From the IMG/VR virus record IMGVR_UViG_3300049739_000046, positions 1 to 49,153 of that record: a DNA stretch of 49,153 nucleotides; one strand, given 5' to 3'. This document shows, one piece after another, positions 1 to 49,153 of the stretch. The notes beneath the pieces are model-generated. The model worked only from the letters and a program-made list of their open reading frames with translations, ran no database searches and was not told the origin of the DNA. The translations under genes were made by a program, and so were the position numbers. This stretch comes from a virus. Numbering within the stretch: the first letter of the stretch is position 1; the number at the start of each line of letters is the position of its first letter.

Positions 1-633
1 TGCTTTTGCTAAGAACTCATCACCAACAACTTCCTCCCCTACAGTAAAGTCTCCTGCACCACCAGGATCCATTACCAGTTTGATTGCATTGTCAAAGAGT
101 TGTTCTATTGCATCAATCTCAGTAATTCCAGTATCAAAGTCATCACTACCAACCTCATAGATCTCAGCAGTGATAGCATAGAATTGGATCTTACCAAATT
201 GGAAGAATGGTTCTTCCTTACCAACAAATTTAATTTCGTAAATGTCTTGTGTTAATGGGAAGTACAGTAAGTCCCCTTCATTAGGTCTAGAACTTACTGT
301 GAGATTGGGATTATGATCTGCTACCTCTTCATCCCAACGTCTTGTAGACACACGGAAGATAATTTCGTCTGTAATTCTTAAACCGAACTTGGAGATGAAC
401 TCAGAGTTGTCACCAAAACCCATGACGTTCTGTAACAACATCTCAATTTGGAATTGTTCTTGATACTTAGTGTATCTAACTTCATCCAGAGTGCTGTCTT
501 GTAGAACTATCTTGGGGATATAGTAAATATCTGTACCAAACAGTTTGATTTGCTCATCCACAAGATCCTGAACGAGACCTTGTTCGCCACTGTGACCTTG
601 ATAGTATGTTGGAAAATAGGAACTGGTAGGCAT
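1..633 (-). CDS. gp14: Neck protein gp14 (3' end cut by window edge)
   Basis: Read on the minus strand from the ATG at 633, this frame stays open for 211 codons to the window edge, so the C-terminus is missing. It begins MPTSSYFPTYYQGH and contains FISKFGLRITDEIIFRVSTR and RPNEGDLLYFPL, the pattern of the T4-like neck protein gp14. In T4, gp14 (256 residues) joins gp13 at the head-tail junction and closes the filled capsid before tail joining. The start lies two bases after the stop of gp13, so the two are translationally close and probably co-transcribed. The gp13-gp14 pair at the end of a fibre cluster matches T4 gene order. The sequence motifs are seen directly; the role comes from the family. 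Confidence 0.9.
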   Translation of the reverse strand, partial: MPTSSYFPTYYQGHSGEQGLVQDLVDEQIKLFGTDIYYIPKIVLQDSTLDEVRYTKYQEQFQIEMLLQNVMGFGDNSEFISKFGLRITDEIIFRVSTRRWDEEVADHNPNLTVSSRPNEGDLLYFPLTQDIYEIKFVGKEEPFFQFGKIQFYAITAEIYEVGSDDFDTGITEIDAIEQLFDNAIKLVMDPGGAGDFTVGEEVVGDEFLAKA

Positions 634-634
634 T

Positions 635-1447
635 TTATCCGATCATATCCATAGGGGGAATTGCATACTTACTGAGAACTTCGCTTTCGATTTTCTCAAT
701 TTCTGCTAGTGCGTCTGTATATAACTCTCTACCGTTAAGCGTGATGCCGCCAGGTAACTGAACGTTGTTGTACTTAATTAAGTTCTGACCCCACTGCTTC
801 TTTAACAAAGCTGTGGCATACCGTTTAACAAACAAATCATTGTACATCTCAGTAGCATCATTGGGGTCAATCATGCGATGACATTCAATAAGGATATTAG
901 ATTCTTTTTTCAAGAAATCCTTATCTAGATCCATATAAAGACGATCACGACGTGCTGTGAATCTAAACTGCTGGAAACTTCCATTGTTTAGAACCATATC
1001 TAGAGTTTCTAGATATTGCTTAGTCATATAATAGTTGAGGATATCAAGTGATCCAAATGCATAGAGATCATTCAGGAACATTTGATACTCAATACCAAAT
1101 AGATTTGAACGGATTGAGTTACTGACAAGACCAAATACTTTACTAATACCAGTTACATGGGATGGTATAGGTATATAATTTGTAGTCTCTTTCCAAGTTA
1201 CAGTATCGGCCCCATCTGTTTTGGTTGTGGATACACTAGCTGCAAACCTAGTTTTATCGTCTTCAGTTAATTCGTGATATAAAAAAGCACGCTCCATACC
1301 GTTGTAACAGTTCTCTTGAAAAAACTGAACGGTATCATCAATTACATTATTTACCTGTTCGTCATCAACATTAACCTGCAATACAGGTTCACCCAATTGC
1401 CTCTTGCAATATGTGATGAGATCAGCTCTTGAGTTTGGAGATGCCAT
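635..1447 (-). CDS. gp13: Neck protein gp13
   Basis: A 270-residue protein starting MASPNSRADLITYCKRQLG, followed by QVNVDDEQVNNVIDDTVQFF, the typical N-terminus of gp13 neck proteins of marine T4-like phages. T4 gp13 has 309 residues and with gp14 forms the neck that caps the head. An upstream TTG at 1456 keeps the frame open but would only add MCV, so the ATG at 1447 is preferred. A late-promoter-like box CCTAAATA lies 26 bases upstream at 1473-1480, so this gene can start its own transcript. gp14 follows after one spacer base. The call is firm because the sequence pattern and the gene order agree. Confidence 0.92.
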   Translation of the reverse strand: MASPNSRADLITYCKRQLGEPVLQVNVDDEQVNNVIDDTVQFFQENCYNGMERAFLYHELTEDDKTRFAASVSTTKTDGADTVTWKETTNYIPIPSHVTGISKVFGLVSNSIRSNLFGIEYQMFLNDLYAFGSLDILNYYMTKQYLETLDMVLNNGSFQQFRFTARRDRLYMDLDKDFLKKESNILIECHRMIDPNDATEMYNDLFVKRYATALLKKQWGQNLIKYNNVQLPGGITLNGRELYTDALAEIEKIESEVLSKYAIPPMDMIG

Positions 1448-1454
1448 TACACAC

Positions 1455-1484
1455 AAAAAATCCCTTCGTTCCTATTTAGGAAGG
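1455..1484 (-). promoter_or_regulatory. Late promoter box in a terminator-like hairpin upstream of gp13
   Basis: On the minus strand the box CCTAAATA (1473-1480) resembles the T4 late promoter TATAAATA. The TAA in the box (1478-1476) is also the stop codon of the upstream 71-residue gene. The same stretch can form a 5-bp stem CCTTC/GAAGG, with the box in the loop, followed by GATTTTTT, so it also looks like a weak terminator. Promoter use is inferred from position, 26 bases before gp13. Confidence 0.55.
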
Positions 1485-1691
1485 TTCGATGCTTGCAGGT
1501 GATGCTTCAGTAGGAGGTTCTGTAGGTTCTTCCTGTCCCTCTCCAGAAAGTAATCCAATAGTCTCTAGACCACCTTCTAGTTTAATTTTATATTCTTTTG
1601 CTTTCGCTAAGTTTGTTTCCAGTTCGCCAATTTGCTTTACAGTAGTAGCAATTTGTTCTTCAAAATTCTTTTTGAGTTGTTCGGGATCCAT
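1476..1691 (-). CDS. Small coiled-coil protein, unknown function
   Basis: A 71-residue protein if started at the ATG at 1691 (MDPEQLKKNFEEQIATTVKQ). An ATG at 1697 would add two residues, and no clear ribosome binding site separates the two. Residues 5-45 look like a charged amphipathic helix or coiled coil. The C-terminus is a low-complexity acidic tail rich in Pro, Glu, Thr and Ser (EGQEEPTEPPTEASPASIEPS shortened: repeats of PTE and SP). A late-promoter-like GATAAATA lies 34 bases upstream. It sits just before the neck genes, so it may be a minor virion or assembly protein, but I do not recognise a family. Its stop codon lies inside the gp13 promoter box. Confidence 0.7.
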   Translation of the reverse strand: MDPEQLKKNFEEQIATTVKQIGELETNLAKAKEYKIKLEGGLETIGLLSGEGQEEPTEPPTEASPASIEPS

Positions 1692-1724
1692 GGTCATTAT
1701 TATCAAATATGATATTGTATACTG

Positions 1725-1732
1725 TATTTATC
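1725..1732 (-). promoter_or_regulatory. Late promoter box GATAAATA
   Basis: GATAAATA on the minus strand, 34 bases before the ATG at 1691. It overlaps the TGA stop of the upstream oxygenase gene (TGATAAATA). It resembles the T4 late core TATAAATA; use as a promoter is inferred. Confidence 0.5.
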
Positions 1733-2372
1733 ATGTTGGAGAAACCCTATATGAATACTTATCATCAACAATTAATGAAGGCATGAAATTCATAGAGATA
1801 GAAACTCTACCATCTTTTCTGTTATCAGAATAACCATGGGTAAGATTAGATTGCCATAGCATCACCTCTCCTTCAGAAGGGTGCATGATAACATCACAGT
1901 TATATTTCCCTAGCTTATTCATGTCTGGTAGCAATGAAATTGATGGTGCTTGTGAATGAGTAGAACCATCTGGATGTCTGAAAAATAATGGTGCATGTCC
2001 TTCTTCATGACAAACATAATATGTTCCAGATATAAATGCATTAGTATGAAAATGTGGATACTGACTTCCACCAGTATCACATAAATTTAACCAGCTATCA
2101 GTAATAATCATTCTCTCAGGAAGATCATATCCCAAATCATCAGCAACAAAAGAAGTACATTGATCTTCTAACCACTGTTTAAATTCTGACATTTCTTTTC
2201 TGTGTAGAAATGATCTACCAGATGTATTGTCGTAATGATGTAGGTTGTTATCCATTGCATTAGTGATCATATTTTCACCTGTCATCATGTCGATAATTTC
2301 TTTCTTTACAACATCACTATTTGGGTAAAGTTCTCTACCAATAACTTTAGGAAAAATATCAATTAAATTCAT
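1731..2372 (-). CDS. 2OG-Fe(II) oxygenase-like protein
   Basis: A 213-residue protein starting at the ATG at 2372, which overlaps the TAA stop of the gene before it (TAATG). An in-frame upstream start exists at 2411 but lies inside that gene. Around residues 104-115 is YPHFHTNAFISGTYYV, a His-containing strand typical of 2-oxoglutarate/Fe(II) dioxygenases, and around residues 175-195 is SNLTHGYSDNRKDGRVSISM, giving the distal His and the Arg that would bind 2-oxoglutarate. This fits the phage and marine bacterial 2OG-Fe(II) oxygenase group (TIGR02466-like). Such enzymes hydroxylate or demethylate proteins, nucleic acids or small molecules; the substrate is unknown. It is translationally coupled to a U32-like/methyltransferase fusion, which hints at a joint modification step. 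Confidence 0.82.
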   Translation of the reverse strand: MNLIDIFPKVIGRELYPNSDVVKKEIIDMMTGENMITNAMDNNLHHYDNTSGRSFLHRKEMSEFKQWLEDQCTSFVADDLGYDLPERMIITDSWLNLCDTGGSQYPHFHTNAFISGTYYVCHEEGHAPLFFRHPDGSTHSQAPSISLLPDMNKLGKYNCDVIMHPSEGEVMLWQSNLTHGYSDNRKDGRVSISMNFMPSLIVDDKYSYRVSPT

Positions 2373-4066
2373 TATTTTTTTAATACAAAAATGTTTATTC
2401 CATTCCACCAAGAATTTGTATCTTCAATTTCACCAGTAAGAATACTTCTTTCATACAAAACTGTAATCTTATTCTCTTCAATAAAATCTTTTGTCGATGT
2501 TAATACACCATCAAGGTTTGCATCATCAACCACTAATATAAATTCATTCTCTGTATATTGAAGAATGTGATTTAAACAACTTCTCTGTACATTCAATTCA
2601 TGATCTGCGTCATAAAAAATAGTATTTACTTTTTTATCTAAATTTTCTTCTGTAGCTTCACGGATATCACCATTTAAAATTGCAATGTTGCTGTTGTCTG
2701 TCCATACAGATTTTACATTCTCAATGAAAGTTTCAATAGATCCTTCTTCATCATCCCATGGAATGTCTTCTCTGATTGGTTTGATATCTACATCACGCCA
2801 ATGATCTGCTGCATAAGCAGTAATATCATTACCTTGAATTGCTGCACAGAATGTGCTGCCATTAAACACACCAATTTCTAGATACTTTGTATCCTCGTAA
2901 GAACATAGATTGTTGAGGAAGTGCCTTACCTTATCAGAAGTTAGACCCTGAATGTCGTGATCAAATTTTGACTTCCCTTCAATAGCTTTATCAATAGAGT
3001 CTAAACATCTGGTTACAAATGGGTGACATACTCTCTCTTGTTTTTTAAGATGTGCTTCAACAACTGTATCGCAATAATTACATTCCCAGCAATCAAACTT
3101 ACAATTTTTAATTTTATCTCTCCATATATCAATGGGACGATCTTTCATATTAAGATCTTCCATGTATACATTCATACGTGGGAAGAGAATTTCATCACCA
3201 TCATTCCATTTTTTAATGATGTCCATAGACTCCATTAATCTGATAGCACTTTCTCTACCATGCATTTTAAATACATCAATACCTAGATCAAGAAACTCTT
3301 GCCAGTCTTCTCTCCATGGCGGAATGTTTGCTGCTTTAAGAGATGCTGATGATTCTGTTACATCCCAAGTAGAACAAGATACTCTACTGATTTCAGAATT
3401 AAAATATTGAGGACTATCATCTCTTGTGGCATTGTATTGATAATGCTCTGGCATAATAGGACAACCACCCCAGCAATTTTCATTAGCTAGCAATGATAGT
3501 TTTACTGGTTTATCAATAGATGCACAATATTCTTTTGCTTCGATAACTCTATTGAGAGCATCTTTATCTCTCATTAAATCTCTATCAAGATTTACATAGT
3601 GAAATCCTGCTCTAGCACAAGCAACAATTTCATTTGCTTTTGTGACTTCTCTAAGGATTGTGTTTTTGATAAACAGTTCAGGAAATTCTCTTTGAATTTG
3701 TCCTGAAGAAACCCATGATGTATGAGGTAGAGTTACAATACGAACACCCTTATCATACAAAGGTTTAAAATTTTCTATCCACAGATCTAGATTTTTTTGA
3801 TCTGGTCTAATCCACATGTTATTAAATGTGGCAGACAAAGGAATACCTGTCTCTTGAGAAATAAACAATGCATTTCTTGTAGTTCCACTAACAGGATCAA
3901 CTACAAAAATATCACCCATCGCATCCTGATTAAAAGGAGGAATACGACAGGTAAAATATAGATCGTAAATTAAATGTTTATGCTCAATGAGGAATGGTAT
4001 AAAAGTCTCCTCAGCAAATTTTTTATTGATCTTCGGGTTGATCGGCAGACTGAAGACGCTTGTCAT
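2372..4066 (-). CDS. U32-like domain fused to class I SAM methyltransferase
   Basis: A 564-residue, two-part protein. The N-terminal part (about 1-335) resembles the TIM-barrel U32 'peptidase' family: YDLYFTCRIPPFNQDAMGD near the start, FHYVNLDRDLMRD, then ANENCWGGCPIMPEHY near residues 192-207, and a Cys-rich stretch CKFDCWECNYC near residues 320-332. U32 relatives such as RlhA, TrhP and UbiU/UbiV are Fe-S proteins acting in hydroxylation rather than proteolysis. The C-terminal part (about 360-564) is methyltransferase-like, with KYLEIGVFNGSTF as the SAM-binding motif near residue 391 and IFYDADH and ILVVDDANLDG further on. The ATG at 4066 is chosen over a GTG at 4078. It overlaps the upstream gene by 44 bases. 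The target is unknown; the U32 assignment is less sure than the methyltransferase. Confidence 0.72.
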   Translation of the reverse strand: MTSVFSLPINPKINKKFAEETFIPFLIEHKHLIYDLYFTCRIPPFNQDAMGDIFVVDPVSGTTRNALFISQETGIPLSATFNNMWIRPDQKNLDLWIENFKPLYDKGVRIVTLPHTSWVSSGQIQREFPELFIKNTILREVTKANEIVACARAGFHYVNLDRDLMRDKDALNRVIEAKEYCASIDKPVKLSLLANENCWGGCPIMPEHYQYNATRDDSPQYFNSEISRVSCSTWDVTESSASLKAANIPPWREDWQEFLDLGIDVFKMHGRESAIRLMESMDIIKKWNDGDEILFPRMNVYMEDLNMKDRPIDIWRDKIKNCKFDCWECNYCDTVVEAHLKKQERVCHPFVTRCLDSIDKAIEGKSKFDHDIQGLTSDKVRHFLNNLCSYEDTKYLEIGVFNGSTFCAAIQGNDITAYAADHWRDVDIKPIREDIPWDDEEGSIETFIENVKSVWTDNSNIAILNGDIREATEENLDKKVNTIFYDADHELNVQRSCLNHILQYTENEFILVVDDANLDGVLTSTKDFIEENKITVLYERSILTGEIEDTNSWWNGINIFVLKK

Positions 4067-4799
4067 TGAGTTGGTCACGGATTTGATCTAGGAGAGGGAT
4101 GTTAAGGTTGTGTTCTACACCATGGAATGTAGGAACTTGAACGTCAGGAGATTCTGCATATGCTTGAAAATACTTCTCTGTTCTTCCTTGAATCTTATCC
4201 ATAGAGATCTTCATCAAACAAGCATACTGAGATGCAACATCAAGAATACCAACTTGATCTTCTTCTTTCATCATAGCAATAGAATCCATGTTGCCAATAC
4301 CGACTCTACCATTTGCCATAATATCTAAAGCAGCTTGTTTACCAAGTCTTGCAATCCAATACTTTCTTTCATCTTCTTCATCCCATTCAACTGAATCCAA
4401 TAGATCTTGTTTTGTTAGACCTTTGTCTTTAATATAATCTATGAAAACTTGAAGTTCATATTCTGCTTGACCCTTTCTTCTATTCCACATTTCTTTATCG
4501 AGTTCAGCAAACTCAACTTCAGCTGCAGCAAATTCAATATCAAACTCATCTCCATCTTCTGCTTGGAGTTTCTCTAGTAAAGCTTTATCACGACGCAAAC
4601 GAATATCTCCCTTCTTTTCATCGAGGAGCATTTTTTCATATTGATGTGATCGATTCTCGATCTCTAACAAAACTTGTTTTAGTTGTCGATCTTCTGTGAC
4701 ATGTGATTTGATCACATAGTCTAAAATTTGATTCTTCGACATACCAAGAGATACTCTTACAGCAATATCTCTAATTTCTTTATCTGTAATTACACCCAT
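4023..4799 (-). CDS. Helical protein of unknown function
   Basis: A 258-residue protein, MGVITDKEIRDIAVRVSLGM at the start. It looks mostly alpha-helical and highly charged, with long helices in residues 45-115 (EIENRSHQYEKMLLDEKKGD and following). There is no signal peptide or membrane segment, and I recognise no catalytic motif. The first 25 residues could form a small helix-turn-helix-like element (DKEIRDIAVRVSLGMSKNQI), but that is a guess. It lies between a 254-residue unknown protein and the U32-like fusion and overlaps the latter by 44 bases. No clear ribosome binding site is visible upstream. A possible late box AATAAATA lies 82 bases upstream at 4881-4888 inside the previous gene. 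Confidence 0.75.
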   Translation of the reverse strand: MGVITDKEIRDIAVRVSLGMSKNQILDYVIKSHVTEDRQLKQVLLEIENRSHQYEKMLLDEKKGDIRLRRDKALLEKLQAEDGDEFDIEFAAAEVEFAELDKEMWNRRKGQAEYELQVFIDYIKDKGLTKQDLLDSVEWDEEDERKYWIARLGKQAALDIMANGRVGIGNMDSIAMMKEEDQVGILDVASQYACLMKISMDKIQGRTEKYFQAYAESPDVQVPTFHGVEHNLNIPLLDQIRDQLNDKRLQSADQPEDQ

Positions 4800-4819
4800 A
4801 ATAAATCAAAAAATAATGA

Positions 4820-5584
4820 TTAGAACTTGATACCAGGAATTACCTCATCTCTAATTAAAACACCCTGTTCGTTTTGGGTGTATTTATTTTCTTCTTTTGC
4901 CTGTTGTTCTGGCATTGGAAGACCAAGGTAGTTCTCATATAACCTATTTATCTTCCTAATTGTATCGCAATCTGAGAACTCTTTTTTAATTTCTGAAGAC
5001 TTAATGTAGAGTGCTTTTACATTTCTGTTGTAAGCATTTCTTTTTTCTTGAATTTTTGTTTTTAAATCAACTGGAGCTACACCCTTTGCTACTGACAATT
5101 CTCTGATGATGTAATCATTATTATTATCTACATCGTCATTTTGATATTCCCATGTCTTTTTCTCTAGTGCAGAAACACCTTCGTCTAAAGCTAAGAACCT
5201 TTGTTCAAAAGTTTGTTCTACAATTAACTTTGCTAGGAACTTCATAGTTCTTAGAATAGTATCATATCTCTTTTGTGTGACAGGAACTGCTACTTTAGGT
5301 CCTTCAGGTGCCATATCAGCATAAGATAGATTATCAAAATCTGCCTCATTTTTTAAATCATCAGCAGGAACTTTAATGGTAGAACGAATATCACCAAGAC
5401 TTCTCATACCAAATACTGCCATCTCTTTATCCATCTCGACAAATCTGTCTGATAAAGAATTTATACCATTTACGTCTTCAGAATCCAACGAGAAAACATA
5501 CCAATCAAGAACAGAGTTGATTGGTTGGTATGTAAGTAATTTTGTTAGATCGGGGAGTTTACCAACGAAATATCTTTTTGTCAT
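4820..5584 (-). CDS. Unknown helical protein between fibre and modification genes
   Basis: A 254-residue protein beginning MTKRYFVGKLPDLTKLLTYQ. A good ribosome binding site, CAGGAGTATAAGC, precedes the ATG and lies across the end of the upstream 381-residue gene, so the two are coupled. Most of the chain is predicted by eye to be helical and charged (for example QTFEQRFLALDEGVSALEKK and DLKTKIQEKRNAYNRNVKAL). There are no transmembrane segments. I do not recognise the family with confidence. Its place just after the adhesin gene would suit a fibre assembly factor or a minor virion protein, but nothing in the sequence proves this. Confidence 0.75.
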   Translation of the reverse strand: MTKRYFVGKLPDLTKLLTYQPINSVLDWYVFSLDSEDVNGINSLSDRFVEMDKEMAVFGMRSLGDIRSTIKVPADDLKNEADFDNLSYADMAPEGPKVAVPVTQKRYDTILRTMKFLAKLIVEQTFEQRFLALDEGVSALEKKTWEYQNDDVDNNNDYIIRELSVAKGVAPVDLKTKIQEKRNAYNRNVKALYIKSSEIKKEFSDCDTIRKINRLYENYLGLPMPEQQAKEENKYTQNEQGVLIRDEVIPGIKF

Positions 5585-5586
5585 GC

Positions 5587-6732
5587 TTATACTCCTGTGT
5601 AACCGCTAGCTAGTGTACCATATTCAATAGCAGCACCCGATGCTCTACCAGGTGTTCCCTGAGAGTTGAGACTGCCATTTAATCCAAATGAGTGTGTGGA
5701 GAAACTTACTTGACCACCAGTATTGTTCTGACCACCATCATACATACCGTTCATAAATCCATGTGTCATTCCCGTATGGAATGTTTCTTCACCAGTAGTT
5801 GCTGGTTTACTAACAGATCCTAGGTTAGAACCAGTAGTGTCATCTCTTCTTGAAAGTGCAGCGTTGGTTTGGTAACCACCTGCAGTGTTCCAATAAGAGA
5901 AATTAAGACGTGAGTTCCAAGTCTTGTTAGTTCCATCAGTGCCAGGAGCAGAACTCCAACCAGACCACGATTGAGTTGACCAGTCAAAGCTGTATCCATT
6001 ACCACCTTGCTTATACCAACCTTTAGTTTCGCCATAACCACATGCAGGGTTATCACCACCAGTAGATCCGCCGCCACTAACAGTTGATACACTGTCATTA
6101 GTTAAGTCGTATCTGTCTGGGTTGTTGTTATTGTTTCCACAAACATATGCATACTTAAAGTCTCTCTTCATAACAGAAGTTCTGTTTCTTGAAGTCTGCA
6201 TCGATGTTGCAGCACCAGCATTGGACTCAGTGACCATGCTGAAACTAGAAACATAGTTACCAGTATTGTTCCAACCGTTTGCTGTGCAGAAAACATATGC
6301 TCTCATAGCAGAGTTTTGAGCACCTGCTGTGTATGCGTCAGACTGATCAATTCTGTCGCCAATGTTAGCGTTACTAAACGTAGCATGTGTACAACGGTTG
6401 ATGTTTCTCCATGCAGCACCACCTCGGTAACCTGCTGCTGGATATCCTCTAGTAATATTAAAACCTTCGGCAAACTCAACAATGTTTTCCCAATAAGCGT
6501 TAGTACCATCTGATTTCAGTGTGGCTCCAACGGTGCTTGAATCACCAGCACTTGCAGGAAATTGCTCTGGTAAAGTTGAAAATGGCGCACCATTTACAAG
6601 CAAACTATTACTGCCAATATCAATATTACCACCGAAGGTACATGAACCATCCGTATTCAACGAAATGTTGGGATTGGTTGAACTACCTGCGGCGGTATAT
6701 TTAAGTTGATCTACTCTTAATTCTGATGCCAT
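5587..6732 (-). CDS. Probable beta-propeller tail adhesin
   Basis: A 381-residue protein. The N-terminus MASELRVDQLKYTAAGSSTN is the common start of short fibre proteins in marine T4-like phages, followed by a small beta domain ending DSSTVGATLKSDGTNAYW. From about residue 95 on, the chain is rich in Gly, Tyr, Asn and Trp, with blade-like units (for example DFKYAYVCGNNNNNPDRYDL, NGYSFDWSTQSWSGW and GFMNGMYDGGQNNTGGQVSF) separated by serine-rich turns, like kelch-type beta-propellers of phage fibres. It has its own ribosome binding site (GTAGGAGAT) and a late-promoter-like TCTAAATA 26 bases upstream, whose TAA is the stop codon of the giant fibre gene. A receptor-binding role is inferred from fold style and position. 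Confidence 0.72.
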   Translation of the reverse strand: MASELRVDQLKYTAAGSSTNPNISLNTDGSCTFGGNIDIGSNSLLVNGAPFSTLPEQFPASAGDSSTVGATLKSDGTNAYWENIVEFAEGFNITRGYPAAGYRGGAAWRNINRCTHATFSNANIGDRIDQSDAYTAGAQNSAMRAYVFCTANGWNNTGNYVSSFSMVTESNAGAATSMQTSRNRTSVMKRDFKYAYVCGNNNNNPDRYDLTNDSVSTVSGGGSTGGDNPACGYGETKGWYKQGGNGYSFDWSTQSWSGWSSAPGTDGTNKTWNSRLNFSYWNTAGGYQTNAALSRRDDTTGSNLGSVSKPATTGEETFHTGMTHGFMNGMYDGGQNNTGGQVSFSTHSFGLNGSLNSQGTPGRASGAAIEYGTLASGYTGV

Positions 6733-6757
6733 GGATAATAGGATCTCCTACCTTTAC

Positions 6758-6765
6758 TATTTAGA
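6758..6765 (-). promoter_or_regulatory. Late promoter box TCTAAATA
   Basis: TCTAAATA on the minus strand, 26 bases before the ATG of the 381-residue protein. The TAA within it (6763-6761) is the stop codon of the 3,492-residue gene. It resembles the T4 late core TATAAATA. Confidence 0.55.
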
Positions 6766-9700
6766 CGATGTTCCAGCTACCGCCATCAGCAACTGTGATC
6801 ACAATATTGTTATTTATAGTGATAGGACCAAAACTACCACAGTTTGTTCCATTAGGAACAGTAATGTTCTCAGCAACAACTTGACTGTTTGCTTTGAAGA
6901 TACCGTAGGAGTCAATCCATTGCCTTACGCCGTTAGCGTAAAGAACGCTGGTGTTTGCTTGGTTAACGAAAGTTTGACCTTCGATGTTTGTAGATCCAAG
7001 GACATGTAAGTCGTATGTAGGATCTTGTTTCTTAACACCAACTTTGGACAATCTATAGATGTCATTGCCGTTAGAAGCTTCTGTCCATCTAGATGTTACA
7101 AACTCTTGGTTGTTCTGGAAGAACTGACCATTCAAGTTAATATCACCTTGAACATTTAATTGATAGTTTCTACTCTGGTTATTAGTTGGGTCGGTTCCAG
7201 AAGTTGCATTAGTGTTAATTGCAATTCTATTGTCACCCTTAACCAAGAATGCAGGAGTTCCATTCCAAGATTGTCCACCACCAGCAGTTGATGCAGTAAT
7301 TTCAAATGCATCACTATGTCCAATCTGGTTACCAATTCTGAAGTTTTTCTGACTGGAGGAACCTAAGAAGTACATACCAGCACCAGAGTTATCATTAGCG
7401 GAATCTAACGTAACATAATTTCTAAATCTGGATGTACCATTAACATCTAACTTAAAGCTAGAACTTGGAGTTGAAGTTGAAATACCAACTGATCCATTAT
7501 AATCAATGGTCATTGCCTCAGTTCCAACAGTTAGTGGAACCTCGTTACCACTTCTGCCAGGATCAACCATGAACGCAATGCGTCCATAAGAAGACCAAAG
7601 TGCCATTCTCTCACTGCCTCTATGGTCATAAAGTAGACCACCTCTTACAGTATCGTTATAAGTGAGTGCAAGACCAAACTGAGAATCAGCACCACTAGAA
7701 CCATCTACCCAGTTACCATTAAACTGAGCAATGTCCATTCCATGAACAGTACCATAACTGTTAAAGTTAGAAGGTCTAATTCTCAACTTAACGTATGACT
7801 CACCAGCACGGTTAGTAAATACAGTCTCGCCAATACCGATCTTATTCTCAGAAGAGTCAACGAATAATGTATAGTTATCAACGTTAAGATCAGCAGTTAA
7901 TGTTGTTGTATTGTTAACAGTTGCTGTTCCACTAACAGTGAGGTTAGAACCTGCACCAGTTAGGACAAGCGAACCAGTCATGGTATCACCAGTCTTCAGA
8001 ACGTTGAGTGATGCAGCACCAGTTAGAGATGCGGTAATTGTTCCAGCGGAGAAGTTACCAGCAGAATCACGTTGTACTGCATAACTACCAAGGTTAGCAC
8101 TACTAAATTGAATGTTACCTTCGTTCCATGCTTTCTGACCATTGATAGTAAATGCATCAGCATTTAGAACTGTCAATGCTAAAGTACCAGATCCTAAACT
8201 AGCATTACCACCAGCTGCTTCAAATTTAGCAGTATAGTGATCATCTGGAGTTGCCGATACTAACTGAGAAGATCTAAAGTAAATTGCAGGACTAGATGAT
8301 TGACCATCAGTTCTTCCAAGTCTTAGTTCACCAGATCCAGAGTTATTAACAATCTTACCAACGTCTACTGTATTACCATCTTCTAGAGTAAAGTCATCAA
8401 ATGGTTGTCTGTTAGATGCACTACCAGCAGTAAGAGCACCAACAAAGTTACCAGAGTTGAGTCTACCAATTAGAATCGTAAAGTCGTTAAAGTTATCTGC
8501 TGTATCATCGTTAGTTACAACACTATCAATAACAAAACTACCAACAGCTTGTGCGTTGGCGTTATACAAGTTGATTGGATTACCTGCAGCAAATACTCCC
8601 GTTGCAGATGTGTCGAGGATAACTCCAGAGAAGTAAATTCTGAACTTAGGATCACCAAGGAATCCTTTAACACTTACGTTATCTCTAAAGTTAGTTGCAC
8701 TAATGAATCTAGGAAGTCTATTATCAGATAAAGTTCCTTCATTAATGTTTAGAGCATTTTGATACCAAGTGCCCTGTCTATTGTCAAGTCTGTCAGCGTC
8801 AAGACCAGAGTCAAGACCATCATTCAATGATGTCCATACCTTCGCCCATGTACCGAAAGATCCAACACCAGTTCCAGATCCACGGAGATACATGTTATCA
8901 TTATCCGTGAATGCAAGTTGTCTTACACCACCAAATCCAGCATCGAAACCAGAACCACCATTTCTGAAGGTTACAGTCATGTTTCTGGTGCCACCATCAG
9001 TTAGTCCATTAGCACTATTGAAGATTGTGTTAGCAACAATACCAGAACTGAAGTTGTTAGGAGCAGGAGAAGAGGACGGGTTGTTAGTACCTGTAAGAAC
9101 ACGAATCGTGTTACCTGCTGTACCAGAAATTGCGATGTTGTAAGTTCCAGCTAATCTATCAGAAGATAGAGTACCAGCACTCATGTTACTAGCATTTAGA
9201 TAGAATGTACCTTGTACACCGTCTAGTAAGTCAGCATCAAGTCCACTATCTGCACCAGTCTTAAGTTCAACAGATCCATTTCCTGCCTGACCAAGATTGA
9301 ATTGTGATTTCTTATATCTAGAAACACCAATTGTACCGTAAAGGTCAGCAGAAATTGTAAGATCAGTAACTCTCTGAACGTCAATAGATACGTTTGCATA
9401 CTGTCTGTTGACCGTAGAAACTTTTGATTCTAGTACAAGAGAGGATCCAGCACCAATGACACCAGGAGCAGAGGTTACAGTAAAGTCTGAACTATATCCA
9501 GTACCACCATCAGTAACAGTAATTTCTGTTACAACGTTACCAGCAACAACAATATTAACCTTGAGTCCAGTTCCTGTTCCACCTGTTAGCGAAACATCAA
9601 AGTATTGACCGTTGGTGTAACCAGAACCAGCGTTAGAAATAATAACATCATCAACAAATCCACCTTGAGTGAATGTTGATTCAAATGATAGAGGAGATGC

Positions 9701-12700
9701 ACCACGCTCAAACTCAATAATTGTTCCGAGAGGAATTGTTGCATTGACTGGGTTGTTTAGAGAGATCGTAGTTAGACCTGCTGCGGTAATAACACCAGTA
9801 ATGTTTGTATTAGTCTGAATACCACTTACAGTATTCTTAACTTCATGACCAATAAGAACATCAGAGTTTGTAGTAAAGATCATCTGAGATGATCCTGTAG
9901 TACACTGAGATGCCAATCTTGCAAAGTACCTGCTTTCTGCACCTTTGAGTGACTGCATTGCTAGTGCAAAGCTAGAATCACCTCTTAAGAATGTGAAGGA
10001 GTTTGCAGATCCACCAACAGCAAGTCTGTCTGTTTCAATAACACCAGATGTAATATCGGAAGCAGCAATCTGATTGGAAGATAGTGATACCCAGTTGTTA
10101 GCATCGAAGGAAGATGTATTTACAACTCTAGTAATGTTAACTGTATTAGCAGTAGGTGATGTACTATCATCAACAGTATCAGTATCTTCTATCTTAATGT
10201 TGTTGACGATATCACCATATATTCTGCTCTCAATTAGAGCATTACCTTGTGCTTGTGTACCAGCTCCAGTAGGAGCAGCAAATGTAATATTAGGAGCAGT
10301 AGTATATCCTTTACCACCTCGGAATCCACCAAAGTCATTAATAGTAACAGTAACAACTTGACCATTAGCAATAGTACAAGTAGCAGCTGCAGAAACTGCA
10401 CCAGCTTCTGGGTTACCACCAGCAAATGTAACTACAGGAGCAACAGTATATCCAGAACCACCGTTACTAATATTAATTTGGAATACAACACCTTTTCTAT
10501 ATTCAGTTGATTGAATGCGTCCAGTAGTTAAACTACCAGTAAGGATGTCACCGATGGTGAATGTTAAAGCAGGATCTGGGTTAAATCCAAGGAACAGACT
10601 ATCATTATCATTGTTTAGAATGAATGATGTTGATGTATCCTGTTGAATTGCAATGTCACCAGCAAGTGCTCCTTCTAGTGCAGTTCTTTCTGTTTGGTTT
10701 GCAACAGTGAAGACACTGAATGGTCTGAGTGCTGGAATCTGATCAATAGAGATCTTACCAGAATCAGTAAGTTCAACCAATGCTCTAGGAACAGCGTTCG
10801 TAGAATATGGTTTGTTGATGTAAGGTCCTAAAGCATTAGTGATATAATCTTTAACTGCCTTTTGTGTAGGTAGTTTAGAATCACTAGAGTTAGCACCACC
10901 AAGTGTGTTGGATGCGTCAAAACCAGTAACAACAACGTCACCACCTTTCAGTTTCAAGAATTCAACTTCAGAGATCGTAACCGTACCAGTGAAGGTAATG
11001 TTACCAGTTCTGTTTTCGATTCTAGCGAAAGTACCAACCTTAAAGTCACCAAGTTCATCAGTACCAGAAACATATACACGACCGTAGTTTTCAGATACCT
11101 GTTCGTATGCTTCGACTTTAGTACCACCGTTCTCAGGAAGAGCTAGGTAGTTAGTTCCTGAACCCGCAAATTCCCACGTATGAGAAGAAGAGTTAACAAT
11201 CGATGGTCTGTGTAAGTTAATTGTTTTACCAGACAGAATACTGGTAGATACTGCCTGACCAGTTGCTATATCTGTAAGATCCATGGCACCACCTGTGCCA
11301 TCATCAATAGTTAATTGTGCAGAGAAAGGAGGACCAACTGTAACTCCAGCTACAACATCAACAAAGTATTCAATATCTACATTAGTGTTTCTATATCCAT
11401 CAATCTTAACAACATAATGCTCTAATGGTTCTCTACCAAGTCCACTAAGTGTTAGGATAGTTCTACCAGTAGGAGTAGAAGAAACATTTGAAATCGTTGC
11501 AATATCAAATGCATATGGGTCCTTACGGAAACCTATACCTCTTAATGCAAATGTACCAAAGTTGGTAGCAGAGTTAGTGATTGAGCAGTAACCACCAGAT
11601 TCAGCAAGAACACCATCAGCACAGAAGATAACGAAGACAGAAACTAACTGAGTATAACCATCGTTGATAACCTTATATCCTGTACCACCAAAAGATACAA
11701 TCGTGAATGCAGATGCAACCATCGACTTACCCTGATTGGGGAAGGATGCTGTTCCGTCTAACTCAAGACCAGGGAATGGGCAGTTGGGTTGCTTAACCTT
11801 GGCACCATCAACCTCAGCACCGCCACCACCTAGGAAGGAGATAACAGATGCGTTCTGGGTGTATGGAGATGCCTCGATAATTGGATAGTCATCGTAATCA
11901 CCACGAATTGCTAGTCTGTTGTTATTAGCATCAGAAACAAAGTTATCTGGATACGAAATAATTTGTGAAGTATCATATAGAGAATTGCTAGTTCTAGATG
12001 TAGCACCAGAAAGAACTGTTCCATCTAAGATATCTTCAAAAAGATCCATAGATGTATTGATGGAAGAAGCAACGTTAGAACATTGTGAAGTTTGTCCCGT
12101 GCTGTATACAAGTACAGAGTTGTTAGTTGTTCTAACAAATGTATGTGCAGATTGTGGTAAATGCTTGAGGCAATTAGTTGCAGCAGTTACGAATGTATGT
12201 GCAGATTGTGAAATCTGAGTAATTGATCCTGCAGCACCACTTACAAAAGTATGTGCTTCACCAGAAGCAGCACCACCAGCTCCTACGTTAACTGTAACAG
12301 TTCCAGTTTGTCTCTCGATACCATTAGCTAATGCACTTACAAAAGCATGTGTGCCTGTGTAAGAGGAAAGACCAGTATTAATTTCAAAAGTATCGGTAGT
12401 TACATTACTAATTTGTACCCATTTGTTACTCAACTTATCATAGTTGGCACGAGGATATGTTTTGTTTACTGAATTTCCATCCAGATCACAAGTAAAAGTT
12501 AGACTATCGTTAGCAATTTTTACATAATCTCCATTTGCAAAATTATGTCCAGCACTTGTTATAACTAACTTTCCACTAGATGCTGTGTAGACAGCATTGG
12601 TAGCTGTATGTTGACTAGAAGAAACTGCTGTGATATTTAAAGATGCACCTGAAGCGGGGTCAGATGGTCTTGGATATGTTTCTACAGTTGTATTACCATC

Positions 12701-15700
12701 ACCATTATAGTCACATGTAAATGCTAGAGAATTATCTAGAATTACAATTCCTTTATTAACATCAAGACCATGCTGAGTTCCAAGTTCTAGAACTAATTCA
12801 CCAGTAGATGCATTGTAGGTAGTTCCTGTTTGTGCAGTAAGTAATTTATTTGCAGGAGATACACCTACGTTTAATGTAATAGTTGTATCACTTACACTAT
12901 CGATAGGTATAGATCTCAATGCGTATGGGTCATGACCTGCTCTTGGATATGTTTTAGTAGCAGTATTTCCATCCATCGTACATGTGAACGATAGACTATC
13001 AGTATCAAGTACAACACCTTCACCAATACTAAGTCCATGACCAGTACCAATAGTTAGAACCAGAGCACCTGTAGCAGGATCATAAGTTGCATCACTTGGA
13101 GTCCACTGTTGATCAGGACCAGATACGCCAACATTAATTGTAAATGTATCTGCAGATGTTGATGTTACTGCCAGAGCATTGCCATATGCAGTTTGACCAG
13201 ATTGAGGTAAACTATGCTCAGTGGCATTACCGTCCATTGCACATGTAAATGTGAATGATTCTGGAGAAAGACTAATACTATTACTTGTAGTAACACTATG
13301 ACCTGTCACAGTCATTGTGAAATCACCATTAGCAGGATTATAGGTAGCTGTTGATGGTGTATGCTGTGCTATTGGAGCGCCTGCATTTGGATCTGGAAGA
13401 ATATTCCAATCTTCAAATCTTGGAATAGGTGAAGTTAGTACAGTAGGATTGTAAACAATAATAGTTCCATCTGTTACTGCACTTACAAATGAATGTGATG
13501 AACCAGAAGCAGCTCCTGCATTACCAACGTTACAAGTAACTGTGGTGACACCACCAGAAGATTGAACATTAGTGATGGCATGACTCTTGCCATAATTATC
13601 ATCAGTTTTTAATGGACTTGAGTGTGTTCCAGTAACACTGTTATATGTACATTGGAAGGCAATTGCTTCTTCTTTAAATGCAATTCTATCTCCTACATTA
13701 GGAGCAATGAGAGGATCAGGGAAGATTACCTCTAATGCACCAGTAGAAGCATTGTATGTTGCGTTAGTTGGAGTGAGATCAACATATGATCCATCAGTCC
13801 AGTTACGCATTGCTGCGATAGCATATGTTTTAGCTCTTTGATATGCAAAGATAGTTTCTGCTCTTTGTGCTTCTGGAATGCCAGTTAAAGCAGTTTGTGT
13901 AAAGTAAGATTCGGCAGCTATAACAATATTCTCATTACCACCAAATGTTAAATCTTTTGCTAGATTACTTAACGTAATACCAAGATCTCTTTTACATTTT
14001 CTTTCGTTTGTGTTATCAAGTGAGAATAATGGAAACTGACCTAATGTATCACGTAATGCTTGATCAGCAATTAGATACTTATTTCTTTCAATTAAGTATG
14101 CAGCATCCAGATAAGTTCCATTTTGATTCTTGGTAATAAGATCAACCCAAAGGAATGATAAAGTATCAATTGCAGATTTAACATCAGCACAAGCTGGAGT
14201 ACCCGCAGTTGCTGTGATGACTGTATCATCAAAGTATCTTGTTACAGAAGAATATACAGGAGAATAAATTGGATCTGATGGAGTACCGTCACCAGTTCTC
14301 CAGTTTCTCATTGCAAGGATACAAAGTTCTCGTGCATATTCAATCGCACGGAAGTTTTGAACAATTTCATCCTTGATGTATGCAATATCACCACCAAGAA
14401 TATACTTCTTAGCTGCTTCAATAATGTTGAAGTTTGAACCAAATTCTAAATCTCTTACTAGAGCATTAACAAAGTGAATAACGTCTTGGCGGCATTGCTC
14501 ATCACCGTCACTTCCTGTGTTATCTCCACTAGTTGGGGAACTATAAGAAGGGTAAGTTTTTTGACCAGCATCACAGGATAGTAGAATGTCTGCTAACTTA
14601 ATGGTATCATCTTCTACTAAAGTTGATAAAGCAGAATCTACTGTGATAGTTGCATAACCTGTTATGATATTATCGTAACTAAAGTTAGTAATATTTACAG
14701 TTGTATTTTCAAATTTAACTGTACCACCAGAAACATAAGTATGAGTTACTGGAGTCTGACCTAAGAATACTTTAAATGTATCTCCACCACCAGTGATTTC
14801 AGATACCTGATAATAGTCTTTAGCAAATTGTCTATTGATTCTTCCTACAACTTCATCTGCAATAAACTCTCTGTTATTACGTAGGAATACACAAGCATCT
14901 TGGAATCTTCTTTCTACAGGAGTAGATAGAGGGAATGTGTTTGGTGAGTTTAGTAGTGATAGAGTAATTACTTTTGAAAAACTCTTAACAGTTGCAAATT
15001 GACCAGGATCTAAGTTAGCATCTGTGATAGATGGAACTTTTTTAGGAATTACAAATCTTCTGCAGCGACCATCTGCATCTTCTAAGACTTTATAAATTCT
15101 TTGCTTACCATTTAGAAGTGATAAGTCAGGGTTTGAAGTAGGAAGATTTTCAATTAAAATTTCCTGACCTTCTTTAAACTCGTGAGTATTTGTTCTACCA
15201 ACTAGTGCGTTAGTATAGAAGACAACACCACCAAGATCTTCTGCATTACCAAACTGAGCATTTTGGAAACCACCTGTTGTAATACTTGGATCTCCTTGTA
15301 AAGAGAAATCAAGTCTAGAAATAGGTAGAGTTGTGGTGTAATCTTCATCTACTGCTACAACCTCACCTTCTGCTCGAATTGATTTAATAGCAGTAGTGTC
15401 AATATTTTCAGTTTGTGCAGTAGCTTGATTGATTGCATATGTACCACCAACACCAGTTGCATCCCATGTGGGAGCATTTAGAATTGGGAAGAATGTTACA
15501 TCCCAAATATTACTTGCAGATTGCGTAGAATCAATCGCAGAAACTTCATAGAATCCTGTAAAAGCATTACCTGTGGATGGTGTTCCTACTAATTGTACTA
15601 CTGTACCACCAGGAATAGTTCCAGTTGGATCTTGTGTAAATCGTAAAGTGTTTGGTCCCTGTTGACCAGTAATAGCAAGGTTGATAGCACTACCTGCACC

Positions 15701-17239
15701 AGCAGATGTGATATATGAGAATTGCTCACCTTCAACAAAGGAACCAGATTGTAATTGGACATCAATTGTACCATTTACATATGCACTAGCACCTATTGTA
15801 GTTGCAAATTTAACGTCAAATATTTTTGCTCTAGAACCAGTGTTAACACCTTTTACAATTAAACCAGATACTAATGTAGCAAGACCTGTATTGTTTTGGA
15901 AAGAAACACGGAACTGCTGTGGTCCAAAAATTTGATGACCAACTGGGAATGATGTACCAAAATCACCATTAGCTTCTCTGTCAACGATAACTCTTTGCTT
16001 ATCGTCAAAGACCATAGCAAAATCCCAAGTAGCAACTGCATCGCCATTGGAATCAATTTGGTCACGATAAGTAACACCAATTACATAGTTCTTATCACCA
16101 AACTTAACAATGTGTTTGCCAGGATTAGCAGGACGAATGATGACCAAACGTAGGTTATCACCAACGATGGAAGAATCGGGTGGTAGTGAAATTGGGTTAT
16201 CTTCTACATAATCACCACCAGATACAATAATAGTTTCTTTAACACCAGGCGTTTTCCATGCCTCTTGTGCTGCTTTTTTAATTGTTCTAACAGGGTTTAC
16301 AGCAGATCGACCATCATTAAGGTCAGAACCAATCTGTTGTGAAACGTAAATACGACCACCAACGTCATTCGTTGCTAGGTTGAGGACGTATTCTGTAGTA
16401 GCAATCTTGTCTGATCTATCACCCAATAGAGGTGTAATAGATCTTGGGAATACACCAGAGTCTCCAGTATCATTATATCTAAACTCATTTGGATCGTTGA
16501 CGCGGAAACCAATGTGTTTGAAGTCAACATCACCGTTTTTGATGATACCATCAACGTGTTCTGGAGCTTCAGAACCAGTTTGACCAGTATTTAATGCTTG
16601 ATAAACATTAGCTCCAAAATATCTGTAAGAATCTTTTTGTAGAATAACATTAGCAGACCATAAAATGCCTGTGTTATTCATGTAATTCTTCAGGTTTGGA
16701 CCCCTGAAGTTAGCATCTGGAGTAATAAAGTTGTCAATATCTAGGTTTAGAATTCTTGCCGTATCAGAAATGATAGACGTAGATGTTCTAATAGCACCAT
16801 TAATATCAAGTTCATAATCAACAGTATCAAGGAAAGCAGTAGCAGTAGCACCAGAACCACCACCTTCAGAAATAGTAACAATTGGAGCAATGGTATATCC
16901 GCTGCCAGGATTATTAACAGCAATTGTAGTTACTTTGCCATTAAAAGTAAATGCGGAAGCAAGAGCTTGTATACCACCAGCAGCATTAGGAGGTCCGATA
17001 GTTACTGTTGGGTTTACAGTAAATCCACTACCTGCAGTGTCGAGAACGATATTATTAACTCTTTGCCCAGTTCGGTTAATACCGACACGGGGTAATTGCG
17101 TAGTAGAGTCTAACTCAGTTCGCAAGACTTCTTTTTCGTCTGCTCCTGTGCCAACTCTAATCGTGGCTTCATTATCACCGATAAGTTTAGGATTTACGCC
17201 CCTAATCTTTTCTTTATCGGAATTAATATGAAAACTCAT
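6761..17239 (-). CDS. Giant multi-domain tail fibre protein (3,492 residues)
   Basis: One unbroken frame of 3,492 codons. Order of parts: an N-terminal region with GSGY-type repeats (residues about 60-130); a pectin-lyase-like beta-helix opening IYVSQQIGSDLNDGRSAVNP near residue 296; a long insertion holding two helical modules (about residues 910-1155) and five or so repeats of about 75 residues with a TYN...FTCxxDG pattern (about 1155-1635); a return to beta-helix (YTQLVSVFVIFCADG); further GSGY repeats; several fibre segments of the LDADLLDGVQGTFYLNA type; and a C-terminal tip PNGTNCGSFGPITINNNIVI followed by a VADGGSW ending. No S74 chaperone domain is seen. This is a virion fibre by sequence style and place. 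A late box GCTAAATA lies 36 bases upstream. Receptor binding is inferred. Confidence 0.85.
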   Translation of the reverse strand: MSFHINSDKEKIRGVNPKLIGDNEATIRVGTGADEKEVLRTELDSTTQLPRVGINRTGQRVNNIVLDTAGSGFTVNPTVTIGPPNAAGGIQALASAFTFNGKVTTIAVNNPGSGYTIAPIVTISEGGGSGATATAFLDTVDYELDINGAIRTSTSIISDTARILNLDIDNFITPDANFRGPNLKNYMNNTGILWSANVILQKDSYRYFGANVYQALNTGQTGSEAPEHVDGIIKNGDVDFKHIGFRVNDPNEFRYNDTGDSGVFPRSITPLLGDRSDKIATTEYVLNLATNDVGGRIYVSQQIGSDLNDGRSAVNPVRTIKKAAQEAWKTPGVKETIIVSGGDYVEDNPISLPPDSSIVGDNLRLVIIRPANPGKHIVKFGDKNYVIGVTYRDQIDSNGDAVATWDFAMVFDDKQRVIVDREANGDFGTSFPVGHQIFGPQQFRVSFQNNTGLATLVSGLIVKGVNTGSRAKIFDVKFATTIGASAYVNGTIDVQLQSGSFVEGEQFSYITSAGAGSAINLAITGQQGPNTLRFTQDPTGTIPGGTVVQLVGTPSTGNAFTGFYEVSAIDSTQSASNIWDVTFFPILNAPTWDATGVGGTYAINQATAQTENIDTTAIKSIRAEGEVVAVDEDYTTTLPISRLDFSLQGDPSITTGGFQNAQFGNAEDLGGVVFYTNALVGRTNTHEFKEGQEILIENLPTSNPDLSLLNGKQRIYKVLEDADGRCRRFVIPKKVPSITDANLDPGQFATVKSFSKVITLSLLNSPNTFPLSTPVERRFQDACVFLRNNREFIADEVVGRINRQFAKDYYQVSEITGGGDTFKVFLGQTPVTHTYVSGGTVKFENTTVNITNFSYDNIITGYATITVDSALSTLVEDDTIKLADILLSCDAGQKTYPSYSSPTSGDNTGSDGDEQCRQDVIHFVNALVRDLEFGSNFNIIEAAKKYILGGDIAYIKDEIVQNFRAIEYARELCILAMRNWRTGDGTPSDPIYSPVYSSVTRYFDDTVITATAGTPACADVKSAIDTLSFLWVDLITKNQNGTYLDAAYLIERNKYLIADQALRDTLGQFPLFSLDNTNERKCKRDLGITLSNLAKDLTFGGNENIVIAAESYFTQTALTGIPEAQRAETIFAYQRAKTYAIAAMRNWTDGSYVDLTPTNATYNASTGALEVIFPDPLIAPNVGDRIAFKEEAIAFQCTYNSVTGTHSSPLKTDDNYGKSHAITNVQSSGGVTTVTCNVGNAGAASGSSHSFVSAVTDGTIIVYNPTVLTSPIPRFEDWNILPDPNAGAPIAQHTPSTATYNPANGDFTMTVTGHSVTTSNSISLSPESFTFTCAMDGNATEHSLPQSGQTAYGNALAVTSTSADTFTINVGVSGPDQQWTPSDATYDPATGALVLTIGTGHGLSIGEGVVLDTDSLSFTCTMDGNTATKTYPRAGHDPYALRSIPIDSVSDTTITLNVGVSPANKLLTAQTGTTYNASTGELVLELGTQHGLDVNKGIVILDNSLAFTCDYNGDGNTTVETYPRPSDPASGASLNITAVSSSQHTATNAVYTASSGKLVITSAGHNFANGDYVKIANDSLTFTCDLDGNSVNKTYPRANYDKLSNKWVQISNVTTDTFEINTGLSSYTGTHAFVSALANGIERQTGTVTVNVGAGGAASGEAHTFVSGAAGSITQISQSAHTFVTAATNCLKHLPQSAHTFVRTTNNSVLVYSTGQTSQCSNVASSINTSMDLFEDILDGTVLSGATSRTSNSLYDTSQIISYPDNFVSDANNNRLAIRGDYDDYPIIEASPYTQNASVISFLGGGGAEVDGAKVKQPNCPFPGLELDGTASFPNQGKSMVASAFTIVSFGGTGYKVINDGYTQLVSVFVIFCADGVLAESGGYCSITNSATNFGTFALRGIGFRKDPYAFDIATISNVSSTPTGRTILTLSGLGREPLEHYVVKIDGYRNTNVDIEYFVDVVAGVTVGPPFSAQLTIDDGTGGAMDLTDIATGQAVSTSILSGKTINLHRPSIVNSSSHTWEFAGSGTNYLALPENGGTKVEAYEQVSENYGRVYVSGTDELGDFKVGTFARIENRTGNITFTGTVTISEVEFLKLKGGDVVVTGFDASNTLGGANSSDSKLPTQKAVKDYITNALGPYINKPYSTNAVPRALVELTDSGKISIDQIPALRPFSVFTVANQTERTALEGALAGDIAIQQDTSTSFILNNDNDSLFLGFNPDPALTFTIGDILTGSLTTGRIQSTEYRKGVVFQINISNGGSGYTVAPVVTFAGGNPEAGAVSAAATCTIANGQVVTVTINDFGGFRGGKGYTTAPNITFAAPTGAGTQAQGNALIESRIYGDIVNNIKIEDTDTVDDSTSPTANTVNITRVVNTSSFDANNWVSLSSNQIAASDITSGVIETDRLAVGGSANSFTFLRGDSSFALAMQSLKGAESRYFARLASQCTTGSSQMIFTTNSDVLIGHEVKNTVSGIQTNTNITGVITAAGLTTISLNNPVNATIPLGTIIEFERGASPLSFESTFTQGGFVDDVIISNAGSGYTNGQYFDVSLTGGTGTGLKVNIVVAGNVVTEITVTDGGTGYSSDFTVTSAPGVIGAGSSLVLESKVSTVNRQYANVSIDVQRVTDLTISADLYGTIGVSRYKKSQFNLGQAGNGSVELKTGADSGLDADLLDGVQGTFYLNASNMSAGTLSSDRLAGTYNIAISGTAGNTIRVLTGTNNPSSSPAPNNFSSGIVANTIFNSANGLTDGGTRNMTVTFRNGGSGFDAGFGGVRQLAFTDNDNMYLRGSGTGVGSFGTWAKVWTSLNDGLDSGLDADRLDNRQGTWYQNALNINEGTLSDNRLPRFISATNFRDNVSVKGFLGDPKFRIYFSGVILDTSATGVFAAGNPINLYNANAQAVGSFVIDSVVTNDDTADNFNDFTILIGRLNSGNFVGALTAGSASNRQPFDDFTLEDGNTVDVGKIVNNSGSGELRLGRTDGQSSSPAIYFRSSQLVSATPDDHYTAKFEAAGGNASLGSGTLALTVLNADAFTINGQKAWNEGNIQFSSANLGSYAVQRDSAGNFSAGTITASLTGAASLNVLKTGDTMTGSLVLTGAGSNLTVSGTATVNNTTTLTADLNVDNYTLFVDSSENKIGIGETVFTNRAGESYVKLRIRPSNFNSYGTVHGMDIAQFNGNWVDGSSGADSQFGLALTYNDTVRGGLLYDHRGSERMALWSSYGRIAFMVDPGRSGNEVPLTVGTEAMTIDYNGSVGISTSTPSSSFKLDVNGTSRFRNYVTLDSANDNSGAGMYFLGSSSQKNFRIGNQIGHSDAFEITASTAGGGQSWNGTPAFLVKGDNRIAINTNATSGTDPTNNQSRNYQLNVQGDINLNGQFFQNNQEFVTSRWTEASNGNDIYRLSKVGVKKQDPTYDLHVLGSTNIEGQTFVNQANTSVLYANGVRQWIDSYGIFKANSQVVAENITVPNGTNCGSFGPITINNNIVITVADGGSWNIV
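9425..10470 (-). repeat. GSGY-type protein repeats in the giant fibre
   Basis: The coding strand specifies at least four GSGY-type units here, such as NAGSGYTNGQYFDVSLTGG and SNGGSGYTVAPVVTFAGG. Each is a short beta unit with a GxGYT turn, a PxV strand and a Gly-rich GxGAxA stretch. The same type occurs in four other genes of the window. Confidence 0.7.
12138..12210 (-). repeat. 19-base direct repeat within the fibre gene
   Basis: AATGTATGTGCAGATTGTG occurs on the plus strand at 12138-12156 and 12192-12210, 54 bases apart, which keeps the reading frame. On the coding strand it gives SAHTF-type units (QSAHTFV twice). It looks like a recent in-frame duplication at the worn end of the 75-residue repeats. 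Confidence 0.8.
12330..13777 (-). repeat. About five 75-residue tandem protein repeats
   Basis: The encoded segment repeats a unit with TYNASTGxLVL at its start, GHGLSxGxxV in the middle, then SLxFTCxxDGNxxxKTYPR, and a closing TITLNVG-like strand. Five copies are clear, for example DATYDPATGALVLTIGTGHG and GTTYNASTGELVLELGTQHG. The copies have diverged, so they are old. They lengthen the fibre and sit inside an interrupted beta-helix. Confidence 0.75.
13780..14520 (-). repeat. Two helical FGGN/AMRNW modules in the giant fibre
   Basis: Two copies (about 14260-14520 and 13780-14110) of a helical unit with the pattern RD...L...DLxFGGNxxIxxAAxxY, then E or Q YARxxA and AMRNW. Examples are VRDLEFGSNFNIIEAAKKY and AKDLTFGGNENIVIAAESY. 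The same unit occurs twice in the gene at the gp7 position. Confidence 0.75.
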
Positions 17240-17274
17240 GGTGTTCCCGTGCTTTTGACTTTTTTCCTATTCTA

Positions 17275-17282
17275 TATTTAGC
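17275..17282 (-). promoter_or_regulatory. Late promoter box GCTAAATA
   Basis: GCTAAATA on the minus strand, 36 bases before the ATG at 17239 of the giant fibre gene, one base past the TGA stop of the gene before it. It resembles the T4 late core TATAAATA. Confidence 0.5.
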
Positions 17283-17283
17283 A

Positions 17284-17784
17284 TCAAGCCCATGCAATAC
17301 TGATAACTTCTGTGGATGAAACCCACTTAATAGTTGCAGTTGTACCAGCTCTTACTGTGTTATAGCTAAAAACGTTTGTTCCACCAGTAGGTTCAATCCC
17401 CCAAGTTTCACCTGTAGGAATATCATCTTTAATTACTGTTTGGAAACTAGACATAATATTTACATTTCCTGATCCATCACATGAGACCGCAGTCTCAAAT
17501 TTGACAGCATATACAGTTCCTGAATCATTAACTGCAATGATGTTTCCTGTGACAAAATTTAAAGTAGAATTTGCAATAGGAATTTTTGTTCCTAATCCAT
17601 CCAAGTCAAGAGTAGAGGTGTTAAGACCTCGTAAAATATAACGAGTTTGTGAACTATCTGTGAAATGCCTGTTCTTTACTTCTAGAGTATTAAAATCTTT
17701 TGCATTTCTTTCTTCATCAACAATAACAGTTTTGCCGATAGCAAATCCACCTTTAGAATCAAATTTTTCGGTTGTAGTTGCCAT
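17284..17784 (-). CDS. Small virion-type protein between two fibre genes
   Basis: A 166-residue protein, MATTTEKFDSKGGFAIGKTV at the start, with a YILRGLNTSTLDLDG segment and a Thr/Val-rich C-terminus ending VISIAWA. It is predicted by eye to be mostly beta strand, with no signal peptide or membrane segment. It starts two bases after the stop of the 1,795-residue fibre gene and ends just before the giant fibre gene, so it belongs to the same transcript. Such small beta proteins between fibre genes are common in marine T4-like phages and may be adaptors or collar and whisker parts. The exact role is unknown. No strong ribosome binding site is visible. Confidence 0.78.
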   Translation of the reverse strand: MATTTEKFDSKGGFAIGKTVIVDEERNAKDFNTLEVKNRHFTDSSQTRYILRGLNTSTLDLDGLGTKIPIANSTLNFVTGNIIAVNDSGTVYAVKFETAVSCDGSGNVNIMSSFQTVIKDDIPTGETWGIEPTGGTNVFSYNTVRAGTTATIKWVSSTEVISIAWA

Positions 17785-17786
17785 TT

Positions 17787-20700
17787 TTATTTCTTAGTAA
17801 TAGTAGATACGATAGTGATCTCGATTTGATGACCAGTGGTGAGGTCTGATCCAACTGTAAAATTGATTCTAGCAAAGTTGCCAGATGTTCTTTCAAAAGT
17901 AGGGACAATTAGTTGTTGTCCTGTTCTGACATTACCATACTCTGTATGGAAGATGTCTGTTCCATTATCTATAATACCAAACTCAAAGAATTCTCTATCA
18001 TTATTATTTAAGTTCTCAGCAACTACAACTGTCTTAGCTCCTACCGCTGCTTGAGCATCGTAGATATCAGATCCACTGGAGTTTGCAGAACCTTTTGTTA
18101 GAGTTACTTTTTCTGTCAAGATCTTAGTGTCTGCAAGTTCAAACTCTTTGAGATCTCCATCAAAAACTTTTACTCCAGTAAAGTTACCTGTACCAAATGA
18201 GGTATTGAAATAAACATCACCTTGATTGTCAAGTCTAAGAACTGGGTCAACTGATAAACCACCTGAAAGACCTAAGTCAAAATATTGCTTACTGGTATGT
18301 AAGAATGTTCTATCTGTTTGAGTATTATCAAGAGTTGTTTCAGCATTATCAAATGTCATCAAGCTTGCTGTAATTTCAAACTCGCTAGATGTGCTTGAGA
18401 TAATAGTATCTACGCTGTAGAATTCAAGTGCGGATGCGGTAAGACGCATCGTATTTGTTCCATCATTGTAGAAGTATAATATGTTTTCGTTTGCACCAGG
18501 TGCAGTTTCGGGAATAATATAAGTGTTTTGATCAACGTCTTTTACTCCACCAAGAGAACCCCAGTTGGTTCCGTCATATCCTTCAAACTGACCAGCAGTT
18601 GTATTGAATCTAACACCACCCTGTATTACTGAACCTCTGTCTGCATCAGAACCAGATGGAAGTGCTAAACTGGTATTTGTATTACATACAATTTTCTTAC
18701 CAGAGTTTGGTTGTAAAGTAATATCATTAAGATCTGTAGAGATAATGTTATCTCTAAGTCTTAAATCTCCATTGATTACTAAAGGAGAAGAACCTAATGG
18801 ATCTAATCTAATTTCTTCAACGTCAACAAATGTTAGAGGACCAACTGCAAGACCCCAGAAAGTTAATGTGCAGCTACCATTAGTTACAGCACCACTTGTA
18901 TGTGTAGGTTCATTACCACTTGTAGCAGTGTTACCTGCTACTGTAACTTCGTATAAATTATTTTTGTGCTTTAGATATGCACCAACTAGTACAGGTGCAT
19001 TAGCAATCCAATCTGTAAATGCTGGAGCAGATGTATTTGCAGACTTGATAGTCTTATTAGTTCTAAACTCTAATTCATTTGGTGTAAATTTAACAGTATT
19101 AGATCCATCATTGTAGAACCAAAGTGTGTTATCATTAGAACCAATTGAAAGTTCTGCAGTAATGTAAGTATTACCATCTAGATCTCTAATACCACCAAGT
19201 GAAGACCAAGAAGAGGAAGAAGCACTATAACCTTCATATTGATTACTATCTGTGTTATATCTGATCGATCCATTTTCTGCGGCACTAGCACCAGGACGTT
19301 GTGCAGATGTACCAGCAGGAATGTTGATAGAACCAAAACCAGTAACTTTGGTGACCTTACCAGTAGGTGCAGTTAGAACTAGGTCACTACCAGCATCGGT
19401 AGAAATAACATTATTCTCAATAGTTATTTTGTCATTGATATTTAATTTATCTGTAGTCTTAAGTTCACCCGAAGTAAGAACGTTACCGTCTGCCTGAGTA
19501 ACAGTCAATCCACCAACTGTAAAGTCTGCAGTAGACTCTACAGAAGTTCCTGTTAAAGTAAGAGCAGCATCTGAAGTAATTAATGGAGTTGTAACGCTAG
19601 TGGTTGCTGCAACAGTTGTAGAAGAAACATCAGGAGCACTGAGAGTATCAATAGTACCTTCAGTAGCTTTAATATCAGCAACAGTTACCTCACCAGTAAG
19701 AACTTCCATTGTGACGATATTCACAGATGAAATATCCGTAGCTCTTAGAATTAATCCACTACCAAATACTTTAGGATTATTTGGATCAATGGTGATTAAT
19801 GCTTCTTGATTATCTTCACCACCTTCATTTTCATGACCAATACCAGAATTACAGAAATAGTAAAGGTTTGGAGTTACAGAAGTAACAGTTAGATCGAGAT
19901 AGTCATTACCTTTCTCTACACCATCAGTATATTCAACACCAGAGAAATTAACAACCACAGCACCTGCTGTAGTTGGAAGAAGAGAAACAGTTACTTGAGT
20001 AGCACTATCAATAGAAACAACTCTTGTATCAGATGCTAATACACCAGCACCGCTAACAGTTGAAACAAGCATTCCTTCTACAATTCCTGTAGTGGATGCC
20101 ACGGTTAGAGTATAACTAGCTACATCTAATGTTGTGCTAACATTCTCTACTAAACTTGGAGCATATGGTCCGTCTCTAAATTCACTAAGAGCAAATTGGT
20201 GACCAGATACACTGTTATCACTCAAATCAAATCTATAAGTGTTACCAACATAAATTGTCCACGATGGAGTAATTTGTGGTCCAGATCCAACGTCAATTAA
20301 GAATCTAAATTCAAGAACAGATGCTGTATCAACTGTATATTGTGTTCCAGCAGCACCAGTCTTAACAAATGTATTTCCAGAAGTAAATAAAGTTGCTTGA
20401 TCTACTTCAATTAAGATAGTAGAAATATTACCACTGCCATCTAAAGCAATATCTACAATTGTAACTGGGGTGGCAACATTTACGGTGTCTGCTGTAATTG
20501 TAATATCATCTGCAGGCGTAGCTCCACCAATTAAGTTACCAGCAATAGTTAAAGTATCACTATTAGAGTATCCTAGACCAGCAGCATTGAGAGTTACGCC
20601 AATAATTAAACCATTGGTGCTTCTCTCTACATCAAATGTTGCACCACTACCACCACCAGCAGATGTTGATGCAACACCAGTAAATGATCCCTGCTCATCT

Positions 20701-23174
20701 GATGTGAATGTTAGGTTGATACTAGCAGTTTGAAGGAATGCAGCAGATAGTGTTACTTGAGTTGCACTATCAACAGATGCAACAGTGACATTAACTCCAA
20801 TGTTACCACTTGCGTCTTCTGTTACTTGGTCTCCAATATTAATACCAGTCGTGTCTGCAAGAGTTGCAGTAAACTGTCCTTGGACACAACTACAAGCAAG
20901 AGGACCAGTTGTAGCTGGTGTAATATCACCACCAGTAAATGAAATATTTGTAATATCTCCAGCTAACTCTTCTAGTGTATCGCTACTAGTAATTGTTGTA
21001 CCAGCAATAGTTTGAATTGCAGTAATCTTTTGAACGTCTTTAACCGTTACTGGATAACTGATAGGTTGAGTTAGGTCACCAGCATTTGCTGTAAACTCAT
21101 CATCTGCAGAGTAACCGTTACCTACGTTAACTAAAGTGAAACTTCCTACTTCGCCAAGAGTGTCAATTGTGTAACTAAAATCGTCCGCTGGGTCGCCAAA
21201 TGCAGGAACAAAATTAACAACAGTCGGTCCAAGTGCAGTTGGAGCATCTGATAATGTAACAGTGGTAGCACTATCAACGTTAGCAATAGTTGTGTCTGCT
21301 GTTAATACACCTGTACCACTTACTTTTTCTACTTTATATCCAATAGAAAGTCCTGTTGTATCTGCAAGAGTAAGTTCGTTTGGATTTGAAGTAGAGAACG
21401 TTACATTTGCTGCACCAGCTACAATTGGATTTGAAGACAGTGTTAATTGTGTTCCACTATCAATAGATACGATTGTGGTTGCCTGATCAAGTTGTCCAAC
21501 GTCTCCAGCAGCTCCATTTGCGTTTAGTCCTGCTTGTAAACTAGATGTATCTGAAATAGTAATCTGAGCACTGCCTGTGCTTAGAGTTGCAGAGAATGCT
21601 GCAGATTCGCCAGGTAAGTATACAGATTGATTTGCAATTTGTGCAGGTAGTCTTAGTACATCACCAACTTGATATCCAGATCCTCTGTCATTTAGAATAA
21701 AATTAGTAAGATCACCAGGAACATTGGTAACTGTAAATTGGAACCCAGATCCACCACCATTTCCTACAGTAGAATCAGCTACGCTAAGTACATCTGTATT
21801 TTGGTAACCAGCACCACTATCAGTAATTGTTACACTAGTAACTGTACCTGTATTAACAACGTTGTTAACTGTGTAAAGGAATCCAGATCCTGTTCCGCCA
21901 ATATTTACAAATGCTAATTGTAGTCTATCTCCATTTTTATATGTGATACCTGGATTAGTCCAAGTAACATCACTCACTATGCCTCCTGAAACAGTGACAT
22001 CAGCAAAACCTTGCCATCCATAGTAAGTATAAGTTGATGTGTCTTGTAGGGTAATATTACCGCCTGCAGGACCCATTCCAGGATGGTTTGCACAATCATA
22101 ACGAACAATTTGAGTACCTGTATTACAATCAGGTTTCATTACAACATCAGTAAAGCATCCTGCCTGACCATGAACACCAGCAGTAAACCATTCAAACTTA
22201 TCTCGGAAGTCAATACCGTTGCCATTAGCAAGTTGGAAAGTTAATCTATGATCACTTCCTGCTTGTCCTGGATTAGCTCCTGCTATTGATGCGTCAGAAA
22301 GATCAAACCTATACGTGTTACCAACATCTAATGTCAGTTGAGGTTTATCTGCTCCATCAATGTTGTAGATAAAGTTTGGTTCACCTGCTTGTCCCGCATT
22401 GGGGTTAGCTACAGAAGTAACAACAAATGTTTGAACTGGTTCGTTGAAGAAAGATGATTGAGAATACACTGCGTCAGTGTATCCAGAACCAGCATTGGTA
22501 ATAGTACCAGATGGTGTTGATGATCCATCAATTTCAATGGTAGCTTCTGCTCCAGATCCATTCCCTCCTGTAAGAGGTACTGCAGTATAAGTTCCTGGAA
22601 AATAAGCAGAACCAGCAGTTGTAAGAGTACCTTCAAGAGCAGTAATCGTGAAACTAGCAGTTGCTCCAGTTCCATTGCCTCCACCAAGAGGAATTGTTAA
22701 ATAATCGCCAGGTGTATAACCAGTTCCAGCATTTGTAATAGAACCATCAAATGATAGAACTTCAATGTCTGCAGTAGCGTTTTGTCCAGTACCACCAATT
22801 AAAGGAACTTCTGTATATGTACCAGTATCATATCCACTACCACCACTAACTAAAGTAACTAGCGATTGTGCTAGTTTTCTTTGCTGAATATTAAAATCTT
22901 GATATGCTGTAAGTTCTGATAACTTATAGTCAATAATTTTCTTACCACTATTGACAAACCCTAGAGTTTTTATACCAGCTTTGTAGATACCTAATTGTGT
23001 ATCTGTACTAAACTTAAGTGAAGGATCGCCAACTAGACCGTCTCCTAGTTGTAAGTTACCTGTTGATAGATCACTACCACCAGATGTGACGTTGAAAAGA
23101 GCTGTGCTAAGTTGATTGATCTTTTGCCTTTGAGACTCAAAGGTATCAGTCTTAGCTACGTTAATTGCTGGCAT
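17787..23174 (-). CDS. Tail fibre protein with cupredoxin-like domains (1,795 residues)
   Basis: The N-terminus MPAINVAKTDTFESQRQKIN leads into three to four GSGY repeats (about residues 105-245). Next comes a cupredoxin-like domain (about 245-390) with LTLDVGNTYRFDLSD, His309, and YDCANHPGMGPAG carrying Cys361, His364 and Met367. Then follow several repeats of the VxSxDSATQVTLS type, a second cupredoxin-like domain (about 945-1125), and two copies of a fibre unit containing SIRYNTDSNQYEGY and GVRFNTTAGQFEGYDGT. The C-terminus has FEFGIIDNGTDIFHTEYGNV. The start overlaps the end of the 68-residue gene by 14 bases. A possible late box CATAAATA lies 55 bases upstream. It is a virion fibre or baseplate-attached protein by style and place; copper binding is an inference from the ligand pattern. 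Confidence 0.83.
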   Translation of the reverse strand: MPAINVAKTDTFESQRQKINQLSTALFNVTSGGSDLSTGNLQLGDGLVGDPSLKFSTDTQLGIYKAGIKTLGFVNSGKKIIDYKLSELTAYQDFNIQQRKLAQSLVTLVSGGSGYDTGTYTEVPLIGGTGQNATADIEVLSFDGSITNAGTGYTPGDYLTIPLGGGNGTGATASFTITALEGTLTTAGSAYFPGTYTAVPLTGGNGSGAEATIEIDGSSTPSGTITNAGSGYTDAVYSQSSFFNEPVQTFVVTSVANPNAGQAGEPNFIYNIDGADKPQLTLDVGNTYRFDLSDASIAGANPGQAGSDHRLTFQLANGNGIDFRDKFEWFTAGVHGQAGCFTDVVMKPDCNTGTQIVRYDCANHPGMGPAGGNITLQDTSTYTYYGWQGFADVTVSGGIVSDVTWTNPGITYKNGDRLQLAFVNIGGTGSGFLYTVNNVVNTGTVTSVTITDSGAGYQNTDVLSVADSTVGNGGGSGFQFTVTNVPGDLTNFILNDRGSGYQVGDVLRLPAQIANQSVYLPGESAAFSATLSTGSAQITISDTSSLQAGLNANGAAGDVGQLDQATTIVSIDSGTQLTLSSNPIVAGAANVTFSTSNPNELTLADTTGLSIGYKVEKVSGTGVLTADTTIANVDSATTVTLSDAPTALGPTVVNFVPAFGDPADDFSYTIDTLGEVGSFTLVNVGNGYSADDEFTANAGDLTQPISYPVTVKDVQKITAIQTIAGTTITSSDTLEELAGDITNISFTGGDITPATTGPLACSCVQGQFTATLADTTGINIGDQVTEDASGNIGVNVTVASVDSATQVTLSAAFLQTASINLTFTSDEQGSFTGVASTSAGGGSGATFDVERSTNGLIIGVTLNAAGLGYSNSDTLTIAGNLIGGATPADDITITADTVNVATPVTIVDIALDGSGNISTILIEVDQATLFTSGNTFVKTGAAGTQYTVDTASVLEFRFLIDVGSGPQITPSWTIYVGNTYRFDLSDNSVSGHQFALSEFRDGPYAPSLVENVSTTLDVASYTLTVASTTGIVEGMLVSTVSGAGVLASDTRVVSIDSATQVTVSLLPTTAGAVVVNFSGVEYTDGVEKGNDYLDLTVTSVTPNLYYFCNSGIGHENEGGEDNQEALITIDPNNPKVFGSGLILRATDISSVNIVTMEVLTGEVTVADIKATEGTIDTLSAPDVSSTTVAATTSVTTPLITSDAALTLTGTSVESTADFTVGGLTVTQADGNVLTSGELKTTDKLNINDKITIENNVISTDAGSDLVLTAPTGKVTKVTGFGSINIPAGTSAQRPGASAAENGSIRYNTDSNQYEGYSASSSSWSSLGGIRDLDGNTYITAELSIGSNDNTLWFYNDGSNTVKFTPNELEFRTNKTIKSANTSAPAFTDWIANAPVLVGAYLKHKNNLYEVTVAGNTATSGNEPTHTSGAVTNGSCTLTFWGLAVGPLTFVDVEEIRLDPLGSSPLVINGDLRLRDNIISTDLNDITLQPNSGKKIVCNTNTSLALPSGSDADRGSVIQGGVRFNTTAGQFEGYDGTNWGSLGGVKDVDQNTYIIPETAPGANENILYFYNDGTNTMRLTASALEFYSVDTIISSTSSEFEITASLMTFDNAETTLDNTQTDRTFLHTSKQYFDLGLSGGLSVDPVLRLDNQGDVYFNTSFGTGNFTGVKVFDGDLKEFELADTKILTEKVTLTKGSANSSGSDIYDAQAAVGAKTVVVAENLNNNDREFFEFGIIDNGTDIFHTEYGNVRTGQQLIVPTFERTSGNFARINFTVGSDLTTGHQIEITIVSTITKK
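19800..20340 (-). other. Second cupredoxin-like domain, split by an inserted repeat
   Basis: The encoded segment repeats the pattern of the first copy: WTIYVGNTYRFDLSDNSVSG with His992, and later NLYYFCNSGIGHENEG with Cys1108 and His1114. A VVSIDSATQVTVS repeat sits between the two halves. The C-x2-H-x2-M pattern is lost, so this copy is unlikely to hold copper in the usual way. Confidence 0.6.
21220..21590 (-). repeat. DSxTQVTLS repeats in the 1,795-residue fibre
   Basis: Two tandem units here (IANVDSATTVTLSDAPTA and IVSIDSGTQLTLSSNPIV) and two more at about 20700-20850 and 19930-20110 share a beta pattern: T-rich strand, V-S-I-D-S-A-T-Q-V-T-L-S, then a VNF strand. One more copy lies in the gp7-position gene at about 37100-37240. 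Confidence 0.7.
22005..22440 (-). other. Cupredoxin-like domain with full His/Cys/His/Met set
   Basis: The encoded domain (about residues 245-390 of the 1,795-residue protein) has NTYRFDLSD, then SDHRLTFQ with His309, and YDCANHPGMG with Cys361, His364 and Met367. The C-x2-H-x2-M spacing equals that of amicyanin-type blue copper proteins. The fold is inferred from this pattern. Confidence 0.6.
22440..22865 (-). repeat. Three to four tandem GSGY repeats at the fibre N-terminus
   Basis: The encoded units are GSGYDTGTYTEVPLIGGTG, GTGYTPGDYLTIPLGGGNG and GSAYFPGTYTAVPLTGGNG, followed by a partial GSGYTDAVYS. They are about 35 to 45 residues each and close in sequence, so they look like a fairly recent expansion. 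Confidence 0.8.
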
Positions 23175-23367
23175 TTTTTATTAATCCGTGCAGTAGTGAT
23201 TTGAGTTCAGAGACTTCATTCTTCAATGTATTTATGTCGTCCAATGCGGAACTTAACTGCATAGATTTCCTTCTTGCAGCTATAGCAGAATCGTCCAAAT
23301 TCAAGATGGCACCAGTGTTTTGGTCTCTTACGAGACCATCATGTCCATCAACTTTTACAAAGTCCAT
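23161..23367 (-). CDS. Small coiled-coil protein between fibre genes
   Basis: A 68-residue protein, MDFVKVDGHDGLVRDQNTGA, whose first 30 residues look like a short beta region (a 'GLVRD..TGAILN' pattern common in small phage structural proteins). Residues 38-65 form a likely coiled coil (SSALDDINTLKNEVSELKSL). It lies between the DUF4815 gene and the 1,795-residue fibre gene and overlaps the latter by 14 bases, so translation is coupled. It may be a linker or assembly helper for the fibre. I do not know its function. A late-promoter-like box lies inside it. Confidence 0.8.
   Translation of the reverse strand: MDFVKVDGHDGLVRDQNTGAILNLDDSAIAARRKSMQLSSALDDINTLKNEVSELKSLLHGLIKNASN
23229..23236 (-). 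promoter_or_regulatory. Possible late promoter box CATAAATA
   Basis: CATAAATA on the minus strand, within the 68-residue gene and 55 bases before the ATG at 23174. It fits the T4 late core in six of eight or more bases, but it lies in coding sequence, so it may be chance. Confidence 0.35.
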
Positions 23368-23376
23368 ATGCGGAAA

Positions 23377-26300
23377 TTAGAATGCAGCAACTGCACGGAT
23401 GTCTTGGATCTTAGGTACATATGCTGGATCCACACCTTTCATTACAATTTTGATTGCAAACGATGAATATTCTGGTAAATTTGATGCAGTATATTTAAGA
23501 TCTTGATATGCAGATTGCTTCTCTACAATTCCAGAAATTGTGTTTTCACTAGTTGCAATTTCGTATGTGTCTGGTTCTCCTTTTTTATTAAAGTAGATCC
23601 AATCAATATCGTCAAAGTTTTCTTGACTTGATGCTTTCTTAAACTTATAGAATACTTCTAAGTTTGAAATATCTTTGACGTTTGCAAGTAGATGTACATC
23701 AATTGCAGTAGCTGGACTTGTAATGGAAACTTCTTTGGTTATATACTTAGCAACAGCAGATCCATTCTTAGATGTATCTTCACCAACAAAGTCTAAACCA
23801 TTTGTATACATTACTTTACCAACCTCAAGATATGACTTCTCTTCATCTGGTTGATTAGGATACTTAACAAAGTCTCCTACACGGAAGATATCAGCAATTT
23901 GATCTGCAACAACAGCATTTCTATTATATAAAGCACTATCAATAATTCTATCTGTGAAGTTATTATTGATAGGATTCGCATCAACTCTTAAAGTTAACTT
24001 TTGTGTTTGACTATTCCAGATAGTAGCTTTACCAGTGATAATATTATCATATGTCTCTAACATAACAGATGGATTGCGTGCTACGATAGTTGCAGCATCT
24101 GCAATAGTTGTTAGAACTTGAGTTGGATTTGAATCTACTGTAACTGCACTAAGACCTAATTGATTTCCTAGAGTTACAGTTTCTCCTTTCTGGAAGAATT
24201 GACTTGTCTTAACTCTTACGTATACAACTTGACCGACAACTCTAGCAATAGTTCCTACTGCTTTGGTAGTAGATCCTTTGATTGTCTGGTTATCTTGTAG
24301 ATCAGTACCACCATTACCCGCAAGATTAAATTGATAAACTGGATAGAATTCAATAACTTGATCTCTTCTTCCAAATCTATCTTCTTGTCCAGTAGCATTT
24401 TCAATTCTATTTGATACTGTTTTAACAGTAGCACTAGAGAGATCAATAATTGGACTCAAATGAGACACAGTAGACGATAGAGTCATCTTATATGTAAGTG
24501 ACCGAGATAGATTGTTTAAAGTTTCATTAATATTAGATGCAATAAACTTCTGATTAGTGAAGTAATGTGGTTCATTCAAGAAAGTCTTTTCATAATCAGG
24601 TTGTGAATATGAAGTATAGTTAGTTGTAGTAGAGTCTACTGGAACAACATCAGTTGTTTTAACTTCTGTTGATAAAGTAGTTCCAGTAAATGATAGATAA
24701 GAAACTTGTGGATATAGAGTTTCATACTTTCTGTTTGTAGATGCATATACTGCAGATCCACCACCAATAGAATTACCAGCAGCTTGAGAACTAGAAATAA
24801 TATTATATGAATCAATACCAGAATTACTTACTTGGAATAATGTGCTATTTAAAACTGATGATGTAATACCACCTGTTTCTAATGCAGTCCTATAGAAAAC
24901 ATAAGAACCACCAGTATCTTCAAAACTGTGATCTCTATGATTTACTTTAACAATAGAATTATTATTCTTGAATAACTTAGAACTGGAGTTGGTATTAGCA
25001 CTTGCGTTTGTCTCGAATGGATTTTGATCTAGAAGTTCATAACCAAGACCTTTATTCTTAACTAGAAGTTCTGCTGGTCTAGTTGTATCAAACTGAGCAC
25101 GATACATAGTGAACTTAAGATCCTCGAAGATATCTTCAGTCCAACTTTCGGTATTCTGGGAACGGTATACCGAACCTAGAGATGGTTGAGTTGTAATAAC
25201 CGTACTTGTAGCAATATCAGTATCACCAAGTTTAGAAGACCATAGTTCATAATCAATCGAATCTGTTTCAACAATAAGAGCATACTCTGTATTATTTTGT
25301 AGATATACAGGATAATCAAATGCAAAGTGTGTAGGTGTGGTAGATTGAGTTACTCCTGTTTGATCAGTAGCTACACCCATTCTAACTGCAGGTGTGTCAA
25401 TCTCGATGAATGTCTGAATTTCACATCCTCCAGCACCATTACCAACACCTTTAATAACAACAGAAGGTGCTTCTGTATATCCAAAACCAGATAGCGAAAT
25501 CTCAGTATTGTAAATCTTACCACCTGATACTTCGATTCTTGCAGTAGCAGTAGAACCACCAGGTAATTGTGGACTCTCAATAGTTAGAATTGCACTGTCA
25601 TAGTTAAGACCAGTATTTGTAACTCTAATATCAGATAACTTACCACTATCTTTTGCAATAGCAAGAACAAAGTCTGTTGCATTTGTTGCATTTGCAAGAG
25701 TTACAGACGGAATAGTTAGGTCTTCATTAGGACGGAAAGATTTTCCATTGTGGTTGCTTAGAACTACAGTATAAACTTGCTCATTGGTGAGACTATATTT
25801 ACCAGATGCAGTAGCTACTAGTTCTACATTATTCTTATCAAAGATCTTGAGGATAGGACCAGAAGCAGCAGAAGATGCACCAGTTACATTTTCTCCTTGG
25901 GTAACTGACATATTTCCACTAGCAAAACACTTGATAAAAGTATTTGGAGATAAGGTTTTTTCAGAACCAGGAATAATATTCTTGGCAGGTTTCTCTGCAT
26001 CTACATTGGTGATGTAAGTCTTAACAGGAATATTTGTACTCTTCTTACTGAAATATAAATCTAGACCAGTTACGAAACATCCACCATCTAAATTTTCAAT
26101 TTTAAATGTTTGAGCTAGTGGATTTGGTCTAATAGGATTGTCAGTGTTACTTTCAATAAACTGAACACCCTCATTAGATTTAAAGATTGATGGTTTTGTA
26201 GATACAATACTAGAGGGATTTTCTGGTAAAATACCAGTAGCATAATACTTAATTTCTGTATAAGAATCTACACCAAGTTTTGATTCATTAGTTGCACTAG

Positions 26301-29300
26301 AAGTAAATCTAAATGTTAGTTCACCAGTAGTGAAGTTTAATTCTTCTGCATCTTCATCATAAGATACAGTATCAACATCTCCAGACCATGTAGCATTTTG
26401 TGTTGGAGGATTGCCAGCAGGAATAATAATCAAACCAGATGCATTACCATATTCATCTGTAGTAATTGTTCCATTAAATGCAGATAGTGAGTTACCAGCA
26501 ATGCCAGTATATCTCAAATCAGGATTGACCCAACGACTAATATCTCTTCCTTCTAAGAACACATAGATTTTAGTGTTGGGTTTCATTCTACCAATTTTAA
26601 ATTTAACAGGAAGACTTCTAGTATAGAAAGCTAAAGATGTAGAAACAATGTTATCACCAACAATTTTAGTCTGTACACCTTTTCCTACCTCATTATTTTG
26701 AGGACTAATATTAGAAGAACTACCAACCGATGCTGATGTTACAGAAGTAGATGCAATTTGAGAATTAACACCACCTAAAGAATTAATTGATGTAAATGTC
26801 GAAGATGCTCCAACCCAATTGACTACAAAAGAATTAAAGAGACTGGAGAAACTCTCTTTTACATTTTCTTTAGCTAGGAAAATATTAAAGAGATCTGTGT
26901 TTGTATCAACAACTACAGGTTCTTCTGTTTGATCATACCATTGATCAATAGCAGGAGAAAGATCACTATCACCAACATATTGAAGAACAACAAATGGATT
27001 TGGATTTAATTTTCCAGAAGCAAAACTATTTCCTAATAGAGATAGTGGAGAGTATGGTAGAGTTACCATATTACCAATTTTCTTATAACCAGAAACAGTT
27101 CTTTGATCTTCTCTAGTATTAACTTCTACGAGATTAATAGAATCTTCTTTTGCTTGTGGACGTAAGACACTTTGCTGACTGTCTACTGCACATCTGTAAT
27201 CAAGAGAAGATAGATTGCCAACTCTATGTGCTTCAAAATTATCGACAAAGAATCCAGACTTAAATCTATCAAGTCCAATCTCATCCTTAACTTGCATGTT
27301 AAGAGCTTGCTGTTCTAAGATGCTGAGTGTAGTATAATACTCAAGACGCTCAATACGCTTCTCCAATTTACCAATGTCACGCATTGTGTAACGACGGTTA
27401 TCAACTGGAGTAATCCTTACATCCTTACTGGTCTTTGTGAATGCAGGAATATGTGCATAGAAAAGAGGCACAGCATCTTCAATAGGATCTGGTTTGGATG
27501 GGTTGAGTGAAGAGTTACCTTCTTTGATGATAAAGTTTCCATTCTGATCTAAGAAGATACCATCAATACGATCCAAGTATTGTTTCTGACTGAAAGAGAA
27601 TGTAAACTCTAGATTTATATCAGGAGCAGGACTACTTGCAATAATAGCACCAGAACCAGCAAAGGATCCTTGAGTTCGTTCTAATATTGCAGTATCAAGG
27701 AAACCAGGAATAATAGCAGTGGTATCTACTTTTGGTCTAAAATCAATAACATTTTTGAGTTCTGTAATACCAAGAACTGAAGAATTGAAGGAAGGAACTT
27801 CATCTTCAGCAACACCTGCATCATGCAGATAGCTATCGATTGTACAGAAATCACCTTGTGAATGCTCAAAGTAATCAAAAGCAATTACAAGTTGACCAGT
27901 TGTTTCTTCAAAACCAGGTTTTAGAACAATACGAGAAACATCATAGATTGTATCTCTCTGACCATCATCAAATGTATATCTTGATGTAACATCAGTACCA
28001 GAAATTAGATTACCAGCAGTATCAATCTGCGGTGGTTGAGAAGAAGTTCCCTCATAAACATATCTAAGTTTAAATGCATCAGAGTATGATAGAATTTCTA
28101 CAACTTCTGTATCATAGTCTGTTCCTCTTAGAGGTACAACACGGTCACCAGCAGATGTAACTGTAATTCTCTTATTTCTAACTACAGTCTTAAGTCTTGG
28201 TTTTGCGTTAGATACTTCTAAAGTTGCAGTCAACTTAAGTTTAGGGAATGTTCCATTAGCAGGAATAGTACCAAAGTATGTTGTTGGTAACTGTAAACTA
28301 ATACTACCAGAAGTAAGACCACTGGATGTATCAGTAGAAGAAGTAATCTCTACATCATCTTCTTCTAAAAAGATAATATCACCCTTAACAATATCAGGTG
28401 CATCACCAGGATCAATAACAGTAATAATTAAATTTTCTTCACTGAATGCAGCAAACCTTTGTGTTCCAAATGGTAATTGTGCAGCAAAAGTAATAACACC
28501 ACCACCAGAAGATGCAGTAGTTACAAAATCTCTACGGAAGAAATATTTGATCTTGGTGTCATCGCCACCAGCAGAAACTTGAGAAATTTGCTTGCTTCCA
28601 GTAGAAAACAGAAGTGTGCCACTTGTAGAATTGTCTACCTTTGGACGTAACCTTACAATACTTGCATTAGTAACAGAACCTGGTAAAGCTGTGTCTAGAT
28701 AAATTCTAGATTTATATGCTCCCTCTTGTTGTGTAGCAAATTGTACAATTGCACGAACTAAGTTGTTGTCATCGTCAGAGAATTGAATTAGATCTCCTTG
28801 TTGTACATCAGTAGATGCATCAGCACTAAAACTAGTAGACTCAACAAAAGTAGAACCCTGAGTACCAAAGAATGTATAATTTGTTACAGTTTTAATTTGT
28901 GAATACTTTTGACTGTTAATTACAACATCTGCAGAGAAACTATTTGCATTTCCTGAACCATAGGAACAACCAAGAGACTTGACATTCTGTGGAGTGTAAG
29001 TAGTTACTGTATCTCTATAAAGAACTGGAACAATAGCAGCAGCTGAATTTGGAGCTCCAGAAGCATCTGGATTCTTAGCTGTTACAGCTGGTGGTTGTGC
29101 ATACTCTACACCAACAGCAGATCTATTGCTAATCGCTGCTTTATAAATTTTTCCATCAACACTCTTTAATAATTCAATTTTAGAATTATCATATTCTAAT
29201 CCATTAATTAAAAGTGTTACACCATCTGCATATCCTAAACCTCTATTCTGCACAACAAAATGTGAGATAGTATTTTCTTTAGCAATTCTTACAGTATTAC

Positions 29301-31464
29301 CATCTTCATCTCTAATTGTTTCACCAGGTAAAAATCTACCAGATAATGTTGTTACAAACAGAATAGTTCCTGTAGTGTATACACCTGAAGGTGTTCCTTC
29401 TACAACACCATAAGCTCCACTGTCTACACCAAAAACATACTTACCTTCATCATATCCAGCTGGAGTTGTCTCAATAATAATCTTGGTGAAGAATTGTGGG
29501 TCGAAATATGAAATTCCAAACGTTGTATTGTATGCATTAGTTCCAGCAGCTAAACGACCTTTGGAAAGAACAATATCAGAATCTGAATTAAAACCTGAAC
29601 CTCTTTCTTTCAAGAAGAAATTATTGGGTTTTACTTTACCAATAATAGGAGTAATAGTGTTGCTGTAATCTACAATAAAACCAAATTCAGCACCTCCCGA
29701 TGCAGCATCCCCTTCAGTTAAATAAATGTTTCTCTTCTGCTCGGTATCAGATAGATCATATTCTAATAGCAGTTGTTCTAATTCGTTTTTAGGACCAAAT
29801 ACAGTTAGTTCTAAGAACTGAACTGATTCGGATGCATTAATAAGTGGTTTGTTTGTAGTAGCAAATGAAAGAGTTTTAAATGATCCAATAGCAGTTGGTG
29901 TACCTACATCACTTCTAGTTTTGATATAGAATAATTCACCAAACTGAGTTTGAAAAGTTGAATCAGTTACAGATCCAATAAGAGTAGTTGGACTTGTAAT
30001 CTGTAAGGTGATAGTTTTAATACCATCATTTGCAGAGAAGAATTTTCCTCTCCTATCAATTGTTTGTCTATGATCTGTTGTAAGTTCTGTGTTATTAAGA
30101 CCAATAGAACCGTCATTAAACGATGAATATAAAAATACATCAGGATATGCAGTAAGTTCAGATCCTTCTTTGTTTAAAGGAACACTACCATATACGTTTG
30201 TAATACAATAAGAAGGTAAACCTCTAGATTTTAGAGTTACATTATCAGAAGAAAGACTTTCTCTAGCTTTATTGATTTCTAGATACTTAGTTTCTTTATT
30301 GACAATCTCATAACCTTTAATGTATGCTTTACCAGGACCTACACTAGCAATCATCTTTCTAGCAGATGTTCCAGCATCGTATCCGTTGTATAGACCAAAT
30401 TCGTCTACAGCATAGAAACCTTTGTTCTTATCCTTTTGTGCCCACTCTCTAATATCAACAGAGAAGTTGTCAACAACATAATTACCAGATTCATCAAATG
30501 TTCTACGTGCTAGAGTTTGCTCTAGAACACTAAAGTCTGTAGATGAAACTTTGCTTTGTACTTGTCCTCTAGAAACAGTGAGGAGTTGAATGAAATTTTT
30601 ATCAGTAATTGCATTTAGCGCAAACTCTTTTAACTGTAAAGAGATTTTTAATCTATGTGCGCCTGGTGCAGTATAGTTAGAAGAACCAATTGCATTATCA
30701 TATAGAGATGCATCTTCCTCAGGAGTTACAATCTCTTCTTTAATTGTAAAACCAATTTTTGCAGATGGTTTATTATAATATTCATCAATAACTAATAGTT
30801 CTTGATTACAACGAACAAAGTAACCATTAACAAAGTAAATACCTTCTTCTACTTTAACAGCAGAACCGTAACCCATTGCAGGACTTTCTAAAGAAGTAGT
30901 CTCTTCTGTGTCTGGATTTGTTACTTGAATACTAGTTGGTAGAACACTACCATCTGTACCAACAACTAGAAGCGGTGTGTTAACACCATCAACAACTTCT
31001 AGAGTTTCACCTTGGCGGAAGGTTGGCTCTGTGTTGGAACTACCACTATTAATGTAATTTACATATAATGTATCAGCGGAAGATTCTGTTGCTAAAGTTG
31101 TTGCGAGAATAGTAGCTTTAACACCAGAAGTTAAACCAATTAGTTGTTGACCAATTAGTTGTGAAATATCATATTTCTTATAAACAATATCGTCTCCTTC
31201 CGAGACCGCAACCTCAGAAACAGACGATAATTTTACGTAATCTAATTTTGTATTAAGACCTACTTCGCCAGGTATGACAAGTTCACCTTGTTTAAAGGCA
31301 TACTTGCCAAAGCTTTCAACCTGATTCTGTAGAATAGATTGAACCTGCGTTAATTCTCTGCCTTGAATCGAATAACCTGGACGGAAAAGAATCTTATAGA
31401 AATTCTTGTTCGCATCAAAGTCTTCGTAGTAAGGACTTACATTAAGGTTCGTCTTTTGAGGCAT
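23377..31464 (-). CDS. DUF4815-type baseplate/tail protein (2,695 residues)
   Basis: The N-terminus (NLNVSPYYEDFDANKNFYKI, then RPGYSIQGRELTQVQSILQN) matches the DUF4815 family of phage baseplate or fibre-base proteins. That domain closes with the helical YTMRDIGKLEKRIERLEYYT near residue 1350. Later parts include MKPNTKIYVFLEGRDISRWV, a beta module widely used in T4-like virion proteins, several GSGY units, and the C-terminus YVPKIQDIRAVAAF. The ribosome binding site GGCGGAG stands close to the ATG, and a late box GCTAAATA lies 37 bases upstream. It follows gp8, where T4 has gp9 and gp10, so a peripheral baseplate and fibre-docking role is likely. Identity with gp10 cannot be shown from sequence by eye. 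Confidence 0.83.
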   Translation of the reverse strand: MPQKTNLNVSPYYEDFDANKNFYKILFRPGYSIQGRELTQVQSILQNQVESFGKYAFKQGELVIPGEVGLNTKLDYVKLSSVSEVAVSEGDDIVYKKYDISQLIGQQLIGLTSGVKATILATTLATESSADTLYVNYINSGSSNTEPTFRQGETLEVVDGVNTPLLVVGTDGSVLPTSIQVTNPDTEETTSLESPAMGYGSAVKVEEGIYFVNGYFVRCNQELLVIDEYYNKPSAKIGFTIKEEIVTPEEDASLYDNAIGSSNYTAPGAHRLKISLQLKEFALNAITDKNFIQLLTVSRGQVQSKVSSTDFSVLEQTLARRTFDESGNYVVDNFSVDIREWAQKDKNKGFYAVDEFGLYNGYDAGTSARKMIASVGPGKAYIKGYEIVNKETKYLEINKARESLSSDNVTLKSRGLPSYCITNVYGSVPLNKEGSELTAYPDVFLYSSFNDGSIGLNNTELTTDHRQTIDRRGKFFSANDGIKTITLQITSPTTLIGSVTDSTFQTQFGELFYIKTRSDVGTPTAIGSFKTLSFATTNKPLINASESVQFLELTVFGPKNELEQLLLEYDLSDTEQKRNIYLTEGDAASGGAEFGFIVDYSNTITPIIGKVKPNNFFLKERGSGFNSDSDIVLSKGRLAAGTNAYNTTFGISYFDPQFFTKIIIETTPAGYDEGKYVFGVDSGAYGVVEGTPSGVYTTGTILFVTTLSGRFLPGETIRDEDGNTVRIAKENTISHFVVQNRGLGYADGVTLLINGLEYDNSKIELLKSVDGKIYKAAISNRSAVGVEYAQPPAVTAKNPDASGAPNSAAAIVPVLYRDTVTTYTPQNVKSLGCSYGSGNANSFSADVVINSQKYSQIKTVTNYTFFGTQGSTFVESTSFSADASTDVQQGDLIQFSDDDNNLVRAIVQFATQQEGAYKSRIYLDTALPGSVTNASIVRLRPKVDNSTSGTLLFSTGSKQISQVSAGGDDTKIKYFFRRDFVTTASSGGGVITFAAQLPFGTQRFAAFSEENLIITVIDPGDAPDIVKGDIIFLEEDDVEITSSTDTSSGLTSGSISLQLPTTYFGTIPANGTFPKLKLTATLEVSNAKPRLKTVVRNKRITVTSAGDRVVPLRGTDYDTEVVEILSYSDAFKLRYVYEGTSSQPPQIDTAGNLISGTDVTSRYTFDDGQRDTIYDVSRIVLKPGFEETTGQLVIAFDYFEHSQGDFCTIDSYLHDAGVAEDEVPSFNSSVLGITELKNVIDFRPKVDTTAIIPGFLDTAILERTQGSFAGSGAIIASSPAPDINLEFTFSFSQKQYLDRIDGIFLDQNGNFIIKEGNSSLNPSKPDPIEDAVPLFYAHIPAFTKTSKDVRITPVDNRRYTMRDIGKLEKRIERLEYYTTLSILEQQALNMQVKDEIGLDRFKSGFFVDNFEAHRVGNLSSLDYRCAVDSQQSVLRPQAKEDSINLVEVNTREDQRTVSGYKKIGNMVTLPYSPLSLLGNSFASGKLNPNPFVVLQYVGDSDLSPAIDQWYDQTEEPVVVDTNTDLFNIFLAKENVKESFSSLFNSFVVNWVGASSTFTSINSLGGVNSQIASTSVTSASVGSSSNISPQNNEVGKGVQTKIVGDNIVSTSLAFYTRSLPVKFKIGRMKPNTKIYVFLEGRDISRWVNPDLRYTGIAGNSLSAFNGTITTDEYGNASGLIIIPAGNPPTQNATWSGDVDTVSYDEDAEELNFTTGELTFRFTSSATNESKLGVDSYTEIKYYATGILPENPSSIVSTKPSIFKSNEGVQFIESNTDNPIRPNPLAQTFKIENLDGGCFVTGLDLYFSKKSTNIPVKTYITNVDAEKPAKNIIPGSEKTLSPNTFIKCFASGNMSVTQGENVTGASSAASGPILKIFDKNNVELVATASGKYSLTNEQVYTVVLSNHNGKSFRPNEDLTIPSVTLANATNATDFVLAIAKDSGKLSDIRVTNTGLNYDSAILTIESPQLPGGSTATARIEVSGGKIYNTEISLSGFGYTEAPSVVIKGVGNGAGGCEIQTFIEIDTPAVRMGVATDQTGVTQSTTPTHFAFDYPVYLQNNTEYALIVETDSIDYELWSSKLGDTDIATSTVITTQPSLGSVYRSQNTESWTEDIFEDLKFTMYRAQFDTTRPAELLVKNKGLGYELLDQNPFETNASANTNSSSKLFKNNNSIVKVNHRDHSFEDTGGSYVFYRTALETGGITSSVLNSTLFQVSNSGIDSYNIISSSQAAGNSIGGGSAVYASTNRKYETLYPQVSYLSFTGTTLSTEVKTTDVVPVDSTTTNYTSYSQPDYEKTFLNEPHYFTNQKFIASNINETLNNLSRSLTYKMTLSSTVSHLSPIIDLSSATVKTVSNRIENATGQEDRFGRRDQVIEFYPVYQFNLAGNGGTDLQDNQTIKGSTTKAVGTIARVVGQVVYVRVKTSQFFQKGETVTLGNQLGLSAVTVDSNPTQVLTTIADAATIVARNPSVMLETYDNIITGKATIWNSQTQKLTLRVDANPINNNFTDRIIDSALYNRNAVVADQIADIFRVGDFVKYPNQPDEEKSYLEVGKVMYTNGLDFVGEDTSKNGSAVAKYITKEVSITSPATAIDVHLLANVKDISNLEVFYKFKKASSQENFDDIDWIYFNKKGEPDTYEIATSENTISGIVEKQSAYQDLKYTASNLPEYSSFAIKIVMKGVDPAYVPKIQDIRAVAAF

Positions 31465-31500
31465 CGTACTCCGCCAATAATACTAGTATTCTCGTTGAAG

Positions 31501-31508
31501 TATTTAGC
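31501..31508 (-). promoter_or_regulatory. Late promoter box GCTAAATA
   Basis: GCTAAATA on the minus strand, 37 bases before the ATG of the DUF4815 gene and in the 61-base gap after gp8. The same gap holds a 12-base palindrome AATACTAGTATT at 31479-31490. Confidence 0.5.
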
Positions 31509-31525
31509 GAAGTAACCAAAGAGTA

Positions 31526-33340
31526 TCAGAACTCAATTACTAACTTGATGTCTTCAATCTGGTCAGGAGCACGAGTGATTAGTCTTCTGTTCTCAACATA
31601 AATCACGTTACCAGAGTTATTTTCAATCTCTGGGTTAGCTAGACCACTTGCAAAAGTGACACCTAGTAGTGTAGAACCATAAGAAGTATCTACATTACCA
31701 GAAGCAGTAGAACTCTCTCCAGTAACAGCATTAGAACCATTAGATTCAAATGCTTGTACAATACCTTGATCGGTATGTGCATCAGAAGTTTGGATGTACT
31801 TCAGAACACCAGCAGTTGTAGAACCACTATCAAGTGTCCATGATACAACTGTACCATATGCTGTACCACCAGTTACAGTCTGAGTAATTTTTTCGTCAAC
31901 GGCATAGTCTGCAGAAGCACCAGTAATCTTAATAGATTTTAGACCAGAAAGAGTATCAGCGGTTGCAAAAGTTGTAGTGCCATAGTTATATGGATCAGCA
32001 ACAATACCAATACGACGGAAGTCGTTATCTACAGGGAAGTCACCTTGACCTTCAGAGTAAGTAAGGCGGATGTTTGTCATAACACGCTTACCATTGAGTT
32101 CTGTCTCATGATCAGAACCATGTCCACCTGCGGGAGCAAGAACAACTTCAATAGCACCAACAGCAGAAGCACCAGTTGCTACAGCAGATGATAAACCAGC
32201 ATTAGAGAAGAGGTTGCCGTTAGTGAATAGAACGTTAGCATAAGTGTAACCTGATCCACGAGCTTCAATCTCAGCGGATGTGATTGCACCTGCACCATTT
32301 GTTACAAACTTAACTTTACCACCAGATCCATCACCCTTAATAGAGGTGTAGAGAGTCTGGGAAGCAGGAAGACCAGAACCAGCGTTTTCAACTAAAGCAA
32401 CATCAATAGCACCAGCAGTAGCAAGAGCTGCAACTGCTTGTCTAGAAACATTGTTAGAAAGAACGATTGGCATGAAGTCAGAAGAAAGGAACTTCAGAAC
32501 ATCATCGGTAGGAATGGTGTACATATACTTCCAAATGTAACCAGCACCAGTTGTCTCAGTATAGAGACCAGTAGCAGAAGCATAGTTGCCACCTGCAGTA
32601 GATGGTTCTTCAGTTGCGTTTTGTCCAGTTGTGTTAGAAGGATCTTCACCATTGTAAAGACACTTAAATACTTCGTAAGTTGAGTTCATTACATAGAACT
32701 TAGCATCTGCGATGCTTGCAGCACCTGTTGCAGCTTGCTTACCGATTTGACCACCGCCACCAGGTGTAGCAGAGTAATCGGGTTTAAACATGTCGAACTT
32801 GGGGTTAGCTACCAAGTCCCAGTTGTAACGACGAATAACAGTTCTAGCAAATGAATCTGTGATACGCTTTGCAGCGATCATTTCATCGTACAATGAATAC
32901 TTTTCTGTTTGGTTGTCTAGAGGAAGGGGTGGAACATCTTCAGTAGCGTAGCGATATACACCAGAAACTGCAGTGGCACCTGTGTCGGATCCGCCAGAAC
33001 CACCACTTCTACCTTTTAAAGCAGAACCAAGAGGGGGAGCAGAGTTAACGCCAGCACTTCCAAAAACGTCGGTAAGAAGTAGGGCACTATCATAAACTGC
33101 AGCAACTGTGGCGCGGAAAGCGGTGGAACCATACGTTCCAACATACACTTCGTTACCAACTACAAACGCGGTTGAATTTTGTGTGTGAACCTCTACGTAT
33201 GCTTTCCATGGTTGTGGGCGTCCCACAAAGAAGTACATTCTAGAGCGTTCCGCACTGGTATCGTTAGGACCTTCGGTTAACGATTCTAAAAATTGTTTAG
33301 CATTGAAAATCCTAAACTTATCAGAGATAATAGCAGCCAT
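31526..33340 (-). CDS. gp8: Baseplate wedge protein gp8
   Basis: A 604-residue protein with MAAIISDKFRIFNAKQFLES at the start and SRMYFFVGRPQPWKAYVEVH near residue 34, the pattern of the gp8 wedge protein of marine T4-like phages. T4 gp8 has 334 residues; the extra length here includes a GSGY-like insert (residues about 320-385) and a loop with SGGSGGSDTG. The C-terminus reads VENRRLITRAPDQIEDIKLV. gp8 binds gp7 in the baseplate wedge. The gene has its own exact late promoter TATAAATA 43 bases upstream. It follows the gp7-position gene and precedes the DUF4815 gene, as T4 order predicts. Confidence 0.85.
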   Translation of the reverse strand: MAAIISDKFRIFNAKQFLESLTEGPNDTSAERSRMYFFVGRPQPWKAYVEVHTQNSTAFVVGNEVYVGTYGSTAFRATVAAVYDSALLLTDVFGSAGVNSAPPLGSALKGRSGGSGGSDTGATAVSGVYRYATEDVPPLPLDNQTEKYSLYDEMIAAKRITDSFARTVIRRYNWDLVANPKFDMFKPDYSATPGGGGQIGKQAATGAASIADAKFYVMNSTYEVFKCLYNGEDPSNTTGQNATEEPSTAGGNYASATGLYTETTGAGYIWKYMYTIPTDDVLKFLSSDFMPIVLSNNVSRQAVAALATAGAIDVALVENAGSGLPASQTLYTSIKGDGSGGKVKFVTNGAGAITSAEIEARGSGYTYANVLFTNGNLFSNAGLSSAVATGASAVGAIEVVLAPAGGHGSDHETELNGKRVMTNIRLTYSEGQGDFPVDNDFRRIGIVADPYNYGTTTFATADTLSGLKSIKITGASADYAVDEKITQTVTGGTAYGTVVSWTLDSGSTTAGVLKYIQTSDAHTDQGIVQAFESNGSNAVTGESSTASGNVDTSYGSTLLGVTFASGLANPEIENNSGNVIYVENRRLITRAPDQIEDIKLVIEF

Positions 33341-33382
33341 TGTTTTTCTGTTCCGACGTAGTGTTTGTGCCTGAGTTATTTA

Positions 33383-33390
33383 TATTTATA
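33383..33390 (-). promoter_or_regulatory. Late promoter box TATAAATA (exact T4 consensus)
   Basis: TATAAATA on the minus strand, 43 bases before the gp8 ATG at 33340. It matches the T4 late core in all eight bases. A second NNTAAATA (CATAAATA) just upstream contains the TAA stop codon of the 3,424-residue gene at 33400-33398. Confidence 0.65.
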
Positions 33391-33397
33391 GCAATAT

Positions 33398-36300
33398 TTA
33401 TGTAATTGCGAACGGAATCAACTCATCCCCGTTTGATATTGAGTTACTACCTCTTATTAGAGTGCATCCATCAAAGGTATTAGCAGTCTTAGATGCATAT
33501 TGAATTACTGATCCACTCGAAGTGAATAGGTAACCAGCATTATCAAAGTATGCAGTATTTAGCGCAGCAATGCTGGTAGGTATCGTACCAACAGTGGTAG
33601 TTGTTGTAACTGGTTGTTGGATTGAAGGAGGTGCAAGATTAAATTTATCACCAGCAGATGTATACTGAGATTTTCTTCTCTTAGTAAAATCATCAAGAGT
33701 TAAACCACCAAAGAACCTTGATACTTCTTCAATAGTCATACCAGATACTCCCATGCCATCATCAAAAATGCCATCAAAGTGACCGATAGTATATCCAACG
33801 TTAGTGATAGCATAGTTTCCAATATACCCACTATCAGTAGTAAAGAGTGTGTTTCTAACTAGTTGCTCATTTCCATTTCTTTGAGTGACATAATATTTGT
33901 CTGCTGCGGAAACAAGGAATACACCAGAACCAACTCTTTGTGCAATTGGATTAGTCAAGAATGCAGTTTCTTGATATTTGTCAACTACACCACCTGGTGG
34001 AGGAGTAATAACAACCTCAGTAGCTTCTCTTGTTACTGACATTACAGAGGCAGGAGAAATCTGTCTCTGTACTCTCCTTTCAAATCCACCTGCAGTAGAT
34101 GATGCACTCACCATACTAACATCAGATTCAGATTGGATAGAAGCAACAGCAGCAGATACAACTGCTATATCTTCAATCTGTCTTAGATATGCACCAGCAG
34201 CCCAGAATTGTTCTGTGGTGTTATCATAACCTCTAATGACTTGTAAGAATCTATCATTGATTTTTCTATTATAGAATACAAGTTCATTACCAATCATTAG
34301 TTTGCCATTAGGAGCAAACTTAGTTGTATCAGGAATGTATACAATACTGTCACCAATTTCCAGATCAACATTCAAGTATGCAGCATTCTCAAAGTAATTG
34401 GTATTACTGATTGCATTATTAGGAATTTCTACTTGAACTGTAGTAGTAATTGCTTTAGAAACAGTTGAAATAGAATTTGTAGTTATAATATCCTGCAATT
34501 CTGCAGATACTACTGTTCCACCAGCATATACATCTATGACTTTAACATCATCAGCTGATGTTTCTTCTGTTGAGAAGAATTCAATATAATCTCGTTTTGG
34601 ATCTAAAGCACCACCAATAGAGAATACCTCAACTTCCTTGAGATCAAATTCTCTTTCAATAACAATCTCGGCATCACCTGCAACTTCTACTTGTACAGAA
34701 CTAATACCAGTAATAGCAGAAAGACCAGACTCATCAATTTCACTGATAACAGATGTAGATGTCAATCCACCACTTTCAACATATGGGTTAATACCAATGT
34801 TGATTAGTGAAACACCAATGTCTCTTTCTTTGAGAATATCAAATCTTCTGGTTGTAATAACCTTAGGTGTGGTAGTATAACCAGAACCACCATCGATTAG
34901 ATCGACACTGATTACCTGACCTTTACTTACAAGAACGTTAGCTCTTGCACCACCACCATTACCATCCAGTGACTCAAACTTAAGAACTGGTGGTGTATAA
35001 TATTGATATGCAGTTGGTTGTGTGAGTGGATCATAACTGCGTTGATTCCATGTTAAAGATATTACAGATCCATTTTCAATAGTTGCTACTACAGATAAAC
35101 CTTCACCTCTCGTAATTCCAGTATAAGTCTCAATTGAGACTGTACCAAAAATATCATCAGTAGTTGCTTCTCCACTTCTACCATCTTTACTGGTAGCTTC
35201 TGTAGGAAGTCTCTTAATATTTCTAAATCCCTCTTCACCTTCTACTCTGATCTTATCATTGTTAGCAAGATATACAAATGGTGCTTTATATGTTTTGCCA
35301 TAGAATGTTCCAGACCACTGTCCGTTATCATCTTTGAGTAGTTTTCTATTTGCTTCGTCTTTCTTGAAGGTTAGTGTTTGATTACTAATGTCTCCATCAG
35401 CAATGACATATGTTCGATCATAATATCCCTTAACAGTAAAGGTAAAGTCTAAACCGCTTTCTATGACAGGGTTTTGACACTTAAGTTCAAATGTAACATT
35501 GTTGCCTGTTTTGATTGGATTCTTAAGTTCACCAATAACATTATATGTTCCATTAGCTCTTTGTTGCCAACAATGAATAGGTGTTCCAATTGCATCACCC
35601 ATCCAACCATATGCTAGTAAGTTATCTAGAATAGGTGTGGAAGTTGTGAAAGATAATGTTCCTTGTGCAAAATATGTATCAGGAGCAAAATCATATATGT
35701 TAAGAACCTGTCCAACATCTCTACCATAAAGATATCTGATATCAACGTTATGTTCTTTCTTAATAGGACTAGCAAATGTAATATTAGGACCAGATACAGT
35801 ATATGCTTTTCCTTTTACTTGTAGAATACCATCTAAGAAAACATACATGCTGTCTTCAGATTCAATACTCTGTACGGTGTAATCTTCTACATCTAAAATT
35901 AAGAAGGGACCATTTCTAATACCGTCTACCAAATTAAAGTCGATAGTGAGTCTCTTATAATTACCAACTCCAATACCAACTACTTTTTCAACAGCAGTTG
36001 GTTCACCAATAGATTTTGCACCTAGATCTTGGTCCCAAATAGGAGCTACGTCAAATTTAACTTTGTTAGGAATTACAGTTCTATCAATCCAATAAGCATC
36101 CTGCAATGGATAGTTATCAGTAAACTTAGGTCTTTGTAATATAGCATTAATAGTAACAAATAGATCTTCATCTTCTTCTGTGTTTACAGGAGTATTATCA
36201 TCCCAATACAATTCAAATTCTTTGTTTTCACCATCAATATAATCTGGAAGTGATCTTGTTACAGATTCTTCTTTAATAACATCATCTAAGTTATCAAATA

Positions 36301-39300
36301 ATGAATCCATTGCAGAAATTACAATTGTGCATTCTTCTACAGGAAGTAAAGGATCACCAAGGATATTATAGTTAGAGTAACTTAAATCTTTTGTCCAGTT
36401 ACCAGCCTTATTAGAATTTTGCTTTGTTTTCTCTACAAGTCCTCTACCTTCTGTTAGGATAGTATTAACAATATCATGATAGGTGTTTAATGTGCTTTCT
36501 ACTTCTGCACATACAGGAGAGATTGAGTCGATCAATACATTGGGATCTGTACCAGGCAATTGATTTCTCATTGCTTGAATTGCTAGATCTCTAGTATATT
36601 CAAATGTCGATATAGTTTCAGTTAATTGACCAGAGATGTAATATAACTCTTCACCATATGGATAATCCTTTTGCTGATAGTAAAGCTGTGCTGCCTCAAC
36701 AATTTTTTCATTTCCACCAAATTTAAGATGGTAGACATATGCGTCTAGAATAAGACCGATGTCTCTACCACACTTAGTAGCAATAGATCCCCAGTTCAAT
36801 GCAGGATATTGTGCTTGTGCCCAAGTTAGTGATTCTGATATGATATATGATCTGTTGAGTGCAATGAGTTGTCCTGCTTTATAGAACATACCAATGCTTT
36901 GACCACTCCAAGAGAATGCTGCTTGTGTAGTGCCAGAGAAAGATACAGGTGTTGTGACAGTTACGCCAGGTGGTACAGTAAAAGTATTGCCAGGAGCAAC
37001 TGCACCAGTATTTGTGGCAATAGATCCAGTGGTTGCTGTGCCACTTAGTAAAGTGGTTCCACTAGGAGCACCACCACCTCCACCAGAGTTAGCTAGTGCT
37101 GCATTGTTTAATGTAATCTGAGTATCACTGTCAATAGATAGAATTTTTGTTCCTACAGGGAATGCTCTACCAGAACTTACAAATAAACCAATAGCAAGAT
37201 TTTTAGTGCTACTAACTGTCATTGTAGTAGACCCTTGGACATAACTGATGTTTACATCAATCCAATCCCAGTTTCTGATAGCAAGTTTTGCCAATCTAGT
37301 TGCATATTCAAAAATAGCAATAGATTTTGTTTTATTGTTTTGAATATAAAGGTATTCATCATCAGAATTAAAGATAGCAGAATAATCAATTGTTTTTACA
37401 TTTCCACCAAATCTTAAATCATGCTGATATGCATCTAAGATAGCTCGTATGTTTCTTTCATAGTCATCTTGCTTAGTCGCCCAATCTAAAGATCCATAAG
37501 TTGATTTACCATATCCAATAGTTTCATTAATAATGAAGTCAACATTTCTCTCAATTTGATTTGCAGCATCAATCCATGTGCCACCACGTTGGAAAATGTT
37601 TCTTAACTTTTTGAGATAACGAGTATTGTATTGTGCATCCTTGAATTGGAATACTTTACCATAGAAAGTAACACCTTTATAATCAGAACCAAATTTAACT
37701 CCATCTCCTAAAGGTGGAGTAGAGAATGTAATCTGATCACCAGAGATTGTATATGCAACACCTGGTTCTTGAATCACACCGTCTAAAGTGATAATAGTAC
37801 CATATGTTGATGATAGAGTAAATGGATTGCCACCAACTAATACTTGGAACTGTGTAGTTCCTTGTAATCTACCATCTGTATCAAAGTATCCATCAAATGC
37901 TGATGCAAGAGATAGTTCAAATGTACGAACTTCGTTGAATAGAAATTCACTTGGAGCAGCAGTACCAACCGCTTTACGAATTCTTTGATTCTCAACTGTT
38001 TGTACAGTTTGAGTAACAATTCTACTTGTGTTCTCAACAGTAATTTTATTCTTTGCTGGATCCCATAATTGAATAACACTAAAGTGTGATGCCTTTGGCA
38101 TCTCAACTGGCATCTCAGAACTTGCAGTAGCTTCTACATCTACTTGTCCAAATAACTTAAATCCTGCAGGGTGTGTAGTGGATTTAATAAGGTCACGCCA
38201 TTCTTCAATAGATGTCTTAGATTTAACAACATAAGAATAATCTTGATAGAAAGAACTATCATGAATCTTCTGATTAGATACACCTAACTTACCTTTGTCT
38301 GATGTGTAGTATCCTAAGTTGTCATAGAAACTAGAAATATTTTCTTGGAAGGTAGAAACAAATACTTTACTAACAATTGCATCTATTGGGAATCTTAAAG
38401 ACTCAATAGAAATATTCTCACGAATAATACCTTGTACATTTGCAAGTTTAAGTAAGTTAGAACTAAATCTCCATTCTGTAACAGTTGCTCTGAATACTTC
38501 TACATTATTAATTTTTTGAATTACAGTTTCACCAATACTAAAGTTACCATTGATGTTTCTAACAGCAACAATGTAGTTTGAACTGAAAGTAGAAGATACA
38601 GTTTTGTCTAGATGGAATGCTCCACCGTTTCTGGTAATATTAACACTCTTAGGAACACCAATAGATGTGCTCTCTGCATATGCTTCTACATCACCCTCAA
38701 TAATAATGATTTCAGGTGCAAATGTATATCCTTTACCAATTTTGTCTACTGTAATAGAGGCAATTTCACCATTTCTAGAAATAACATTAAACTTAGCATC
38801 AGAACCATCACCATTAGTAATAAAGACTTTTGGGTTTACATAATTAGAACCTTTCTCGGTAATCTCTACACCAGTGATAGTTTTTGTTGCAACATCAAAT
38901 TTAACTGTAGCTTCTGCTCTATAACTTGCAGTTGGGTCTACACCAATAATAACAGGTACTTTCTTATAGTTAAGTCCTAGGTTTATAATCTGTGCGGTAT
39001 TAATTTTACCGATAGCGAACTGACCAGTAGTGGTATAAGAAATAGATCCAGAACCATCCCAAAGAGGAATGCTGTTAATATCATAAACAAAACGATTTGG
39101 TGTAACATAATTAAGAATTTTAGTTCCCTGTAAAGGATCTGTGATAATCTTGAAAAATGCGTTTTCTGAATCAACTACATTCTTTTTGTCAAAGTAATAG
39201 AAGTTAGTAAAATCAGTTCCTCTCTTTGTCTGATAGTTATTATCAGTTAGTCTAGAACCAAATCCAAATTTAACATCAGTAAATGCACCAGCATTACCAG

Positions 39301-42300
39301 GAAGAATAGTAGATTCTATTTTTTCCTCAGTAATCAAATTGTAGTTATTACTTGGACTGATATCAAAGTAAGTCCCAATAAGACTAGAATGAGACGTGTC
39401 AAACTTATACTTGTAGAATTCTTGTAAATCAATATTTGGATTAGGTACAAATGTACTATTGTCTTCTGAGAACTCAAAATTATAAACAATATTTTCTACA
39501 GACTTAAGTGATACCAGTCTTTGTGGATTGCTACTATCAAAGAAACTGGAACTTAATACTACTTCATTAGCTGTAGACTTTAAAGTTCCATAATCATATA
39601 CAATATTAATTTTATGAGTTACAGGATCATAAGATTGAATATATCCAGAATTATTACCAGTAAAGATCTGATAGTTATCAGCAAAATTATATTGTGCTTT
39701 ATATAATTCTACTTCCTGTCCATCAAAGTGATCAACATCATCAGTTCCTTCTTGTCCTCTAGTTACATTTAGATTATTTCCACTAATACCTTCAATCTTT
39801 AAAATTTCCTCGCCAACTTTAACCAGATCATTAACAGAGAACCCAAATGAACTTTTAACTGTAACTTTTGTACCACCAGCAGGAATACCAATGTGTCCAA
39901 CATAGATTGTAAATCTTGCAGTAGATTGTGATGCGCCAGATCTTACCAGATCTTCATCTGCAACACTAAGATAATCTCCTTGTGCATATCCACTACCAGC
40001 ATCTTGAATTTGAATGCCAGAAACTATGCCAGCGTCAGATACAGTGAATGTAGCAGTGGCACCAGTGCCAGATCCGCTAGTAAGAGCAACACTAGTGTAA
40101 GTGCCAGCAGTATAATCTGCTCCACCATTAAGAATTTCATAACGACCAATACCTGTAAAGTCAATTGTAGACTTATTACTAGGTGGTACAAGAATAGCTT
40201 CTTGATACAACCTCTTCCTTATATAATAGGTCTTAGTTTTGGTTACGTCATTAGGATTGATGTCAATTGTTACTTTATCTCCAATTCCTAACCCATGAGG
40301 TTGTGCTGTTTCAATTAGAGCAACACTTTGATTAACTTCAAATGGTTCTAACCCATCACTGAGAGATGTTAGTCTTACAACTTTTGTACCAGAAGTATTG
40401 AATAGGTCATCTGATTGTAAGAAGTAATCGTCATTAACAATCCAAGTTCCCTCAGTAACTTTAATCTCAACTACGTTTTGACTGTTAGTTCCTTCTAACA
40501 CTTCACCTTTAGCTACAGGTGCATTAACACCGTCAGTCAAACTTAGAGTAGCGCCTTTGGTATATGAACTTCTTTGATCTAAAAGAATAGTAAACGTTTT
40601 GATAGTTGCAGAGAATGTTCCCGTTTCATCAAAAGTACCATTGACATTTCTTAGTACAATAATGTTATCGTTCTTAACTGTACCTACAATAGAACCAGAT
40701 GCTCCTGAGGAGGGTTGGTTTAATGTATCATCAGCAAATAGATATGCACTTTGGATTGTCGTTAGTTTTACGACTCTATCTTCTTTACATTCTAAGTAGG
40801 AAACGTTCTTACCTTTCACGGAGTTTACGATAGATTCTACTTCAGAACCTTCTGTTCCTTTATTATCAAAATAAATTTGTGAGTTAATACTGAAGTTGGT
40901 AGATGAATCTACTACGCTGACTTCTTCTACATTTCCTTGCTTTACTTCTGCAATTTGAGCAATGACACCTTCGCCATTTCTCTGCATACCTGCTTGATAG
41001 AATCTTCTAGAATTCTTAGGAATATCATCTTGATTGATATTAGAATTGTAATTACTATCAACTGGTAGAGAATAGAAGTTCTCTCCTAAAATGTATGGAT
41101 ATTGCGGTACTTGATTGCTATCAATAGTAATGAAATAAGCATAAGTTCCTTTCGGAAAGTCGGGGGTAACTGTAAATCTTCCATTGTTTTGATCTAGTGT
41201 TCCACTCTTGTGAGTGTATGTGTAATCATTAACAAACGTTCCCAGAGGATAATTTGTTAATGATGGACCATTAGAACGATTTCCATTAATACTGTAACCA
41301 GAAGTCATTCTCACAATTGATGATGTAGCATCTAGGGGATCCTGATGACCAAATGGACCGTATATTGGATTACCGTCGTAAGCGAATCCAATAATAGGAG
41401 AGTGAGTTTTTGTAGCGGGTTCAGTTCCTGCACTATTGATGTTGTCGCTGAGAGAAACACGTAAAGCTTTAGGATTGGCATTATATCCATAACCGTATTC
41501 TAATACATTATTATAGTTTGCAAAGATATAACCGTATTCAGTATCTAATTCATTTTCTAATTTTTTAAATCTATTAAAGTTCCATTCTTTAAGAAGAGGA
41601 ATACCAGATGCACCATTACCAACTGGAATGACATCAACAATAACAGTAGCTTGATTATAGAAGTTACCTTCTGCAATTTTATCAAATCCTGTAATTATAC
41701 CATCTGTATTAACAATAGAAATATATTCTGCAAATCTACCACGACCTGCTGCATCTCTAATTCTAATTAAAGGAGCAGATGAATAGAATTCTCCAGCATT
41801 ATTGATAACAAGACTAGTAACCTTGCCACCTGTTACAACAGCACTTACATCTGCATTACGACCAGAAGTGATAGTGATATCAGGAGTTCTTGGAAAAATG
41901 TCATCAGTATCAACAATGATACTTTCTACAACCTGACCAGCAAGAACTGCCCTAGCTTTGCTTGGAACTTGATCAATAAGAACAAATGGAGGTGTTGAGT
42001 ATCCAGTGCCTCTAGTATCAATCTTAATTTCTTCTAGTTTACCAAACCTAATACTTTCTGGATCTTTATGTCCATAGAAAGGTACGCCATTTAAAGCAAT
42101 ACCAATATCTCTTTTGGGTGTTTTGTATGTTTCTGTAGTTCTAGTTGCTTGCTTTCTAATGATACGAAGCAGTTTCTGATCTAGTGTAGTTTCATTAACA
42201 GTAGACCCATCTAAGATCTTATGTGAAGGATAGCTAGAACTTGTGATATAATAATACTGTTCGTCTTCAAAGATCGCTGATACATTAGTAGAAACTTGAT

Positions 42301-43672
42301 CTAAGGAAGATGCAACTGATGGAAGCGTAGGCACATCGACTGCAGTACCTGAACTTAACACCCATCTAGTTTGATTAGTACCAGTCTGAACAATCTTAGA
42401 GTCGGAAGTTTCAAATCCTGGATTTGAGATTTGAATCTTGTCCCCAATAGCAGAATATGGTTGTGCATCAGATGGTTGTAAGTTGTATACAACACCTAAG
42501 GTCAGTAAAACAACGCCAGAACCACTAATGGTTACTGGTTTGTACACTGAAGATCCTACTGCATGTTGAACAGCAGTCTGTGCCGTCCTTTCGTCAATTG
42601 TAAACTGTGTTACGTTCTTATTATCGAAAGTAATCGTCTCTTCACCAATTAATACTGATCCTGTCTTACCCCAACCGATAGTAGAGAATACATCAATTCT
42701 ATCCCCCGAACTCGCAGTCCCTGACAGGGTTTTTTCAAGCTTAGTTTTAGTAGATACTTCAAATGCACCATTGACTGTCTCAGGTGCTAATACAATATTA
42801 TAAATTACTTCATCATCTGATGTACCATCAGCATACACATTATCTACTGTTGAATCAGCATAACCATATTCTTCAGTAGAAGTCTGTACAATCTTTTTAC
42901 CGATCAGATTCTTTACGTCTCCAGATACAACCTTACACTTAAGTGCATAAACGTTGATCCAATCTGCTTCGGACGATTTGTATGTAAAATCTCTTGGTTT
43001 ATATACTTCTGGTTTGTTATCTGCTGTTTTAGCAATAACAGTATTGAAAATAAACTTGATGGAACTTGTAGTTCCTTTAGCTTTGTAAAACTTCTGAATG
43101 TTTTTAATCAGAGTTCTCTTATCTACTTCACCCCTAAGATACTTTTGGGGGAAAGAACCTAGATACTGACTCTCGAAGTTTTTGACTAATGCATATAAGA
43201 AAAGGTTACTAATGTTATGAACCTTTTGTCCAGCATTATGAGATGCAGCAACCGTAGTGGTGAACGTGCTAGACTCATATAAGTCACCAAGCGATGTATT
43301 GCCACTTACGCCTCTAGAACACTCTCTTAACTCAGTGTCTGTTCTAGAACCATAGAAGATGATCTCGTCATCAATTTTTACAAATCCGTTTCTTTTTGGA
43401 AAACTCGTTGCATTTTCCAATACAATTGTATCAGCACTACTAGAAATAGTAGTGTCCAAGATATTAAACTGTCTAAGAATATTTTGTTCATAATAATCAA
43501 TGTCTGCATATTTTTGGATATTATTAATTATATCCAGTGTGCCACCTTGCACCTCCTGTTCTTCATAATACTTCTGAACGAACTTACTAAAAAGTTCATA
43601 TTCATCTGTAATAAAAGAAGGAAGCTGCGTCTCAATGAGAGTAGAAATTCTCTTAGTCTTTACAGCAGGCAT
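33398..43672 (-). CDS. Giant baseplate-type protein at the gp7 position (3,424 residues)
   Basis: One unbroken frame between gp6 and gp8, the place of gp7 in T4 (1,032 residues). The N-terminus LIETQLPSFITDEYELFSKF, then VQKYYEEQEVQGGTLDIINN, is typical of a marine myovirus virion protein, though I see no direct likeness to T4 gp7. Other parts: beta units with FPKRNGFVKIDDEIIFYG; GSGY repeats at several places; a YHYH-like domain (about residues 755-865) with GFAYDGNPIYGPFGH; two helical FGGN modules (about residues 2025-2385); a DSxTQITL unit; and the C-terminal LNTAYFDNAGYLFTSSGSVI. It starts five bases after gp6 stops and probably shares its transcript. A wedge or fibre-anchoring role is inferred from position. 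Confidence 0.83.
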   Translation of the reverse strand: MPAVKTKRISTLIETQLPSFITDEYELFSKFVQKYYEEQEVQGGTLDIINNIQKYADIDYYEQNILRQFNILDTTISSSADTIVLENATSFPKRNGFVKIDDEIIFYGSRTDTELRECSRGVSGNTSLGDLYESSTFTTTVAASHNAGQKVHNISNLFLYALVKNFESQYLGSFPQKYLRGEVDKRTLIKNIQKFYKAKGTTSSIKFIFNTVIAKTADNKPEVYKPRDFTYKSSEADWINVYALKCKVVSGDVKNLIGKKIVQTSTEEYGYADSTVDNVYADGTSDDEVIYNIVLAPETVNGAFEVSTKTKLEKTLSGTASSGDRIDVFSTIGWGKTGSVLIGEETITFDNKNVTQFTIDERTAQTAVQHAVGSSVYKPVTISGSGVVLLTLGVVYNLQPSDAQPYSAIGDKIQISNPGFETSDSKIVQTGTNQTRWVLSSGTAVDVPTLPSVASSLDQVSTNVSAIFEDEQYYYITSSSYPSHKILDGSTVNETTLDQKLLRIIRKQATRTTETYKTPKRDIGIALNGVPFYGHKDPESIRFGKLEEIKIDTRGTGYSTPPFVLIDQVPSKARAVLAGQVVESIIVDTDDIFPRTPDITITSGRNADVSAVVTGGKVTSLVINNAGEFYSSAPLIRIRDAAGRGRFAEYISIVNTDGIITGFDKIAEGNFYNQATVIVDVIPVGNGASGIPLLKEWNFNRFKKLENELDTEYGYIFANYNNVLEYGYGYNANPKALRVSLSDNINSAGTEPATKTHSPIIGFAYDGNPIYGPFGHQDPLDATSSIVRMTSGYSINGNRSNGPSLTNYPLGTFVNDYTYTHKSGTLDQNNGRFTVTPDFPKGTYAYFITIDSNQVPQYPYILGENFYSLPVDSNYNSNINQDDIPKNSRRFYQAGMQRNGEGVIAQIAEVKQGNVEEVSVVDSSTNFSINSQIYFDNKGTEGSEVESIVNSVKGKNVSYLECKEDRVVKLTTIQSAYLFADDTLNQPSSGASGSIVGTVKNDNIIVLRNVNGTFDETGTFSATIKTFTILLDQRSSYTKGATLSLTDGVNAPVAKGEVLEGTNSQNVVEIKVTEGTWIVNDDYFLQSDDLFNTSGTKVVRLTSLSDGLEPFEVNQSVALIETAQPHGLGIGDKVTIDINPNDVTKTKTYYIRKRLYQEAILVPPSNKSTIDFTGIGRYEILNGGADYTAGTYTSVALTSGSGTGATATFTVSDAGIVSGIQIQDAGSGYAQGDYLSVADEDLVRSGASQSTARFTIYVGHIGIPAGGTKVTVKSSFGFSVNDLVKVGEEILKIEGISGNNLNVTRGQEGTDDVDHFDGQEVELYKAQYNFADNYQIFTGNNSGYIQSYDPVTHKINIVYDYGTLKSTANEVVLSSSFFDSSNPQRLVSLKSVENIVYNFEFSEDNSTFVPNPNIDLQEFYKYKFDTSHSSLIGTYFDISPSNNYNLITEEKIESTILPGNAGAFTDVKFGFGSRLTDNNYQTKRGTDFTNFYYFDKKNVVDSENAFFKIITDPLQGTKILNYVTPNRFVYDINSIPLWDGSGSISYTTTGQFAIGKINTAQIINLGLNYKKVPVIIGVDPTASYRAEATVKFDVATKTITGVEITEKGSNYVNPKVFITNGDGSDAKFNVISRNGEIASITVDKIGKGYTFAPEIIIIEGDVEAYAESTSIGVPKSVNITRNGGAFHLDKTVSSTFSSNYIVAVRNINGNFSIGETVIQKINNVEVFRATVTEWRFSSNLLKLANVQGIIRENISIESLRFPIDAIVSKVFVSTFQENISSFYDNLGYYTSDKGKLGVSNQKIHDSSFYQDYSYVVKSKTSIEEWRDLIKSTTHPAGFKLFGQVDVEATASSEMPVEMPKASHFSVIQLWDPAKNKITVENTSRIVTQTVQTVENQRIRKAVGTAAPSEFLFNEVRTFELSLASAFDGYFDTDGRLQGTTQFQVLVGGNPFTLSSTYGTIITLDGVIQEPGVAYTISGDQITFSTPPLGDGVKFGSDYKGVTFYGKVFQFKDAQYNTRYLKKLRNIFQRGGTWIDAANQIERNVDFIINETIGYGKSTYGSLDWATKQDDYERNIRAILDAYQHDLRFGGNVKTIDYSAIFNSDDEYLYIQNNKTKSIAIFEYATRLAKLAIRNWDWIDVNISYVQGSTTMTVSSTKNLAIGLFVSSGRAFPVGTKILSIDSDTQITLNNAALANSGGGGGAPSGTTLLSGTATTGSIATNTGAVAPGNTFTVPPGVTVTTPVSFSGTTQAAFSWSGQSIGMFYKAGQLIALNRSYIISESLTWAQAQYPALNWGSIATKCGRDIGLILDAYVYHLKFGGNEKIVEAAQLYYQQKDYPYGEELYYISGQLTETISTFEYTRDLAIQAMRNQLPGTDPNVLIDSISPVCAEVESTLNTYHDIVNTILTEGRGLVEKTKQNSNKAGNWTKDLSYSNYNILGDPLLPVEECTIVISAMDSLFDNLDDVIKEESVTRSLPDYIDGENKEFELYWDDNTPVNTEEDEDLFVTINAILQRPKFTDNYPLQDAYWIDRTVIPNKVKFDVAPIWDQDLGAKSIGEPTAVEKVVGIGVGNYKRLTIDFNLVDGIRNGPFLILDVEDYTVQSIESEDSMYVFLDGILQVKGKAYTVSGPNITFASPIKKEHNVDIRYLYGRDVGQVLNIYDFAPDTYFAQGTLSFTTSTPILDNLLAYGWMGDAIGTPIHCWQQRANGTYNVIGELKNPIKTGNNVTFELKCQNPVIESGLDFTFTVKGYYDRTYVIADGDISNQTLTFKKDEANRKLLKDDNGQWSGTFYGKTYKAPFVYLANNDKIRVEGEEGFRNIKRLPTEATSKDGRSGEATTDDIFGTVSIETYTGITRGEGLSVVATIENGSVISLTWNQRSYDPLTQPTAYQYYTPPVLKFESLDGNGGGARANVLVSKGQVISVDLIDGGSGYTTTPKVITTRRFDILKERDIGVSLINIGINPYVESGGLTSTSVISEIDESGLSAITGISSVQVEVAGDAEIVIEREFDLKEVEVFSIGGALDPKRDYIEFFSTEETSADDVKVIDVYAGGTVVSAELQDIITTNSISTVSKAITTTVQVEIPNNAISNTNYFENAAYLNVDLEIGDSIVYIPDTTKFAPNGKLMIGNELVFYNRKINDRFLQVIRGYDNTTEQFWAAGAYLRQIEDIAVVSAAVASIQSESDVSMVSASSTAGGFERRVQRQISPASVMSVTREATEVVITPPPGGVVDKYQETAFLTNPIAQRVGSGVFLVSAADKYYVTQRNGNEQLVRNTLFTTDSGYIGNYAITNVGYTIGHFDGIFDDGMGVSGMTIEEVSRFFGGLTLDDFTKRRKSQYTSAGDKFNLAPPSIQQPVTTTTTVGTIPTSIAALNTAYFDNAGYLFTSSGSVIQYASKTANTFDGCTLIRGSNSISNGDELIPFAIT
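36520..37590 (-). repeat. Two helical FGGN modules in the gp7-position protein
   Basis: Two copies, at about 37240-37590 and 36520-36890, of the same helical unit seen in the giant fibre. Examples are NVDFIINETIGYGKSTYG with LDAYQHDLRFGGN, and NRSYIISESLTWAQAQYP with LDAYVYHLKFGGNEKIVEAA and later AIQAMRN. Between them is a DSDTQITL beta unit and a Gly-rich linker. Confidence 0.75.
41085..41405 (-). other. YHYH-like domain in the gp7-position protein
   Basis: The encoded segment has IIGFAYDGNPIYGPFGH, then LDQNNGRFTVTPDFPKGTYA with YAYF, and PQYPYILGENF. This follows the order of the YHYH domain family (DGFPIYGP, LDxCNG, GxYHYH, FPYxxG), with YAYF in place of YHYH. The domain's function is unknown. 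Confidence 0.6.
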
Positions 43673-43677
43673 TTACT

Positions 43678-45474
43678 TTACTCTTTGTATGCAGTGAACG
43701 AGGAATTTGCAACGTCAACGTCAAGATAAACCTCACGGAGTGCCTTGATATCATTAGAAAGGGGTTTGACTCTAACGGAAATACGATTATCAAAGAAACT
43801 ACCTTTAATGATAGTTAAGTTGTACATTTTAAGTTCACCTTCTACATAATCAATATCGCCAACTTCCTTGTCGAGGACAACCTTTTCACCAGTTACGCTA
43901 TCTAGAGTATATAGGATGATTTTGCTATCCCTATCCTCTACATATACATCCATAGTAGGATACTCAGTAACCCTAAACCCAGTGGATGACAGGACTGGTT
44001 CATCACAGTCCTTATCAAAAGAATTTTGAAAACACACTTCGTAATAGAAGGTGGAATTGAGAGAAGGATAAAAATCCTTTCTCATTGTAATATCTGTTAA
44101 ATTGGAATTGATAGTATTATCAGAATCATCAATAACACCTACCATCTTACTGTATCTAAACTTACCATTGAACTTTTCAGTATCACTAGTATCAAGATAA
44201 GACTGTACATTACCAATCACTTTGTCTCTAATCTGTGATGTTGTTTGATCAGTAGCAGATCCATTATAATAGATCTTACTATTCATCTCAACATATAGAA
44301 TAGAAGGATCAATTATTCTAGGTTCAACAGAAGCTACAACATACTGCTTTAGATCTGCAATAATTTTCTGTTTTGTTAATGAAGTAAGATAACTTTGATC
44401 AGTTGGTTTCAATGCAATGAAAACTTTACCGTACTCAGGTGGAACTTGGTCTTCTCCACCAAAAATAATGATATCACTCGTAGCAGGATACACTTTACGT
44501 ACAATTGCCTCATAGTCCTGAGAGGTCACTGCACGGTCTTGTGTGCCGTATGACTTAGGAGCGGTATATTTGATCTTCTGGGTGCTTTCAATCTCTTCAC
44601 CGCCTGCAGAGGCAATGCTAGAAGTAATGTTAGTAGTAAACGAGTTGGGAGACACACCGTTAGGGTTCTCTAGTACACCATTGAAGACAAATGTACTTAC
44701 GCCATTACTTTCAGAAGCAGATGTGGTGATGTAAGATACTTCAATTCTAGATTGATCTTCTGGTTTCCTACCCAGTACACCATCACCCATTAAAAGCTCA
44801 TATCTTCCATCTTCGATCTCATCAAGGAAGAATACTTTTGAAGTACCATCAACACCTAGAATATTATCTGCTACAAGGTATGGTTCGTTAAAACTTCCTC
44901 CACTCGGGAATACCCTTACTCTAATTGTGTTGGTATCAATGTTTTTATTGTCAAGAACAAATCTTTGAGAATTTGCTGCCGTGTTAAAAGTAAAATTATC
45001 AACTACTTGTGATCCTTCTACGATCTCAATATTAGTAAACGTAGCTACATTGTTAGCAACTTGTGCTTTTACATCGTCAAGTGTAACATACTGATAGATG
45101 TTGTTGTCATAGGTTGAAATAAATCCTGTTCCTTTCTTAAGAATCAGTTCAGTGTCAGTTGTTGATGTTCCATAATTTACATTAAAAGAGACATATGCAG
45201 TAGGAGAGGTAGCACTCTTGGGTCTGTACCCTAGTTGCTTCGCAATCGCTACTACATTGTCCCTCAAGGTGGCAGAATCAATGAATAGTTCATTGACTAC
45301 CATATTAGTGTTAAACGCCGTATAGTAGGTGTTATAAGCTAAGACATCAATCAGGTTTGCTAATGCACTACCTTCAAAATCATAATCAGTAAATTCTGTC
45401 TGACCCTGCAAATATTCTTTCAGGGTTACTTTGATTTCCTCAAAGTCTAAGTTAGCAACCTGTGTATAAGGCAT
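43678..45474 (-). CDS. gp6: Baseplate wedge protein gp6
   Basis: A 598-residue protein with MPYTQVANLDFEEIKVTLKE at the start and LIDVLAYNTYYTAFNTNMVV and NELFIDSATLRDNVVAIAKQ near residues 42-80, the hallmark of gp6 of T4-like phages (660 residues in T4). gp6 forms the iris-like ring of the baseplate wedge together with gp25 and gp53. Its ATG overlaps the stop codon of gp25 (TAATG), so the two are coupled. This gp25-gp6 pair is one of the most conserved in the T4 superfamily. Confidence 0.93.
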   Translation of the reverse strand: MPYTQVANLDFEEIKVTLKEYLQGQTEFTDYDFEGSALANLIDVLAYNTYYTAFNTNMVVNELFIDSATLRDNVVAIAKQLGYRPKSATSPTAYVSFNVNYGTSTTDTELILKKGTGFISTYDNNIYQYVTLDDVKAQVANNVATFTNIEIVEGSQVVDNFTFNTAANSQRFVLDNKNIDTNTIRVRVFPSGGSFNEPYLVADNILGVDGTSKVFFLDEIEDGRYELLMGDGVLGRKPEDQSRIEVSYITTSASESNGVSTFVFNGVLENPNGVSPNSFTTNITSSIASAGGEEIESTQKIKYTAPKSYGTQDRAVTSQDYEAIVRKVYPATSDIIIFGGEDQVPPEYGKVFIALKPTDQSYLTSLTKQKIIADLKQYVVASVEPRIIDPSILYVEMNSKIYYNGSATDQTTSQIRDKVIGNVQSYLDTSDTEKFNGKFRYSKMVGVIDDSDNTINSNLTDITMRKDFYPSLNSTFYYEVCFQNSFDKDCDEPVLSSTGFRVTEYPTMDVYVEDRDSKIILYTLDSVTGEKVVLDKEVGDIDYVEGELKMYNLTIIKGSFFDNRISVRVKPLSNDIKALREVYLDVDVANSSFTAYKE

Positions 45475-45863
45475 TATCGTGTACGTGCTAAGAAGAATGT
45501 TGCCGCTACTGGTCTGTCATTTCCTATAATAGTGTAATATAATTCAACACTATAACCATCGCTATCCAAATCTGGATAACAAATAATGTCTTTGATAGTC
45601 ACTCTAGGTTCATAACGATCAATACAGTCATTAATCTTAGATTTAATAAGTGCAGCTGTACCAAAATCTAATGGTTCAAACAGCATCTCTCTTAAATCTG
45701 AACCCAATTCAGGTTGAAATAGTCTCTCACCCTTACTTGTTTGAAGCAATACAGCTATCGACTGTGCAATAGCTGCATTATCTTTCACTGTTACCAAGTC
45801 ATTGGACACAGGATGCTTCTTAAAAGTAATACTCAGATCTTTAAATGTCTGAAAGGTGGGCAT
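45474..45863 (-). CDS. gp25: Baseplate wedge protein gp25
   Basis: A 129-residue protein, close to T4 gp25 (132). It has MPTFQTFKDLSITFKKHPVS at the start, ERLFQPELGSDLREMLFEPL in the middle and DRYEPRVTIKDI with the EPR signature of the gp25/IraD-like fold. In contractile tails gp25 binds gp6 and links the central hub to the sheath. It has a late-promoter-like box GATAAATA 23 bases upstream that contains the stop codon of the previous gene. gp6 follows with a four-base-type TAATG overlap. Confidence 0.95.
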   Translation of the reverse strand: MPTFQTFKDLSITFKKHPVSNDLVTVKDNAAIAQSIAVLLQTSKGERLFQPELGSDLREMLFEPLDFGTAALIKSKINDCIDRYEPRVTIKDIICYPDLDSDGYSVELYYTIIGNDRPVAATFFLARTR

Positions 45864-45885
45864 TTAGACACAGCAAGGCTGTTTC

Positions 45886-45893
45886 TATTTATC
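45886..45893 (-). promoter_or_regulatory. Late promoter box GATAAATA
   Basis: GATAAATA on the minus strand, 23 bases before the gp25 ATG. The TGA stop of the upstream 57-residue gene overlaps it (TGATAAATA). It probably drives gp25, gp6 and the gp7-position gene, for which no other box was found. Confidence 0.6.
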
Positions 45894-46065
45894 ACTTACC
45901 GACAAATCCATCCGCCCATTCAAGATCATTGTCAAAAATTTCACCCTCTTGGACTTCTTTCCTCTTTCCTGATTTACGCATATAGCGATCACTTTCAACT
46001 TCAGTAATAAGTGTCATACCAGACTTCGTGAAGTCTTCTGATTTGTCAACTCTACTGTTGCCCAT
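45892..46065 (-). CDS. Small protein of unknown function upstream of gp25
   Basis: A 57-residue protein if started at the ATG at 46065 (MGNSRVDKSEDFTKSGMTLI). This start has a strong ribosome binding site, TAAGGAGG, nine bases upstream. Longer in-frame starts at 46131 and 46098 lie deep in the previous gene and lack such a site. It is charged, with a basic middle (RYMRKSGKRKE) and an acidic end (EGEIFDNDLEWADGFVGK). It overlaps the upstream gene by 14 bases. I do not recognise a family; small proteins of this kind before gp25 may be baseplate accessories, which is a guess. Confidence 0.75.
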   Translation of the reverse strand: MGNSRVDKSEDFTKSGMTLITEVESDRYMRKSGKRKEVQEGEIFDNDLEWADGFVGK

Positions 46066-46732
46066 TTTCTGTGGCCTCCTTACGTTGTTTTCGTTCATTA
46101 TTTGTTTCCCAAAAATATTCGTCAGTGTCACCTAAACGTCCCCAGTCTGTTCCTGACTCAACTTGATATTCTATAGTAGAAACCTTAAAGTCAGGGAATG
46201 TCGGGTGCTCAGGCGTGATAGAGAGGTCATAGAATCGTGTCCTGTTATTAGGATACAATGCATACTGACCATTCTCTAATGCAATACAATTATGCGACTT
46301 ATGTTCTTGAGGAACTTCACTCACATTATTATCTATCACATCTGGATTCGCATGGTAGTTGTCTAATGTAAACAAATACTGACCATTCATCAAACCATGG
46401 TCACGAGTGTAGATCTCTGTATCCATAGAGCTAACAAAACCCTTGTTAATACACATGACCCCATAGTCCATACAATTCCAGAATTGTAGGTTCTCTAGAG
46501 ACATATCGGGCGTCGGTGTTTTCGGCGCTCGGAGAAATGCACTTATAGGAAGTTTATCATACATTGCACCATACGCAGGTAGATACGTCTCAAAATAAAA
46601 TGCGCGTCCTGGTATGCTTTTCGCAGATACCCAGACACCTTCTACAAATTCTCCGTGACCATCCTGATGATCGCGTAGATATTCCTTACGTACCCATACC
46701 TTTTCCGCAGGTAAATTACAAATTAAATTCAT
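46052..46732 (-). CDS. Unknown protein between oxygenase and gp25 genes
   Basis: A 226-residue protein from the ATG at 46732 (MNLICNLPAEKVWVRKEYLR). This ATG overlaps the TGA of the 2OG oxygenase (ATGA), which fits coupled translation; an in-frame ATG at 46744 would add MEYE. It is rich in aromatic residues (FYFETYLPAYGAMYDKLPIS, then NLQFWNCMDYGVMCINKG), with a compact globular look, no signal peptide and no membrane segment. There is no recognised catalytic motif. The position, between the oxygenase and the gp25 block, suggests a baseplate or virion-associated protein that is conserved in marine myoviruses; this is inference. Confidence 0.78.
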   Translation of the reverse strand: MNLICNLPAEKVWVRKEYLRDHQDGHGEFVEGVWVSAKSIPGRAFYFETYLPAYGAMYDKLPISAFLRAPKTPTPDMSLENLQFWNCMDYGVMCINKGFVSSMDTEIYTRDHGLMNGQYLFTLDNYHANPDVIDNNVSEVPQEHKSHNCIALENGQYALYPNNRTRFYDLSITPEHPTFPDFKVSTIEYQVESGTDWGRLGDTDEYFWETNNERKQRKEATENGQQ

Positions 46733-47253
46733 TTCATATTCCAAGAAAGTACCAGACGTTCTTTGTCACTCTTACAAGGTAATGTGTAGTGATGTACAAA
46801 GGATGGGAAGAATATTACCGAACCACTTTGTATATCTCTGGGTGAGTATATATCTACCCACCCTATCACATTATTGAAAGGACACACAAACTGAGTCGGT
46901 GTATGCTCCTCTGGATCGTATTCGATATACATTACCGCACTAAATCCTGTAGCTCCGTGATTATGCAATAAATGCTGATCACCTTTACCACCTTTCTCAA
47001 ACCAATATGCATCAACCTGCAAATCAATCTTGACTTGATCTTTGAACTTCTGTAATTCATCTCTGATTAAAGGTTCAATGACTTCCCATTTTACCTTAGG
47101 TGTTCTGAAGTCACTTGGAACATACTCACCTACATCTTTCTTGAATTCCTGTGCTCTCGATAAATCAAGCAAAGCTTCTTTCTTACTATCCCAATCCTTC
47201 GTATAAAGATGAAAGATTGGGACTGCAAACATTGGTTCGATGTACTCAGACAT
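46729..47253 (-). CDS. 2OG-Fe(II) oxygenase-like protein near the baseplate genes
   Basis: A 174-residue protein beginning MSEYIEPMFAVPIFHLYTKD. Near residue 92 is DQHLLHNHGATGFSAVMYIE, and near residues 146-174 is VIFFPSFVHHYTLPCKSDKE followed by RLVLSWNMK. This gives a first His strand, a distal His and a basic residue as in 2OG-Fe(II) oxygenases of the TIGR02466 type. Such genes recur in marine T4-like phages; substrates are unknown. The ATG overlaps the stop codon of the 48-residue gene (TAATG), and its own stop overlaps the next start (ATGA), so it is tightly placed in the baseplate operon. The window holds a second, different member at 1731-2372. Confidence 0.8.
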   Translation of the reverse strand: MSEYIEPMFAVPIFHLYTKDWDSKKEALLDLSRAQEFKKDVGEYVPSDFRTPKVKWEVIEPLIRDELQKFKDQVKIDLQVDAYWFEKGGKGDQHLLHNHGATGFSAVMYIEYDPEEHTPTQFVCPFNNVIGWVDIYSPRDIQSGSVIFFPSFVHHYTLPCKSDKERLVLSWNMK

Positions 47254-47399
47254 TACTTGCCTTGACCGCGATACCTCTTCTTTGCTTTGTTCCTAGATGT
47301 TGCTGAATACTTCGTGTGCTTTCCAGTGCCTTGACGACTCCTCTTCGGAATCGCCTCCACAAATGATTGCCCACTTAATGATGCTTTGATCTTCGCCAT
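47253..47399 (-). CDS. Small basic protein (48 residues)
   Basis: A short frame from the ATG at 47399 encodes MAKIKASLSGQSFVEAIPKR and continues SRQGTGKHTKYSATSRNK with a KAKKRYRGQGK end. About a third of the residues are Lys or Arg. It fills the 148-base gap between the PAAR-like gene (stop two bases away) and the 2OG oxygenase (TAATG overlap) exactly, which strongly supports it as a real gene. I recall very similar small proteins in marine cyanophages, but the function is not known. A nucleic-acid-binding or virion-internal role would fit the charge, as inference only. Confidence 0.85.
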   Translation of the reverse strand: MAKIKASLSGQSFVEAIPKRSRQGTGKHTKYSATSRNKAKKRYRGQGK

Positions 47400-47401
47400 A
47401 C

Positions 47402-47776
47402 TTACGTTATAAGATTTGAACCAATTACTATTGTAGGATGTTGGAACGGTCCTGTCAAGGGCCTAGGTGATCCTCCTATCACTAACTGAGATTCATCCCC
47501 AGTCACCGCAGGTAACCTGCCATTAATAAACACAGTCGTGTTTACAGTTGGTCGTATAACCCTCTGTCCTGGTTGGCATGGTGCTGGAATTAATGGGTTG
47601 ATCTTTACACCTGCCACAGGAGCAGGTATAGAGAGGTTATCATAGATTACTAAGGGAACGCCCTTCGCAACAACTTTCGTTGGGTATGGAGTCCCTCCTA
47701 GGGGCGCTGCAGGATATGTACAGTTTCCATCTGTACTCGGTGTGTCAACCGTCTCTGGTCCTGCTATAAATGGCAT
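47402..47776 (-). CDS. PAAR-like spike tip protein
   Basis: A 124-residue protein rich in Pro, Gly and Val, with GTPYPTKVVAKGVPLVIYDN, VKINPLIPAPCQPGQRVIRP and TTVFINGRLPAVTGDESQLV. The pattern of short beta turns and the VFINGRLPAVTGD stretch fits PAAR-type proteins, which form the sharp tip on the central spike of contractile tails (T4 gp5.4). It starts with a TAATG overlap on the previous gene and precedes the 48-residue gene by two bases. A tip role suits its place near gp25 and gp6. The family call is likely but rests on pattern, not on an alignment. Confidence 0.75.
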   Translation of the reverse strand: MPFIAGPETVDTPSTDGNCTYPAAPLGGTPYPTKVVAKGVPLVIYDNLSIPAPVAGVKINPLIPAPCQPGQRVIRPTVNTTVFINGRLPAVTGDESQLVIGGSPRPLTGPFQHPTIVIGSNLIT

Positions 47777-48006
47777 TATACTGCTCTCGCAACGTTTAGT
47801 AAATCTTGCTTGATACCTTCGACATTATTGTGAAGATAATCGAGGGTCTGTCCCACAGTCTCGTAATCCTCACCCGTTGGTCGCTTGTACATCAACGACG
47901 GACTCTCGAGCTGAGATATCCTCTGCTCCAAGCTGTTTAACCTCTCGGACTGCCACAGGCACGTCCTCTCCAATTCGTTCAACCTCTCCATTAACTCGTC
48001 CTTCAT
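47776..48006 (-). CDS. Coiled-coil protein upstream of the PAAR-like gene
   Basis: A 76-residue protein from the ATG at 48006 (MKDELMERLNELERTCLWQS), which has a good ribosome binding site GAGAGG eight bases upstream. A GTG nine bases further up (48015) is in frame but weaker. Residues 1-40 form a clear coiled coil (ERLNSLEQRISQLE); the rest, YKRPTGEDYETVGQTLDYLH, looks like a short helix pair. Its stop overlaps the start of the PAAR-like gene (TAATG), so the two are coupled. It may be a small trimeric or dimeric baseplate or spike accessory; function unknown. It overlaps the preceding 82-residue frame by 137 bases. Confidence 0.8.
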   Translation of the reverse strand: MKDELMERLNELERTCLWQSERLNSLEQRISQLESPSLMYKRPTGEDYETVGQTLDYLHNNVEGIKQDLLNVARAV

Positions 48007-48118
48007 TGTTATCACCTCTCATGAATGAATTGGATGCTCTCGATTCAAACTCGTCGCAGAACTTGTCAAAGTTCTCTAGAATTTTATCGTAATCACTATA
48101 ATCGACTTTTTGGGGCAT
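47870..48118 (-). CDS. Small protein overlapping the coiled-coil gene
   Basis: An 82-residue frame from the ATG at 48118 (MPQKVDYSDYDKILENFDKF). It is supported by a late-promoter-like GATAAATA 41 bases upstream and by protein-like composition up to about residue 37, after which it runs 137 bases into the next gene in another frame. The part after residue 40 (VNGEVERIGEDVPVAVREVK) may be real or just the shadow of the next gene. No ribosome binding site is visible. Either it is a true overlapping gene, or a shorter product or frameshift is involved; a stop codon just before the next gene's start argues against a simple fusion. Unknown function. Confidence 0.55.
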   Translation of the reverse strand: MPQKVDYSDYDKILENFDKFCDEFESRASNSFMRGDNNEGRVNGEVERIGEDVPVAVREVKQLGAEDISARESVVDVQATNG

Positions 48119-48158
48119 TTTTTTCTGGGGGAATTTTTTTAAAACGACCTTTCAAGTA

Positions 48159-48166
48159 TATTTATC
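48159..48166 (-). promoter_or_regulatory. Late promoter box GATAAATA
   Basis: GATAAATA on the minus strand (GCGATAAATATAC in context), 41 bases before the ATG at 48118. It is the first late-type box after the early-type module and its terminator, so it probably opens the structural transcript. Confidence 0.55.
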
Positions 48167-48239
48167 GCTCGTCTGGATACTTTTGTAGGTTAGGAGGGAC
48201 CCATGGATTTTGGAAACCGCTTGGCGCATATAAGGGCAT

Positions 48240-48266
48240 AAAAAAGGGGGCGCATCACTGCCCCCC
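48240..48266 (-). terminator. Strong intrinsic terminator closing the early-type module
   Basis: On the minus strand GGGGGGCAGTGATGC is followed by GCCCCCTTTTTT. The stem has five G-C pairs plus a GCA/TGC inner stem with a GTGA tetraloop and one bulged G, then a run of six T. It stands about 90 bases after the stop of the 81-residue gene and before the first late promoter box. Confidence 0.85.
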
Positions 48267-48280
48267 TGTCTGTTATCACA

Positions 48281-48359
48281 CATGCCCTAGGTCTTACGGA
48301 GGTTCGACTTAAATGCGATTGAACGCAACCCGTGCCCTGCCTAGGGGCATGTGCCCTAG
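48281..48359. repeat. Inverted repeat and TGCCCTAG copies in the intergenic region
   Basis: CTAGGGGCATGTGCCCTAG (48341-48359) is a near-perfect inverted repeat that overlaps the stop codon of the 81-residue gene. A further copy of CATGCCCTAG lies at 48281-48290 and a related CGTGCCCTGCCTAGG at about 48331. The rest of the 237-base gap 48119-48355 holds the terminator and the late box; I see no gene or tRNA in it. Confidence 0.6.
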
Positions 48360-48601
48360 AGCTCTGCCAGCATCTCGTCCATCTCGTCTGTGTCGATGTC
48401 GTCGTGCAACCATGCCACGCCGTCGCCTGTGATGTACTCACCGAACTCATCGATGAATCGCTTCGCCCATGCTCTGTATCCTAGGTTGCGGTTGATGCGA
48501 GCGTGACGGTAGATCGTCTCGTCGTTGCCTATCCATAGGGCGACGTTCCATGTCTCGTATGTCGCCCATCCGTTGTACGTGGTGTCGGTTGCTGTGGTCA
48601 T
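48356..48601 (-). CDS. Small early-type protein with YETWNVALWI motif
   Basis: An 81-residue protein with NGWATYETWNVALWIGNDE near the start, then RAWAKRFIDEFGEYITGDGV and an acidic end (HDDIDTDEMDEMLAEL). The Y-E-T-W-N-V-x-L-W-I motif recurs in small early proteins of cyanophages and other phages; the function is unknown. The protein is acidic and probably cytoplasmic. It has a TATAAT box 25 bases upstream and a terminator downstream, so it can be made on its own transcript by unmodified host polymerase. Codon use is more GC-rich than in the structural genes. Confidence 0.8.
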   Translation of the reverse strand: MTTATDTTYNGWATYETWNVALWIGNDETIYRHARINRNLGYRAWAKRFIDEFGEYITGDGVAWLHDDIDTDEMDEMLAEL

Positions 48602-48625
48602 GTGTGATGTGTGATTGATGTCTTA

Positions 48626-48631
48626 ATTATA
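48626..48631 (-). promoter_or_regulatory. Sigma70-like promoter, -10 TATAAT
   Basis: TATAAT (CTATAATTAAG in context) on the minus strand, 25 bases before the ATG at 48601. A CAGACA lies 17 bases further up, as a fair -35 (four of six bases). Confidence 0.6.
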
Positions 48632-48644
48632 GAGGGTGATCAGG

Positions 48645-48842
48645 TCAGTGTCTGTCGCTGATGTTCCAGTACGTGATCTGTCCACCGTTGGCAGGTTCTA
48701 GTCCTGCTCTTACCCTTTCACGGTGTGTCTGCTCTGCTGCCATCTGTTGGCGGATGTTGTCCATGACCTTCTGCATGAGAGGGGAGGGGTTCTCATTGTG
48801 TAAGAACATGCCGTCTGTAGATTTGGTGAGTTTGTTTGTCAT
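48645..48842 (-). CDS. Small early-type protein, unknown function
   Basis: A 65-residue protein, MTNKLTKSTDGMFLHNENPS, with a helical middle (QKVMDNIRQQMAAEQTHRER) and a short C-terminal part ending QITYWNISDRH. It has no membrane segment or known motif. A TATAAT box stands only seven bases before the ATG, so the transcript may have almost no leader. An alternative start is the ATG at 48809 (MFLHNENPS), which would leave a normal leader but has no ribosome binding site. It belongs to the GC-richer early-type module. Function unknown. Confidence 0.7.
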   Translation of the reverse strand: MTNKLTKSTDGMFLHNENPSPLMQKVMDNIRQQMAAEQTHRERVRAGLEPANGGQITYWNISDRH

Positions 48843-48848
48843 GTCCTT

Positions 48849-48854
48849 ATTATA
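48849..48854 (-). promoter_or_regulatory. Sigma70-like promoter very close to the start codon
   Basis: TATAAT on the minus strand, then AAGGAC and the ATG at 48842. The -35 candidate is TAGACT 16 bases upstream (four of six). With this spacing, transcription would start at or next to the ATG. Confidence 0.5.
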
Positions 48855-48873
48855 GGGGATGATGAGGCGAAGT

Positions 48874-49095
48874 CTATACGAGGTGGGACAGTTCCTGAGC
48901 TGTCACAGCTGCTTCTCCTGCATATACCCTGACCCATTTGATGGGGGTCGTGTTGTTGTTGATTCGGTAGATCATTTGATCGCCGTCCTGCTGAGCTGCG
49001 ATTCTGTACGCTGTGTCGATGGTGGCGCAATAGATGCAGCCGTGCTCATCAAAATTTGCGAATGCTGCTGGCTGAACTGCCCAAGTTGTTTGCAT
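48874..49095 (-). CDS. Small early-type protein, unknown function
   Basis: A 73-residue protein, MQTTWAVQPAAFANFDEHGC at the start, with CIYCATIDTAYRIAAQQDGD and TPIKWVRVYAGEAAVTAQEL. Two Cys separated by two residues (CIYC) look like half of a zinc site or a redox pair, but a second pair is absent. The pattern of short beta strands and one helix suggests a small globular cytoplasmic protein. It has its own TATAAT box 24 bases upstream and, like its two neighbours, GC-richer codons. I do not recognise a family. Confidence 0.72.
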   Translation of the reverse strand: MQTTWAVQPAAFANFDEHGCIYCATIDTAYRIAAQQDGDQMIYRINNNTTPIKWVRVYAGEAAVTAQELSHLV

Positions 49096-49118
49096 GTGTG
49101 TTTCTCTGTGTTGTTCTA

Positions 49119-49124
49119 ATTATA
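49119..49124 (-). promoter_or_regulatory. Sigma70-like promoter, -10 TATAAT
   Basis: TATAAT (GCTATAATTAG in context) on the minus strand, 24 bases before the ATG at 49095. No good -35 is visible (best is TGACC at odd spacing), so it may be an extended or activated promoter. Confidence 0.5.
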
Positions 49125-49153
49125 GCGGCTAGACCACGAGCTGCGGTCATAGC

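Follow-up and report, generated by a model that had tools for sequence, protein, structure and literature searches.

A U32-like barrel fused to a methyltransferase and coupled to exchangeable oxidising enzymes in cyanophage tail gene clusters

The fusion gene and its tail-type neighbours

The window, that is, the whole stretch of viral DNA analysed here (49,153 nt), contained on its minus strand a fusion gene (2372..4066; ATG at 4066, TAA at 2374-2372) encoding a protein of 564 aa with a U32-like barrel followed by a methyltransferase domain; an alternative GTG start at 4078 would give a product of 568 aa. The 564-residue protein described in the earlier note was present, including the quoted ANENCWGGCPIMPEHY, CKFDCWECNYC and KYLEIGVFNGSTF. 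The next gene on the same strand (1731..2372; ATG at 2372-2370, stop at 1731) encoded a 2OG-Fe(II) oxygenase of 213 aa, and the two genes were coupled by a TAATG stop/start overlap (2370..2374, minus strand), in which the oxygenase ATG had one base in common with the TAA of the fusion gene. The oxygenase matched PF13759 (56.8 bits versus 27, E 3.1e-15), TIGR02466 (65.6 versus 62.5) and phrog_81, and residues H120, H122, H192 and R202, in the numbering of a 226-aa ORF, were kept in at least 95% of 107 oxygenase homologues, as expected of Fe and 2OG ligands.

Upstream of the fusion gene, PHROGs matches identified phrog_1409 (4023..4799; T4-GC 353 position), which overlapped the fusion gene, phrog_1604 (4820..5584; T4-GC 352 position), which like phrog_1409 has no assigned function, and phrog_1417 (5587..6732; T4-GC 351 position), a "sericin-like" fibre-type protein that is a candidate substrate; the downstream end of the cassette was formed by the head-tail adaptor phrog_211 (635..1456), all four being on the minus strand. 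These assignments agreed with the earlier placement of the gene inside a tail gene cluster. In related viruses, positions -1 and -2 were filled by phrog_1604 and phrog_1409 in most loci, and 68 of 81 non-redundant loci had a homologue of phrog_1417 at -3. The same late region of the window also contained three very long minus-strand ORFs at 6761-17239, 23377-31464 and 33398-43672 (3492, 2695 and 3424 aa, respectively).

The whole fusion ORF matched phrog_1458 (E 2.6e-235), a family of unknown function in PHROGs; the homologues were annotated as hypothetical in cyanophage records and as T4-GC 354 in older genomes. A full-length phrog_1458 protein was present in 123 phage records, every one from a phage of Synechococcus or Prochlorococcus, and three viral contig scans, with 80 relatives taken from each, revealed more than 200 viral loci with relatives of the fusion protein, nearly all of them full-length fusions save those ending at a contig edge. 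Thus, the fusion ORF was not a product of chance. Its carriers are ocean and freshwater viruses, many of them known viruses of photosynthetic bacteria. When bacterial and archaeal species genomes were scanned with the phage domain, only two loci were found. One of them (L235) was rejected as a cellular gene, since the tail-type gene clusters around it indicated a phage contig in a Dehalococcoidia bin; the other (L236), on one short contig of a Euryarchaeota genome and 67% identical, was presumed to be a phage contig too. No match to the phage domain was found in a plasmid collection, and a literature search yielded no earlier description of a cyanophage U32/methyltransferase protein.

Domain structure, kinship and conserved residues

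The AlphaFold model of the whole protein, based on an alignment of 74 sequences, had a mean pLDDT of 90.5 and a pTM of 0.84, and the AF2 model of residues 1-345 alone (3032..4066, minus strand) had values of 89.1 and 0.89. The predicted layout consisted of a barrel at about 5-268, a helical tail rich in Cys at 310-343 and a methyltransferase at 378-563, borders close to the split into 1-335 and 355-564 given in the earlier note. In the predicted model the barrel had the strand order of a (beta/alpha)8 fold, with strands near residues 5, 33, 77, 110, 132, 157, 189 and 265.

By sequence, the barrel matched nothing in Pfam, NCBIfam or PDB, and structure and distant profiles were therefore used. 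In a Foldseek search of PDB with the barrel alone, the U32 protein Mk0906 (5D88) was matched with an E-value of 2.4e-6 and TM-scores of 0.49/0.65, the highest TM-scores among the 50 best PDB matches listed. Methylenetetrahydrofolate reductases (MTHFR) were matched with E-values from 3.6e-7. In a search of viral models, the best match outside the near-identical family (61-64% identity) was a protein labelled "Peptidase" of Escherichia phage OLB35 (E 1.7e-9, TM 0.59/0.73). The fold by itself would not decide U32 membership. Because MTHFR structures equal or beat 5D88 in E-value, they favour an alternative in which the barrel is not an oxidase and serves in reductive, demethylating or methyl-transfer chemistry, or in metal binding only; however, their TM-scores (0.41-0.45/0.49-0.55) were lower than those of 5D88, and sequence profiles tied the barrel to U32.

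In profile-profile comparison with hhalign, the phage domain together with one gut relative aligned with seven U32 sequences at E 2e-6, and the phage sequences without the gut relative at E 5.7e-4, both being single-comparison E-values; the alignment covered barrel strands 3-6 in the expected register. Compared singly with the phage profile, TrhP (E 0.0024) and RlhA (E 0.018) gave marginal matches, whereas neither UbiU nor UbiV gave a meaningful alignment. A bridge HMM built from 13 phage rows and the gut row was run against 201 genomes from the phylum to which a Dehalococcoidia bin belongs, and cellular proteins were matched at 1.0e-33, 4.4e-30, 5.7e-30 and 1.3e-15. The protein matched at 1.3e-15 (L261:6012-7208) was itself a Peptidase_U32 protein in Pfam (PF01136, 1.2e-15); the phage protein had no direct match to PF01136, its link running only via this relative. 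Another cellular protein, that of L259, aligned with the phage-only profile at E 1.5e-23 (hhalign). As judged from these sequence comparisons, the bridge via cellular relatives is stronger proof of U32 kinship than the fold or the single-comparison E-values. In addition, K267, G270 and R271 (Lys-x-x-Gly-Arg after the last strand) aligned with KIEGR of TrhP, RlhA and UbiU, though not with UbiV. In a maximum-likelihood tree the phage sequences formed one clade (98/98) next to a cellular group designated A (87/77), with TrhP, RlhA, UbiU and UbiV standing apart from the phage clade, although several long branches leave the deeper order unsure. We read the barrel as a U32-superfamily TIM barrel that belongs, with its cellular relatives, to a separate clade marked by seven Cys, and not as a canonical U32 protein. 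The U32-like TIM barrel of the earlier note was thus borne out by the best TM match and by the sequence links to U32. One record filed as bacteriophage, L083 (MT835898.1), encoded a distant U32-like protein and looked bacterial, with TRAP transporter and nitroreductase-like genes. A radical SAM assignment, suggested by the fit of CKFDCWEC to CX3CX2C, was rejected: the motif is located behind the barrel and not after strand 1, and no significant radical SAM profile was found.

Seven Cys residues (C198, C202, C231, C322, C326, C329 and C332) were invariant in 74 phage sequences. The pair C198-x3-C202 (3461..3475, minus strand) lies after barrel strand 7; C231 (3374..3376, minus strand) was the only one of the seven whose column was shared by the canonical U32 proteins; and C322 to C332 formed a CX3CX2CX2C motif (3071..3103, minus strand), a possible second metal site also present in the cellular relatives. 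The same seven Cys and H208 were found in cellular groups A and B, one group B row departing at one column. In characterised U32 oxidases a [4Fe-4S] cluster is coordinated through a CX6CX15CX3/4C motif or a variant of it (PMC6747719, PMC11574389), and in TrhP an essential Glu, E162, precedes the first Cys (PMC6599085). Hydroxylation in the RlhA/TrhP/UbiU type is further marked by its dependence on prephenate. In the alignment the canonical motif was absent from the phage proteins, with CX3CX28C and CX3CX2CX2C in its place, and the strand matching TrhP E162 had no Glu, an invariant E196 lying two residues before C198. With another Cys set in place of the four-Cys motif, the protein is not a U32 enzyme of the RlhA/TrhP/UbiUV type, the group named for comparison in the earlier note. 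This pattern of residues suggests that the barrel domain probably carries one or two Fe-S clusters; there may perhaps be two metal sites, one of C198, C202 and C231 with H208 and one in the CX3CX2CX2C tail. Since the seven-Cys set is unlike that of every characterised U32 enzyme, it also speaks for a barrel that is not an oxidase.

The C-terminal domain (residues 378-564; 2375..2935, minus strand) is a class I SAM methyltransferase of the Methyltransf_24 family (PF13578; 29.6 bits versus a cut-off of 26.3, E 1.4e-6). In the phage alignment E397, G399 and G403 were invariant and D421, the acidic residue after strand 2, D486, H489, D514 and D515 were at least 90% conserved, leaving the SAM-binding signature intact, as the earlier methyltransferase call had implied. 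The phrog_2675 label "DNA methyltransferase" was rejected as a mere name. In fold search, the whole model resembled many SAM methyltransferases, both those acting on RNA and those acting on small molecules.

These features bear on an alternative in which the target is tRNA or rRNA, the barrel making a 5-hydroxypyrimidine in the manner of TrhP and RlhA and the methyltransferase converting it to the 5-methoxy derivative in the manner of TrmR. Its basis is that TrhP and RlhA are the nearest U32 proteins by single-sequence hhalign, that TrmR is known to methylate after a U32 protein has hydroxylated, that the methyltransferase fold is as much like RNA methyltransferases as like O-methyltransferases, and that an unrelated hydroxylase, TrhO (YceA), is fused to TrmR in Phytophthora and a diatom (PMC6599085). 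On the other side, the Cys required in TrhP are not conserved and no equivalent of its Glu is evident, the fusion has no RNA-binding domain, and its gene sits with tail-type genes.

Exchangeable partner genes and bacterial relatives

Neighbours were counted at 90 loci, non-redundant at 85% identity of the fusion protein, and classed by BLAST single-linkage clusters with Pfam checks on representatives. The next gene encoded a 2OG oxygenase at 45 loci, a flavin-dependent tryptophan halogenase at 19 and a DUF6445 protein at 4, together 68 of 90 (76%), versus 6 of 89 (7%) for such genes at the upstream neighbour. Within +1 to +4, 43 of 82 loci had at least two such genes, and the ORFs of the fusion and next genes overlapped at 74 of 88, start codons having been picked mechanically. 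In about a quarter of the loci the next gene was of another kind (DUF401 membrane protein, neck gene or Nudix). Hence the TAATG-coupled 2OG oxygenase noted earlier holds for the window but not as a general partner, being next in only half of the loci, and the variable next gene led to rejection of a model with a fixed 2OG-oxygenase partner. The fusion enzyme is a constant element, flanked on one side by tail-type genes that are constant too and on the other by oxidising enzymes that can be exchanged.

The partner oxygenases were of several families, namely PF13759, PF13640 and the phrog_274 type; the last, labelled DNA endonuclease V, had a weak match to PF13640 (0.0015) and kept a His-x-Asp...His...Arg set. 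Genes of this type annotated as denV or DNA endonuclease V at L082:13701-14201 and L237:7689-8198 (Syn33_046 and PSSM4_036; phrog_274) look like 2OG oxygenases. The partner halogenase matched PF04820 (E 1.7e-90) with invariant GGGTSGW and K79. At L065:5703-7208 and 37 further loci a tryptophan halogenase lay directly 3′ of the fusion gene with frames overlapping or abutting. A family of about 245 aa (L065:7786-8520; phrog_7084), with no significant Pfam match, was present in the cassette at 53 of the 90 loci; a transporter-like DUF401-type membrane protein adjoined the fusion gene at L135:7611-8564 and about 30 more viral loci; and a 4Fe-4S ferredoxin-type protein (cluster 46), perhaps QueG- or RdhA-like and a possible electron donor, was encoded two genes 3′ of the fusion at L037:8318-9109, L040:8327-9121 and L049 (about 8330-9100). 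In phages S-WAM1 and S-SZBM1, both chosen for their halogenases, a halogenase/2OG run followed the tail genes with no fusion-type gene annotated in the stretch read, indicating that the oxidising run also occurs without the fusion.

Outside viruses, the same seven Cys, H208 and order of barrel then Cys-rich tail were found in bacterial groups A and B (e.g. L259:7952-9193 and L261:6012-7208, respectively), in which, unlike in the phage protein, the barrel was not fused. Group B adjoined fatty-acid-synthesis-type genes, whereas group A, found among genomes of the phylum that includes a bin with the title Dehalococcoidia, lay in RdhA-type operons. All six group A relatives (L258, L259, L260, L277, L278 and L279) adjoined reductive-dehalogenase-type Fe-S proteins, identified by PF13486 in L258 (5.1e-73), by PF13484 in L259 (2e-8) and L260 (1.3e-7), and by similarity in the others; at three of the six loci a Methyltransf_2 O-methyltransferase lay in between. 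Methyltransf_2 enzymes methylate aromatic hydroxyls. As the bacterial Methyltransf_2 differs from the Methyltransf_24 of the phage fusion, an association between this barrel and a methyltransferase appears to have arisen twice, and this recurring pairing is better evidence for a joint reaction path than the fusion by itself. The sequence of hydroxylation and methylation proposed in the earlier note thereby gained in plausibility.

These neighbourhoods weigh on the alternatives in different ways. Reductive dehalogenase-type proteins beside the bacterial relatives are a further point for non-oxidase chemistry, which nevertheless is improbable given the U32 kinship of the barrel. Modification of tRNA or rRNA, one of the targets suggested earlier, is quite unlikely: in phages the fusion is accompanied by halogenases and by 2OG oxygenases of other kinds, the nearest bacterial relatives lie in RdhA/O-methyltransferase operons and not beside RNA genes, and no association of the fusion with RNA genes was found. 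Somewhat better placed, though still unlikely, is a small aromatic compound, be it a metabolite, a quinone or a peptide, that is made or modified in infection as by a mini biosynthetic cluster. Flavin halogenase, 2OG oxygenases, methyltransferase, DUF401 membrane protein and sometimes the cluster 46 protein occur together, the bacterial relatives adjoin RdhA-type proteins and O-methyltransferases of the hydroxy-aromatic type, and quinones are the targets of UbiU/UbiV (PMC6747719). Nevertheless, the neighbourhoods had no core biosynthetic gene, and the upstream tail-type genes were constant while the partners varied, which fits a resident structural substrate better.

Proposed function and comparison with known systems

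In the reading preferred here, to which a probability of roughly 0.4 is given, the cassette tailors a product of the phage, most probably a tail protein, by oxidising one of its aromatic groups and O-methylating it. The fusion would be a tailoring enzyme of two domains whose synthesis probably falls in the late phase of infection. Its barrel would oxidise, most likely hydroxylate, an aromatic ring, by analogy with U32 oxidases, which have been linked to the hydroxylation of rings in quinones and pyrimidines (PMC6747719, PMC6599085), and the fused methyltransferase domain would then O-methylate the product of the barrel. The coupled neighbour, a 2OG oxygenase here and a halogenase, DUF6445 protein or other 2OG enzyme elsewhere, might add a variable further oxidation to the same target. 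The target would most likely be encoded by the phage in the same cluster, a protein of the tail-fibre type being the first candidate, and its modification would change adsorption or stability. A tail protein is favoured because of the location among late tail-type genes, and it is this location that speaks for the virion-protein target named in the earlier note. A more specific version, which is rather doubtful, has the seven-Cys U32 Fe-S clade, the methyltransferase and swappable 2OG enzymes and halogenases decorating the aromatic residues of tail fibres with hydroxy, methoxy or halogen substituents, a form of protein tailoring that would diversify the adsorption surface.

Several points count against these proposals. 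Known U32 oxidases work without O2. Partners of the 2OG oxygenase and halogenase types need O2, and cyanobacterial hosts produce it; the O2-free chemistry of known U32 enzymes is thus a real difficulty for an oxidase barrel in an O2-producing host. The missing canonical four-Cys motif and the lack of an evident equivalent of TrhP E162 in the alignment would count against the U32-oxidase reading, and the richness of late cyanophage genes in 2OG oxygenases anyway counts against the cassette reading, as do the S-WAM1 and S-SZBM1 runs and the quarter of loci in which another kind of gene comes next.

A gene of many T4-like cyanophages labelled hypothetical gains a testable enzyme identity. It would bring the U32 oxidases, with their chemistry not yet settled, into the tail gene clusters of phages and would add a new cysteine architecture to them. 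With TrhP, RlhA, UbiU and UbiV (PF01136) the phage protein shares the TIM barrel, KxxGR (not in UbiV), the register over strands 3-6 and richness in Cys, whereas it differs in having no direct Pfam or NCBIfam match, in its CX3C + C + CX3CX2CX2C set, in the fused methyltransferase and in its tail context. Hydroxylation followed by O-methylation would be common to the fusion and the TrhP/TrmR mo5U34 pathway, but the phage fusion has neither an RNA-binding part nor an RNA context. Its methyltransferase family also differs from that of TrmR. The principle of joining a hydroxylase to a methyltransferase in one protein would be shared with the eukaryotic TrhO-TrmR fusion (PMC6599085).

Cyanophage tryptophan halogenases (prnA-type) and 2OG oxygenases belong to the same enzyme classes that adjoin the fusion in other phages; no description of the fusion together with them was found in the literature search. 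The viral halogenase VirX1 may be set beside the cyanophage halogenases. Earlier explanations of the cyanophage 2OG oxygenases and halogenases have invoked roles in nitrogen metabolism, in the repair of DNA or in the production of antibiotics (PMC3037559, PMC2984593), and tailoring of a tail protein would offer a common explanation for the abundance of both in cyanophage tail regions.
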